Positions 1 to 64,000 of a stretch of 64,000 bases of DNA are shown piece after piece; within the stretch, counting starts at the first letter, position 1, and every line of letters starts with the position of its first letter. The notes under the pieces are model-generated. The model did not search any database. It was not told the DNA's origin and saw only the letters and a program-made list of their open reading frames with translations. Where the stretch lies: NCBI GenBank assembly GCA_018287875.1, contig JAGVVL010000014.1, forward strand, positions 1 to 64,000. The letters are read 5' to 3'. The position numbers and the translations under genes were made by a program. The stretch is from Nigrospora sphaerica. Lineage: Eukaryota > Ascomycota > Sordariomycetes > Amphisphaeriales > Apiosporaceae.

Positions 1-233
1 GTCATTACCTTAGTGATTAATTTAAGCATTTATCTACCTATAGATAGGTTAGCAACCAACGACCTATTATGAGATCAGTTACACGTATCCGCACTATCGT
101 TAACTAGTTACCTAGTCAAGCACCTTCAGCTAGCCAGTTACTTAGCGACCAGTGTTCAAGCAAACAGACGCTCTCTGTCTCTGATTGTACAAACCCTACG
201 TCACGTAGTACTTAGGTATAGTGCTTCGTTACA
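1..233 (+). repeat. Partial 5' LTR of Gypsy-1
   Basis: The first 233 bases match, with scattered transitions, the last part of the LTR at 7441-7975, ending in ...cgttaca. The window edge cuts off the 5' half. It is the upstream LTR of the RIP-degraded Gypsy-1 element, and gag begins about 60 bp downstream. Differences between the two LTRs are mostly C/T and G/A, as RIP produces. Confidence 0.85.
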
Positions 234-292
234 TTTTGATCACTCGTGCTCAGGTCAGTCACCGTCAACTACTTGAACACTAACCTCTCGAT

Positions 293-1270
293 AATGGCAC
301 CTCAAACCCCAACCACACCTGCACCTGCCACTGTAGGAGCCCTAGCAACTCCTCAGCCGACTGCACAACCTGTAGCTGCCGATGCCTCTCAGGAGCTTTA
401 TAATATGATCAACGCTCTTCGACAGAGTGTTGCGACCCTCCAACATAACAACATATAGCTTCAATAGCAGATCGCTGCTAAAAATAGGGACTAGGAAAGC
501 ACAAGTACCCCGGCCCTACGCTTTACAACGGCAGAGATGGGAACGTCCAAATGTTCTCACATATTAAAGCCTACTTAAAATACTACTCTAACAGCTTCCT
601 TAACGACTCTGATAAGGTTATGTGCATCGCCGGATACCTTCAGGGCGACGCCCTCGCATAGTTCGAACCCACAATAAGAGATTACCTGACTAACAAGGAG
701 AAGCTTTAGAGGAGGAGACCAAGGTAATTTGGCTATGAGACGTTCGAAGCCAAGCAAGGGCACCTTTGGAGGCTGACGAGGTTCGCACGGCCGAACAACA
801 GCTCATAAAGCATCAATAGAGGATCGTACGTGTACGCAGCCGGATTCCGATAGATCATCTTTAAGCTGGATTAGGATAATAACGCCTATATTGCCTAGTT
901 TTACTATAGTCTTAAGGAAGAAGTTAAGGACGAGGTCGCTAAAATAGATCACCTTAGCGAGCTCTCCGAGTATATCGAGCTTGTGGTGCGTATCGATAAC
1001 AGACTCTATAAACGAAAGATAGAGCGCAAGGGACAACAACCTATCCATAAGCCTATAGTCGCCAACTCCGGAAAGAAGCGACAGATAAATTAACCTTTCC
1101 AACTAATAATTCGAAGGATAGAGAAACAAGACCTCCTGACGGTAATCATTCGAGACCAATGGAATTTCGATGCAACTCACTACGACAAGCCTAAATTCCA
1201 TGCGGGGCAAGTGTTACAACCGCGGTAAGGACAGTCCTACACGCACTGCATTTAACCTAAGAATCCCCGA
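293..1270 (+). pseudogene. Gypsy-1 gag remnant
   Basis: An ATG at 293 opens a short frame rich in Pro, Thr and Ala (MAPQTPTTPAP...), followed by a helical stretch around SQELYNMINALRQSV, then stops. Downstream frames keep gag-like charged segments. Around 1200-1260 a degraded CCHC zinc knuckle can be read (KCYNRGK, with the second Cys replaced). Gag would form the virus-like particle. The same start is found in RIP-ruined form near 8130 and 62828, showing that it belongs to a repeated family. It is non-functional. Confidence 0.7.
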
Positions 1271-2859
1271 GCAACAATAGCAAGTCCCTAACCGACGCGC
1301 AACATCGCCCCTCCGATATAGCGACACCGCAAGCACTAGATAGAATGGAAAGGAAGTCACGAGGTACCCCGCTGTGTTCCCACGACGAACTCAATTTGGA
1401 CAGTCGTGTTACTAACGACAACTACAGTATTCATCTATTAGCTAAGGACAATAGCGACGGATGGTACCCTCAACAAACACGAAGGACGCGTACCGTCGAC
1501 TGATGATACTGCATGATAAAACATCGACGGATGACGGTCCTCAGTCGAAGAAAGCAGCGATAAGCAGAAGAACTCCGATAATAAGTCGAGTTCCCCTAAC
1601 CTCACGAAATGAACAAGTACTCTAATAAAGACACTTCGATAAGTGCTCCACGTTCCACTGAAATATAAAAGGCAAACGGTTAAATCCATTAAAGGAGTGT
1701 TCCTTAACTAAAACTGCGCCGGCGGAAAGACTTGTTAACAACGCCTGGAATAATAGCCAAATGCAACGAAGACTCGAGATTCGGTGACGACAAACGAGTC
1801 CACCCTTATACTGAACGCTATAAAGAGCTAGCAGTAGATCTCTTATATTTACGACGCCTGTTTCCACTACCTTCAGGAGAGAAGCTCGAAACCACGTATT
1901 TCCTTAAAAGCTGCTGGCTCGCGGATAATCGGTTTACTACCCGTACACCCTGAAGAAATCGACAAAACCGTTGTTAAACTTACCAGCCGAAGTGGGTTTA
2001 TATTGCTTAAAGCGACCGCTCGATCTACTTACGAGCATACATAGATGGTGAACTCGAATGGCACCAGTGCGCGACGCACTAATGCCGCGTACATCCATAG
2101 ACTAAAAAAGGCCGAAGTATGGATGAAGTTGAAGTTCCTTTACAAACGAAGGTCCGACGAATAAAGAAAAAGCATAACGCTAGTAGTGCTCTTAGGAGGA
2201 CGGATGAGACGAAGGAACCATTAGAGTTCCGACGCTGTATCATCGAGCGACTTAAAGGAAGGAGCCTCGTTAACTAACACGTCAACACCACAGACCATCG
2301 ATCCAATGGAGCATATATTGTTATCTGACGACGATCCTACTTTACAAGAGAGTACATAAGGACACCCGAAGACGCCGAAGCGCTTAGATGAGACAGAGAA
2401 GCCGCGAGATAAGTTAAAGCCTACTCGCAGGCAGCAAGCGGGAAGTCGGGAAAAGACTAACGCTAGCTGTAAAGGACTACCCCTGGCTTAGCAGAACTAT
2501 AAGTCCTTATACGCAATAGATAATAAAGAAGGAGAAGTCACTACAATAAACATAAACCGCTAACACTTTAGAACAGACAAACACTAGGTGTAGTGCCTGG
2601 TGGAAAGACGCGGTCGTGGAGGTCGATCCTGATAATGTGATGAAGACATAACTGTCCGATTTGGACGTGCAACGTCCTTGATCAAGGGTATGTCTATCAC
2701 CCAATAAATGCTTGGTCCAACTGCGGACAATAACATGGGACAAAACGGTTACGAGTGATGGTCTCAAAAGATAAAAGAAGTGAACATGTCTTGTTGTTGT
2801 CTTATCTCTACGGTGGAAGCTGACGGCTACTTATGGTGCAGCAAGTCCTTGATCGAAAC

Positions 2860-3010
2860 CTGCATTGGAATTACGGGCTATTACGTCTGCACTTTCGCCG
2901 TCAAAGCTACTACCCGTATAGGTCAGCTAGGATACGAAGTGCCTGCACTAATCGATAACGGAGCCTAAAACTATTTTTCTCCACGAATTGTTAACAAACT
3001 CAGAATCCTA
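2860..3010 (+). pseudogene. Gypsy-1 aspartic protease remnant
   Basis: A short segment reads ...YEVPALIDNGA, then a stop, then NYFSPRIVNKL. This matches the retropepsin active-site region, normally D-S/T-G-A followed by hydrophobic residues; Ser is replaced by Asn. The protease would cut the Gag-Pol polyprotein. The rest of the domain is decayed, and the solo Copia LTR begins 210 bp downstream. Confidence 0.55.
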
Positions 3011-3219
3011 TAGAGAATGAAAGACGCCCTTTACCGACTTAACGCAGCAAATAAGAGCCTACGCATTGTACGACCACGGAGAAGTGTTAAAGAGACTGCC
3101 TCTTTTAATACACCTACCAGGAAGACAGAAACTCTTATATACGATATTGCCGATATATTAGGCTACGATATAATCTTGGGATACCCTGGTTATGAGGAGA
3201 GCAATCCTGAGTTAACTAG

Positions 3220-3787
3220 TGTTGGAAGTGGTGGTTTGATCGAAAAGAGGAAGCAACCCCCTATAAGGGCTCTTTCGATCTCGGAGGTCGTTTCTATAAA
3301 GAAACACTAAGGATAAGAACTTCTCTTCAAGAGGAACGAGAGTGTATTTCGTGTGCTTACTTGCTTGCTTCAGGACAGACTAGTTACACGAAGAGAAGAG
3401 ATTCAGCCTTTACTTATACCCGTTAAAACCTTATCCTCTTAGTAATACAAAAGGAAGACGCGTAAGTGATTGGGTAAGTGATTACGTAGCTTAGAAGCAT
3501 ATGGAACCTTATAGAGGTTTGAGAGCAGCCTCAGTGGGGCTCGTGGGAGCTTCAGAGAGCCACGTAGAAACTCGTGGAAACTCGTGGAACCTTAGAAGCT
3601 TGCGTGGCAAACGCCACGCTTGTGGGTAAGCGGGCCACGCTTGCAGGTAGCCGCCCGTGCTCAGGAGTAGGCTGGCCCAAGCTTTAAGGATAGGCTCGGT
3701 TAAAGGACTAGCTTCTCGTTAAGTGCATAGCTTACCGTCAGTAGTGTGAGTAGATCCAGGATAAGGATAAGTCCTATACCTGCAACA
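3220..3787 (-). repeat. Solo LTR of the Copia element, inserted in Gypsy-1
   Basis: A 568-bp reverse-complement copy of the Copia LTRs at 30530-31097 and 35842-36407, starting TGTTGGAAGT and ending CCTGCAACA. It is flanked by a perfect 5-bp target duplication, ACTAG (3215-3219 and 3788-3792), so it is a genuine insertion whose internal part was later lost by LTR-LTR recombination. It is clearly less decayed than the surrounding Gypsy-1 sequence, so it arrived after most of the RIP damage there. Confidence 0.92.
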
Positions 3788-3799
3788 ACTAGATAACCG

Positions 3800-6780
3800 G
3801 CTAAGTCTAGTTAATACACCAGGAAGAGACTTAGCCTCAAGAAGCGTCGTCGAAGAAGACCCTTAAGTAAGCCTATAACTCTTTGAGCCTACCTACGGAT
3901 ATAGAAGGATAAGGAAGTCGAGTTGAAACTAAGACGAAAGTACTAGAGTAGTATTAGGAGTTCGACAACCTATTCAGTGGAAAACTGCCGATTAGGATTA
4001 CAGAGTATAACAGATAGGATCACGAGATACCTTTTAAAAGAAGGCCACGAGCCTCAATTTATACTAACATACCGACTTACACCTAAACATAAAGAAGTAC
4101 TTAAAGAATACCTTAAGGCATAACCTTACGAAAGGCAACATTAGACCTTCGATATCGCTAGCTGGATACTTTATACTCTTCGTCCTAAAGAAGGCCGGTA
4201 AGGATGGTAAAAGAAGTGGCGACTATATGTCGACTATAGGAAGCTTAACAAAATAATAGTTAAGAACTGCTACTGCACTACCGTTAATTAGCGACCTATA
4301 GGATAAATTAAACAGGGCTAAGATCTTCACAGCCCTTAACTTACCTAACAGATACAACCTTATACGTATTAAGGAAGGCGAAGAATAGAAAACGGCGTTC
4401 CAAACTAAGTACGGACATTTCAAATACCTGGTAATACTCTTGGCCCACCAATACGCCAGCAAGCTTAGAATATGATGAATCATATCCTACGCGACTTCAT
4501 TGACAAGTTCGTTATCGTCTACCTTGACAACATCCTCATCTACTTAGAAAACCTCGAATAACACTAAAAGCATATCCGGCTAATTTATAAGCACTCCATG
4601 ACGCGAAGTTACTTGTCAACCCCGAGAAGAGCGAGTTCAAGTAAGAACGAGTTAACTATTTAGGATACGTGATATCCGTAGGAGAAATCCGTATGGAAGA
4701 ATTTAGGTGTTAGCAGTTAAAGACTAGCCAACTCCTTAGAACGTAAGTAATATACGATTCTTTCTAGGATTGGCGAACTATTACAGGATGTTTATTCACC
4801 AGTTCGGAAAAATCACCACTTTAACGAATCTGACCTGTAAGGACGCCGACTTCTAGTGGACAGATAAGGAAGAAATAGCCTTCAATAAGCTGAAGAAAAG
4901 GATCACTAATAAGCCAGTATTATAGATGGCCGATCTTACGCAACCCTTTAGGTCGAGACCGACATATCGGATTACGCAATTAGAGGCCAACTAAGCTAAG
5001 CAGACGAGAATAGGAAGCTACACCCTATAGCCTTCTTCTTAAAGAAACTTAACGGACTATAACTTAACTATTAAATTCATGATAAAGAGTTGATGGCTAT
5101 TATCAAGCATTTCAAGAATGGAAACACTACCTAAGTGGTACAACCTATTAAGTCAAGGTGTATACAGACTATAAGAACCTTGTATCCTTTATAACGAATA
5201 AGGAACTTAACAAGCGACAGATCCGTTGGATGGAATTCCTATCAGAATTCAATTTCGTTATTATCTACTGTAAGGGTAATGAGAACGGCAGGGCCGATTC
5301 CCTAAGCCGCCGACCGGATCACAAATAAGAAGTATTAATCGAGACACATATGATCCTCACCAAGGATCAAGACAGAAATCTCGTGCCCGTTAAGCAACTC
5401 GACGTAGTATACCGCGTAGAAGCACGAAGATTAGGATAAGCGAATTTGAAAGACCAGCGGTAACGAATTAACTAGATATAACGGTTAAGACTAAGATCCT
5501 TAAATATCTTTAAGTTGAACTCGTTAAAGACTTCTATAAGCATCCCGCTTATAGACACTAAGGAAGGTTTAAGACCTTAACACGGATTAAGCGAGCGAGT
5601 ATAATTACCCTAAACTGAAGGATATCGTCGCAACCGTTTTTAGGAATAATGGCTTATACTGATAAGGCTAAGCTACTCACGCTATAAGCCATACGGAGAA
5701 CTCCAGCCTATATCACCACCGGACAGGGCCTGGAAGACAATCGCATTAGACTTCGTGTGAAGCTACCACTATTAAAGGAACCTATAACGTAAGCAGTCTA
5801 CGACAGTATCCTTATTATCACGGATAAACTCACGAAGTACACGTACTTTATACTATATAAGGAGTTAAGCAACACGGAGGAACTCGTATACGCCTTCTTT
5901 AAAACCGTCGTCAGCTAACACGGGTTCTGCAGAGCAAATCATCTTTAATCGAGATAAGCTATTTATAAGCAAATTCTAGAAATCACTTATAAGCACAGAC
6001 TAGGTGTTAAGTATAAGCTGTCACAGCTTATTATCTATAGACGGATAAATAAACAGAAAGAATGAATTAGACACTCGAACAAGTATCTACAATACTACGT
6101 TAACTACCGATAAGACAACTGGATTAGACTACTGCCGATAGCACAGATCTCTTATAACAGTGCTGATAACGAGTTACTCGGTATATCATTATTTAAGGCC
6201 AACTATAGATTCAACCTAGAGGTTGTACGACTAGTAATCGAAAGGGAAGACACCCTATTCGTAAGGATTGTAGTCGTACAGATCGTCGACATGTAGAGAA
6301 CACTATAAGAAGACCTTATCTTTCTGTAGGGAAGGATAAAGGCATACTATAACTAAAAAGCGAGGTTGAAGGACCAACCTTTAAAGAGGAGACAAAGTTT
6401 ACCTACTCTATAAAAACATCAAAACTAAGCGACTTAGCGAAAAACTCGACTTTAAAAGATTGGACTATTCAAAGTCGAAGAAGTCATTTAGTAACCAAGT
6501 ATAAACTATCGTTACTGCAGACACTATAAAGATACACCCGTATTCTATATTTCGCTACTCGAACCTACATTAATAAACGCTAAACTCAAAGCAACGCTAA
6601 AAATCGAGTCAGATCAGTAAGAATACGAGGTCGAGACTATCCTCGATAAAAGAAGAAACAACATTCATAGGAATACCTCGTGAAGTGGAAGGATACCCAC
6701 TAGAAGAAAACACATAGGAGCCTATAAGCATCGTAGAACGCTCCTAGTTACTTAGAGGAGTACGACTCTTAAGCGATAAG
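3800..6780 (+). pseudogene. Gypsy-1 pol remnant (RT, RNase H, integrase, chromodomain)
   Basis: Reading across frames and stops: RT near 4210-4560 with LYVDYRKLNK, then FQTKYGHF, and a catalytic box read as YLDN instead of YLDD (a G-to-A change at the second Asp, as RIP makes). RNase H lies near 4950-5320, ending KGNENGRADSLSRR. Integrase lies about 5480-6250. A chromodomain lies about 6610-6760 (EYEVETILDKR, YLVKWKGYPLEENT). The chromodomain would steer integration to heterochromatin. Stops at former CAA/CAG codons make the whole region dead. Confidence 0.8.
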
Positions 6781-7440
6781 AGGACCCAAACCCTTAAACT
6801 CGGCACTTAAAGCCGAAAGCGGACCAGTCTACGTCATTACTAACGCCCTAATCCTGGAGATCGGAAACGGCACGAGCCTCTTAAGCAGCTAGAACACCGT
6901 CTTCCTCGTCAGAGACTGCATCCGTAACGAAACAAATCCCGTAACGAAACAACTCGGAGCCGCGCTCCTTCGCTGCCTTCTTTAAACGACGAACACGCGA
7001 AAGACGACCCGGGGCGGCAGCCATCTGTATTTGGAGCACCTTAAGCGCCTCCTGCGTTCACCTCCTTTTCCTTGTACTTCTTCTAATCGGCCATCGCCTT
7101 CAAAAGGCAGAAGCCACCTTCGGAACCATTGTAAGAGCGACCGCGAGAAACGCACTCGCCGTAACGAGAAGATCCGGAAGCCATCTTGCAAGCCTTGTTG
7201 TGTTTGAAACAGAAAGAACACGGTATAACGTCAAAACCGCAAGAATTGATACGGTCGGCCAGGACACGACGCTTAGAAGTGGTGGCGCGCTTCGACTTCT
7301 TAACACGACCTGATATAATGAGCATGCATTATAAAAACATGAAGGATATAAAGGAAGGAAGAACTCACGGGCACCGACGGAACAGATAAGTTAACCTCTT
7401 ATGCGACCTTGAGGACAAGGGCTTGAAGGAGGAAGGGTGG

Positions 7441-7975
7441 TGTTACAGACCAACGGCAGGACCAACGCCCAACACAGAAACGCCTTACCTCTTATGGCCG
7501 CGCTGCACAACCCCGCATGAAGTAAGGGAGGAATGCACCGCCACCCTGTCAGAGCCTCAACCTGGCCACAAGGTCACGTGACCGATCACAAGTGGGGCAG
7601 GGTGATCGCAAGAGCTTGGCGACCGTGATCCGCACGAGGATCACGACAGCCACAAAGGTGATCGCCTTAGGAACGGAAGGTGATCCAGAGTATCGATGAG
7701 GGAATGACTTGGTATATAAGTCGGGAGGATTTCCTACATAGACAGTCATTACCTCAGTGATTAATCTAAGCATCTATCTACCTATAGATAGGCTAACGCC
7801 TAACGACCTATTATGAGATCAGTTACATGCATCCGCACTATCGTTAACTAGTTACCCAGTTAAGCACCTTCAGCTAGCCAGTTACTCAGCGACTAGTGTT
7901 TAAGCAGACAGACGCTCTGTCTCTGATTGTACAAACCCTACGTCACGCAGTACTTAGGTATAGTGCTTCATTACA
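7441..7975 (+). repeat. 3' LTR of Gypsy-1
   Basis: 535 bp, starting TGTTACAGAC and ending CATTACA (TG...CA termini). Its last 233 bases align with 1-233. A related LTR is at 62202-62765 and an inverted one at about 8844-9210. It contains GTATATAAG near 7712, a plausible TATA box for retrotransposon transcription. Confidence 0.85.
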
Positions 7976-8822
7976 ATTAGTTACATTATGATTAATGCTC
8001 AAGTAAATAAACACTCTCTATGCTTAATAGTATAAATCGTATATTATGTAATACTTAAGTATAGCGTTCTTACGTTTTAATCACTTATGCTTAGGTTAGC
8101 CACCGTCTACTACCTTAAACATTAACTCTTGATGTAATAGCCTCTTAAACCTTTACTCCTGCCACGCCTTAACTAGCTATGGCTACACTTACGTAGAACA
8201 GCGCTACAAGAACTGCTTTTAAGCCGCGTAGGAAGTTAACACGCGTAAAAGCTCGCTAATATTATTAACGCCTTCTAATAGAGCGTTAAAACTCTTTAAA
8301 AGGAGAATTTATAGCTTTACCACGTAGTTAACGGTAAAAACATCGATTATAGAAGATATGAGTATCTAGGCCTAAGCTTGTATAAGAGTGACTATAAGAA
8401 TGTATAAATGTTCCTTACTTAAATCAAGGCATACTTAAAATACTACTCCGCTAGCTTTCTTAACGACTTCAATAAGGTTATATACATTACTAAATACTTT
8501 TAAGGCAACGCCCTATTATAGCTCTAACTAACAATAAGAGGCTACTTAACTAACAAAGACCGCATTTAGGATAATAAAATTAAGAAGATCTTTAAAAACT
8601 ACAAGACGTTTGAAGCTAAACTAAAAAGCACTTTCAGAAGCCTTAATAAAGTCTGCATAGCCAAACGACAGCCTTTAAAGCATTAATAAAAGGGATCCGC
8701 CGATATATACGCCGCAGGATTCTAATAGATTATCTTTAAGTTAGATTTAGACGACGACGTCTATATCACTTAGTTTTACCACGGTCTTAAGGACGAAATT
8801 AAGAGCGAGGAGTTTAAAATAT
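7976..8822 (+). mobile_element. Second, heavily RIPped Gypsy-1 fragment (LTR tail plus gag)
   Basis: Immediately after the 3' LTR the sequence repeats the end of the LTR and the gag start in a more degraded form (compare 8000-8150 with 150-310). It follows Gypsy-1 gag to about 8820 and then stops abruptly. Glutamine and arginine codons are almost all converted to stops. It is a separate, truncated family member in direct orientation to the first. Confidence 0.7.
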
Positions 8823-8843
8823 GTTGCAGGTGTAGGACTTATC
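8823..8843 (+). repeat. Fragment of Copia LTR 5' end at a junction
   Basis: About 21 bp starting TGTTGCAGGTGTAGG match the first bases of the Copia LTR at 30530. They lie exactly between the truncated gag fragment and an inverted Gypsy-1 LTR, so they may be a scar of a Copia insertion or recombination event. The match is too short for certainty. Confidence 0.45.
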
Positions 8844-10207
8844 TATAACAAAGCGCTATACCTAAGTACTGCATAACGTAGGGTTTATACATTCAAAGAC
8901 AGAGAGCGTTTATCTAGCTTAAACACTGGTCGCTGGGTAACTAGATGACTGAGGGTGCTTAACTAGGTAATTGGTCTGAAGTTTACAATAGATCGTTAAG
9001 AGATTTCTCCTATTTATAGGTAATATAGATCTTAAATTAATCATTAAGGTAATGACTGTTTATATAGAAAATTCTTTTAACTTATATACCAAGTCATTCC
9101 TTTACTAATACCTTAGATCACCTTTATCTTCCTTAGGGCTTATTAATGAGCTTACTAAGAATCACTAGTTATCCTTCCTTAGATCACTGTTAAGCTGTGA
9201 TCTATTTTTAATGATCCATTTAGTACGTTATCTTAGCATGGGAATGAGTGTTGGGTAGCCGTGGGGTAATCGTAGCTGTTCCCATATAGCTAGTGATGAG
9301 GGTAGTTATTCCGTGTGTTATTCCGTAGTGCTAGTTATAAGAGGGTTATTTACTTAGTTTAAAATACGGCGCTATTAGTTTATATCATCACTTCGCCTCT
9401 TTAAGCCCTTATCCTTAAGGTTAGTTATATAAAAGGCTACCCCACCTACTATGTCGATTACTTTTATAAGTTTCATTTTTTACTTCTCTTTGCTTTACTT
9501 TTCTTATAATGTCTATTTATTATATTTAATCGCATTGAAAAGTCTTCTTTTAAGAAGACAGATTAACGTTGTAAGTTTTTCGCCGCTATTAAGGAATTTA
9601 GCTTTAAAGTTATACCTTACACTCTTTATTTTAAATGGGAATAGAATTATTAAATGATAGAAAAGATATCGCGTTATAAGGAGTGTGTTCGCCGTGGACG
9701 TTCTACGATAGTTCCGGCGTTCTCGTTTCTTCTTTATCGCATATCATAGCTAAGTCTTAACGCCTTTGGGGTGAGAGACGCAAACTAAGGAGGAGTTAGA
9801 ATCCCTTCTTACGTAATCTCGCTCTATATAGCAGCGTGTTGACAAATGTTTATCTCGCCTTGAATGTCTTCGGCAGTAACGTGCTTCTTTATTGTCTTGA
9901 AGTGCGAGATAGTGAATCGGCCTCCAGTCCTTGAATAAACTGGATAAGTCGGATTGCTAAAAGATAGAGTCGGTCGTTAAGGCGCAGACCTTAAGTAATG
10001 TAGGCGTGGTTAATTAAAGCGCCGTGTTTAAGCAGGACTTTGGGTCGCTCGATTAGCCTCTTATTAAAAATCCTTCAAGACTGTTATAAGTTTTTAGGTG
10101 CTTAATAAGTTTCTATATGTTATTTTTTGTGGGTATCCTTTCTACTTTATAAGATATTTCTATAGATTTTTATTTCTTCTCTTATCAAGGATAGCCTCGA
10201 CCTTATA

Positions 10208-10256
10208 AGATGGATGTCATACGAGTGGGCTAGTTATATGAGTGGGCTACTTCTAA
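10208..10256 (+). repeat. Left terminal inverted repeat of the pogo element
   Basis: Left inverted repeat beginning AGATGGATGTCATACGAGT. It contains two related GAGTGGGCTA boxes, likely transposase binding sites. It pairs with 12013-12061, with a few RIP-type differences. Confidence 0.85.
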
Positions 10257-10313
10257 GCACCTTCACGACAAATCAATTAAGTACTTAACCACAACGCCTT
10301 AAATTAATTCAAA

Positions 10314-11960
10314 CTAATCGGAATCCGACTCTCCAGATGTTTCTACGTCTATTTTACATGTTCGCGCATTATGCCCAGCTGTTCCGCAGATGCCACACCG
10401 CTGAGCGCGCGGTTCTGTCCTCGTCGCCCGACTACTCCTTATACACGTTTCCTCTCTTAACTGTGTATCGATGTCCTTTTGATCTAAAAGATCTTGAGCC
10501 TTGCTAATCTCGAGTGTTCCTCCTTGCTGTAGACGCGTCTTTTCGCTCTCCGATGTTTTGCGAGGCTGGAATTCGCCTCTCAAAGGATCTTGTTCTCCGC
10601 CTGAGAAGAGCGACCTTGTGCATCATCGCCATTGCACCTTAGCAAACTGGTCCACTGCCGATAAAATCGGTGTTGGAGAGCTTCATTAGTGACGGCGGAC
10701 TCGATTCTTAATAAAATTAGTCTCGAAGTCGCCTTAATCGGGTTATGTGGCGTTTAAGAGGCCTATGGGATACTCGTGGCCGGAAGGCTTCCAATAGGCG
10801 AAGGTGTCGATAACTTCACATCTAGCTTTGCGAGCACTCTATCCGGGTTTAAAGGGACTAAACCGGCTCCGGCAAATCCAGCTTTGACGTTGTTAAATAT
10901 GAAAACCTTTAAAAAGGCTACTTAAAAGACGATTAGAAACTCGGCCTTAGTGATATAGTTAATAAGTAACTTTATAAACCCTTTGATTTCGCGATTATAC
11001 GCCCACTTTAATAGGCTGAAACACCCTACGTTAAGTGGCTAAAGTAGATGCGACGATTGCGGAGGCATAGACACCGTCACGATATTCTTCTCTTTATAAA
11101 AAGCTTAAAATTCGGCTAAAATATGGCTCTCGTGTTTATTAATTACTAACAGACGATATCGGCCTGTTATATGTAACGAGGTGTGTTTATCGAAATGCCG
11201 AATCCAGTCTAAGCCGGTCTTATTATCTGTCTATCCATTTTAAGTCGGTTTAATTACTTAATCACGCAGGAGAGTGCTGTCGGCGTATTAATTAGCGAGG
11301 TGGTAGGCGCTTTTACCACGATGAACGGCGGGATACACCAGCTGTCGGAACAGACGCCCTGGATCACAGTAACCCATTCCCGATTGCCAGGCTGGACCTT
11401 TTTTCGCTTTCCGCTCCGATCGGCGCCGGCCACGACTATCGAGGACGTGATTTGGCCTCTTATAAAGCCGGTCTCGTCGAAGTTGTAGATATCCTCGTCC
11501 GGATGCCGTACTTGGCCTTCAGGTTCGCGAAGAGCGCGAACTAGCCTGCGATTTTTTCAGAATCTTCGTAGAGGGCCCTCTGATAATCGTATGCACGCGA
11601 AAAACGCGTCCGGAGGTCTCGTTATCGCTTAACGAAGTTCGCGGCTTAACGCGTCCCGACACGTGACGCGTCGCGCGACGCGGTAATGACATTCGCTATA
11701 TCTTCCATATCGTGCAACCGCGCCGCAAATCCTCGTGAATCTAAGTCGAGGATGTATCGGACAAGCGTCTTCTCTTTTAATTCGGTAAGACGAGTATTGT
11801 TGGCGCGTATATCGCGTTTAGCGTGTTTTCCGTTCATTCTGCGTTGGAGGGTAGTTCGCGAGATGTTGTAGATAGCCGCCGCTTGTCGGCAGCTAAGTTT
11901 AGGGTTCTTCTTAATCGCCTGGATCGCTAGAATGATTCTAGACTCGCTAGAAGATTGTTC
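10314..11960 (-). pseudogene. pogo-type transposase (DDE) pseudogene
   Basis: The product would bind the inverted repeats and catalyse cut-and-paste transposition. The N-terminal part (about 11960-11700) has a psq/CENP-B-like helix-turn-helix (LSCRQAAAIYNISRTTLQRR). The central part has a DDE-transposase stretch near 11480 (NFDETGF) and another near 11130 (INKHESHIL, where the usual Asp is Lys-His-like or lost). The C-terminus (10314-10583) is intact for 89 codons and ends with a zinc knuckle, CGICGTAGHNARTC, typical of fungal pogo transposases. Several stops (TAA/TAG at former Gln/Trp) and frameshifts make it inactive. Confidence 0.82.
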
Positions 11961-12012
11961 TATAACTATTAGTTAAGTTAAAGGCAATTGAAGTTGGAAG
12001 AGTTGAAATGAG

Positions 12013-12061
12013 TAGAAAGTGGCCCACTCGTATGACTGGCCTACTCGTATGACATCCACGT
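12013..12061 (-). repeat. Right terminal inverted repeat of the pogo element
   Basis: Right inverted repeat ending ACTCGTATGACATCCACGT, complementary to the left end. It carries the two subrepeats GTGGCCCACTCGTATGA and CTGGCCTACTCGTATGA. Confidence 0.85.
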
Positions 12062-12790
12062 TATTCTTATTAATCTAATTTGATTTCTAGTATTATTTTA
12101 AGTTCGGCGTTTACTAATGCAGGTTCAAGTAGTAAGATATAGAATATAGGATATATCTTTATAGTGTTTAATAGCGATAGTCTATAGTTAGTTGCTAAAA
12201 CAACTTCTTTAATTTCGAATAGTTTAATCTTTTTAAAGTTAAATTTTTACTAAGTTGTTTTATTTTAATTTTTTAAGTAGGTAAACTTTATTTCTCCTTT
12301 TACAAGTGGGTTCTTTTAACCTTACTTAAATATAGTATGCTTTATTCTTCCTTATAAGAAGATTAGGTCTTTCTATAATGTTTTTATATATTAATAATCT
12401 ATATGACCGCGACTTTTACAAATAAGGCCTTTTCTTCTTCGAAACCCGGTTATATAACCTTTAAGTTAAATCTGTAGTTATCCTTAAATAGTGATATACT
12501 AAGTGACTTGTAATTAGCATTATTATAAGAGATCTATACTATTAGTGGTAGTTTAATTTAATTATCTTATTAGCAGTTAACATAGTATTGTAAGTACTAT
12601 TCAAGTGTCTAATTTACTCTCTCTATTTATTTATTAGTTTATAGATGATAAGATATGGATAACTTATACTTAACACCTAGCTATATCATAAGTGATTTGT
12701 AAAATTTGTTTATAAATAGCTTATCTCGGTAAGAGATAACCTATTTTAGTAATCTATGTTGGTTAACAATAATCTTAAGAACGGCGTATA

Positions 12791-13289
12791 CTAGAACAGA
12801 CAAACCCGAGGAAGAAGAGTCTGGTGGAAGGACGCGGTCGTAGGGTTGATCCGAACGGAGTGATTACAAGCCCTTATGTCAAATGCCACAAGCAAATATA
12901 TGTGGATAGTATTGATCAAGGGTCGCAGTAAGTGAGGAGGTAAAGAGTGAGGTTTAAAGTTAAGAGCAAAGGGAGTTTGTATTTATAAAGTATAGTGGTC
13001 AACAGGTTGAATTATATTATGTGTGTATCTGCGTGTCTCTTATATAGTTAACTGCAAATAGTTGAGCGTTCCTATTTAAAGTGCATTAGCTTAATTAAGG
13101 TTTAAGCCATCATTCCCTATCCTCGTCTCACTTGTCCTCCATAGAGCAGTGAGTGAATCTTTTCGTGTCGACAAAGTCGAAAAGAGAGCGAGTAATCTGT
13201 ATATAATCGGGGCTTTATATAGTTTCCTAATCGGTCCTTAATAGCTTGCACTATATTATCCCCTATGTCTCCTTGTTAGTTAAGAGTTC
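12791..13289. other. AT-rich interval without recognisable gene
   Basis: About 60 bp at 12795-12850 (agaacagacaaac...ggtggaaggacgcggtcgt) resemble 2570-2640 inside Gypsy-1, again followed by TTGATCAAGGGT, so a short dispersed repeat is shared. The rest shows stops in all frames and no motif that I recognise. Confidence 0.5.
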
Positions 13290-14657
13290 GTCAATATCTT
13301 AGTTGTAAATGTCTTCTTCTTCTTTGTCTTCAGCTAGTGGGTTGTTAAGCCATGCCTGTCTTACAGCGCGCTCAACTCTGCTGCCCTATATAGCACTATC
13401 TTGTTGTCGGGCAATGTATAGTGCGTCTAGGCAGGTGCGCATGTCGTCTTAGCCTCGCTAATCAGCAGGCGCAGCCGGAATTGGTCGCTTAAGGGCGTCC
13501 CTTCTTATTTTACCTAGTCTCGAGTAGCTAATACAAGCGCCTTAGTTAAGGGCTTACACGATCTCGGCAGGTGACTGCGTCGAGAAGGAGGCGTCACGAC
13601 TTGAAATCAGCTCTTAAAGTGTGGTATTAGATATATACTTATACGCCGGCATTGTCTGTTGATTGTAGTGCTTGCCCTTTGCTGCAGTTCTAGCTATAAG
13701 TACTTAAGTTGGGGTATAAATGGTTCTTAATAAGTAGGAAGAGGAGCAGGGGATTAGGTGGGCATCGCCACCGCTTCACGCTCTTTTCTAGGCAGTCTTC
13801 AGCTTCTAAATAGCCGACGTATGAGAGTGTTTATTATATCAACGTCTTAATTAACGGGTTCTTCAGGAATAGAAGGCTGTGCTGGTCACTAAAGGTTCGC
13901 TATTTGTGTGCTGCGTTGATAAGCACTGTCAAGAGACTTCTTCGAAGGAGGTTGATTATTATCGCTATCTTTATAGGTACCTTTCTATTGCTAAGGGCTG
14001 GCGTTAGGGTCAGTGATATAGAAGTCCTTTAGGTTTTAATATGCTAGTTCCTTAGTGTTAGCAAGTGTAGGTTCAGCTAAAGGATCTGCAGCATTTTATG
14101 ATACTTAGCCTCTAGTCCTTTTCGGAGGTGCTGTCTTTAGTAGCTTTTATTAATCAGTACTTTGCACAGGTTTAGGCAATAACTTTAAGGTAGCTGTAGA
14201 GTCCGTGGCTTCGAAGAGGTTTTACTGTAAGTTAGTCGAAATACCCAATCTCTAAGGAAGTCGCTGAAATTAATCTTAAAGCCGACCGCCGTCGATAAGG
14301 TTAGTCCCATAATGTAGTCCACTCGGTTATCACTGCTCTGAAGCAGTCCGAGAAGGTAAGCGACATTAAAGCTATCTTCGATGTTCGCAAAGCCTAGTGA
14401 CACCTAGGTAAACATAACCGGCACGCTAGGAGACCCTTTCCAGTACATAGCAGGGGACAATCTTGATCACTAAGTTACTGTAGGCCTAGTTTAAGGATTC
14501 CTTACGAAGTATAGCGTGAAGTCGGTTAATATATTACTATGCTAGCAGCGCGTTCTTAGTGTGTTCAAAGGTGAAGACAAGTATAATATATACTCTGGGT
14601 AAGAAGAGTATAGCAGTCTAGATACATTAATTAGTGTTAAACTTATTAAATCATATA
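13290..14657 (-). pseudogene. Decayed minus-strand coding sequence, family unknown
   Basis: On the minus strand, segments read like protein interrupted by TAA/TAG (for example SRVERAVRQAWLNNPLAEDKEEE near 13390-13320, and an open 72-codon frame at 14185-14403 with NIEDSFNVAYLLGLLQSSD). The composition and stop pattern fit a RIP-hit gene or transposon ORF. I do not recognise the family. It is the target into which the LINE inserted, and minus-strand relic sequence resumes at 18800. Confidence 0.4.
14645..14657 (+). repeat. LINE target-site duplication, left
   Basis: ATTAAATCATATA matches 18787-18799 (ATTAAACCATATA) with one C/T difference. It defines the 5' border of the LINE insertion. Confidence 0.8.
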
Positions 14658-15416
14658 CCGACCTAGACTGGACCGCCGAGGCCTTCGGAGAGAACGCCTC
14701 CATCCAGAAGAGAAAGATCCTAGTAGTGGCCCACGGTATCAACAAGGAAGCCATAGAGGTGAACCAGGGGCAGCTAGGAGCCCAACTCCGAAACCAGCCT
14801 AGCGGCCCCATCGATGTCCTAGAAGCGAAGCTCCTCGCAACGCCAAGACGTCGTCTAGGAAGGTCACAACTTTATATATCGCAGTCGCCACGGTCCAACA
14901 AGCAGAACAACTATGCCGAGACGGCCTTATCTGGCAGTATGGCTATTATCCATGCGAGCCTTTCGCTGAAGGAGCGCAGCTTAAGCAGTGTTACCGCTGC
15001 TACCGCTATGGACATATCGCCCGAGTCTGCCGCCACGCACGTAGGTGCGGGCTCTGCTCTTCAACAAAGCATGGCGATAAAGAATGCCCAGAAGCCGAGA
15101 ATAAGAGCCGGTACTGCTGTCCAGCATGCCGAGGACCACACACTGCGTGGTCTAAGGAGTGTCCAGTCCGCCAGGAGCAGGTCCAGATCGCCAAGGCTAC
15201 TTATGTCACGAGACCGAAGGGATTCGCACTGCCCTCGCAAGAACCCCTAAGCCAACAGCCGAGGACTGGCAGATAGTACAGCCGCGAAAGCGTCGAGCAA
15301 CCAGCTGCCGCACTAGAAGCACTGGCAGAGCCCGCAGCAGAACCCACGAAGAGACAGACAACATGGACGTCGAAACACCGGAGTCAACACTAAACAGCAT
15401 CCACGCTCGACCATGA
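14658..15416 (+). pseudogene. LINE ORF1 (nucleic-acid-binding protein), truncated and frameshifted
   Basis: ORF1 protein coats the LINE RNA. The frame opens at the truncated 5' end (TAEAFGENASIQKRKILVV), shifts near 14850, and then carries tandem CCHC-type knuckles around 14989-15170: CYRCYRYGHIARVC, CGLCSSTKHGDKEC and CCPACRGPHTAWSKEC. A second shift near 15230 leads into the basic C-terminus, which stops at 15414-15416. The stop overlaps the start of ORF2 in the tetranucleotide ATGA. Missing N-terminus plus two frameshifts: inactive. Confidence 0.8.
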
Positions 15417-18400
15417 CAACGCTAAGGATCCTACACTGGAACACGCAGAAAAGCAAGAAAGCACAGATCCCGGCAGTCGATGCCATCTCCGAAGAGTACG
15501 ACGTCCTGGCTATCCAAGAGCCCTGGCGAAACCCACACATGCCGACCACTTACTGCCCGAGATCCTCTCCGTACTACCTTCTCTATGCCGCCGAGGGAGG
15601 CAGAGCTTGCATCTACATTAATAAGAAGCACCCCCTAGTGCAGTGGACTTATAAGGCGCAATCAGATAGGTGCAACATCACGATCCAGCTACCAGATAGT
15701 CCTATAACAGTTATCTGCGTATACTTGCCTCCTCCTGGATCGATCAGCAGATCAGACCTGCCAGCTATCGAAGCCCTCCTTACCGGTCCCCAGCTAAGAC
15801 GAACAGTCCTCGTAGGAGACTTTAACGTTCACCACCCTGTCTGGGGAGGACACAACGTCCGACCTCATAAGGCAGCCGATAAGCTACTCCAGCTAGCAGA
15901 ATCCTGGAGACTCCAGCTTATCACTCCCCCTGGAACACCGACATGGACTCGAAGAGGGTGCATGGACTCCACGATCGACCTGGCGTGGGCCACGGACGAT
16001 CTCCGAGCTGCCTACGACGGGTACGCCCCATATGCTGGATCCGATCACCTCCCCAGGTGATACGCGTGGCTGGACCTCAAAACGACCCCCAGAACAAGCC
16101 ACGGCGCAGCTGGAAAACAGCTGACTATAACCAAGCGAAGGCCGAGGCGACACACCTTCCGCAGCCAGGGCTACTCGAGACACCGGGGAAATCGATAGAT
16201 ACACCGAAACGTTAATTAAGGAGCTAACTCGGATAGCCGACCTAGTTGCCCCCTCCGCCACTCTAAGAGGAGAGGCAAGGCATGGTGGAACCACGAAACA
16301 AAAGAAGCTATAGAGGAGGAGAGACGAGCCCAGCGAACATGGCTATCCGACAGGACAGACGCAGCCTGGCGAGCTCTTCGGTAAGCATCCCTTACGAAAA
16401 AGAAAACGATCCGCACTGCAAAGACAGCGACCTGGAGAAACATGCTTCACGAGGCCTCTAGCCAGCTAGCTGGCGTCTGGAACATCGCGAGATGGGCCAG
16501 AACCGAAGGAGCCGCACCGCCGCTACCTCCAGCCGTCCCCACGCTTCATACACCGCGAGGCGAAGCAACGACCCATAAGGAGAAAACGGAGGCCTTCCGG
16601 GAGAGGTTTTACCTCTCCCTAAGGCCATGCATACCGGCTTCCGTATAACAAACCGGCTCGCAGCGCCTCTCGACATCGACAGCGAGGTGACAGCGGAGCA
16701 GGTCCAAGACGTCTTAAGTAAGGCAGGCCAGTGGAAAGCACCCGGACCAGACCAGCTTCCGAACGGATTCCTTAAGCGCTTAGGAAAGCCCCTCTTCCAG
16801 GCCTTAGCCTCCCTAGCGGAAGCATGCTGGCGTATAGGATACTATCCAACAGCGTTCCGCAAAGCAGTGACCGTTATCCTCCGGAAACCAGGAAAGCAGC
16901 CAAACGAGTACCACCAAGCCGGCGGATGGAGACCTATCGCGCTACTTAACACCATGGGGAAGGTGATCGAGAGCCTGCTGGCGCAACGGCTAGCCAGCTT
17001 TGCGGAGGAAAACGGGCTGCTCCCGGACGAACAGATGGGCAACCGGAAAGGCCGCTCCACGGAAACAGCCTTACGGTTGCTAACGGACCTAGTCCGCACA
17101 GCCTGGAAACATGGAGGTGCAGCAACCCTTCTATTGCTGGATATCTCAGGCGTTTTCGACTCCGTCGACCATGGAAGGCTCCTCGCTAACCTGCGAGCGC
17201 TGAGGGTCCCTATATGGACTATTAGCTGGATCCGAAGCTTCTTATCTAACCGGTCCACTACGCTGTTCTTCGATGGCCAGGAATCGGACGAGATCCCAGT
17301 CCCAGCAGGCGTCCCGCAGGGCTCACCCCTATCGCCTATCCTCTTCTGCCTTTATACAGCCGGTCTCTACAAGGCCCTCCGCGCTGTACCAGGGATAGCT
17401 ACTATAGCCTTCGCAGACGACACAAACCTCGTGGGCTTCGGCTTAAACCCAGAGCAGACCTGCGAGCGGCTAGAAGCTGCTCATAGGGTCTGCAAAGAAT
17501 GGGCAGTCAGCCACGGCATGACCTTTGCAGTCCAGAAATATCACCTAGTCCACTTCTCTCGAAGACGGAAAGGTCCGGACACGAAGATAGCCTTAGAAGG
17601 TCACGAAATCGAACCAGAAGACTCCTGCCGCATCCTTGGCATCCAGGTGGATAGACGTCTCCGCTGGGACGTCCATATCCAGTCAATATCGAAGAAGATG
17701 GCGACGCAAGTCTATGCCCTAGACCGGATAGCCGGCTCGACATGGGGCGCGTCTCTCCAGCGAGCCCGCCAAGTCTATACAGCGGTCGTACGGTCTGCGA
17801 TAGGTTATGGAGCTTCAGAGTGGCACCGCCAGATCTCGAAAAACAGAGCCAAGGCACTCAACGACGTCCAAACAGAGTGCCTCCGAAAGGTCACAGGAGC
17901 TTTCAAAGCCACGGCTGCCGCAGTGCTAGAAACGGAAGCCTACGTGTCCCCCTTAGACACGTGGCTCAACAGAAGGGTGGCGGCATCGGAAGAGAGGCTC
18001 CAACAGCCGCGTATCGCATCACTCATCCAAGCGAGATGTGATAGCGCAGCTAGATGGATCCTAACAAGACCGACTCGCCGGCGTAGACCGAAAGGCCCCG
18101 ACGCTCCTAATCGTAAGAGGTGGCTAGACGAATGGCTAGCTGGAGACTCAGCACACAAGGCTGAGGAGAGAGACTGGCTTCAGAGATGGCAACAAACGCA
18201 GCAAAATCGAATAGCACGAGCCCCGGCAGCAACTAAGATGCCGCCAGACAAGCACGTCCTTAAGCTCCATAGGGGACTCCATAAGGCAGAGAGCTCCATC
18301 CTCGTCCAAGCGAGGACTGGCAAGATTAGGCTGCGAGACTTCCTTTTCAAGCGCAAGGTTCCAGGCTTCGACAGCCCATGGTGCGTCTGCGGTCAGGGCA

Positions 18401-18597
18401 GGGAGACCGTCCGACATATCCTCGTTTTCTGCCCAAGGGAGAGAGAAAGACGAGAGCATCTCGTCCAAGCTCTAGGAGAGCCGATCGACACAGACAGGAT
18501 GCTAGACACGCCAGGAAAAGCTGGGATTATCGCAAGATGGCTACTCCGCTCGGGAAGGCTAGGCATGTTCCAGCTTGCGAATCAGCTTATCAGCTAG
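15413..18597 (+). pseudogene. LINE ORF2: APE-type endonuclease plus reverse transcriptase
   Basis: ORF2 nicks the target and copies the RNA at the nick. The endonuclease (15413-16060) shows the canonical set: LHWNTQKSK, IQEPW, VGDFNVHHP, STIDLAW and GSDHLP. A frameshift at about 16050 and further shifts to about 16620 damage the linker. From 16627 a 656-codon open frame holds the RT: LLLDISGVFDSVDH (first Asp), GVPQGSPLSPILF, and FADDTNLV (catalytic F-x-D-D). The C-terminus has CVCGQGRETVRHILVFCP, the Cys-Cys-His-Cys motif typical of I/Tad-type elements. No RNase H domain was seen. Inactive because of the linker frameshifts. Confidence 0.88.
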
Positions 18598-18786
18598 GAA
18601 GCGGGCACGCTGAGCCCGATCTCGGTATGGCAGGCTAGAGAGTAGACAAGTGCGGTGCGACGCAGCGGAACCTAGGTTTTTCACCCGGCCGGACGTTAGC
18701 CCGGAACGGTTTTCCTAGGCTAAGATGCGTAGGGGTCCTCATGGCCTTGATAGGTCGCTAGGTGTAAGAATAATAATAATAATAAT
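18598..18786 (+). other. LINE 3' UTR and (TAA)n tail
   Basis: GC-rich 3' UTR after the RT stop, with CCGGCCGGACGTTAGCCCGG and flanking CCTAGG motifs that could form a hairpin recognised by the RT. It ends in AATAATAATAATAATAAT, immediately before the 3' copy of the target duplication. Confidence 0.7.
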
Positions 18787-18799
18787 ATTAAACCATATA

Positions 18800-19722
18800 T
18801 AAAAGTTCGTTCTATCTTAGTGTTGTAATTAGTCTAATACGAATTTAGGCATGTCTAGTTTATAGGTTTCTAATTCCGTTATTATCTACTAGGCTTTAAG
18901 GGAATCGCTGATTAGCAGTTAAACTATTATCTTAGTATAGTAGTCAAGATGATACGTGGCGGGGGTAGGTAAACAGCAATAAGGTGCGGTATCCTTGTCA
19001 AGGAGGGGTCCTGCTACCCCACCTACCTAGTTGGGATATCGCACCATAGATAGTTTCCTGCCCTGACAGCCACTTCGTGGCCGGCGGACGGAATACATCA
19101 TCTTTCCCTTCACCCCAGTCTTCGCCATATCACAAGAGGATGTCCTATTACAAGTTTAAAAAGTGTTTCCAAGATATAGTCTTTAACCTTAGCAGTCCAG
19201 TCCTTGTTGTTAGTAATAGATCTAGGTCTCTTTAGCTAATCTCGTATGGTCTTCTAAGAGTTCTCTAATTCGCGAGCTAAGTTGCGTTTTAATATTGTTT
19301 TATCAGTTAGATTGTCCTATTTTAGTGAATAGTACGTAGCTCTTTCGTGTGTAAGTATCTTGCCTATCTATAGGAAGTGTTCCCAGTGGACTGGTCTAAT
19401 TATGCTATCTTTAGTCGGCAAGCATAACAGGTGGATATTGTAATTAGGTTGCGAGAAAACCGGGTTTTCCGCTTCCCCTATGTCTGTGAAATCCAGTTTG
19501 AACTAGCAGTGTTGTTGCATTATCTTGTAGATCCGTTTAGGCTGTAGTGTAACTTGTTGATCAGTCGTTATAGAAGGGAAAAAGGCAGGGTCCAGGGTTC
19601 CTACAGTCAATGTCCAGGTCACTAGCAGCAGCATGTGTTTATATTGCTAGCGTAAGTACTCTTTAAAGTGCCTGTGGATACAAAAGTCCTTAAGCTATGA
19701 ATATTCTCTGTGATTCCGTAAT
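18800..19722 (-). pseudogene. Decayed minus-strand coding sequence, interrupted by a solo LTR
   Basis: On the minus strand, 19722 to 19133 reads as protein broken by stops (TLTVGTLDPAFFPSITTDQQ..., NYNIHLLCLPTKDSIIRPVH). The family is not recognised. 18800-18949 continues it on the other side of the solo LTR. It is probably the same relic as 13290-14657 and 26521 onward, now split by three insertions. Confidence 0.4.
18950..19132 (+). repeat. Solo LTR related to the Gypsy-2 LTR
   Basis: 183 bp with TGAT...ATCA ends (TGATACGTGGCGGGGGTAGG ... CGCCATATCA), flanked by perfect 5-bp duplications CAAGA (18945-18949 and 19133-19137). It resembles the reverse complement of the 177-bp Gypsy-2 LTRs (shared TGATACGTGG start and the CCACTTCGTGGC block) but is well diverged, so it marks a related subfamily in the opposite orientation. 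Confidence 0.88.
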
Positions 19723-19899
19723 TGATGAGTCGTTGACTGGGGTAGTAGCAGAAGAGAGATGTGTATTAGTAAGGCCTGCCACGAAGTGGCCGGTGGGGCA
19801 GGAATCTACCTATAGTGCGACCCAGGTGGGGTGATAGGACCCCACCAAACAGGATAACGCACTCCAGTATCATGAGCTACCTACCCTGACCACGTATTA
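19723..19899 (-). repeat. Gypsy-2 3' LTR (left copy)
   Basis: 177 bp, TGATGAGTCGTTGACT...CCACGTATTA on the plus strand. It is nearly identical to 26344-26520. The last CA is mutated to TA here. Confidence 0.9.
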
Positions 19900-19979
19900 A
19901 ATGCCGGCCTCGGGAAAGAAGCATATCGCTGTCCTTAGCAATCCTTTATATCGTACAATTCCTGTTTATTAAGGTCTTA

Positions 19980-22900
19980 AGTCTCAACCCTTCGCCTTAC
20001 GCTGTCTGCCACGGCGTCTCGTTGTTTTAAGACCTTGCTCTCGTCGCTGAGCCTCCGCTTCTCTATAGCGTTCCTAGTATTCACCGATTAACTCGGTGGC
20101 GCCGGTGAGATTCGTTTCATGTTGCCAGATGTTATGTTCATAACCGTAGCTAAACCACTTAAGGAGGTATTCCAGACCTCCCTTTCGCTTAGTACGACGA
20201 TGCTTAAGGATTGCCTCCACTTCGTATTCGTCGTTAGCGCGAGGCTAGTCGTTTTACACGGGACCTAGCGGGGGCGTTGTTCGCTGAAAAGGGTCTTCGC
20301 CTTTAGCGCTAGGCGACAAGTAGGCAATAGAGATGACAGGATGGATCCGAGAGTTAGGCGGAACGTTAAGACAATACGCTAGTCGGCCGATACGCTCTAA
20401 CACCTTGTATAGGCCAGCGCGTTGCTGAGAATAGGCCTTAAACGGGCGTCCAGGTAAATAGTATCCATGATAGAGACGAAGGAAAACTATATCGCCGACG
20501 TCGAACTCCAGCAGTTGGTGCCGGTTATCGTATCTTAACTTAACTTACGCTGCCGCGAAATCCATAGCCAACTTGGCGTCCTACTAGATATATGGTCTTA
20601 AGAAGCGAACGTCAGGTAACGGGGTGTCATCACTAGTTTTAGTGACCAGGTTTAACAGTCTAGGCAGTTTATATCCGAAGAGATACTTGTAGGCGGACAT
20701 GCCTATAGTGCTGCTATTGTGGGCATTATTGAGGTTCTATTAAAGACTAGGCATAACGTCGATCTAGGGTTCGTTAGGATGCTTAAACTGATAATAAAGG
20801 ATTGCGATCTCGACTGTTTGGTTTTTCCGTTCCGATAGACTATCGGCTTATGGATAGTATGCTATGGTTATTAGGAGCTTGGTTCCTAGTAAGGACCATA
20901 ATCCTTTCCAGAACTCCGACGTGAACTTCCAGTCTTGGTCGGACACGATTCCAGAGGGGATACCCTAGTCCGCTAACACCAAAAACTGTGTCAGGGCAGT
21001 TCCCTAATCCTTGGCAGTATAAGTGGCGTGTCCTAAGATTAAGGCTGTCCGTTTAAAGACGGGATAGGAGACTGTCATTAGCTGGTCGTATTAGTTATAA
21101 TTCGTCTTCAGTTGCTATGGTGTGCCCTTGCTATCAATACTAGGTAGTCCGACAATAAAATCGATCGCGATGGTCTTCATAGGCACGGGCTCGTGTCGAA
21201 TTGGCTGATAATCGCCTGCCGGCTTATTCCGATCGGTCTGGTTGACTTCATAAACCAGACAGTGCTGGATATATTTCTTAACTATGTACGTCTTCCTGCG
21301 AATGGCCAGTCCGTCCAGTTCCTTAAGCATTTGGTTCTATCCGAAATGATGCTTATTATTTTACGCGACTTCCAGAAACTGCTAGATTATTGCCTGTGGG
21401 ATATAAAGACGCCTGTCTCGAGAATGTTGTCCGATATAGTACAGTAGTCTATTAACGATCTTAAATATATATCCGAGGCGGCGGAAAACTTAGTCAGTGT
21501 CCTTACTGGAGATCTCATTCGCCAGCTGTCGGAGTTCGTCAAGGATAGGGCGCTAGTAGGTGTCTTCAGTATAGGCACTAGTTAGGCGGCGTCGTAGATC
21601 GTCGTCTATTACGGCCTCCGTCGTTAGCCAGATGTCGTCTAAGACTACTTAATCGTCTTCCAGCTAGTCGTCTTCAGTCTTTAAGCGCGATAACGTATTG
21701 GGTACTAGATTAAGACGTCCCGCTAGGTGGAAGACATGGTATTAGTATTGCGATAAATAAATCGACGCGTTAACTAAACGTTAGTTGGCGCGATCCATGC
21801 TGGTTATATTAAGCGACGTCTGCTTTAGGATGCCTTTCGTAGCGGAGTGGTCTATTAAGATAACCGGTGGCTCGTTACAGGATTGGATAACAGTCCTGGC
21901 CTGTTTGGAGGCCTAGATTAATGCAGCCACCTTAAGCTCCGAAAGGCTATATTGTTACTTAATAGGCGTCAGACTTCGGCTTATAAACATAATAAGTTGG
22001 ACTTCGGCTAAAGGGATAGGTGCTCTAGGCGTTTAATAGTAGGATAGCTTGGTGTGGAAAAGCATGACACCAAATTCTCTCTCGAGGGATCCATCGAACT
22101 GGATATACAATTGTCGGTCGGGATCGTGGTGGTAGACTATGTTATATAATGTCAAGGCCTTCTGGAGCTCCTTAAATGAAACCAGTTCCTTAAGCGACGG
22201 TTCGAATAACGTCTTACGGCAATATGCCTGTCATTTACTAGGGTTGCCAGCCGGTGTCTCTCCCGCGGTTCGTCCTACTGCCAGCAGCTGTGTCTTGCGC
22301 TTCTAGAGAGGCTCTGCAAGCTGGGCGTAGTATGGAACGAGATGTCGAAGAAAACCAGTCGCCCCTAAATATTGCTCAAGGGCTGTCAGGTTCTTCGGGA
22401 ATGCCAGCTTACCTAGGGCCTCCAACTGTTACACTGTCGTAGCTATGCTAAGACTGTCCACTTTGAACCCGAGGAGTTCAATTAAAAGATAGCCGAGGTA
22501 ACTCTTCTATAAGGAGAAGGCAATATTTTTCGAAACGAACAGGTTAAAGATAGTCGTGAGGTGTTGAATATAGTTAGGGGCGATCTACATAGCAGTCATT
22601 ATGCCATCACTAAGGCCTGTCGCCATGCCGGCCGCTTATGTTGGCATCATCGCGGCCACTGCCACTGCGGAGAATGCCGCCTTCCAGGTACTTACAAAAA
22701 CTCCGTTTTTTGTATCCTTTTCCTTAATTGTGCCCAGCTTGGCATACTTTCGGACAACAACTAGCTCGTTAGTGGTGTTCGTAGCCACCATAACTTAAAG
22801 GGTCTTGCTACTAACCAGACTGTTGACCGCGACGAAATAACTGGATTTAAACATAATGTCCCGGTTACTTAGCAACGCTTTATACTTTGCCGCCAGGTAC

Positions 22901-23140
22901 ACCGCCTCGGCTGGCATAATAATAACCTTCTTCTTGTTTTCCACACGACGGATGTAAAGGTTCGCTATTAGCTGAACTTAAAATAGAACATAGAACTGTA
23001 GCTTCTAGAAGTTTAAGGTATACGTCTAATAGTTAATAACGGTCGCGTAAAGATTTAGGAGCATATTGCTAATAAGGAGGTTAAGGGCCAGCTTTAATAC
23101 AACCCAGCCTTTAAGGTCAAACCTTATAATTTTAAGACCT
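19980..23140 (-). pseudogene. Gypsy-2 pol remnant (RT/RNase H, integrase, chromodomain)
   Basis: In the minus direction: RT connection and RNase H from about 22560 to 21680 (GFKVDSL, ALEQYLGATGFLRHLVPYYA, then HHDPDRQLYIQFDGS with the RNase H Asp, and a SRLKTEDD end). Integrase follows from about 21350 (KTYIVKKYIQHCLVYE, where the zinc-binding Cys pair is partly lost, then PMKTIAIDFIVGLPS with the first catalytic Asp). A chromodomain lies about 20230-20050 (YEVEAILKHRR, YLLKWFSYGYEHN). Multiple stops. This belongs to the fungal Gypsy group with the ALEQYLGATGFLR signature. Confidence 0.8.
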
Positions 23141-23178
23141 AAGACGCCTTTGCCTGGCAAATAGACCGAAAACTTAGC

Positions 23179-23445
23179 CTATTCCGTGGTCTTGGTCTTG
23201 CCTTTACCGACGCCCCTTAACGTTGCGTGCCTTGTCTCGATGGTGTGCTCCAGCATTTTCAGGAAATGCTTGCCAATAATGGTTCGTCCGGAGCCTGGGT
23301 TATAACAGATCTCAATGTCTTGTGTGTCCGATTGAGGACGTGCCTTAACACGTAGGTACATGTAACTGAGCTTATTAGAATGCGACTTGTCAAGTTTGGG
23401 TGCTCTGCGAACCTTAGTTCCAGCCGGTATGTCCACGGCCTCCAT
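23179..23445 (-). pseudogene. Gypsy-2 aspartic protease segment
   Basis: An 88-codon open minus-strand frame. The centre reads IEICYNPGSGRTIIGKHFL, the protease active-site block of this Gypsy group, normally D-P/T-G-S-G; the catalytic Asp is Asn here, a G-to-A-type change. An upstream segment with DIPAGTKV is preserved. Confidence 0.7.
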
Positions 23446-23517
23446 AAGTAGATCGTATACTCTATACGTTAGCTTGGCAGGCTCTTCAGATTCTGGAGTC
23501 TAAGCTAGGCATCCCGC

Positions 23518-26300
23518 TTATAGATATGCAAACAGTCTATTTCGTGTGCTGTGCGTCTTATGGCAGTACACGCAGGTTCGTCTAGCTGGATTAGCAGACA
23601 GCTTATTAACGTTAATATACTGGTCTTTAATCTTGCTAGCTCGTCGACATTGTTCAACGTGAGATCGCAGCAGATATCGGTTGCTAAACTTTGCCAGGCA
23701 TCGATGATAGGTTACCTTAGTGTCCAGTACTTGCTCCACTATATATTTAGCCTTACGCTCCGCTTCGTTATCGGAGCTCCTTAGGCTGTTAAGATCACTA
23801 ACGCCGCTATGAGACCCACTGGAGTCTTCATAGTCACGGGCGTCGTCTTTTCCGGACTCTCGGTTATCTGCCACATACGCTTTCGCTTGCTGCAAATTGT
23901 CCCGACGCTTGTCGGGATACCGTTGAGCCTTGTCGCGGTACTGCTCGCGATCCTTATCGCGTTGACCACGGTCTGTTCGGTTGTACTGCCTATCGTCAGG
24001 TGCAGGAAGTATCCGACGCTCGTCTTTAATGCGTTTGTTCGGGTAGTAGTCACCTGAACGACCTTGCTGGCGGTCTCGGGGATACCGATTGCTCTGGTAC
24101 TGGCTATCTTGACGTCCTTAGTGGTGTTCTTTCTAAGTGAACGGCCTGTCATTGCTGCCGCCGTAGTTAAGACGTCGGTTGGTTAAGCTGTTCTTGGGGG
24201 CATACTGAGGATAGATCTGCTATGCCAGACTAGCGATAGCCGGACCTTGCTGTTCCATAAGTTGGAAATAGCCTTCCAAGGTGTCATCTTAATATAGTGC
24301 TCTTAAGTATTGCTTAATCTCCGGTCTGTAAGATTCCCAGATATTATAGACTGCCCCTAACCAATTGTTGGTTTCCACCTGGTATATGCGCATCGCTCTT
24401 ATATATCGGAGCTTGTTAGTGAAGAGCTTGTTTAAGGCCGTCTCATCCTTAGCTACATCGCGAATAGTTAAACTCGACTAGTTAAACTTGCGTGTTACTA
24501 CGCTAATATCCGGACTGAAGCGGCGCTTTAACTAGCTAAGCATATATATTAAGCCTTTACTTCTCTATAAAGCTCTGTCCTCTCTATATAGTTAGTTCGA
24601 CTATTATATACGGGCCTTGCCGCTAAGTAATATTATTTATATATATATAATTTGCTGTTCGTAGGAGGCTTATATACTGGTATCTTCTAGGTACGTCCGA
24701 ATGTTTTCGGAGAACTAGTAGACGTCGGTGTACACCACGTCTTTACCGGTTATAACCAAGCCTTCATCCTGTGGGTCCGGATAGTAGGGATTAAAAATAC
24801 CGATGTTATCTCGCTTAAGACGTCGGCTACCAGCCGAAATGCTAGGGGCACTATACGGGGTATCTTCATGTCTCGATCCATCGTTTTCTTGAGCATACGG
24901 GTAGCTGAAAAGGTCTTATCGGCCAATCTGGTCATACTGGCCGTTAGATGGATCTTTATTGGACGTGTTCTGCCGACGATGGGCCTCTTGTTCAACATGT
25001 CCTGTCAGTACTTGTGCCTGCCTAAGTCTTCTCGAGACGTCTCTTGTCTTGTCGCGGAGGGCATCTCGATGATCACGCTGGGGCTGGGACGCGTTTTAAG
25101 GTTGAGTTTGTCTCGTCCAGGCGAAGCGTCGGTTTAGAGACGCATTGCAGGAGTCTTCAGACAATCTGGAGTTGTGTTGCCTTAGATTGTCCTTTAAAGC
25201 TTCCGATTTTGCCGGCTTAAAGACTGGCTGACTTAGGTGAGGAATCGATCCTAATACAGGATGCGAGAAAAGTGTAGGCGTTAACACAGGTGCTCCCTAT
25301 GTTAACGTAGGTTGGTTGGCTATAGCAGGATTAACATCTTGGCTGCCTGTATCTTATCTTAAGGTCGGCGATATCTAGCCGTTTAAGACTTATGCTATGC
25401 CTTGCGCCTCATGCATCCTCGTGACCATGGCTTTAAGCGGCTCCAAAACTCCCATAATTTTTGAATAATTCTTATCAGTCCTCTTCTGGTTCTTAACAGT
25501 TGTCGCTTACAGCTTCTTAATTATTTCCTATAATTTGTCGAGTTTAAGCTAGGTGGTATCCTATCGTTAAGTGAGATACCGTATTATTTTCTTATCTGCC
25601 TTAAGCTCTTCTGGACGTTAGGGAATATCGCTTGTAACACGTGCGATTTCATTAAGCTCGTACTGTGGTAACTTGTCGTCTTCGAATTCAGCTTCGCCTT
25701 TAAATTATAAGGTTGATTACTAATGTTGCGAGAGGTAAGTGGTCTGCTTCCACTTCTTAACGAAGTGGAGGATATCTTTAGCTTCGGGTGTTGAAATCTT
25801 GGATTTAACGGTATTTCAGGTATATGCTGTTATCCTCTGCTTAACGCAGCTAAAATTAGCAAACATAGATAACGCCTTGTTAACTTAATAATAGATTGTT
25901 TATAGGGAAAGAAAGGATATAGGACGTAAGTCTGGCTTATTACTAGTATCTGCGGACGTGTTGTTAGTTATGTAAAAGCGTTCTGTCTCTGGGGGTGAGT
26001 TGGTGTTGACCTCGGCGGTTGACGTGTCGGAAATCTTGTTCTTGTTTGTAACCGCGGTAAACAGCAACTGCGATAGTTGGTATTGCTCTAATCGACACGC
26101 TCAATTCGCCTCTGGGACTCCTTGATGCGCTTGTTTGGAGGACCGATGCGACACGAGGATCTGCAACCGGTTGGTGTCCTTCGATGCGGATCGTCAACTT
26201 CGCCTTTGGGACTCCGTTGATGATCGTCACGATAGAACGGACTTGCGGCTTCGTTGCAGGCGTCGGACACGATGATCTGGACGTCTACACGATACTGAAA
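23518..26300 (-). pseudogene. Gypsy-2 gag and gag-pol linker remnant
   Basis: The minus-strand frame 23518-23895 (125 codons) contains a C2H2-like motif (HRCLAKFSNRYLLRSHVEQC) and a trailing CVYCHKTHSTRN, the zinc-binding segments that precede protease in this Gypsy group. Upstream, 23781-24152 is rich in Asp, Arg and Tyr (gag C-terminal type). From 24400 to 26300 gag-like helices are broken by many stops. It would form the particle shell. Non-functional. Confidence 0.6.
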
Positions 26301-26343
26301 TCGATAGTTCAGGCCTCAAAGACCGAAAAGAGATGCTACTATT

Positions 26344-26520
26344 TGATGAGTCGTTGACTAAGGTAGTAGCAGATGAGAGATGTGTATTAGTGAGGCCTGC
26401 CACGAAGTGGCCAGTGGGGCAGGAATCTACCTATAGTGCGACCCAGGTGGGGTGATAGGACCCCACCAAACAGGATAACGCACTCCAGTATCATGAGCTA
26501 CCTACCCTGACCACGTATCA
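26344..26520 (-). repeat. Gypsy-2 5' LTR (right copy)
   Basis: 177 bp, TGATGAGTCG...CCACGTATCA. It has palindromic TGAT/ATCA ends and an internal hairpin GCCACGAAGTGGC. Few differences from the left copy suggest moderate age. Confidence 0.9.
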
Positions 26521-28464
26521 GTAATATATAGTCCTATACTACCTTAGCAGCATGGTAGGCGTAATTCCGGTTAAAGTGTAGGAAGGTATTGACAATATGT
26601 AGGGTACGGTTAGTATAGATGACCAGACTAGGGATTACGGTGTTAATATCCGGGTGCTTTGCCTGGATTAGAAGAGCGAATAAATAGGTAAGCGTGTAGT
26701 TTGTTCGCTAGAAAGTTAAGCTAGTGTTTAAGAGTTTGATTATCTTATCGGGATGATCCGTATTGACTATTCCTAGGAAAACGACTCCGTTATTCTGCAG
26801 TAAAAGCAGTTAAAGGACCTTGCCTAGATGATTAATGCCAAGCTTATCTTTTATACGGAATCTACACGCGTATTCCCAAATGTCAGGTATGTATGTGCAA
26901 GGGTCTGTTCTGTATCCCGTATAATTAGCGCCTATTAGTTCCCTAGTGTTTGGGGCATCTGTGTCGGCGTACCATCTTCTTATGGAGGCACTATAGATAG
27001 CGTCGTAAACGAGGGTGCCACAGGTTAGGTCGCACGTCCTCTAACATCTTAATTCTGCTCTGTAAGTCCGCTAGTACTAGCATTGTTGCGTCCCAGAGCT
27101 TAAAGCTATCTTGGCTCTTATATAAGACGACCTCTTAGGCCTCTGCTATAGTGGCTAATGTTGATCAGGAACGGAGGTGATAATAATGATAATGTTGTTA
27201 AGAAGTTATTATCGTCGGTGATGTTTAAAGGGGAAGACTGTGTGTTCTCTATATCCAGACAGATAATGCGGATGTTATTACGGTTAAGGAGAGAATAAAG
27301 GCAAGAAAGAAAGAAAGAATACTTATATACTGGTTAACTAATTAAAGCGTGTGATATATATAAATGGAGGGGACTTCGTGACTACCTCTTTAAATAGCAA
27401 CTGCCAATATTAAATGTTTTGTTATTCGTCCAATGTTTTTCGGCTAAGTCTGTGGTTCTATGCTTATCCACATTATTCTGTCCTGGTCGCCTCTTTATTG
27501 CGCTGCGTGGTTTTTATACGTTGAGGTTCTCAATAACTTGCAGCTGGTTTTCCTCTTTCTTCTGCATCGGCTACATATATCTGTCCTCTTTTCGTCGCTT
27601 AGAACTAGACACACTCTTCTGGCATCTTCGTCTCTGGGTTCTAATTAAGAGTATCCTTAAGACCTACACTATGTCTTTTAAATATCAAGAAGAATACTGG
27701 CTCCTTAGCTGAATAAGGAAAATTGTAAGGTGCTTTATAATAGAACACTATACACGCTCGTAATTAACAAAGCAATCCACTTAATGCCTATGTCTTCTAA
27801 TACGATGCCAACTCTCGCACTTGGTACTATTAAGTAAGTGCGTGCTTTCTTCTTAAAGTAATTGGTTTAAGGTGGTGGGAAAAAGGATAAGAATTCAAAG
27901 CCTTTAAAATCGCTTTATCTCAACGTAAATCGTTTACCTATTGCGGTTTCGCTAAAAGATTATTAATATATCAAACGTGTTAATCAGATCCTAAATAGCT
28001 TAATTATCACGACTATACCTTTAATACAGCATCGGTATATGCTGTGGGTGTTTAAGCGTAGTGTTTTTGTATTCAACTCGAACACGGCTATCGTGGTAAT
28101 CCTTAACAAGGTAAAGACCGGTTGGAAACTCCTGCCTCTCTTTATCAAAGCTCTAAACGGTGGTCTATTTAGTAACACGCTATAGAAGGTAATGGGTCGC
28201 AAGGAAATCCCTATCGCAGTGCTTATACAGGCGGTTAGTGAGCAAAACCCTTCCTCGCTTCTTACTATAAGCGGCTGCTACGCTCGGACTCCAAGAACTA
28301 TCAAGGTATACTTCTGTTCTTTAGTTATGTTTCTTATATTTTATACTATCGCGCTTATAGTAATTGCCTTATAGTAGGCCGGAATACTTAATATAAATGG
28401 GTAGTCTATTAGGACGTGCTAAAGATAGTCTAGAAAAAAACACAGTATTTTTATATCTCTAAGT
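26521..28464 (-). pseudogene. RIP-degraded relic, family unknown
   Basis: From 27150 to 26530 the minus strand reads as fairly continuous protein with few stops (IRRWYADTDAPNTRELIGAN, YIPDIWEYACRFRIKDKLG, GVVFLGIVNTDHPDKIIKL). I do not recognise the family. 27300-28464 is AT-rich. Short plus-strand frames at 27419-27712 and 28192-28374 show no motif and may be chance. This is the right-hand continuation of the target of Gypsy-2. Confidence 0.4.
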
Positions 28465-28807
28465 TGTGAGAGGCTGAGCCTTGAAGCACTATCGAAGGGG
28501 CCAAATGCTGTTTATTTTCTAGATGAGAAAAAGAGAAGAGAATCGTCCTCAGGAGGCCGGGCGCAGCGTCTCGTTAAATCTTGCGAGACCGGACCGGAAC
28601 GTTCGGGTCGGAACGTTCGGACCGGAACGTTCGGACCGGAACGTTCGGATCGGAACGTTCGGATCGCTGCTCAGCTCCCCCTCCTAGGTCTTGACCACTA
28701 GCCTGGCGTTCGAATGGAGAGACCTACTCGAAGCCTCATGTGAGGGGTTCGTGAGACGCTCAGGCCAGGTGCGCCTGAGCCTATCTCCCAGGTCCCAACC
28801 TGTAACA
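28465..28807 (-). repeat. Solo LTR with internal minisatellite (LTR family D)
   Basis: 343 bp, plus-strand TGTGAGAGGC...CCTGTAACA, flanked by perfect 5-bp duplications TAAGT (28460-28464, 28808-28812). A 356-bp copy is at 63605-63960; they differ almost only by one 14-bp repeat unit and a homopolymer base. Orientation is inferred as minus from the polypurine tract beside the second copy. GC-rich and not RIPped, so recent. Confidence 0.92.
28594..28663 (+). repeat. 14-bp minisatellite, 5 units, in the solo LTR
   Basis: Five tandem 14-bp units of the type CCGGAACGTTCGGA. Each holds the perfect palindrome CGAACGTTCG or GGAACGTTC core (GAAnnTTC). Copy number varies between LTRs (6 units at 63733-63816). 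Confidence 0.95.
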
Positions 28808-30529
28808 TAAGTAAAGGACGCGGATAGTGGTATTACCTTCGATAGTAAGGCACTTGTAGCCCTAACTAAGGATAACTTCAATATTAGTGCTTCTTAATAA
28901 GGAGAAGGTGTAGTTCTAATAAATATAGATTCTTTTAATTAGGTTTTTTAAAGGCTTATTTTATAACGTTTATATTTATCTATTATTATATCTGACTTTA
29001 TATCGAGGTATATATAAGTTTCAATTTAAGAGAAATAGTAAGGAAATGATTTTTAAGTCCTGTTAATATAGTTTATTATAAATGATAATAAGAAATCAAT
29101 AGAAAGTTTAATTAAGTATTAATAAAGCTAGAAAGAAATAAAGTAACGTCACTTAAAAGACAACTTCTCTTTATAAAGTAGTGAGCAGGTTATAATATAA
29201 GGGAAAAACAAAGAAAAGCTATGTTAAGTAGCATAGCAGTGTTTATATCCCTAGCTAAGGCAGGTCAGAGTACTTTATATAGCCCTCTTGGGTTCCGACT
29301 AGAATAGGTATCTCAATCTCTCTTCTCACCACTCGTGGTTAGGGAATCTCTGGCTTTTCGACCTGAATGTCATAATGGGAGGGATTTAATAGCCTTACTT
29401 ACTTTCTTAGGTGGGAACTATATTAATTAGGCTATATCTATAGTACTAATAGGTCTTTATAGCTCTAGCTATCCTTGCTAGCGTCGATTAGCTTTTAAGT
29501 TCTATCGGGATCATTAACAAATACTTTTAGCCTATTGCTATAGAAGACACTTTAAATAGATCCTTTAGTAACGTCTATTAGCTTGAATTAGTTATTAAGC
29601 AAGATCCTATTCACTTAATAGGGTCTTATCTAATAATACTGAAGCTTCCTATTATTAGATATATTAATATATTGGACATAGTTGTATACTAGGACTAGGT
29701 GGTCTTTTATAATTAGTGCTAATTATATCTAGTGTTCCCTTCTTTAATTAACACTTTGTATACGTTGTCTACGCTATATTATAATTGTATAGTATATAGT
29801 TTCGATATCTAACAGTTTGTTTTTAAGTATACAAACTCTACACTTGAGTAGCTTTTCTCAACTTATATTATGGTCTTAATTGAGAATACGCTATATTAAT
29901 ATGCTAAGTTCAAAAGGTAACAGAGGCTCTCTACTGTAATGGAGTTGGTATAAAGACATGTTGAAATACTAGATAACAGTTTGATTAGCCTAGATAGCTA
30001 ATAGAAAGAGTGATACTTAGTTCTTGCCACTGCCGTTAGTTATCTTTATAAGGCTCTTTGTAATGCTTTTATACCTAGTCTCGATTAAGCCTTGTATCTT
30101 CGAGCTATATACTGGTCCAAGCGAAATCTTATACCCTAACTCTTTAACAACGGCGACGGCTTCGCCTTTGTTCTCCAAACCTCCGTCTACCTTAGGCGTA
30201 GGAAGCAGCTATGCTAGTAAACAATGTATATCTTAATAAATCGGACAATGGATACGGAGTTAACCTTCTTTAAGGCTATAGCTTTTAAGTAGCTAGATAC
30301 CTCACACCTTGCTTCTATAGTGGTAGTGTATCCTTAGTATGCTGGTATATACTGGACATTTAAGACCCACGTTATAAAGACGTCTGTTAGTTCCATTTAT
30401 AGCTGTGTATTAATAAGGCGTTAAATAAATACCTTTGCGTATTAAAGATAAGCGCTTTGCTATTAGCGAATATCGGTGTATATATTACTCTATTAGTAGA
30501 GGTTAGCAACTTGCCTATAGATAGCTTCT
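28808..30529 (-). pseudogene. Gypsy-3 integrase and 3' remnant, left of the Copia insertion
   Basis: On the minus strand, about 30260-29860 reads as a retroviral-type integrase: VDGGLENKGEAVAVVKELG (the D-x-x-EN block), VYSSKIQGLIETRYKSI (last catalytic Glu), GSGKNWVSLFLLAIWA-like and LHYSREPLLPFEL. Stops are frequent. From about 29850 to 28808 it is very AT-rich and undetermined. It joins 36408-37517 across the Copia element. Confidence 0.65.
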
Positions 30530-31097
30530 TGTTGCAGGTATAGGACTTATCCTATACCGTTCTCTGTCACTACGGACTAAGCTATGCACTTAACGAGAAG
30601 CTAGTCCTTTAACCGAGCCTATCCTAAAGCTCGGGCCAGCCTACCCTGGAGCACGGGCCAGCTTACCCGCAAGCATGGCCCGCTTTACCCACAAGCGTGG
30701 CGTTCGCCACGCGGAAGCTTCTGCAAGGTTCCACGAGTTTCCACGAGTTTCTACGTGACTCCCTCGAAGCTCCCACGAGCCCCCATGAGGCTCCACAAAC
30801 CTCTATAAGGTTCCATATGCTTCTAAGCCACGTAATCACTTACGCAATCACTTACGCGTCCTCTTCCTTGTATTACTAAGAGGATAAAGGTTTAACGGGT
30901 ATAAGTAAAGGCTGAATCTCCCCTCTTCGTGTAACTAGTCTGTCCTGAAGCAAGCAAGCACACGAAATACACTCTTATTCCTCTTGAAGAGAAGTTCCTT
31001 ATCCTTCCGTGTTTCTTTATAGAAACGACCTCCGAGATCGAAAGAGCCCTTATAAAGGGGTTGCTTCCTCTTTTCGATCAAACCACCACTTCCAACA
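30530..31097 (+). repeat. Copia 5' LTR
   Basis: 568 bp, TGTTGCAGGT...CTTCCAACA. Differences from the 3' LTR include two single-base deletions in the 3' copy and a few transitions. A solo copy is at 3220-3787. Confidence 0.95.
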
Positions 31098-31112
31098 GGT
31101 TATGAGCCCGGG
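31098..31112 (+). promoter_or_regulatory. Copia primer-binding site (half-tRNA iMet type)
   Basis: Directly after the LTR, GGTTATGAGCCCGGG is complementary to the anticodon stem-loop of initiator tRNA-Met (anticodon context ...GGCTCATAACC), not to a tRNA 3' end. This fits the half-tRNA priming known for Ty5 and Drosophila copia, in which a cleaved tRNA fragment primes minus-strand synthesis. Confidence 0.75.
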
Positions 31113-31488
31113 CCGATATCTTTTCGCTTAAGATTACGCCCCTTAACCTCCCTCGTCGATTTCTTCCTCCTCTCTCGGCCGAAGCAACCTGGAAGCGACC
31201 CTAAGTCTTCCGAACCGCTTTATTCGTCTCGAAAGCCCTCGAAGCTTCCGGAAGCAACCTTAAGTCTTCCAAAGCCTTCTTCGATATTATCGAAGTCTTT
31301 AAGCCCTCGGACTCGCTTTAAGCGAATATTTCGGATAAGCTGCTTTTCGGCGTCCCGATTAGCATATAGCTGCCCCTTTATTCCTTAACCTTAGGAATTA
31401 AAGAGGTTATATTCGATACGAGGCATTTTTCGGTTCTCTTTAACCGAATAAGGGCTTATTTCGGCTACTCTCACGCCGGAAAAACAAC

Positions 31489-32370
31489 ATGGCCGACATT
31501 ATTAAGTCGGTATCGGCATGTTTAATGCCGAAATCCCACCGACTATCCGGTTCTTCAAACTGGAACACATTTAAGTCCTCCTTACTGCTTTATTTTAAAC
31601 TCTTAAAATTGAGCAGTTCTTCCTTAATACGGATAAGTATAAGGAGATTTCCGAGGAGCAGAAGACTCTAGCCTTACTTGTTATAAGGCAGAACCTTTTC
31701 GACGAGCCCCTTTCTTTAATCTTCGACGCTACGGATCCCCTTTCAGCACTAGAAACGTTAAGTGCTAGTTATGAGGGTACTGGTCCTGTTCTCCGGCAGC
31801 AGCTCTATATCGAGTTCCATTCTATTCGATACGAGCATTATAACTCGTTAACCGAGTTTATCTCTTCGTTTAAGACCTATGCGAAGAAACTAGCGAATGT
31901 CGGAGCGAAGATAGACGATATAGACTTAAAGACGGTCTTTATAGCCGCTTTATCGTCTACTTACCCTATATGGGCTGACCGGCAACGCTCCGCTTTACGA
32001 AGTAAGGAGCCGCCGTCTTTAGATTCGCTAATTAACGATATTCTCGACGAATCTAAGGCTTCCTCAGATACTTCAATGGGGAACTCTTCGTTTTATACGA
32101 AGAATAACCGTTCTAAACCCCCTAACTCGAAAGAGGGCCAAAAATCTAATAACGGGAAGAACGGAAAAGGGTTGAATAACGGGAATTCAAACCCTAAGAA
32201 CCCTAACTTTAAGGGTTCTAAGCGGAATTCTAAGGGTTCTAAGCCGAATCCTAAGAAACCGCAGGAAAAAAGTCGTCCTAACGACTCCGATTCCAACTCA
32301 GATTCCGAATCCGGAAAACAGTCCGAGTCGTTTTATAGTTACTCTTATTCAAGTAGTGACTTTAACGGCG
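31489..32370 (+). pseudogene. Copia gag (frameshifted)
   Basis: Capsid protein of the virus-like particle. ATG at 31489 (MADIIKSVSACLMPKSHRLS) opens a Ty1/Copia-type gag start with the usual L-x-G-S-x-N-W-x-x-F motif (HRLSGSSNWNTFKSSLL). A frameshift lies between about 31560 and 31608. From 31608 the frame is continuous with pol to 33131 and reads EQFFLNTDKYKEISEEQK, then KLANVGAKIDDIDLKTVF. No CCHC knuckle was found. Instead the C-terminus is a long Asn/Lys/Gly/Ser-rich basic tail (32090-32340), which may replace it for RNA binding. Confidence 0.85.
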
Positions 32371-35300
32371 TACCGAAGGACTGGTGGCTCTACGATACGG
32401 GCTCTACACAGCATATATCGAACGATAAGTCCTACTTTAAAGACTTAACTTACTGTTCCGACTTAAACCCCGTTATTACTGGAGCCGGCTTTATAAAGCC
32501 AGTAGGAAAGGGAACCGTTACCCTTCCTATAAAGAAAAAGAGCGACATTTTCTACCTTACTCTCGAGAACACGCTCTATATCCCGGATTTCCCGATTAAT
32601 CTTATCTCCGGATTAAACCACTATAAGTCCGGCGGAAAGATAAGCGGAACGGAACTTCTCTCTTCAAAAGGCGTCGTTATAGCCACGTTAAACCCCTTAA
32701 AGCGTGGTTTCTTTCTCGACGTCGCCTATAAGCCGGAACCGAATTTCGCTTATATCACAGCGAAAACCGCGCTTAAAAAAGACCTAATAGGCCAAAAGAA
32801 CGGTCTTAAAAGCCTAAAATCCAAAGACTTACCGCCGAAACTACCTGGGACCCGGACCTCAGCCACGGTACCCGAGAACGGCTCTTTAAAGTCTTTTAAG
32901 TCCGATATCTCAACGGATTTAACTCTGATTTCGACGGAGTCAACGGCTTTAAGGTCTACTTTACCTGGACTTTTCTATAGTTCAGTCGAAAGCCCCATCA
33001 AGAATCCATGGAGCTTCATATCGGAGATTCCAAGTCTCTCCTACTATACGGACACCGAATTATGGCATAAACGCCTCGGTCATCCAAGTTTCGACGCCTT
33101 AGTTAAGGCTTCAAAGTCTACAAAGGCATAGACCCTCGAAACTTAATAAACAGGACCTGAACTGCGAGGCCTGCTTATTAGGAAAGTTTACCCGACAACA
33201 AGGAAAGTCAACAGAAATCGAGCAACTTTTCCCTTAAACCGGATCTGCTTAGATACGGTTAAAATCACTCCTACGAGTTATTCGGGTTACAACTACATTA
33301 TCGTCTACACCGACGACTTTACGTCCTTTCGCTTTATAGACTTTACTAAGTCTAAGGACGAGGTGTTTGAGACGGTTAAAAACCGTTTAGAACACTTAAA
33401 ACAGCAGTTTAAATCGTATCCTTCTCTTATAAGGATCGATAACGGGACCGAATTTAACCCCGTTCAGCTCGAAAAATTCCTAAAGACTAAAGGAGTTATT
33501 TACGAGCCCTCGAACCGCTACACACCCGAACAAAACGGCATAGCGGAAAGATCTAATCGAGTTATACTCGATAAAGGTCGTACGGCAATACTAGACGCGA
33601 AAATCCCTAAATACCTATGGGAATTCGTCCTACAGTCTATAGTAAAGGTTATCAACCTTACGCCGACCTCGAAAAAGAATATAACTCCTTATCAGGAGTT
33701 CTACGACTATTTCTATCCTAATCAGGATAATACTCCCGATTTATCCTTCTTACATATTATCGGAACTCCGGTATACACCTATAAACCAAAGGAACTATTA
33801 GTTCAGTCCGATAAATTCGCATCTAAGGCTGAAAAAGGGATTCTACTCGGGTATAAGGGAAACTCGATTTATATCGTCTATATCCCTAGCCGGCCCTTTA
33901 AAAAGCGTGTTTTTCCGACCTCCCACCTTCGAGTTCTATCCGAAGACGAAGAAAATACGGAAATAGGGGTAGACTACACTCCTTCGGCCACGCTATCTGG
34001 AAACAGCACTCGGGACGAGATTTCCGATATTATCTCCGTCTCTAGTGCAAATTCCGGCCCTATTCCAAACTCGAAGGGTATCATAAACCGTCCGAAGACG
34101 TCTATCGAGGTTGTTTTACCCAATAACCTCTCCGAAAGCGAAAAGTCGACTTATAAGCGTTTCGATAACGCTTTTCCAACCGCTACCCTTTATAAAGAGC
34201 CCCGCTCCTTAAAGGAAGCCCTTCAGTCTAAGGATAAAGAAGAGTGGCTATCTGCAGTTCACACCGAACTAAAGGAAATCATAAAGAAAGGACTCTTAAA
34301 GCGGTTGATCGAGCTAAAGTTAAGAGAGAAGGACGCTCTCCTTTATCTCTAAAATGGGTCTTCAAGTTAAAGACCGACGTGACCGGAAAACCGGTTAAAT
34401 ACAAAGCTCGGCTAGTCGTTAGAGGCTTCGAACAGCAGTACGGCCTTGACTATTTCGAAACATTCGCTTCCGAACAAAACCAGCCACATGGCGAGTTTTA
34501 CTCGCCTTAGCCGCCTACTACAACTGGGAAATCGAACAGATCGATATAGTCTCCGCGTTCTTAAACGGAGAACTACTAGAAGACGTTTATATTGAGCCTA
34601 TCGAAGGCCTAGACGATCTTCTACTCGAAAACCCGGAGTTAAACACCTTTGGGTGGAAATTCGACGGTATCAGTTATTTAAGCTTTTTAAAGCTTTATAC
34701 GGACTAAAACAGAGTCCTAGGCAGTGGCAACTAAAGGTTAAAAAGGCCTTATCTACCTTAGGCTTTAAACCTCTAATCTCGGACGAGTCCACGTATTATA
34801 ACGATGAACTCCGGATGTTTATCGTTTCTTATGTTGACGATTTCCTTATATTCGGTCCGTTATTAACGGATATTAACCGAATAAAGAAAGAGATAGGAAA
34901 ACACTTTGAGGTTAAGGACTTAGGTCCTATTTCCTACTTTCTCGGCGTTCAGGTTACCCTGAGACCGAGAGAAGCGACTTATAAAGATAAACCAGTCGAC
35001 ATATATACGGCAAATCCTTGAAACCTCGAACTTATACGAGATAACGCCGTCCGATGTTCCTCTCTCTCCGAGCCTTCCGAAGAATATCGATTACACCGCT
35101 CTCAAAGACGAAAAATCGAATTCGGACACTATAAAGGAATATCAGCAGCTAATCGGCCGTCTAATGTATGCCATGACGCAGACTAGGCCCGATATCTGCT
35201 ACGCTGTGGGATTTCTAGCTCGATTTATGCAGAACCCCAATAAACAGCTCTTGAAAGCCGTTAAAGGTGTCTTTAAGTACCTAAAACGGACTGCAGACTA

Positions 35301-35794
35301 CTCTATAGTCTATAAGGGCGACACTAAGCCTACATTAGTGGGCTATTCCGATTCGGATTACGGCGGCGACTACGAGACTCGAAAGTCTACTTCGGCTACC
35401 TCTTTACCTGAATAACGGTCCTATAAGCTGGAAATCGAAAAAGCAGTCTACTATAGCCTTATCGACCACCGAAGCCGAGTTTAACGGGTTAGAACAGGCC
35501 ACCCGTGAGTCTATATGGCTTAAAAACCTCTTATTCGAGTTAGGGGTTAAAACGGCTTCGATTCCGATAAAAGGGGACAATACTTCGGCTATAAACTTAG
35601 CTTATAACCCCGAATATCACCAGCGTACCAAGCACACCGCTATACGCTACTATTTCGTCCGGCAAGAAGTCGAAAACGAGAATATATCGGTCGAATACAT
35701 CTCGACTAACGACATGCCCGCCGATGGCTTAACTAAGCCACTTCCGAAAGAGAAATTCAGTAGGTTCTTAAGCCTACTAAACTTACGCCCTTAA
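32371..35794 (+). pseudogene. Copia pol: protease, integrase, RT, RNase H
   Basis: Protease: WWLYDTGSTQHI (active-site D-T-G) near 32390. Integrase: LWHKRLGHPSF, then CEACLLGKF (zinc HHCC) near 33060-33200, a VYTDDF/IRIDNGTEF/GIAERSN catalytic triad region to about 33560, and a conserved C-terminal GILLGYKGN block. RT: VKYKARLVVRGFEQQYGLDYFETF, QIDIVSAFLNGEL and SYVDDFLIFG (catalytic YVDD) to about 34900. RNase H: MYAMTQTRPDICYAVGFLAR, YSDSDYGGD, STTEAEF and TKHTAIRYYFVRQ, ending at about 35794. Frameshifts or stops occur near 33131, 34330, 34500, 34700, 35020 and 35400. All catalytic residues remain. Confidence 0.92.
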
Positions 35795-35829
35795 GCACGC
35801 CTATTATCGTGTATTTTAACGGTATAGGT

Positions 35830-35841
35830 TAAGAGAGGGGG
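35830..35841 (+). promoter_or_regulatory. Copia polypurine tract
   Basis: TAAGAGAGGGGG immediately precedes the 3' LTR and would prime plus-strand synthesis. Confidence 0.85.
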
Positions 35842-36407
35842 TGTTGCAGGTATAGGACTTATCCTATACCGTTCTCTGTCACTACGGACTAAGCTATGCA
35901 CTTAACGAGAAGCTAGTCCTTTAACCGAGCCTATCCTAAAGCTCGGGCCAGCCTACCCTGGAGCACGGGCCAGCTTACCCGCAAGCATGGCCCGCTTTGC
36001 CCACAAGCGTGGCGTTCGCCACGCGGAAGCTTCTGCAAGGTTCCACGAGTTTCACGAGTTTCTACGTGACTCCCTGAAGCTCCCACGAGCCCCCATGAGG
36101 CTCCACAAACCTCTATAAGGTTCCATATGCTTCTAAGCCACGTAATCACTTACGCAATCACTTACGCGTCCTCTTCCTTGTATTACTAAGAGGATAAAGG
36201 TTTAACGGGTATAAGTAAAGGCTGAATCTCCCCTCTTCGTGTAACTAGTCTGTCCTGAAGCAAGCAAGCACACGAAATACACTCTTGTTCCTCTTGAAGA
36301 GAAGTTCCTTATCCTTCCGTGTTTCTTTATAGAAACGACCTCCAAGATCGAAAGAGCCCTTATAAAGGGGTTGCTTCCTCTTTTCGATCAAACCACCACT
36401 TCCAACA
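35842..36407 (+). repeat. Copia 3' LTR
   Basis: 566 bp, same ends as the 5' LTR. It is followed by the target duplication CTTCT. Confidence 0.95.
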
Positions 36408-37517
36408 CTTCTTGTCCTTTATACCCAAGGTCCTGGTATACTTAATAAAAGATCTCTCTTTGCTGATTAAACGTTTCTACTACTTATTGCGGGGGTAGCT
36501 TGCTTGTTGACTTCTTACAAAGCATGCCTTCTTATAGAAAGAATTAAGCAACATCCAATTTAAACTGTGTGGCTATTCTCTTAAGGTTAGGTGTGGACGT
36601 GTCTTATAGTCTGTCCGGTATCTTAAGGGTATCAAGGTAATATCTAGTCTTATCAATCCTTTTCCATTGAAGGTTCTATTAATTAAGATGAATAGTAGTG
36701 ATCTTAATATTCACAAAGTCTTTAATATCACCTTTAGCCTCATTGTTGACGTTGTCGGATAGTTCTTGCCTTATATAAGAGTGCGTCCGTAATATAGTTC
36801 TGCTTACCTGGAATATGCTGTAATTCGAAAGCAAACAGCTTAATATACGCGAGCTATCTTGTTAACGGTGCCAACAATAACAGGTTCATTTAATAATCGT
36901 TTAGCTAGTCGCGTAGGATCCTGGCGTCAGTTTAAAAAAGAAACTTTATATTAAATAGGTAGAGTCTTAAGGGCTTTAGCGCTTTAACAATGGCTAAGCA
37001 CTCTTACTTACTGGAGTTATACTTGCTTTCAGCTTTATTCTAGTATCCTAACTCGAAACGAATTGGCTTATACTAGCTATTAATAACTTAGCCGAGCTCT
37101 ACACCCTAACTAATACTGGAGGTGTCTGTCTTAGGTAGAACTTATATATGCTGTACTCTGGTTTAATAAATGCTGCAATATCTACTACTTCGTTCTTAAG
37201 TATATTAAGTGCTTTATCTTAATCAGTCCCTAGTTAAAGGATGTGTCCTTCTATAATAGTCTTATTAATGGCTTTGCTTTAGCAATGTAGTGGACAATCT
37301 ATACCTGAAAGGATCCAGAAAGTCTAAGGAAACTGCGGACTTCTACAACGTTTCTGTAAGCTGTCTATTCCTTAATCTTAATAACCTTTCTCTCTGGCAG
37401 CCGGCGACTATTGGAGCCACAGATATAGCTCACGACCTCGATCTACCTTTAGCACCATTAAGACTTAGAACTATTAATAAAGACGCCTGCTAGTTCTATA
37501 TTAAATAACACAGTATC
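36408..37517 (-). pseudogene. Gypsy-3 RNase H to integrase remnant, right of the Copia insertion
   Basis: On the minus strand, 37230-36900 reads like RNase H of a Gypsy element (ITPVSKSALAIVKAL-type, then a TDARILRD segment). 36640-36410 leads toward integrase (YPRNK..., KYTRTLGIKDKK). Stops abound. Together with 28808-30529 it is one decayed minus-strand Gypsy split by the Copia insertion. It is interrupted on its right side by Gypsy-4. Confidence 0.55.
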
Positions 37518-37750
37518 TGTAACGGAATGATACGAATCGAACGAGGTGACTATGTGCACGCAATTCCAATGACTGGCTGGCTGTATTGACTTCAATCTGG
37601 CCGTCCCTCCGTTTGCGGGCGCGGCCAGATTCTGCATAAGGGCGCCCCGGATTAACGTGGCGCCGCTCCGCCGTTTCGGCGACCGCCCTGGCGCTTGCTT
37701 CCCGCCGGCGCGCCGACGCACCGCCGATCCGCCCGCCCGGCCCCTTTACA
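37518..37750 (-). repeat. Gypsy-4 3' LTR (left copy)
   Basis: 233 bp, plus-strand TGTAACGGAATGATACGAAT...CCCCTTTACA, matching 46688-46920. On the minus strand a purine-rich stretch (GGAATTGGGGGGCAT) adjoins it and may be the polypurine tract. Confidence 0.92.
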
Positions 37751-38221
37751 ATGCCCCCCAATTCCTGGGCCCGGTCTCCGGCGCCCGTGGAATTCCTATC
37801 GGTGGAGCGGTCTCGGGTGCGCCGCGCCGCGTGGGTCCTTGGCCCGCCACCTTGTGGTCGCCGCCCTTCGTGGGGTTGTCCTATGCGCTCGTTATGTCTG
37901 CTGGCCCGCCCGTCGGCGGCCGGTCGTTGCCTGGGCGGCGCTGCCCCGCGCTGCGTGTTTGTCTCCAGTCGCGCTCTCTGTCGCGGCGGCCTCGCCGCCT
38001 CGCCGCCTCGCTGCCTCGCTGCCCGTGTTGCTGCCTGGGGCGCCGAGGGCTCGGCTTTGTTTGTAGCTCCGTACTCCATACCAACTCCTGGGTCGGCGCC
38101 TGGTTGCAGCTTTCCTTTGTTCCCGTTCCTTGTGGCAGGCGACCTCTCCATTCCCCGTACGTCTCGTGTTTCGTGACGCTCTCTGTTCCTCATCCATTCG
38201 TTCTTCGACTGTTCGCCGACA
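37751..38221 (+). promoter_or_regulatory. Putative promoter/5' UTR of the antisense gene
   Basis: About 470 bp of C/T- and G/C-rich DNA with short GCCGCCTCGCTGCCTCG repeats (37985-38030) and a pyrimidine-rich run just before the ATG (tctgttcctcatccattcgt). Pyrimidine-rich leaders and an ACAATG start context are common in filamentous fungi. Long minus- and plus-strand ORFs here are probably GC-driven chance. Confidence 0.4.
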
Positions 38222-40287
38222 ATGCTGTACCCGATCTACTCGCGCGAGGACGCGCTTAACCGCATTCGCGAGTGGGAGGTCCTCCCCGCCTGTCACTCTG
38301 TCTTTCGTTTTGGACACTCCGGCGGCCCTTTGTCCCGGAACGCCGACGACGATCTTGTCGTTTCCTTGTGCGTCCCGCATCCTGGTCGGCGCTCTATCGG
38401 GCCTCGCTCGGCTGCCTCGGGCGTTGCTAACCCTCCCCTCTAGCCCCAATGCCTTTTGTTGCAACAGTGTCACGACCGGCGCTGTTGATCCCTCTCTGAA
38501 CTGTGAGGGTGCCGGCAAGTGCGGGATCTGCGCCATTGATCATCGCAAATGTGTCGCCGTTTGTGTTGCCCTTTGCCCGCGACTGTGTTGCGATGGCTGA
38601 CGCGTTTAGATTCCCGAGGAATTGGTCGGTGCCGGCCGCGTCCTCACCGCTGGCATCGCCCATCTTCGCGTCCTTCAATACCGCGGTACCCACATGGGCC
38701 AGGTGGGCAGTTCCAATTGGAACTGGCGATACGTCCAAGCCTATGGGTCGCTCAAGACGGTCTACCACGAGGCGGCGATGGCTTTCCGCCTATGCTGCAA
38801 TGAGGAGGACATTGCCGTCTTCCAGGAGCGCAAGGAACAGAAAAAGCGCGAAGCCGCCAACTCCCTCGCCGTTGTTGAGGCGCAGAGCCAGCGCCGGTTC
38901 GTCCAATTACAAACGGACATCCTCGCCGTGAGTTTCCCCTCCTTTCGCCGCCGCGTCGGCGTACTGGTTCTAATCGTGTTCCGGTAGGGCGCCCATGGCC
39001 AACGGGAGCCTGTCAGTGCTGAGGAGTACCAGCGGCGATACACCCTCGCCCTTCCTGTCGGCGATCGCAGTGCCGATAGCCTGTCCCGCCTTATCGCGCA
39101 CTGCGAGGAACTTTATCGCCTAACCGTCGACAACTACGACGACAAGCTGTACCGCTGGGCGCCTGGATACCATTTTCTCGCGGGCGAGGCCACATCGGAT
39201 ATCGATTGGCAGCGTCGGTTCAAACGATCGCAGAAAAAAGGTGCTGCGAGGGTTGATTCGTGGTTTGGTGTCAACCACGCCCGGCGGGAGAAACATGGTA
39301 AGAGCCGCGTTGCTCGAGCAGGTCCCGCCGCCCCTGGTCGCCGTACCCCGGTGAGTCCTCCCCGTCTTCGTTTTGACGCGACCGGTCCTTAGTTAACACT
39401 TCCGGTAGGGTAGCAAGGCGTCTGTCCGCCGATCCCATTCCGACGCACGAGTCGACTCCGCCGGGCCTTCGTCGCCCTTCACGCCAGTCCCCGCCGCGAT
39501 GCCTGGCGATGAATCGCCTTCCGACGACGAGGACTCTGACGACGACGCCTCGAGCCTGGGTGCGGACACTGACGACGATGGCGAGTACGTCCAGTCGCCG
39601 TCCGGTCGCAGCTCTCCTTCCGGCTCCAGTGCCCGTCCTGGCCCCTCCGGCCGGGGTGGCTCGGGCGCGCCTGCGCTAGAGGATCGCGACCTGCTGTCCT
39701 CTGCTGCGTCCCTGTCGGACGCGCCGATGTCCTCTGCGCCGGCCTCTCGGGTCCAGCGCTCCACTCGTGCTGCGACACCCTGGCCCTCCAGCCCTGCCTC
39801 CGGCGTCCGCTCTGCTAGCGGTGCTCCCTCCGCTAGCGGCGCCTCCTCGATGGTGGAGTGGCGGGCCGAGCGGCGGATCCATCTCACGATGATCTCCAAT
39901 ACCTGTCCTCTGCCTGAGAAGCCTTGGTCCGCGGAGGAGTATCGCGACTGCGTCGCCGCGCGCTTGGAACTGTGGCATAAGTTCGACCAGGTCCCCACGA
40001 CCGTCGCCGAGCCACCTCATTCGTCCGCTCGTGACCAGAAACTCATTGAGTTTCGCGATTTGGTTCCCCCCGCCCTTCCGAGGTTGGAGGCCACCATAAT
40101 CCTGTCGCAATGTACGACGTTTACCATACTGCCCGACGCGGTTTCGAGACCTGGCTTCGACGTCTACACCCTTGCCTTCGTCCGGCGGCTCGCTGCCGTC
40201 CCCTCTCGTCGCCGGCGAACGGCCAGCGTACTTACAGCGCCTCTCCGGGCTATGGCAAGGCGAGTACGACCCGTTCGCTTCGCCTAA
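38222..40287 (+). CDS. Antisense multi-exon gene inside Gypsy-4 (Cys-rich fungal protein), 5' part
   Basis: Model: exons 38222-38367, 38444-38558, 38610-38927, 38988-39350 and 39409-40287. The four introns (76, 51, 60 and 58 nt) start GTGCGT, GTTTGT, GTGAGT and GTGAGT, contain GCTAAC, GCTGAC, TCTAAT and GTTAAC near the 3' end, and finish in AG. Splicing keeps one open frame, removing the stops at 38441 and 38598. The product starts MLYPIYSREDALNRIREWEV. It has a Cys cluster C-C-x13-C-x5-C-x2-C-x6-C (residues about 54-82), reminiscent of fungal zinc/Cys-cluster proteins, then VGAGRVLTAGIAHLRVL and a Ser/Asp-rich acidic region (exon 5). Function unknown. It opposes gag-pol, so its introns cannot be spliced from the element's genomic RNA. 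The frame after about 40100 is uncertain. Confidence 0.7.
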
Positions 40288-41267
40288 GCGGGTAAACTTC
40301 AGCATGCCCGGCGACGGCGGTCGCGACGTTTCCTCGCTGGACAGTAGCCGCTCTGGTTCCGATGTCGTGGACGGTCTGGACTCGTGCGGCCCTTCCTCTC
40401 CCTTGAGCGCGGTCGCCGACCCAGATGCGTCCGACGGCGGCAACGCCCTGTCCGTTGGCTCCGACACCGGCGGTGACCGCTCCCCTAGCCCTGATGGCGA
40501 TGTTGACATGGTCTCGGGGGCACTGACGCGTCGGCGCAAATGCCGCCACCCGCGCAAGCTCTTGCCCCGACCGGCCCGTCCGTGGACCCACACTGGACTG
40601 CCGAGCAATGGGCGCTCGCCCGCCGACGGGCCATGAACCGCATCCTCGAGCTGTATCCTGACCCCGCTCCCCTGTCAGCGTTACCGCCTTCCGGGACGTC
40701 CTTTGGGCCCGGCACTTCAGTCTCCACTCGGCGAACCGCGAGATAGACACGGCTATGCGCTGGGATTCCCATCCCGCGCCGCCTAGTGTTCAGCACACGC
40801 GAGACACTGAGAACCTCGACGTGGCCACCATCACGCTCTCGGCGACGGCTGACGTCCTTGGTTGTGCTCCCCGAGCTGGCCATCTCTCTCTGGCTCGGCT
40901 TGCCCAGGCCGGCGGACGATCGCATGTCCTGCGCCGCTTCCCGATCGACGCTACCCGCCCCGATCCCATTGGAGCTGGGTACACACCCCGGTACGTCTCC
41001 GAGATCGTGACTAGCCTTCCGGCGGCGGCTCCTCCCCCTGCCGTTTAAGGACTGGTCCCCGGCCGCAATGGAGGAGTACTACAACAGCGCCTTCTCGTCA
41101 CTCGGCTTGCGACGGATCAACGTCCTCGGTGGCATCGCTCCGCCCGCCGTCTCGCCGTCCTCGTCGACCCGAGGTGCCAAACGTCGCCGCTCTGCCGCCG
41201 ACGACGCGGCTCACGGTCCCTCGGCTGGACCCCCTCCTTCGCGACGCCTTCGCCCGTCTCGCCGCTA
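40100..41267 (+). pseudogene. 3' part of the antisense gene, frame broken
   Basis: Protein-like text continues on the plus strand but hops between frames: MYDVYHTARRGFETWLRRLH (40110), LSGLWQGEYDPFASPKRVNF (about 40220), HWTAEQWALARRRAMNRILE (about 40590), then DVATITLSATADVL (about 40820), and finally KDWSPAAMEEYYNSAFSSLG (41050), ending with a basic KRRR segment and a stop at 41265-41267. One hop coincides with a CCCCC run near 41035. Either further introns or single-base indels explain this. It stops about 180 bp short of the convergent pol stop at 41448. Confidence 0.5.
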
Positions 41268-41447
41268 GGTCGCCCTGACGCGTCACCTAGTTTGCCGTCC
41301 CCTCATCCGCTGCGTCCTGCGCTTTGGCGGATCCTCGTCGCCCGTACGCCGCCTAGCGGACCTCCTGCGTCCTACTCTGCATGCCGCGTGCGACCTTCCA
41401 CAGCAATTGCATGGCTTAGCTCCGTGTACTTCTAGGCCCTGGCCTCG

Positions 41448-42050
41448 TTAATTGATCTGCTGCGCTTCGCGCCCCGCCACTCCGTGATTTCCTGTGCTCG
41501 GAGGGCGATCGTCGTCCCATTTACGGTGGGACCGCCGCTTACGATAGCGTGCCACGATCTTCGGCGCGTTCTCCAGGTTCGCCTCTGGCTCCCAGGTGTT
41601 ATATTCCACCGGCCAGCCCATCCATTTCACGAGGTACTCCGCCCCTCGGGCGGTCGTCCTGTGTCGGAGGATATCCTCGACCTCCCACTCCTCTTGGTCC
41701 TCCACCAGTCCTGGGAGTGCCTCATGGTCCCCGGAGGCCTTGCCAGTCCATGGCTCCAACGATGACACTGGGAACACGTCGTGTATCCGTTCGTACTGCG
41801 AGGGCAGGGCGACCCTGTAGGCCACCTTACCAATCCTCTCCGTGACCTTTACCCGAATGTACGTCGGGGCGAGCTTCGCACCGCACTTAAATCGGAACCG
41901 CTTCGTCGAGAGGCCTACCCACTGACCTGGTTGGAACTCTTGGTCCTGGTGCCTTCGGTCGTAGCCCTTTTGTTGGGCTTTCACTGCGACGTCCCAGTGT
42001 TCTCTCATACGCGCGCGGACCTCTCGGCTCTTCTGTAGCCGTTCTAACAC
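41448..42050 (-). pseudogene. Gypsy-4 integrase C-terminus with chromodomain
   Basis: A 200-codon minus-strand frame. The first half is the integrase GPF/GPY-like region (FQPGQWVGLSTKRFRFK, KVTERIGKVAYRVALP, HDVFPVSSLEPW). The second half is a complete chromodomain (EWEVEDILRHRTTARG, YLVKWMGWPVEYNTWEPEAN), which in chromoviruses targets histone-marked chromatin. It overlaps the end of the integrase frame at 42044, in another frame, so a frameshift or single indel separates them. Confidence 0.88.
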
Positions 42051-43030
42051 GCCCGCGCTCCGAAAGCGTTCTGCTTGGGGGCGAACTCCGTCATCCTCGG
42101 GTGAAATCCATACAGCGCCTCAAACGGTGACACCCCGATGGAGTCGTGGCGGCGGTTATTATAGGCGAACTCGGCTTCGTGTAGCCCGGATGCCCATGTC
42201 GCCTCGTCGCAACACGTGCGTAACCACTTCTCTAGTGTTTGGTGCGTTCTCTCTGTCTGCCCGTCCGTTTGGGGATGGTACGCCGTGCTCAGCCGGCGTT
42301 TCGTTGCCCTTGCCTCGCACCACTCTTGCCAGAACCGGCTCGTGAGTAGGGAGTCCCTATCGCTCACAATCCCGAGGGGCGTCCCGTACCGGCATTCCAC
42401 TTCCTTATACAGGATATGGGCTAACTCTGCCGCAGTTAGGGTTTTCCTCGTGGGTAGGAACAGTGCCATCTTCGTGAATCGGTCCACGATGACTAACACG
42501 GCGTCGCAGGCGTCGCCCTCGGGTCGGCAGCTGATCGGCAGCCCAGTGATGAAGTCCATGCTAATCTCTTGCCAGGGTCCCTCGGGTAGCGGTAGGGATT
42601 GGAGTAGGCCGTACGGTTTGTGCCTTGGTCTCCTTGCTCCCTGGCACTCCTGGCATGACTCTGCGTACTGTCGCACCTCCTCGGCGATCGCGGGCCAGTG
42701 GAACTTCCTCGTGAGCAGCTCTAAGGTCTTATTCGCGCCTAGGTGTCCCGCCCTGGGGTCATCGTGGTGTTGGTGGAGTAGTTGGGCCCTTAACGCTCCC
42801 TCATTAGGGATGACTAGCCTTCCTTTAAATCGGAGGGCTCCTTCCTCGTCTAGGTGGTACCCCGCAGCTTGGCCTTGCCGCGCCTTCTCCATTCGTTCCG
42901 CGATGTCCCGGTCCTGGGGTTGTAGCCCCCGAATGAGCTGGTAGAACGCCTCAGTGGGCTTATCCGCCCAAGTGGTCTCGTTTCTTGCCACGCTTCGAGC
43001 CACTGCTCTCGGGAGCACCTGTCCCCCCAC
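42044..43030 (-). pseudogene. Gypsy-4 integrase
   Basis: A 328-codon frame. The HHCC zinc domain is visible as HQHHDDPRAGHLGANKTLE followed by CQECQGARRP. The core has ISMDFITGLP (first Asp), GIVSDRDSLLTS (second Asp) and GQTERTHQTLEKW (Glu). All three catalytic residues are intact. It inserts the cDNA copy into the genome. It is part of a single pol polyprotein now cut by frameshifts at both ends. Confidence 0.9.
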
Positions 43031-43282
43031 CGGCCTCGTCGATCACTGCTCGGCGCCTCGTCGTGGGTGGCCCTCCTGGCCTTGTGCCCGGGTTACCGGG
43101 GCAAGGACCGCGTCCCCCCTGGCCACCCGCCGACCTTTTGTCTGTGTGCGTCACCATCGCCCGCACCGCCCCCACGTACGTCGCGGTCCCGACGTTTCTC
43201 GTGGTGCTGATCCTTGCCACCTGGTGTCGGACCTCGGCCGGCAGCTGGTCGACGAGTGCCAGTTTCATTGCTAGTGACGGAA

Positions 43283-45709
43283 TCACGTCGTGGTAGCTGA
43301 TCTCCCCAGCCATGTAGTCTGGTCGCCGCGATAGCGGATCCGCCGGGTTCGTGGCCCCTTCCGATATTCCATATCGAAGTCAAAATGCGAGAGCCTGTAC
43401 ACCCATCTTGCGAGGCGGCCTCGTAAGTCTCTCGCCGGTGCTTCCACGACCCCTTTCAGTGCCTGGTGGTCGGTCCAGACCGTGAACTTGGCGCTCAGCC
43501 CCTCAAGGTAGTGTCTCCAATGCTCGAGTGATTCGACAATCGCTAGCAGTTCCTTTTGGCCCGTGGCCCAGTTCAGCTCGGGCGCCGTGAGTTTCCGCGA
43601 CCAGTAGGCGACTGGCCTCCACTCGCCACCTCCTTGTTTCTGTGATAGGATGCCTGAGACTGCCCTATCACTCGCGTCTGTCTCGACCCTGCTAGTTTTC
43701 TCCGGGTCCCAGTGTCGGAGCACCGTCGCCGAAGTGAACGCGTGCTTTAGCTCTTCGAACGCCTTCTGTGCGTCCAGGGGCCACTGGAACGGGCCCTTCT
43801 TCCGGCCGGCCTCCATGCCTTTCAGTAGCGCCGTAATCGGTGCCGTGATATGCGAGTACTTCGCAATGAACTTCCTATAGAAGTTGGTGAACCCTAGGAA
43901 CACTTGGATGTCCCGGTACGACTCAGGAGGCTGCCATTCCTGCACGGCTATCACTCGTTTCGGGTCCATCTTTAAGCCTACTCGGCCGACCACGAATCCT
44001 AGGAACTCGATTTCCTCTTTAAAGAATTCGCACTTCGAGATCTTCGCAAATAGCTCGTGCTCCTTCAGCCGTTCGCACACCATTCGGAGATGCGTCGCGT
44101 GTTCCTTCGCGTCCTGCGAGTAGATGACGATGTCGTCGAGGTAAACCACGCAAATGGTGTCAATGAGCCCTGCTAATGCCTTCTGCATATAGGCCTGAAA
44201 CGTGGCGGGCGCGTTCGTGAGCCCCATGGCCATCACGTTATACTCGAAGTGGCCGTACTTCGTTCGGAACGCGGTCTTCCAGCGGTCGCCCTCTGCGATT
44301 GCGAGGCGAAAATAGGCGTCTCGTAAATCCATCTTCGAGAACACCTTCGCCGACCCCAGCTGATCCATCAGCTCGCTAATTAGCGGAAGCGGATATCGGT
44401 TCTTTACCGTGACCTTATTTAGGCCCCGGTAATCGACGCATAGTCGTAGACTGCCGTCCTTTTTTGGCACGAATAGCACGGGTGCCCCCGCCGGGCTCGT
44501 GGAGTGCCTAATGCGACCGGTTTCCAACGCCTTCGCGAGGTACTCCTCGAGCTCCTTTCGTTGCGGTTCTGAGAGGGGATAGATAGGTCCGTGTGGAGGC
44601 TGTGCGCCGGGGATGAGGTCGATCGTGTGCGGTGTCTCTCCTAAAATAGGCGGCTCCGCGGCTGCGGACTCACTAAACACGACCTCGTACTCCTTTAAAC
44701 AGGCTGGTAGCGCGACGGTCCCTATGGGCGGTTCGTCGTCAAGCCCCGGTATCGCCGACGCGTCACCTAACTCTAGCCTCGCTAGCTGGGCGATTAGCAC
44801 CGGTTCGCCTTCGGTCGCTTCGCGGGCGAACTCCTCTGGCCCCACGAACTGCATCACTCTAAACGTGAACGTGTCTGGCTTTCGTGTGTCTAAGGTAATT
44901 CCCTCCCGCCCCATGCCCGGGCGGGACAGTAGCACCTGGGCCGCGTGCTTATCTCGGCGCACGACGAAGAACACCTGCGTGAACCTCCGTACCTGCCCTT
45001 GCACGTCTTGCATCTCTATCGCCGCTTCCACGGCGCCATAGCACCGTAGCGGCTGCCCGTCGACCCCTAAAAGTCGCGGCAGAGTTATGGGGACTTTCGT
45101 AACCCAACCCCTCGTGACGGCTCGATCCGCCGTCCGCTTTGCGATCACGTTGACCTCGGCCCCCGAATCCAGGTCGATCCGAATCGGCTTCTTCGCTCGG
45201 CCGAGTTCGTCGCATAACTGGCCCGTGGTGCGCATGGCCGCGCCTAGCACCCCTGTCGCGCGGTGTGTGTCCGCTGAGTCGTCTTGCGCTCCGTCCGGCT
45301 CAGCTACACATTTCCCGCCTCGCTCGCGCTCCAGTCGGAGTCGGATCGGTACTGGGGCGTCTCTTGCTTCACCTCTGCCGCCTGGATCCGCGCGCCGGCC
45401 GCTCGTGTAGCGCCGGTGTGCGCCGCCGGGGATTGCCTGCCCGGCGGCTTGGCCGTACAATCCCGCTGGATATGGCCCCCTCGCCGCATTTATAGCAACG
45501 GACGTACTTCGGGCGGGGTCTCCTCTCGGTGGCGCCTGGGCCGAACCCCCTCGACGAACCTTCGACGCTGGTTGCACCACCGCCTGGTTCACATACCCCT
45601 GTCGGGTCCCGCTAAACTCGTGCTCGGCCCGGGGTCGCTTCCTTCCTCCCGGAGTCCCGTCGCGTGTCCCTTCGCGATCCCTTCGCTGATAAGGGAGAGG
45701 ATCTGCCAT
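43283..45709 (-). CDS. Gypsy-4 protease, reverse transcriptase and RNase H
   Basis: The longest open frame of the window (808 codons). Protease: RIDLDSGAEVNVIA (D-S-G). RT: CVDYRGLNKVTVKNRYPLP, KMDLRDAYFRLAI, TKYGHFEYNVMAMGLTNAPA and VYLDDIVIYS (catalytic YLDD). RNase H: VETDASDRAVSGILSQ, ELLAIVESLEHWRHYL and TDHQALKG. All key residues are present. It copies the element's RNA into DNA. Frameshifts lie just after 43383 toward integrase and at the gag side; a CCHC knuckle (CYKCGEGGHIQRDC) is encoded about 45495-45445 in another frame. Confidence 0.92.
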   Translation of the reverse strand: MADPLPYQRRDREGTRDGTPGGRKRPRAEHEFSGTRQGYVNQAVVQPASKVRRGGSAQAPPRGDPARSTSVAINAARGPYPAGLYGQAAGQAIPGGAHRRYTSGRRADPGGRGEARDAPVPIRLRLERERGGKCVAEPDGAQDDSADTHRATGVLGAAMRTTGQLCDELGRAKKPIRIDLDSGAEVNVIAKRTADRAVTRGWVTKVPITLPRLLGVDGQPLRCYGAVEAAIEMQDVQGQVRRFTQVFFVVRRDKHAAQVLLSRPGMGREGITLDTRKPDTFTFRVMQFVGPEEFAREATEGEPVLIAQLARLELGDASAIPGLDDEPPIGTVALPACLKEYEVVFSESAAAEPPILGETPHTIDLIPGAQPPHGPIYPLSEPQRKELEEYLAKALETGRIRHSTSPAGAPVLFVPKKDGSLRLCVDYRGLNKVTVKNRYPLPLISELMDQLGSAKVFSKMDLRDAYFRLAIAEGDRWKTAFRTKYGHFEYNVMAMGLTNAPATFQAYMQKALAGLIDTICVVYLDDIVIYSQDAKEHATHLRMVCERLKEHELFAKISKCEFFKEEIEFLGFVVGRVGLKMDPKRVIAVQEWQPPESYRDIQVFLGFTNFYRKFIAKYSHITAPITALLKGMEAGRKKGPFQWPLDAQKAFEELKHAFTSATVLRHWDPEKTSRVETDASDRAVSGILSQKQGGGEWRPVAYWSRKLTAPELNWATGQKELLAIVESLEHWRHYLEGLSAKFTVWTDHQALKGVVEAPARDLRGRLARWVYRLSHFDFDMEYRKGPRTRRIRYRGDQTTWLGRSATTT

Positions 45710-46651
45710 CGACGCTCCGCCTCGTGGGCGACCGCTTGGGCGTCGGTGATAGCAACGTTATCCCGAATGATGTCCATCCGTAGCCACGGTCGCAGCTTGA
45801 GTAGGAACTCGTGTGCGATGAGGGGCTGGCCTGCGATGCTCTCTCGAACCCGTCGCTGCCACGCGGACCACTCGTTATAGAACTGTGTCGGCGATTGGTC
45901 GGCCGTTTGCCGGATCCGTTGTAGCGCCGCCATTGACCTCTGCATATTCTGAGCCGGGTCGATGTGTTCCCGTCGAATGAACTTTAAGAAGTCTGCCCAC
46001 TTGGCCTGCTCGCTGTATTTCCCTTGCGGGTATAGATCTTCGGCGTGGGTGCGCCACTCGCTTTGCAAGGCGTAGTCCACGTTGGTGAGGGCCCATTCGA
46101 TATAGCGAGCATCCGTCTGGTCGGGTCGGCTCTCGTTTTGTTGTTCCACCGCCACGATCCAGCTTCGGATCTCCACGTGGGTCGAGGCCTCCTCTAGCTT
46201 CTTGCATGCGTAAGTCGGTGGCTTCTCGTACGTGCGCGGTTCTCCGCTCGTGCTCCGACTGGGCGGCGTTAGTCCTTGACCCCGTTGGCGGTCGGCTCGG
46301 TCCGCCGTCATCATCTCGATCATCTTCTGCTGTGTCTTCAGCAGCGCGCGGAGAAGGTCGTTCTCCCGCGTGGCGACCCGGAACAGATCGGACTCCGAGG
46401 GGTTGACATGTCGGGTCCCGGCGTTGGGCTTGGATCCGTTTCGCCGGATGGTCGCGGTTCGTCCGCGCCCGTGGGCCCTTCGTCCATTGGGAACGGGCGC
46501 CCTCCACCGTGCCCGCTCCGGTAGTCAGGGCGCCGGGGATCGCCGCGTTGCTCGGCGCGGCTGGCTCGTTGGCTCCTAACCCTAAGTTGGGGTGAGAGCT
46601 TGCTTGACCGGGCGTCGAGCTGTCGGGGCGCGATCGGGTAGCGGGTGCCAT
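45589..46651 (-). pseudogene. Gypsy-4 gag (frameshifted)
   Basis: Starts at 46651 (MAPATRSRPDSSTPGQASSH), about 36 bp inside the 5' LTR. It shifts frame twice near 46500 and 46400, then runs open as 45589-46323: KKLEEASTHVEIRSWIVAVE, QGKYSEQAKWADFLKFIRRE and SPTQFYNEWSAWQRRV are typical helical capsid segments. The gag zinc knuckle lies downstream at about 45470. It forms the virus-like particle. The frameshifts sit in GC-rich runs. Confidence 0.8.
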
Positions 46652-46687
46652 AGCCGGCTCGTTCTCGTGGTGTAGAGATTGAAGAAT

Positions 46688-46920
46688 TGTAACGGAATGA
46701 TACGAATCGAACGAGGTGACTATGTGCACGCAATTCCAATGACTGGCTGGCTGTATTGACTTCAATCTGGCCGTCCCTCCGTTTGCGGGCGCGGCCAGAT
46801 TCTGCATAAGGGCGCCCCGGATTAACGTGGCGCCGCTCCGCCGTTTCGGCGACCGCCCTGGCGCTTGCTTCCCGCCGGCGCGCCGACGCACCGCCGATCC
46901 GCCCGCCCGGCCCCTTTACA
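46688..46920 (-). repeat. Gypsy-4 5' LTR (right copy)
   Basis: 233 bp with the same termini as 37518-37750. Such identity indicates recent insertion or gene conversion. Confidence 0.92.
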
Positions 46921-47384
46921 GCTCGGCTATTGCTAAACACATACTTTATAATAGTCACTCAATCTCTATTAAGAGGGTTGTTAATGAGGACCTCATTAAG
47001 CTTAGAAGGTTTATTAATTAAGGGAGCGTCTTTAATACCAACTATTGTTCTTATCTCGTTAGCGTTATAAGTGTAAGTAAGAGAAATAGCTAATATAAGG
47101 GGGTTATCTAGCTAATTAAAAAACTTAACGATATTAATGGAACATATAGCGTTAGCACGTCTTTAATTAAACTGTACGCTTTATAAAGTCTTTAACTTTC
47201 AATGTCTCGTAGAAATCTCCAGACTTAGTGTGTTTTAAGGGTTTAAGGGTCCCTTAAAGCTTAAAATAGCCTTATAGCAAATAAAAGAAATCTTAAGTGT
47301 GGAGGAGTGTAGCCTACCTTAGTTTATAACTTAACTTAGCATATTTAAAAAGCGCTTAATAGTTAAGGATATGTTTTAACGCTT
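46921..47384 (-). other. AT-rich relic downstream of Gypsy-4
   Basis: RIP-like AT-rich sequence, minus-strand frames full of stops, no motif recognised. It may be the decayed body of the transposon whose N-terminal domain follows at 47385-47537. Confidence 0.35.
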
Positions 47385-47537
47385 TTAAGAGGCCCCGCGG
47401 CGTAAAACACCGCGGTCTATATGGCGCTGTAGGGTGGTTCTAGATACTCCATGTCTGATAGCCGCGCCTGGCATAGATAGGCCATTTCGGTGGGCTCTAG
47501 CGGCTGCACGCAGCTTCTTTTCGTGGTCGGACAACAT
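47385..47537 (-). pseudogene. Helix-turn-helix N-terminus of a DNA transposase (relic)
   Basis: A 50-codon minus-strand frame starting MLSDHEKKLRAAARAHRNG and continuing LSMPGAAIRHGVSRTTLQRH, a psq/CENP-B-type helix-turn-helix like that of pogo-class transposases. It ends in TAA at 47385, and decayed AT-rich DNA follows. The fungal pogo copy at 11840 has the same KLSCRQAAAIYNISRTTLQRR layout but a different sequence, so this is another family. Confidence 0.6.
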
Positions 47538-48385
47538 GTTATAAGATGCGCAATTAAAAGAGGAGTAGAATAGTATATTGTCGCAATATGAGGCTATTCA
47601 CGTGGCTTAGCCTCTCCTGTCAGGTCACGTGGCTCCTCTTCACATGCCAGGATTCACATGGTGACAGGGGTCCTGAGCTACTATATGTACTACTGCACCT
47701 ACAGACAGATTTCCTTTGTTTCCTTCTAAGGGATAACTTGAACCTCGCTTTCCACGATCTCTGCAGTGCGACATATATTCTATTTACTTTTACGAGCGCT
47801 GGTTACCGTGCTATTTATTAGTGACTATGTTAGAGTTGTTGAGGTTGGTGATACTTTTTAGGTGGCCCATTAAGGGGGTGGCCCGAGTAGAGGCGGTCTA
47901 ACTTATATAGCCGCACTAAAATAAGAATTAAAATTCTCCACGATATAATAAGAATTAAAGAAATAAAGAGAGTATTGCTATAATCTATAGGTAGTTAAAT
48001 CTTAGTATATCGTATTAATTTAATAATTTTTTAAAGTGGGAGAATTTTCATTTGTTTACATTAGAAACTTAGTTTAGGTGGCTATTTTACTGTGGTGGCT
48101 GTTTTGCTAGGAGGACCGGCTGGTACATGCCTATCCTTATGGATAACGGTATGTGAGGCGTCTGGTTTGTAGTGGCCATGGCAGGTGACTGTTGCCCGTG
48201 GGAATTTTCCGTGCTATGTATGCCGCGCTATATGGCGCGGTAGGGGGGGGGCGGGCTAGCATACTTAACACGGTCAGATTCATCGTCGCGGGGGCTAGGG
48301 GCAGCATGATGACCGCGTCGGTGCTCGCTTCTGGGGCGGTTCGTTGGCAATTTCATCAGGGTCCGTACCTGTGATTGTGGCGGGC
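47538..48385. other. Intergenic interval without recognised gene
   Basis: AT-rich in the centre (47920-48060). GTGGCCCATTAAGGGGGTGGCCCG at 47861 and GTGGCTATTTTACTGTGGTGGC at 48078 are tandem GTGGC-type motifs that resemble transposon subterminal repeats, but no inverted partner was found. 48235-48300 is a GC-rich patch with a G8 run. Confidence 0.4.
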
Positions 48386-48815
48386 TTAATGAGTTCGCTT
48401 AGATAGCATTGAGGCGGCAACACAAGGTCGGGAACCCCGGTAGCGCCACATTTCTGTGCGTCTAGCACGACAGAAGGCCATGGGCGGGCGAGGCGGCAAA
48501 GCCGGCGTCGCGTGCTTAATATCCATGGCGCCTTGTCCTAGGCTAAACGTCGTTCCTTGCGCGACGGGCACGTCGCGGGCCAGATTCGAGACACTGTAAG
48601 GCATGGGCCTGTTCCCCTTTTGACTGTCTTATGAACTATGGTGTCCGGCCCAGGCTGTCAGGCCATCTGTTTGGACAAAGCCGTGGGGTGACATCAGCGG
48701 CCAACGTTTTTGTCACCTGGAGAAAAGGCACTAGGATGAGATGGTATCTTCAATACTCATCGTCGAAAACTCTACGAAACCTGCCATGGAAATCGGAGAA
48801 TCGCTTCTCGACAGC

Positions 48816-49244
48816 CTACTCAGATCGGTCCTTGATGCCTTCCTCGATACTTTGTAGTATGTGTAACCGCATTGTCATTTTGGAACGAAATGGATAGGAA
48901 GTGGTCTCGTGAGTAACGGCATCGGCAGGCCGTCGGCGTCGACATCGGCTTCGGGTTGGACGAAATTCCAGACGGCGCGGACCGAGAAAAAGGTAAGCGC
49001 ATCGGTTTGTCGCCGCGGCTCGGGAGATGGGCCATGGGCCTTGGTGCTTTGTGGAGGCCATTGAAGCGGAAGCGCACAACTTGGGGTGCTCTGGAGTAAC
49101 CTGTATACCGTCAGTTTTTATGAGTGATTGTACCGTATCGTCTGATAGCGCGTCCTGTGGTAGGAAAGGGTGGGAATGGATAGCCGAGAGATTGATGAAC
49201 AAAACAACGAGGCATAGAACAGAGGTAACCAAAACACGCAGCAT
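48816..49244 (-). pseudogene. Possible secreted-protein gene relic
   Basis: Starting at 49244, the frame reads MLRVLVTSVLCLVVLFINLS followed by AIHS, a good N-terminal signal peptide, then 119 residues with basic runs (RCRRRRPADAV). The second half looks unlike a natural protein, while another minus frame (48820-49077) is more protein-like (RDHFLSISFQNDNAV), suggesting a frameshift near 49060. A further minus frame at 48386-48604 (YSVSNLARDVPVAQGTTFSL) may be its 3' part. I do not recognise the family. A small secreted protein or effector relic is possible. Confidence 0.35.
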
Positions 49245-49740
49245 TCTTGTCACTAGAGCCCGGCGGAAACCAAGGCGCCTATTTATTCGCGAATAGCCAC
49301 GCTGGCTGGGTCGCGACGAGCCATACGCCATGGAATTGACTGCGTGGCTGGCAACAAGCACTCTGCTAGGCGCCTGAAAGGGGCTGTGCATAGAGCTGCA
49401 TACATCTCAGTTGGCTGCAAAATGTGTTCGTATCAGCGCTCACCGGAAGGCAGATTTTGGTCAGCCTCGGAGGCGCCAGGGAGGCTGTGCAGCCGCGACC
49501 CCGCACTTGACCAACAATACCGACCAAAGGGCTGACAGCAGTTCCTCGTCCCAATCGTCCCCCTCTCTCTCGGTTTGAGCTTGCATAACATGACTGCGAT
49601 CCCTCCTACATTCCACGTTCTGTCTCCCTGAATACCATGGATTGGAACAGACTTCAACCGGAGACGAGTAATTGTTACGCTCGAATTACCTGCACAACAT
49701 ACCGACACCGTCCTATCATCAGATAATCGCTGCCGTCGCC

Positions 49741-50236
49741 ATGCCCAACAGCCGTGATGGCCGTAAGAGTGTCCGCTTTAGCATAGGGTCCGAGCAGTTG
49801 AGCGGCTCGAGACGCAGCCGTTGGGATGATGAATGTGATTCTGGAATTGGCTCGTCGTCAAGTGAACAAACCTCCCAGAGACGAGGGAGATCTGATTGGG
49901 GTTAACAGCTGCAGACCGCCTCCACCAGAGCAACGACCCCGACGCTTTACGAGAGGCCTACGTCACCTTGCTTGCAGAAAACCAGAACCTCAAGGGCGCT
50001 ATTTGCCAACATGAAGCATCTCTGAGCACATCCCATCGGGCGATCAAGCAACTGGAGGAACACGCGACCGGCCTTTTTACGCAGATAGAAGAACTCCAGG
50101 CCAAGAACAACGACTACAAAGTCGAAAGGGCGCGCCTAGCCACTAAGAGAGATGAACTCGAGGCCGAGAACAACTTATACAATGAAGAAAGGGCGCGCCT
50201 AGCTACCAAGAGAGCTGACCTCGAGGCCATGATCGA
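49741..50236 (+). pseudogene. N-terminal coiled-coil part of a large Pfs-locus gene (cut by inversion)
   Basis: ATG at 49741 (MPNSRDGRKSVRFSIGSEQL), a Ser-rich acidic patch (DDECDSGIGSSSS), then a likely 53-nt intron 49862-49914 (GTGAAC...GGTTAACAGCTGCAG), whose removal joins the frames. After it come NDPDALREAYVTLLAENQN and a coiled coil with tandem ERARLATKRDELEAENN and ERARLATKRADLEA repeats. Similar N-termini are found in large fungal proteins of unknown function linked to Pfs/NLR-like loci. At about 50237 homology flips to the other strand, and the frame continues only by chance to a stop at 50459. Confidence 0.65.
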
Positions 50237-50245
50237 CTCGAGGTC
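50217..50245. repeat. 9-bp inverted repeat at the inversion junction
   Basis: GACCTCGAG (50217-50225) and CTCGAGGTC (50237-50245) form a perfect inverted repeat around an 11-nt spacer. On the plus strand it encodes the coiled-coil DLE; on the minus strand it encodes DLE of the other gene part. It marks the left breakpoint of the proposed inversion. Confidence 0.7.
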
Positions 50246-52548
50246 CTTCAACCTTGATAAGCTGACGTCCTCGGAGGATATGGTGGAAGTCCGGGGGTCC
50301 GTGTATGTGATCCTGGAGTCGCCTAGACTCTCTATGACGTGCCACACTAGCGAATTGCCCGTTTGCTTAACAAGTAGCAGCATAGCTCTGGGTCCTTTGA
50401 TAAACATCTTTCCGTTAAAGACCGTCGCATACGGTGCCTGTACCAGTTTAGAAATGTGATTGAGGGCCAGCTCAACACCTGTCCCGCGCTTCGGTCTGCG
50501 ACGGATGGGAAAGCCATGCGTGAGAACTCGGTTCCTAACGAGTCCAGTCCAGCACCGACCATTAGATAAATCGGCTGGAGGATCCTCGTATGTCGTTTGG
50601 ACCCAAATACCCCAGATAGTGTGCAAAATAAGGCGGGCTTTACTTTCCTTCCTGTCAATTCATATGAGGTGAGGAGTGCAGGCTGCACTAATCGGTTGAC
50701 CCGGGTTTTGTCCTCGAATAGGGAGGTCACAACTGATCCAGGCCAGTTGCTGTGTGATCTCGGCTAGCGAAGCTTTCGTCCCGAAAGCTCTCGCCACTAG
50801 CTGCGATGCTTCCATACGAGCGTACAGCTTCGTATAATCGTAAAACTCGGCTAAAACTTAATTAGACGAGATATAAGAGGTAATGGTCTCTATACTTACT
50901 TGAATGTTCCGCGCTACGTTTATCTTCAACGAGGTCTTTTATTAGTTGACAGACCACCTCCCCTGTGAGCGGCCATGTCTCGCTCAAGTACTTGGCACAA
51001 GGAACTGCTTGCGCTTCTAGTGACGACCCAGTGAAGCAGAGGGCATTTGCGATGGCATTGCCCCGATCACCCTCGTATCCCTGCTGCGTAAGAAAGAAAT
51101 GCGGATTCCATTCAACTCGGAATGTCACACCGTAAGTCATCGACGCGGCTCGGCGACTGACTTTCTGTGGGCTTGGTAGCTGACACATGACTTGTTGGCC
51201 TATGTCAGTCATGATGTCTGGGTCCGCTGGCGTGGTGAGGAAATGTTGACATAATTGGCTGCGAAGCCTCTGGTAGGCTTTTTCTTTAGAAATGAAATCG
51301 CCGTACATCCGTAAGCGTGCTCTAGCTTCAACCGTATCCTCATAATCTTCATTAGACGACCAGTCTACGCTGTTGTCATCACTGGGAAGATCACTCGGAT
51401 GCACTGGGTGGGTTGCAGACTCGCTCATTTCCAGCCATTGTGACACCAGGTTCGCCTTGTCAGGATCAATGCCAATTCTCCTCGAAAAGGAGCGACTTTC
51501 AGATGAATGAGCTTCCTGAAATGCCGCGGCTATGTCTCTGGGAGACTTCAGGGTTAGATTGGATGACCAATTGATTGAGGATATCGACTTACCTTCTGTG
51601 CCTGTGGACAAAGACCATGACATTACGCTGGATTTGCTTGCTAGCCTGATGCCCAACGCTGAGGGAGAAATTCTGTAGCAGATTTGGCAAGGAGGCGAAA
51701 ACTCGCTTCCATACCTGTTCATCTTCTGCAGTGTCCGTGGAGGTGTGGGCTGCGTGAGCTTGCTCGAGAGTTTGTGCAAAAAGGTCTTTGGCCAGTGCCG
51801 AGATGTAGTCCATGTCCCCTGGATTTGTTGCGTCCGAGTACTCCGTCCTGGTTTCCTCCTGGTCGTCATCATCATCATTATTTGCGTCATCCGAGGCGTG
51901 GTCGTGTGAATTTTGGCCGTGGTGCTGCGTTTGGATTTTCTCGCTATCAGTTGAAAGGGTTTGGTTGCTGCTAGATTCTCCGACCGAGAACGATTGTGGT
52001 TCGGAAACTTAACTTGCAGAATTTTCGCTGTTCAAATCAGTCTCACCACTAATCGAAGCCCGCTGGTCAGCTTCAGACGGAAATCGCTCTTCCTTGTTCT
52101 TCTGCGAAACGCTGTATGACTCGACCCAGTAGAAGTCGGAGAGTACAGCGGACGCGGTATTGGCAACGCCATCGCTGGAAGGCTCTGGCTCCGGAGCTTG
52201 TGACCACCGCCCCTCGCTTGCTGTGAAGGATACCTCCCTCTCAAGGGTGGGTTCGGTAAGGAACTTGGGCTTTTTGTGTCTACCAGTAGCACTCGAGTCG
52301 GTGGTCTGGGGCTTGCCGCGCTTCTCGTCAGAGCGGATCGGGATCCGCTCTACCACGTCGTTAAAGACGCGAGGCGAATGAGACACGATGCCGCCCGGTG
52401 GCTCCGCCTTGGCCCCGAGTCTTTCTCTATTGATATCCAGGCGCGCGCGTTTGTGCTCGTAGTCGGCGCGCCATTTTGTGGGCTGGTGTTCGAAGACTGT
52501 CAGCTTAGTGGGTAAGAGACTCACTAGCACTAGAGGAAGAATAAACAT
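50237..52548 (-). pseudogene. Inverted middle part of the large coiled-coil gene
   Basis: Minus-strand text from 52490 down: RADYEHKRARLDINRERLGA (end of a coiled coil), a disordered acidic region, then LLQNFSLSVGHQASKQIQRN and MVFVHRHR, EKAYQRLRSQLCQHFLTTPA, QLPSPQKVSRRAASMTYGVT, LAEITQQLAWI, LTHGFPIRRRPKRGTGVELA, ISKLVQAPYATVFNGKMFIK and SLVWHVIESLGDSRITYTDP. This succession matches, as I recall it, large fungal proteins found beside Pfs genes. Introns: 51592-51538 (55 nt, GTAAGT...CTCCCAG) and 50899-50851 (49 nt, GTAAGT...TTTTAG). An in-frame TAA at 52009-52011 replaces a likely CAA. Orientation is opposite to both flanking parts. Confidence 0.65.
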
Positions 52549-52584
52549 GAAGTACTAGTAACCACGAGTAGGAGCGCCTAGGGC

Positions 52585-54063
52585 CATGTACGACATTGGG
52601 TCTCGGATTTCGAGCTGAGTCAAGACTGCCCATTGAAGCAGGGACCCATTTCACCTGGAGTCAATATCGGCCGCGGAAGAGGCTTTTCTGTGGCACAGAA
52701 CTCCAACGCCGTTAATTCGCGCGCTAGTCACCTTCAGGGTCTCTATGATCTGACCAAAGAATCCGTTGCATTGTTTGATTCAGACGACAAAAGAAGCTGG
52801 CTGGTTGATGGAGTCAGCGTGCTGCTTCACCTAGCTCGAGCATCTCTGAAGCGCGACGAAGACGATCCCATCACCCGCTCTTGGTATCAGTTCAAGATGA
52901 AGGAGTACAGTCACACCTCCCAACCCAGCGACAATCCCGCCTTTAGCATTCTAATGGACCCCACTAATCTTAAGGCACCATTGCACGACACTCCTACGGG
53001 ATCTCCTGAAACATTTGGCCAGCGAGTTGAAAAGATTTGGTCCTTTCTCGAGATGGTAATGGACGACGAGAAACAAGCGAATGACGAACAACACGCTTGC
53101 ACAGACCTCGAAGCCTTTGAATTCCGACATATTGCGACCGTCACCGGCCCTGTCTCTCGCTGCGCAATCCCGTTGCCGCCGGAAGGCCGTGCATCCATCG
53201 ACCTCTGTCGAGAAGTCAATGCGGTGACCCTCGTTGGAAGTGGATTTGGGGAGCTCATTAAACCCAAACCCCTCGTACGACTCTGTCCTCCTTGGCAATG
53301 CGTGCCCAAGGGCATGGGCTACATTTGTGTCCAAACATGCCATCTTAGGCACATCATAGAGAACCGAACAGACAAAAAATATCGGGTCTGGGGTCGCATC
53401 GGAAACATCTACTGGAGGAAGCTCGAAATGGGCTTCGACGGAGGATGTGACTGCCGCATAGGGCCTAGTTGCAACTATGCCAGGAATCTTTAGGCGGTGG
53501 GCCAGTTTGCCGGTTTCAAACCCGGCCCGGTTGACAGAGGAAAGGAAAGCCTTCCTCCCGAGGGCGCAGTAATCTTTGGCGGTTATTCTTCTTTCTCCGA
53601 AAGCCGGCAACCCGACAGCCCCAACAGCCATGGCTTACTTGGATCAAGTTGTGGCTCAGCCACGATGGCAAACCGCGCCTCCCCAGCGACTGATTCTACA
53701 TATTCCCCAAGTCTTGGCCTCTCCTCTTCCAGTGGAACATCTTTGCACGCAGAGTCTTCTCAACCTACCGAGACTGATTACCCGCAACTCACATACATTC
53801 CAGGGACAGCGCCAAACAAACGAATGCGAGTGGCGGGATGGCCAGAAGGTAGACTTCATCAACCACGTTCCTCTCTTCGCTTATACGGCCGACTAATATT
53901 CGCGTTTCAGCCAGAGATAGTGAGCCGCTCTTCAGCCGGAATCTCTCCCTACAGCCTGTGGAGGCAGATCCCAACGTTAGAATTGGCCACGTTGGAGGTG
54001 GTCATTCAGCACCCGGTAGGAAACCACAACATCCCCGAAACCGCGAAGAATTCAGCGTGGTAG
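52585..54063 (+). pseudogene. C-terminal part of the large coiled-coil gene, with a premature stop
   Basis: Plus-strand text: LKQGPISPGVNIGRGRGFSV, LQGLYDLTKESVALFDSDDK, RSWLVDGVSVLLHLARASLK, VNAVTLVGSGFGELIKPKPL, then an in-frame TAG at 53491 (likely CAG to TAG). The same frame continues to 54063 with VDRGKESLPPEGAVIFGGYS, YIPGTAPNKRMRVAGWPEG and ISPYSLWRQIPTLEL. This is the expected continuation of the protein whose upstream part lies inverted at 50237-52548. No ATG opens it. It overlaps the start of the Pfs gene by about 106 nt. Function unknown; relatives occur beside NLR-like and Pfs genes. Confidence 0.65.
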
Positions 54064-54995
54064 TTATCTATGCGCTGAGGCTCGAGGCCGAGGCGTTCGG
54101 TGACATGTTCGACCAGCGCTGGGATACTTCGTTCGGCAAGGCCCCAAGGGACCCCAATGCCTACTCGACCGGCACCATTGGCGAGCATAACGTTGTGCTT
54201 GCCCACATGGCGGGTATGGGGAAGTCGAACGCCACGTCGGTCGCCGCTTACGTCCACTCCAGCTTCCCCAACATCAAGTTAGCCTTGGTTGTGGGCGTCT
54301 GCGGCGTCGTGCCTCTGCCTCCGCGGAGGGAGGCCATCGTACTCGGAGACGTGATTATCAGCGACAGTGTCTTCCAGTATGACCTCGGCAGGAAGCACGG
54401 CCGGGATCGAGTCGTGCCGAAAAAAGAACTCCGGGAGTCGCTGAGGTTTCCCACGTGCCCGCAGCTCCGTCACCTCATGGCCAGGATGGACACGAGAAGC
54501 GAGCGGCAAAGGCTGGCCATGAGATTGGCACACTACACTAATGGAACCCCGCGGAACCCCGATATGGGCGCGCAATATCGAGAAGACGCAGGAGACGGGC
54601 CGGACCGCGGCCTTTTCCACACCGCGTACCGGCACGCGGATAGCGCCCAAACGTGCGCCGGATGCGGCTGCCACGGCACGGCGTCCCAACGCCAGCGACT
54701 GGGCCAAGGCAACCCGAAGCCGGCGGTGCACATTGGGCGGCTGGCCTCGGGGGACTCGGTCATCCGGTCAGCCGAGGACCGCGACGAGCTGGCCCAGGAC
54801 GACGACATCATCGGCTTCGAGATGGAGGGCGCCGGCGTCTGGGATCACTTTCCCTGCCTCGTCATCAAGGAGGCCTGCGACTACGCCGATGCCCACAAGA
54901 CGAAGGAGTGGCAAGGATACGCCGCCACTACGGCGGCGACGTGTGCCAAGGCCTTCTTGTTGCTGTACTGGGAGCCCACGCCTTATTTCGGATAG
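53958..54995 (+). CDS. Pfs-type nucleoside phosphorylase-like protein
   Basis: 345 codons. The PNP/UDP-type phosphorylase fold is recognisable: FSVVVIYALRLEAEAFGDMF (first strand), VVLAHMAGMGKSNATSVAAY, IKLALVVGVCG, VLGDVIISDSVFQYDLG, IGRLASGDSVIRSAEDRDEL, DDIIGFEMEGAGVWDHFPC and VIKEACDYADAHKTKEWQGY. The E-M-E-G motif binds the ribose. In fungi this Pfs domain is often fused to or encoded beside NACHT/ankyrin proteins in incompatibility-type loci. The C-terminus ends with AFLLLYWEPTPYFG. The start at 53958 lies inside the preceding gene; an upstream intron is possible. It appears intact. Confidence 0.85.
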   Translation: MEADPNVRIGHVGGGHSAPGRKPQHPRNREEFSVVVIYALRLEAEAFGDMFDQRWDTSFGKAPRDPNAYSTGTIGEHNVVLAHMAGMGKSNATSVAAYVHSSFPNIKLALVVGVCGVVPLPPRREAIVLGDVIISDSVFQYDLGRKHGRDRVVPKKELRESLRFPTCPQLRHLMARMDTRSERQRLAMRLAHYTNGTPRNPDMGAQYREDAGDGPDRGLFHTAYRHADSAQTCAGCGCHGTASQRQRLGQGNPKPAVHIGRLASGDSVIRSAEDRDELAQDDDIIGFEMEGAGVWDHFPCLVIKEACDYADAHKTKEWQGYAATTAATCAKAFLLLYWEPTPYFG

Positions 54996-55449
54996 CTGTC
55001 TTTGGTCATGTATGCCTCGGTCAAAGGACAGGACTTCAACCGGAGTGCGAGATGAGGGCCATACGTCGTGCGGAACATTAGTCGTTGCGGTACCCCGGAC
55101 AATCCTACGACTGGAGTTTCTCCCGACTGAACAATAGCAGCCTCGTGACCATGTCTCCGGCACGGGGCATTTTAACGTGCCGGCCGCTGTATGCAAACAG
55201 AGATCTCGTCGTGTTAAAGTGGGATACACAGGATAAAGCCGGCAGCCAAAACGTAGGATCGATGGCAGACGAGCCGTCATATCCACCTGCACACACTTTC
55301 CTAGTGCAAGTTATCGCCCTCCGAGAATCACGGAGGTTACGGGCTACGAGAAGAAATAAGGCTTGACTTTTTCTGGTACGATCTTAAGTACGCTCATTTA
55401 AGATGGATATCTTTGAATTATGAATGGTTCTATCACCCGTCTATTAATA
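54996..55449. other. Intergenic interval
   Basis: No convincing gene. A 93-codon plus frame (55085-55366) and antisense frames show no motif or codon pattern that I would trust. Confidence 0.5.
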
Positions 55450-55800
55450 CGACGCACTCGGCCGTCTGATCGGCTACCTGGACGCCGTACATGCCCGGCG
55501 TGAGCCGCCACGCTCGGCACGTCTAATCCCAAAAGCTACAGGCCACCTTAAGATCTCCTTGGAGCTCCACCTGCCGCTCTTCGCCTGGCTCCGTCAAGCG
55601 TAGCTTTGTGAAGGCCTTGAGCTCCTTCTCGGGGTACCATATGCAGCCATTGCGGGCCGTGGTTGGTGGCAGAACATACAGCTCTACTACTCCACACCCG
55701 GCCGCGGCGCCCATGTTCCACAGCCGCACGCCGTAGGCCAGAGACCCTGGCGGCATGACCTTGGAGGCGGCGGCCACGGCTTGGATGAGCTGTGCCTGGG
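55450..55800 (-). pseudogene. GH3 beta-glucosidase C-terminal relic
   Basis: The minus strand reads AQLIQAVAAASK, a GH3 catalytic-domain segment. It is followed directly by YGVRLWNMGAAAGCGVVELY and VLPPTTARNG, KELKAFTKLRLTEPGEERQV and LKVACSFWD, the fibronectin-III-like C-terminal domain that normally lies several hundred residues later. After SFWD comes a stop (TAG at about 55523), yet homology continues (TCRAWRLTPGMYGVQVADQT). So an internal deletion plus a nonsense change left this remnant. GH3 enzymes release glucose from beta-glucosides. Confidence 0.7.
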
Positions 55801-56082
55801 TATCAAGACCGGAGCCTTCAGACCCTCTTAAGTAGGACCATTCCGTCCCGGGCGATGTCGCGGGCGCCGGGCTTACCGACGCTGTGCCTACTATTCCACG
55901 GCACAGACAGCAGCCAATGCCGGCGGGCTCGTCGACTTGGGGAGTTCAGCGGGACGTCGCGGAATGGCAAACTGGGCTCTCATTACACTGCCGAACCATG
56001 ACCGCGTGACTACGTGAGCGATGGCGCACCGCGCGTCTTCCCTCGGCGCGCACGCACGACGCGCCTCAGAGTCTAGCGCTCC
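55801..56082. other. Intergenic interval
   Basis: GC-rich spacer between the GH3 relic and the DUF3500 stop. Nothing recognised. Confidence 0.5.
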
Positions 56083-57357
56083 TCAACCGCTCCACACAAA
56101 GTTCTGCTCTTGTCCCTCGGCGAGCGGCCGCAGGGCCATGCCGTAGTCGCCGCCGTTGGGCGTCCGCAGCAGCGTGTGGATGTGGAAGCGGGCGGGCTCG
56201 GCGTTGGTGAGGAAGACGCCCGAGTGGTGGTCGAACTCGACGATGACAACGGGGCTCTGCACGCGGTAGTAGAAGGCGTCGGCGTCGCCGAAACCGCCGA
56301 TCCAGCAAAAGTACGTCTCGCCGAAGTGGGCGCGCGCCTGGGCGAGCCGGAGTGCGCGCGCCCGCGCCGGCAGGTAGAGCAGAAACTGGGCGAGGAGGTC
56401 GCCGACGAGGGTCTGCTGCCGCGCGTCCATGTCGCCGACGCGCACGCCCTCGTACGGGACGACACGGTTGTCGCGGTAGGCGCCGCAGAGATGCCGCTGG
56501 TCGTCGTGGTTCCAGCGGCCCGGCGGCATGGCCGGGTCGCGCAGCTGCTCGTAGACGCGGGCATGCGCCTGCAGCGGCGCCGGCAGGGACTGCATCAGCT
56601 CGAGCCCCAGCCGCTCTTCGTCGTGTAGGATGCGCGTGCCGTAATACGGGTCGGCCGGGTCGTCGATGTGGCTGGGCTCGGCGCCTGTGAACCAAGGCGA
56701 CAGCACCATCTGGTTGCGGACCAACAGCACGTTGAGGCACAGGTGGTGGCCGTACCAGGAAAAGCCCCACGGGCGCTCGGTCGACGGCGTGCCAAACAGG
56801 GCCACGTTGTAGGACAGGTCGTTGCAGATGCGTGGCGCGCCGACAAGCCGGCCGAGGAAGCCGTTGATGCGCATGGCGGCGAGGGCCTTGGCGTAGCCCT
56901 CGGGCGAGAGCGTGCGCCGCAGCAGCTCGAGGGCGGCGTCGCGCACCTCTTCGGCCACCTCGTCGAGCCGGATGCCCTTGTCGCTCAGCAGGAACTCGGG
57001 GTTGGACCAGGACCGCCACTCGGGCGAGTCGATGTGGTGGCTGATGCGCTCCCGCTGCCGCGCGTCCAGCCGCGCCAGCAGCGCGTCGGCGGCCGCCGCG
57101 ATGTCGCGCACCGGCACGCCCTCGTCCTCGAGCCGGAACAGGCTGGGCCGCACGACGCCGTCGCTCGTGATGCCGCGGAAGGGCTCGGCGAACAGCCGCC
57201 GCCAGTGCTCCCACAGCGCGTGCAGCCACGGCGGTTGTTTGCTGTCTCGGAAGGCCGCCGCGTACTCGTGCGCGTCTTGCTGCTGCATCGCTGCGAAGCG
57301 CGCCTGGCCCAGGTCGGGCAGGAACCGGCGGAATCCGGCCTGCTCGTTTTCAGTCAT
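56083..57357 (-). CDS. DUF3500 family protein
   Basis: 424 residues from the ATG at 57357 (MTENEQAGFRRFLPDLGQAR). The frame is open upstream to 57540, but that extension looks like leader sequence, so the inner ATG is preferred. Diagnostic DUF3500 features: LSYNVALFGTPSTERPWGFS, WYGHHLCLNVLLVRNQMVLS and PWFTGAEPSHID (about residues 180-240), a GLELMQSLP segment, and the C-terminal VVIVEFDHHSGVFL with PARFHIHTLLRTPNGGDYG. Biochemical function is unknown for the family; the conserved His and Asp residues suggest a hydrolase-like role, which is inference. It is intact and GC-rich with third-position G/C bias, one of the few plausible live host genes here. Confidence 0.88.
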   Translation of the reverse strand: MTENEQAGFRRFLPDLGQARFAAMQQQDAHEYAAAFRDSKQPPWLHALWEHWRRLFAEPFRGITSDGVVRPSLFRLEDEGVPVRDIAAAADALLARLDARQRERISHHIDSPEWRSWSNPEFLLSDKGIRLDEVAEEVRDAALELLRRTLSPEGYAKALAAMRINGFLGRLVGAPRICNDLSYNVALFGTPSTERPWGFSWYGHHLCLNVLLVRNQMVLSPWFTGAEPSHIDDPADPYYGTRILHDEERLGLELMQSLPAPLQAHARVYEQLRDPAMPPGRWNHDDQRHLCGAYRDNRVVPYEGVRVGDMDARQQTLVGDLLAQFLLYLPARARALRLAQARAHFGETYFCWIGGFGDADAFYYRVQSPVVIVEFDHHSGVFLTNAEPARFHIHTLLRTPNGGDYGMALRPLAEGQEQNFVWSG

Positions 57358-57872
57358 GGTTGTGTGCGCTGTTTGCCTTTTGGGCAAGCTTGCAATGCGT
57401 GCATGCGTGCAAATGAGCAGTGCGTGTACAAGAGCGGGGCAGGGCAAGTGGAGGTTTGCGTGCGGTAGGGGTGCTACGATTTGATCTGCTCGTACCCACT
57501 GGTAAGACGGGCTGGCGCTTGGCCGACGTGCGGAATCCATCTACTTCGACTACCCATTTGCCGGGTCTTCCCGTCCTATGGTGGGCCCCGAGGCCATACA
57601 TTGTCATCCCGAGTCTTCCCTCATCCCGGGTGTTTCGCCACCGGCCCGGCCACGCCAAGACGAGCCCGGCTTTCCTCCCGCCCTTCTTGATGCGCACGCA
57701 AACCCGCATGTGTCATTGATGTCGCGCGATGGGGGCTCATGTTGAAAGATGGGGTGGGCCGCTTGGGAACCATATACTCGCTAACATAATACTCATCTTG
57801 GGGACAGCCCGGCCACCCGGAGACGACCGCCCCTGCTAAACCCTTTCCGCCTCCGCCCGAGCACTCGCCAGA
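57358..57872. other. Divergent intergenic region between DUF3500 and FAH genes
   Basis: The two genes diverge from this interval. C/T-rich stretches are visible, but I could not identify defined promoter motifs. Confidence 0.5.
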
Positions 57873-58750
57873 ATGTCACTCCCTGCTTTCTCCCGTACGT
57901 GCCCCCGCCCTTTCTCCATCGACACGACCGCGCCGCGCCGCTCACGGCCTGACTCGTGTCGAACCCTGCAGGCTTCATCCGCTTCGTGCCCAAGTCGGAC
58001 GCGTACGCTGCATTGGCTTGAACGTGAGCTGCCTACCCGAGGGCGCGGCGCGGCCGCAGCGACCGGGAGTGCGCTGACGGCGGGCAGTACTTGCAGCACG
58101 CCAGAGAGCTTGGCCTCGACCTGCCTACGGTGCCGACGGTGTTTCCGTCCGTTTTGAGCCCCGACCTCGCCTTCGTTGTGCTGCCTTTGCTGACAGCCGG
58201 ATACATGTTCCCAGGAAGCCCAGCACGGCCCTGGGCGACCCGTGGCCTGCCCCCACGGTGCTGCCGGCCCTCACCCAGGCCTCCGACACGGGCGACTACG
58301 AGTCGGAGCTCGCCGTCGTTCTCGGCCGGAACTGCAAAAACGTCGCCGAGGCCGACGCTCCGGACTACTTTCGGGCTACACGGCGCGCAATGATGTTTCG
58401 AGCCGCGCGAGCCAGTTCGCCCAAAGGCAGTGGTGCTTCTCCAAGGGATTCGACGGCTCGTGCCCCTCGCTACGTCTCGAGCGAATACAGGCCCCCAGGT
58501 ACCGATCAGCAAGTAGCGGCGGGATGGGGGTGCGGAACTTACCACCATGTCCTCGATTCCGCCTTGAGCTGGGCCGGTGGCTTCTTGGTGTTGGGCCCCA
58601 GGTCTCGATTAACGCCCATGGCCAACGCAGTTCGGACGGCGAGGCCCACGTGCATGTACGCCACTGGGGCTGCGTGAGCCATCGTACCGCCTTGAATTCA
58701 GCACGCGGGTACCCAAGGTGTGGTTTCAGTTCGTTTGGCAAACCTTGATC
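57873..58750 (+). pseudogene. Fumarylacetoacetate hydrolase family pseudogene
   Basis: ATG at 57873 (MSLPAFS), then a 77-nt intron 57895-57971 (GTACGT...CTGAC...CTGCAG) that joins to RFIRFVPKSDA, the usual start of fungal FAH-family proteins. Degenerate frames follow: YLQHARELGLDLPTVPTVF, LPALTQASDTGDYESELAVV, LGRNCKNVAEADAPDY, GYTARNDVSSRASQFAQRQW, CFSKGFDGSCP and GTDQQVAAGWGCGTYHHV. The E-E-D-type metal ligands of the fold (ESELAVV, NDVSSR) are visible. FAH-type enzymes cleave or decarboxylate acylpyruvate-like intermediates of aromatic breakdown. Frameshifts near 58020, 58370 and 58460 disable it. Confidence 0.85.
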
Positions 58751-59043
58751 AGTAACGCGCGTCAGCCGGCGAACCGATGCCCAAGGAGCCGCGAGGTAGG
58801 CTGCGGCACGTGTACCATGATGAAATAGCACTGAACCATGGCCAGGTCCGTCATCAAACCGAGCTCGTCCTATTGGGTATGTATTTGTGCGGGGTCGGTA
58901 TTCCTAGGGCACGGATTTGGGGCTGCGGGTACCGCCGCTCCCCAAGCACGGCGAATGCGGGGGCACTTGAACACCTCTGGTGGGATCGACAGTGCCTCCC
59001 CACTATTTGCCCCTCCCCCAACCGGCAGCTAGTTCGGCACCTA

Positions 59044-59454
59044 CTACGCCAGCACTCGTGGTATGACCTCCAGGAGGTCTCGACGACGACGTCGGAGCCC
59101 TTTTCGGCCTTCAGTCCAAAGGGGATCGCGTGCAGCTTGATGTCGGGCTTGATGGATCGGCATGGCTGTTGGATTTCGGCTACGTCGTCGGCCGTCCACA
59201 TGGAAGCCGTGAAGAGAAGGTCGGGCTGGAATTCGCCGACCTTGCTTGCCACCTCCTCCTTGCGTACCGCCTTCTGGTCAGCCATGACGCCCGGCCGTGC
59301 CACCGCCCGGCCTTCTCCACTCACTAATGCAGTTCGCTACATAGTCGATCGTGTAGTCCTCCTTGAGCGCCTCGGCCACGCGCCCGATCAGAAGTTTGGC
59401 CCTTTCGGGCGCCGTATTGACCCTGACGAGCCGGTAAACCCATTGGGGCGCCAT
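59044..59454 (-). CDS. Small gene of unknown function, probably decayed
   Basis: The minus-strand ATG at 59454 gives MAPQWVYRLVRVNTAPERAK and LLIGRVAEALKEDYTIDYVA, then a likely intron (GTGAGT...GGCTGACCAG), then AVRKEEVASKVGEFQPDLLF and TASMWTADDVAEIQQPCRSI with KPDIKLHAIPFGLKAEKGSD. The alpha/beta rhythm and the small size (about 125-130 residues) suggest a Rossmann-like or regulatory domain. I do not recognise the family. A small shift near 59085 leads to VIPRVLA and a stop. The phase of the intron does not fit perfectly, so it may be a pseudogene. Confidence 0.5.
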
Positions 59455-60029
59455 TGTCGAGGCTTACGTCGGCCGGGCTCGTGTGGGTGCTCGGATCGCG
59501 TTCGCTTCACTTCAGCCCGCGATTTTCTTGGAGCCTGCCCTGCTCCTGGTGGCCGTCAACCGGTGTACGCGGGGGCTGTAGGGAAAGCGTTTGTTGCGGG
59601 GTATATAGGTCACCGAAGATGCCCATCTGTCTGGCCGTTGCGCTGAAAAGCGGGAGGGCTGACCGGGAAACGTTGCTGCCGTTGTGGCTCCCTATTGGCC
59701 CGAAAATGCCGACCCCGCTGAGACCGGGGTGGCCGGCTTTTCCGGAACAACCCCATGCGAAGACCAAGGAAGGGCCGCGCGACATTCCGACGCTGGAGCA
59801 GAGAAATCCGAGGTACATCTCCGGGACAACGTCGGTTATGTCCAGGGACCTGCAGGTCACGTGATATGTGTTTGGCGGGGGGCATTGTCAGGCATCGATG
59901 GCAGTGCCCGAAGGCTCACAGGCAGTAAAACACGCAATTGGTTCCCACCGTCTCGTGCTAATGCCCCCGTGCTCCGTCGTTAAGGAAAGAGGCCTGGGAA
60001 CGAACTCTTTTGAGCTGCCGTTAAAGAAA
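59455..60029. other. Intergenic region upstream of the monooxygenase gene
   Basis: Divergent promoter space between the small minus-strand gene and the monooxygenase. Some ORFs on both strands are chance products of GC content; no motif was recognised. Confidence 0.5.
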
Positions 60030-61675
60030 ATGGCGTCCACCTTGGCCCAGTCGCCCTCTACGCTGTCAGGTCCCGCGCAGCTTGATGTGATCGTCATCGG
60101 CGCCGGGCTCAGTGGCCTGGCGACGGCCGTGTCCATTGCCCAGTCCGGCTCCCGGGTCACCGTCTTTGAAGGGGCTAAAGAACTGACAGAGGTCAGTAGC
60201 CAGCTTAACGCCTACGTAGGGGCGTAAGCCCAACGTCGCGGAATAGCTGATGGGGACCAACACGAAGAACACGCGACGCAGGTTGGCGCCGGCTTGCAGC
60301 TGACACCCAACTGTACCCGAATATTACAACGGTTCGGCCTTGACGACTCCTTCTGGGCGGCGGGAGCCGAACCCACCTTCCTCACGGTACGCCGGTACAC
60401 CGGGACAGTGCTGGCGCAAGACCCCGTCTTCTCCCAAAACATGCGGGCGCGGTACGGCGCCCTTCGTCGACATGCACCGCTGTGACCTGCAACGGGCGCT
60501 GTATGACCGGGCCCGGGCCCTCGGCGTTCGTATCCGGCTGGGCGAGAAGGTCGTCGACCTGGCGCTGGACCGAGCGCGGCCCGTCGTCACCACGGCTGGC
60601 GGCGACACGGCCGAGGCGAACCTTATTGTGGCGGCGGACGGGTTGTGGTCACACTGCCGTAGCCAGTTCCTCGGCTGCGCCGACCCGCCCCGGCCCACGG
60701 GCGATCTAGCTTACCGCGTCGTGCTGAACCTCGACCAGATCCCCGACGAAGACCTACGCCGCCGGGTCACCGAGCCCACCTGCGAGTTCTGGATCGGCCC
60801 CGGCGCGCACGCCGTCGCCTACTCGCTGCGCGGCGGCAACATGTACAACATCGTGCTCCTTGTACCCGACGACCTGCCGGCGGGGGTGAGCCGTCAGCGG
60901 GGCTCCGTCGAGGAAATGAAAGCCCTGTTCCAGAACTGGGACCCCATCTTGTCCCGGTTCTTGTACCTCGTTGACAACGTCGACAAGTGGAAGCTAATGC
61001 ACCGTATGTTTCCCGCGTCGTAGTCATCAGCACTCGGCTGACAGAATTTCTTAGGGGACGAAATGTCGGCATGGGTCAACCCGAGGTCCAATCTCGTTTT
61101 TGTGTGGGTAGACCCCAGCTTCTCGGGTCCAACAGCTGGACTGACCATGACAGTGGCGATTCATGCCACCCCATGTTGCCTTACCTGGCCCAAGGGGCGA
61201 ACTCGGCCATTGAGGATGGGGCAGTGCTGGGTTCCTTACTGGGCCATGTCCAGTCCGCAAACCAAGTGCCCCATGCCCTAAGGATGTACGAGAAATTGCG
61301 CAAGTCTCGAGGCGAGTCCATCGTGAGAGAGACGTTCAAGCAGGTACGTGTACAAGCAAGTCTTTCACCCCCGCCTATGTCAGGTTTATCAACTAAGCCC
61401 CCTTGCCCCCCGTCCCGCCTCCGTCTTAGAGAGAGGCTTTCCACATGCCAGATGGCCCCGAACAGGAGGCCCGCGACAAGCTCTTCTTATCCCAGCTGGG
61501 AAAGGAGCTGCAGGGCCCGTTTCCGAGCCGCTGGACCTGCCCCGAGGTCCAGCCCTGGCTGTACGGCTACGACGCTTACGAAGAGGTGGAGACGGCCATG
61601 CAGGCAGAGCCTTTCCCCCATGGTCCCGAGATCACGCAATCCATTCCGAGTTGCAAGACGGGAGTTACGGCATAG
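60030..61675 (+). pseudogene. FAD-dependent monooxygenase (salicylate-hydroxylase type), one frameshift
   Basis: ATG at 60030; introns 60192-60281, 61004-61054, 61104-61153 and 61344-61429 (5' sites GTCAGT, GTATGT, GTGGGT, GTACGT). Motifs: LDVIVIGAGLSGLATAVSIA (FAD-binding GxGxxG, residue about 20), GAGLQLTPNCTRIL, MHRCDLQRALYDRARALG, LIVAADGLWSHCR (the DG motif), WKLMHRDEM and NLVFVGDSCHPMLPYLAQGA (the GD motif), with a C-terminus PSRWTCPEVQPWLYGYDAYE. It would hydroxylate an aromatic acid with NAD(P)H and O2. One indel at about 60458 (ARYGA to PFVDMHR) breaks the frame; otherwise complete. If that indel is an assembly error, this is a live gene. Confidence 0.87.
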
Positions 61676-62201
61676 TTCCAGATAATGAATTCTTTTAGGT
61701 TTCAACCAAGAGTCAATGGTAGCAGGATTACCTGGCCGCAACCCCCGATGGCTCTTGTGAGGCAATTCAAGTAGCACATAAGGTTGGGCACTCTTCATAA
61801 CAATCATGTGATGGGGGGATTAGTTACGATATTGTATTCACTAATCGCCGCATGACGGTTAGGTCACGCAACGAATTACTTCGGATGGCTTAGGACTCAC
61901 AGATGGGCTACGAAAACCACGAAGCGTCACCAACAGTTTATGGTGTTAGTAGGGGAATAAGAAATTCGTAGGAACTAACGGCAGGCCTGTACACAGAGAC
62001 AGTCACTCTTTGCTGTCGGTTCTTGCGTCTCCAGTCCGCGTTGCTTTCGGAAGGCAGAGTTCACACCCCATCCCATGGCCGTGTGCTAGGGCGGACTGAA
62101 AGGCGTGCTGGAGGGAATGGACACGATGAGAAAGGGCGACGTCACTACTGTGAAGTTGGTTTATTCTCTGACATCTTCTCCAGTCGGATAAGTATGCCTG
62201 C
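61676..62201. other. Intergenic interval before the Gypsy-1-family LTR
   Basis: Ordinary-composition DNA with no motif recognised. Short chance ORFs only. Confidence 0.5.
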
Positions 62202-62765
62202 TGTTACGGACAACCCGAACCAACAAGCATCTTATGGAAGCAGGTAAGCGCCCATGCAGCCAAGACCTCGCCTACTACACCACCAAGCAAGGGAGACCAG
62301 CCTCAGGCAAGGGATACCAGCCCCAAGGGCAAGCCACGCCAAGGCTAGGTCACGTGATGGATCACTAGGCTTGGCACTGATCCAACGGGATGGATCAGCG
62401 GGGCCAGTGGTGAGCCTCCAGTACAGGATCAGTAGTGGTGTTAGTAAGCCAACACTAGGAGATCACTTAGATCAGTGGTAATCCAAGGTAATCCAAGGTA
62501 TTAATAAGGGAATAACTTAGTATATAAGTTAAAAGGATTTTCTATATAGACAGTTATTACCTTAGTAATTAATCTAAGTATTTATTTAACCTATAAATAG
62601 GCGTAACCTCTTAATAACCTATTATAAAGTTTAGACTAGTTACTTAGTTAAGCACTTTTAGTTATTAATTACCCTACGATTAGTATTTAAGCTAAATAGA
62701 CGCTCTCTATCACTAATTATACAACCCTTATATTATATAGTACTTAGGTATAGCGTTTTGTTATA
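62202..62765 (+). repeat. 5' LTR of a Gypsy-1-family element
   Basis: Starts TGTTACGGAC. Its 3' half (62540-62765) is a RIPped version of 1-233; the 5' half is GC-richer and diverged. The end CA has become TA. It is followed by a gag start at 62828, as in Gypsy-1. Confidence 0.75.
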
Positions 62766-62827
62766 TTTTAATTACTTATACTTAAGTTAGTCACTGTGTA
62801 CTACCTTAAATACTAACTCTCGATATA

Positions 62828-63604
62828 ATGGCACCTTAAACCCTAATTACACTTGCACTTACTATAGGCTAGCGAGCCCTAGCAACTCCTTAGCCGACTG
62901 TATAACCTGTAGCTGCCGATATCTCTTAAAAGCTTTACAATATAGTCAACGCTCTTCAATAGAGTGTCGCGACCCTCCGATATAATAATATGCAGCTCCA
63001 ATATGTAAGGGAGGAGGCGCTGGAGAGGTGCATCCGCACGCTGGTCATCTGACCTGCGGCGCAGACCCACCGGCAGCCTACTAGCGAGGAGCGGGCGCAC
63101 TGCTGGCGCCCGACCCGAACTTAGATTCTGCAAGAATCAGTCTTGCAGTGGAATTGAGCCTGCCCTTCGCTACCCTATACCTGACGGTGCCATTGTGATT
63201 CCTTCGGAACCTTACACAATAGCAGATCGCCGCTAAGAATAGGGATCAGAGAAAGCACAAGTACCTTAGACTTACGCCTTATAACAGCAGAGATAAGAAC
63301 GTTTAGATGTTCCTCACGTAAGCTAAAGCTTACTTAAAATACTACTTAAACAGCTTCTTTAATAACTCCAATAAGGTTATATATATTACCGGATACCTTC
63401 AAGCGACGCCTTTATGTGGTTTAAACCTATAATAAGAGACTACTTAACTAATAAAAAGAAGCTGCAGGAGGATAAAACTAAGGCAATTTTCGAAAGCTAT
63501 AAGACGTTCAAAGCTAAGCTTAAGGGCACTTTTAGAAACCCAGATAAGGTCTGTACAGCCAAACGATAACTTATAAAATATTAACAAAGAGGATCCGCTG
63601 CCGT
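62828..63604 (+). pseudogene. Gypsy-1-family gag remnant, interrupted twice
   Basis: ATGGCACC at 62828 matches the Gypsy-1 gag start at 293, with CAA-to-TAA changes. It is interrupted by a short solo LTR at 63004-63216, resumes as AATAGCAGATCGCCGC (compare 461-475) and runs until 63604, where another LTR element is inserted. Confidence 0.75.
63004..63216. repeat. Very short (213-bp) GC-rich solo LTR inside gag
   Basis: Begins TGTAAGGGAGGAGG and ends GGAACCTTACA, flanked by a perfect 5-bp duplication CAATA (62999-63003, 63217-63221). Sequence on both sides matches uninterrupted Gypsy-1 gag (449-475), proving insertion. It shows no RIP although its host is ruined. Terminal inverted repeat TGTAAGG/CCTTACA. 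It could be a solo LTR of a small (TRIM-like) element or a non-autonomous insertion. Confidence 0.85.
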
Positions 63605-63960
63605 TGTGAGAGGCTGAGCCTTGAAGCACTATCGAAGGGGCCAAATGCTGTTTATTTTCTAGATGAGAAAAGAGAAGAGAATCGTCCTCAGGAGGCCGGG
63701 CGCAGCGTCTCGTTAAATCTTGCGAGACCGGACCGGAACGTTCGGGTCGGAACGTTCGGACCGGAACGTTCGGACCGGAGCGTTCGGACCGGAACGTTCG
63801 GATCGGAACGTTCGGATCGCTGCTCAGCTCCCCCTCCTAGGTCTTGACCACTAGCCTGGCGTTCGAATGGAGAGACCTACTCGAAGCCTCATGTGAGGGG
63901 TTCGTGAGACGCTCAGGCCAGGTGCGCCTGAGCCTATCTCCCAGGTCCCAACCTGTAACA
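63605..63960 (-). repeat. LTR (family D) of an element continuing beyond the window
   Basis: 356 bp, near-identical to the solo LTR at 28465-28807. Only the left flank is Gypsy-1 gag; the right flank is not, so this is the terminal LTR of a complete element. A 26-nt pyrimidine run follows on the plus strand, i.e. a polypurine tract on the minus strand, so this is the 3' LTR of a minus-strand element. The expected left target duplication is GCCGT. Confidence 0.85.
63733..63816 (+). repeat. 14-bp minisatellite, 6 units, in LTR family D
   Basis: Six tandem 14-bp units of CCGGAACGTTCGGA type, one with a single change (CCGGAGCGTTCGGA). The copy at 28594 has five. Confidence 0.95.
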
Positions 63961-63963
63961 TCA

Positions 63964-63989
63964 CCCCCTTCTCCCCCCTTTTTCTTTCT
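63964..63989 (-). promoter_or_regulatory. Polypurine tract of the family-D element
   Basis: An uninterrupted C/T run on the plus strand, reading on the minus strand as GAAAG, A5, G6, AGAA, G5, three bases from the LTR. It would prime plus-strand DNA synthesis and fixes the element's orientation. Confidence 0.75.
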
Positions 63990-64000
63990 ATAACCCTCTG

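What the first reader, a model, noticed from the sequence alone, without database searches (positions are those of the whole stretch)
37751..41267. Intron-containing antisense gene carried by an LTR retrotransposon between chromodomain and 3' LTR
Seen: Gypsy-4 LTRs lie at 37518 and 46688; gag-pol is on the minus strand and stops at 41448; the remaining 3.6 kb before the 3' LTR reads as protein on the plus strand, and four consecutive fungal-type introns restore one frame (exons 38222-38367, 38444-38558, 38610-38927, 38988-39350, 39409-). Known: introns in sense orientation are lost during retrotransposition, whereas antisense introns are not spliced from genomic RNA. Inference: the gene is cargo whose orientation protects its introns, and its Cys-cluster protein may serve the element or affect the host. 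Extra antisense ORFs are known in some plant Ty3 elements; a multi-intron fungal one with this product would be new.
Basis: partly seen in the sequence, partly recalled or inferred. Interest (0 to 1): 0.88.

Follow-up and report, generated by a model that had tools for sequence, protein, structure and literature searches.

The report
Intron-bearing antisense gene in fungal retrotransposon
A fungal Ty3/Gypsy "jumping gene" carries, on its opposite strand, an extra five-exon gene that is present in all 20 copies found in this genome and has kept its introns through at least a dozen jumps; backward genes at this spot are already known, but one with several intact introns and signs of being kept by natural selection is unusual.

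Summary
A strict search returns exactly the four introns (0 of 200 shuffles reach the same coding length). The insert is family-wide: 20 of 20 places with the whole 2-kb 3' part of pol carry it. Of 16 copies checked, 12 have perfect 5-bp target duplications, and all 20 copies keep four introns, so antisense introns survived at least 12 insertions.

A divergent fragment (85%) shows purifying selection on exons 3-4: 48 of 69 exon differences at third codon positions, Ka/Ks 0.09, gaps only in introns. RIP-mutated copy L020 reads one 935-codon frame with 22 RIP-type stops. The other 19 copies have frame breaks, mostly in homopolymers and mostly variable, but four gap columns are shared by all 19; assembly noise is likely, not shown. 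Older RIP-degraded copies carry the LTR-leader-gene block.

It is an antisense accessory gene (aORF-3R) of a chromovirus, a known kind, in fungi too (Boty/brtn). New here: the multi-intron structure, its survival through transposition, and a protein without detected database relatives. Function is inferred: a nuclear regulator of the element is likeliest. Expression is untested.

The parts
37518..37750 (-). 3' LTR of the minus-strand element (the antisense gene starts beside it)
   Evidence: 233 nt, 100% identical to 46688-46920; 37 of the 40 scored LTR matches in the genome (50 candidates) have the full score
46688..46920 (-). 5' LTR
41448..46651 (-). gag-pol (RT, RNase H, integrase, chromodomain); frames interrupted in this copy; no protease profile matched in the frames scanned
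   Evidence: Pfam RVT_1 3.3e-37, RT_RNaseH, Integrase_H2C2 8.2e-18 and rve 1.3e-8, Chromo 8.5e-19, SH3_Tf2-1; ORFs; start of gag read from the sequence, no Pfam match in the gag frame
37751..38221 (+). leader of the antisense gene; presumed promoter and 5' UTR
   Evidence: Inferred from position; found beside the LTR in older copies L022, L024 and L025; no RNA structure beyond chance (z -0.87)
38222..38367 (+). antisense gene exon 1 (ATG start)
38368..38443 (+). intron 1, 76 nt, GTGCGT...CTAAC...TAG
   Evidence: GT...TAG in 20 of 20 copies
38444..38558 (+). exon 2, Cys cluster
   Evidence: translation
38559..38609 (+). intron 2, 51 nt
   Evidence: 20 of 20 copies
38610..38927 (+). exon 3; 36% identical relative with splice-like borders at the same places at L023
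38928..38987 (+). intron 3, 60 nt
   Evidence: 20 of 20 copies; also present in the L021 fragment
38988..39350 (+). exon 4, under purifying selection
   Evidence: Ka/Ks 0.09 against L021, end of exon 3 and exon 4 together
39351..39408 (+). intron 4, 58 nt
   Evidence: 20 of 20 copies; also in L021
39409..41268 (+). exon 5: Ser-rich acidic region, basic C-terminus; own frame of this copy stops at 40287, continuous in L020 to 41268 apart from RIP-type stops

Best explanation
This is a resident antisense accessory gene (an 'aORF-3R') of a Ty3/Gypsy chromovirus family in a RIP-active fungus, probably a filamentous ascomycete. It lies between the chromodomain end of pol and the 3' LTR, has its own leader, and is read convergently to gag-pol. 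Shown: five exons and four spliceosomal-type introns in the sequence; presence in all 20 copies found; introns intact after at least 12 separate insertions; protein-level purifying selection on the end of exon 3 and exon 4. Established knowledge: an intron antisense to the genomic RNA is not recognised in that RNA, so it is copied back into DNA intact. Inferred: a promoter in 37751-38221 makes a plus-strand mRNA from the integrated DNA; it is spliced and gives a protein of about 935 residues with a Cys cluster near the N-terminus, a probably helical middle, a long acidic Ser-rich stretch and a basic C-terminus. The likeliest role (about 35% on its own) is a nuclear regulator of the element's expression or spread, as suggested for Grande GENE23 and Retand TRP28 proteins.
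For: Intron model recovered exactly and beyond shuffles. 20 of 20 full matches to the 3' part of pol carry the insert beside them. 5-bp TSDs, all different, in 12 of 16 copies checked (chance p about 1e-33), all with four introns. Ks 0.635, Ka 0.057, third-position excess p 8.6e-10, gap columns only in introns. RIP-mutated copy L020 keeps one frame of 935 codons; its 22 early stops all stand where the window has CAA, CAG, TGG or CGA. Old copies L022 and L024 show LTR + leader + the 5' part or most of the gene in the same order. Transversion distances place L024 (4.9%) further from the window than L021 (2.5%), consistent with the gene already being in the element while selection acted.
Against: No expression data of any kind. 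In none of the 20 copies is the whole coding sequence free of breaks: 19 have single-base length differences and L020 has RIP stops. Four of the 24 exon gap columns are shared by all 19 copies against L020, and two gap columns are not in homopolymers, so not all breaks need be assembly noise. The selection test rests on one decayed 600-bp fragment with two in-frame stops, covers only the end of exon 3 and exon 4, exons there are not less diverged overall than introns (14.9% against 18.6% and 10.3%), and one minus-strand frame also gives a low ratio (0.15). In L024 introns have fewer transversions (13 of 228) than coding positions (116 of 1577). No known domain supports a function.
Confidence: 0.75

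Rival explanations
1. Passive cargo: a host gene was captured once in antisense orientation, hitchhikes with a successful element and serves neither. The selection signal comes from its earlier life as a host gene, and the gene is now decaying.
For: Fragments related to exons 3-4 lie at places without a match to this family's LTR and without a convincing pol match nearby (L023, L026, L027); retrotransposons do capture genes (PMC7264820, passages). The near-identical copies are too young to show selection, and none has an unbroken frame.
Against: Old RIP-degraded copies already carry the gene, and L024 appears more distant than the L021 pair that shows constraint. No intact host gene was found in this genome; L023 has stops after exon 3.
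Confidence: 0.22
2. The transcript, not the protein, matters: antisense RNA forms dsRNA with the genomic RNA and limits copy number or triggers silencing.
For: Such roles are discussed for antisense transcripts of LTR elements (PMC7264820 and PMC12786077, passages). The gene is convergent with gag-pol with about 180 nt between them.
Against: An RNA role does not predict third-position substitutions or gaps confined to introns, nor a frame kept across four introns.
Confidence: 0.08
3. A separate transposon nested in one ancestral element, now fixed in the family by amplification.
For: A TIR element in the same genome carries a 600-bp piece of the same gene (L021).
Against: No pair of repeats of 25 nt or more flanks 37751-41447; matches between the L021 TIR element and the element copies cover only its inside, 161-761 of 1134; the block occurs in older copies too.
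Confidence: 0.06
4. Chance open frame in GC-rich DNA; no gene.
For: GC is about 61-66% here, which lengthens chance frames; frames overlap on both strands.
Against: 0 of 200 shuffles, minus strand 434 nt; codon-position pattern in L021; shared exon 3 borders with L023.
Confidence: 0.02

Closest known systems
Boty-like elements of Botrytis cinerea (and Sclerotinia sclerotiorum) with the antisense gene brtn (Zhao et al. 2011)
   Same: Fungal element with gag-pol and chromodomain, and an extra antisense gene between pol and 3' LTR (PMC7264820 figure legend and passage, PMC4227169 passage, PMC8365987 passages).
   Different: The original paper is not held, so introns and protein of brtn could not be compared. 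No relative of the present protein was found in a database whose sources include nr and UniRef, so homology is not supported; the length limits of that search leave a short BRTN possible.
Plant Retand/Tat elements (Retand, Grande gene23, RIRE2)
   [quoted passage not shown] role unknown; nuclear or DNA-binding role suggested (PMC11963269, passages; PMC7264820, passages).
   Different: Non-chromovirus plant elements (Retand); the typical TRP28 domain (PF04195) is not matched here; the word intron does not occur in the main text of either paper.
HTLV-1 HBZ and related antisense retroviral genes
   Same: Antisense regulatory gene at the 3' end of a retroelement; named as analogues in PMC11963269, and the antisense promoter in the HTLV 3' LTR in PMC7264820 (passages).
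   Different: Analogy only; no sequence comparison made.
Penelope elements and intron-containing genes in Adineta vaga
   Same: Introns survive retrotransposition; the authors note that an antisense template is compatible with intron retention (PMC3846280, passages).
   Different: Different retroelement class; a host gene mobilised in trans rather than a resident element gene.

Membership tests
Ty3/Gypsy chromovirus | RT-RNase H before integrase, chromodomain at the pol C-terminus | tested here: met
   Pfam RVT_1, RT_RNaseH, Chromo, SH3_Tf2-1, Integrase_H2C2 and rve in the frame between them
Ty3/Gypsy chromovirus | LTR pair with 5-bp target duplication | tested here: met
   12 of 16 copies checked; not in 4 of them, nor at the window copy and the tandem locus, whose flanks look recombined; L020 not checked
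aORF-3R (antisense gene between pol and 3' LTR) | Antisense reading frame between pol and 3' LTR | tested here: met
   in no copy complete without a break
aORF-3R (antisense gene between pol and 3' LTR) | Present in most or all copies of the family | tested here: met
   20 of 20 full matches to the 3' part of pol
aORF-3R (antisense gene between pol and 3' LTR) | Transcribed from its own promoter | not testable with these tools
   no RNA data
Boty brtn | Sequence relation to BRTN | tested here: inconclusive
   no database relative at E <= 10 among 7992 scored candidates; BRTN itself not identified as present, paper not held
Retand TRP28 protein | PF04195 domain | tested here: not met
   Pfam scan of the first 723 aa: 0 families at E <= 10; of the rest of exon 5 only window 40662-41048 was scanned
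Zn2Cys6 fungal regulator | PF00172 zinc cluster (accession recalled) | tested here: not met
   no Pfam match; Cys spacing lacks the first CxxC (read from the translation)
Captured host gene | Intact host orthologue in the same genome | tested here: not met
   Outside the element copies only fragments: L021, L023, L026, L027

The most novel reading that the evidence does not exclude
The element lineage uses its antisense introns as a device: the accessory protein can be made only from the spliced plus-strand transcript of integrated DNA and never from genomic RNA, so the regulator reports integrated copies, and selection has kept both the introns and the roughly 935-residue protein of a previously undescribed family.
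Probability: 0.12. Interest if true: 0.85.

Novelty: new variant of a known kind. Interest (0 to 1): 0.58.

Why it matters
Antisense accessory genes of LTR retrotransposons are known, but their roles are open, and it is hard to show that they are kept for their protein. Here one genome offers many young copies with target duplications, a RIP-mutated copy that records the frame, and a divergent fragment with a clear coding signature. Together they show that a retrotransposon can carry a multi-intron gene in antisense through repeated reverse transcription. That weakens the rule of thumb that an intron excludes retrotransposition, and it gives a fungal case in which to ask what such genes do.

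Tried and rejected
Nested element: looked for repeats at the borders of the insert and for places without it; none. Chance frame: rejected. Intact host orthologue: the weak match at L028 lies in a sugar-transporter gene (Sugar_tr 6.6e-130), so it is chance; L026 and L027 are short matches of 60 and 27 residues; L023 has stops after exon 3. Domain and relative searches led nowhere: Pfam, solved structures (best E 0.03), protein database (control with RT found 7837 of 7979 scored), viral contigs. Structure predictions of exon 3 (mean pLDDT 66, all helical, two sequences) and exon 4 (46.9) are too uncertain to search with. RNA fold of the leader: not beyond shuffles. The bacterial promoter scan does not apply to a fungus. 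Rfam: none at gathering score; tRNAs: none. Organism: not identified; RIP and the nearest named fungal RT relatives (Gaeumannomyces tritici 67%, Colletotrichum tabaci 65%) point to filamentous ascomycetes.

Full report
What is there. Between two identical 233-nt LTRs (37518-37750 and 46688-46920) lies a minus-strand Ty3/Gypsy element with RT and RNase H, integrase and a C-terminal chromodomain. Its last reading frame ends at 41448. The remaining 3.7 kb before the 3' LTR holds a 471-nt leader and a plus-strand gene of five exons (38222 to 41268) with four introns of 76, 51, 60 and 58 nt.

Is it more than chance? The plus strand has 5 candidate introns by these rules and the minus strand none. 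The rules were written after seeing the four introns, so the comparison with shuffles and the other strand is the test, not the fit itself.

It belongs to the element. The own genome (51.6 Mb, 33 contigs) has 22 matches to the gene: 19 near-identical full-length, one full-length at 93%, one partial at 85% and one partial at 71%. The 3' part of pol (2003 nt) has 26 matches: 20 full-length, each with the gene beside it, and 6 short ones of 58 or 119 nt at 73-81%, not examined further. So 20 of 20 places with the whole 3' part of pol carry the gene; the tool calls such counts lower bounds. The window's contig C6 is a second assembly of a stretch of C5 (window 46921-50500 equals C5:138135-141713), where two copies stand in tandem and share an LTR; by my count the 19 near-identical copies occupy 17 loci.

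The introns survive transposition. I compared the target flanks of 16 copies: 12 have perfect 5-bp duplications, all of different sequence, and 4 do not. The window copy and the tandem locus have none either, and L020 was not checked. All 20 copies keep the four introns with GT at the start and TAG at the end. Each of the 12 is therefore best read as an insertion made with the introns in place. That an antisense intron escapes splicing from the genomic RNA is established knowledge; the same argument is made for Penelope elements in PMC3846280 (passages). The window copy has unequal flanks (GTATC / GCTCG), the tandem locus on C5 has the same pair, and L012 on C5 has the reciprocal pair, as expected from recombination between two copies.

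The reading frame. In the window copy the frame from the ATG runs 606 codons, and two other copies reach 723; others stop earlier, down to 66. In the exons the 19 near-identical copies differ at 7 substitution columns and 24 columns hold gaps; 22 of the gap columns lie in runs of 3 or more of one base. Most gap columns differ from copy to copy, and gag-pol of the window copy is interrupted too. But four of the columns are gapped in all 19 copies against L020: either a systematic miscall of long runs or a real difference. L020, 93.8% identical and with 215 C-to-T or G-to-A changes among 240 substitutions, reads as one frame of 935 codons to the stop aligned at 41266-41268; its 22 earlier stops all stand where RIP-type changes explain them. 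The simplest reading is one long exon 5 with homopolymer noise in the assembly of near-identical repeats; this is likely, not shown. No copy read here has the complete frame without any break.

Selection. A 600-bp fragment at C7:3362251-3362851 (L021) is 85% identical from the end of exon 3 to the start of exon 5. Of 69 exon differences, 48 fall on third codon positions, 12 on first and 9 on second; Ks 0.635, Ka 0.057, ratio 0.09 (third-position excess p 8.6e-10). The other two plus frames give 2.5 and 2.0; the minus frames give 1.5, 0.15 and 3.2. There are no gaps in exons and three gap columns in introns. Overall divergence is not lower in exons (14.9%) than in introns (18.6% and 10.3%). The fragment carries two in-frame stops, so it is itself decayed, and it lies in a 1.13-kb element with 60-bp inverted repeats. 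Older, strongly RIP-mutated copies show the same order: L022 has LTR, leader and the gene up to the start of exon 3, L024 has LTR, leader and the gene up to about window 40464, and L025 has LTR and leader with scrambled pieces. In L024, transversions are rarer at second codon positions (27 of 525) than at first and third (89 of 1052), p 0.018, and rarer in coding sequence than in the leader, p 0.039, but introns have as few as coding sequence (13 of 228). In the shorter stretch shared with L021 the L024-specific transversions show no clear codon pattern. L024 is further from the window copy (4.9% transversions) than L021 is (2.5%). That is consistent with, but does not prove, that the constraint acted while the gene was in the element: L024's branch may be lengthened by decay.

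Relatives. Exon 3 has a 36% identical relative at C18 (L023) with splice-like borders at the same two places, but the region after it has stops and a repeated TIR transposon lies beside it. Short matches lie at L026 and L027. No relative was found in the protein database (723 aa: none at E <= 10 among 7992 candidates; exon 4: none at E <= 1 among 21), while the RT of the same element had 7837 hits among 7979 scored, including named ascomycete proteins at 65-67% identity. That search is word-based and limited by length, so a relative annotated in pieces may be missed. Pfam and solved structures gave nothing usable.

How it most likely works. From sequence, the product has a Cys cluster in exon 2, a middle predicted helical at low confidence, a Ser-rich acidic stretch and a basic C-terminus. 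With its own leader beside the 3' LTR and convergent orientation, it resembles the antisense genes that other authors regard as possible regulators: Grande GENE23 (nuclear, own promoter) and the Retand TRP28 proteins (PMC7264820 and PMC11963269, passages). I take a nuclear regulator of the element as likeliest, at about 35%; the claim that it is a real, resident, intron-bearing antisense gene is much firmer.

What is known. [quoted passage not shown]). The original brtn paper is not held, so I do not know whether brtn has introns. 'LTR Retrotransposons in Fungi' (PMC3248453) holds neither 'antisense' nor 'intron' in its main text. I therefore rate it a new variant of a known kind.

Noticed in passing
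L021:2341-3474 (C7:3362091-3363224): A 1.13-kb element with 60-bp inverted repeats (98%) holds a 600-bp piece of the antisense gene with introns 3 and 4; 19 other places among the scored matches share only about 110 nt at its end (40 of 80 candidates scored): it looks like a gene-fragment-capturing DNA transposon family.
   Followed up: partly
window 37518-46920 and C5:119567-138134: The window's contig duplicates part of contig C5, where the same locus is LTR-internal-LTR-internal-LTR; the number of tandem copies differs between the two contigs.
   Followed up: partly
window copy and L012 (C5:264334-273735): Swapped target flanks (GTATC/GCTCG and the reciprocal) on oppositely oriented copies suggest an inversion between them. 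L016 and L017 on C10 also lack duplications and share one flank, TTATT.
   Followed up: no
C13:758874-759106 (L046): An LTR identical to the others with no partner in the list and no matching 5-bp flanks, probably a solo LTR.
   Followed up: no
window 30530-36375: A copia-type LTR element with long, nearly identical repeats at its ends.
   Followed up: no
window 16579-18594: A 672-aa frame with a reverse transcriptase domain outside the Gypsy element.
   Followed up: no
window 53853-54992 and 60304-61020: Frames matching the phosphorylase superfamily and an FAD oxidoreductase, in a GC-richer part of the window.
   Followed up: no
L023:5431-7358 (C18): An element with 48-nt inverted repeats lies beside the exon 3 relative; its end is repeated at more than 20 places in the genome.
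   Followed up: no
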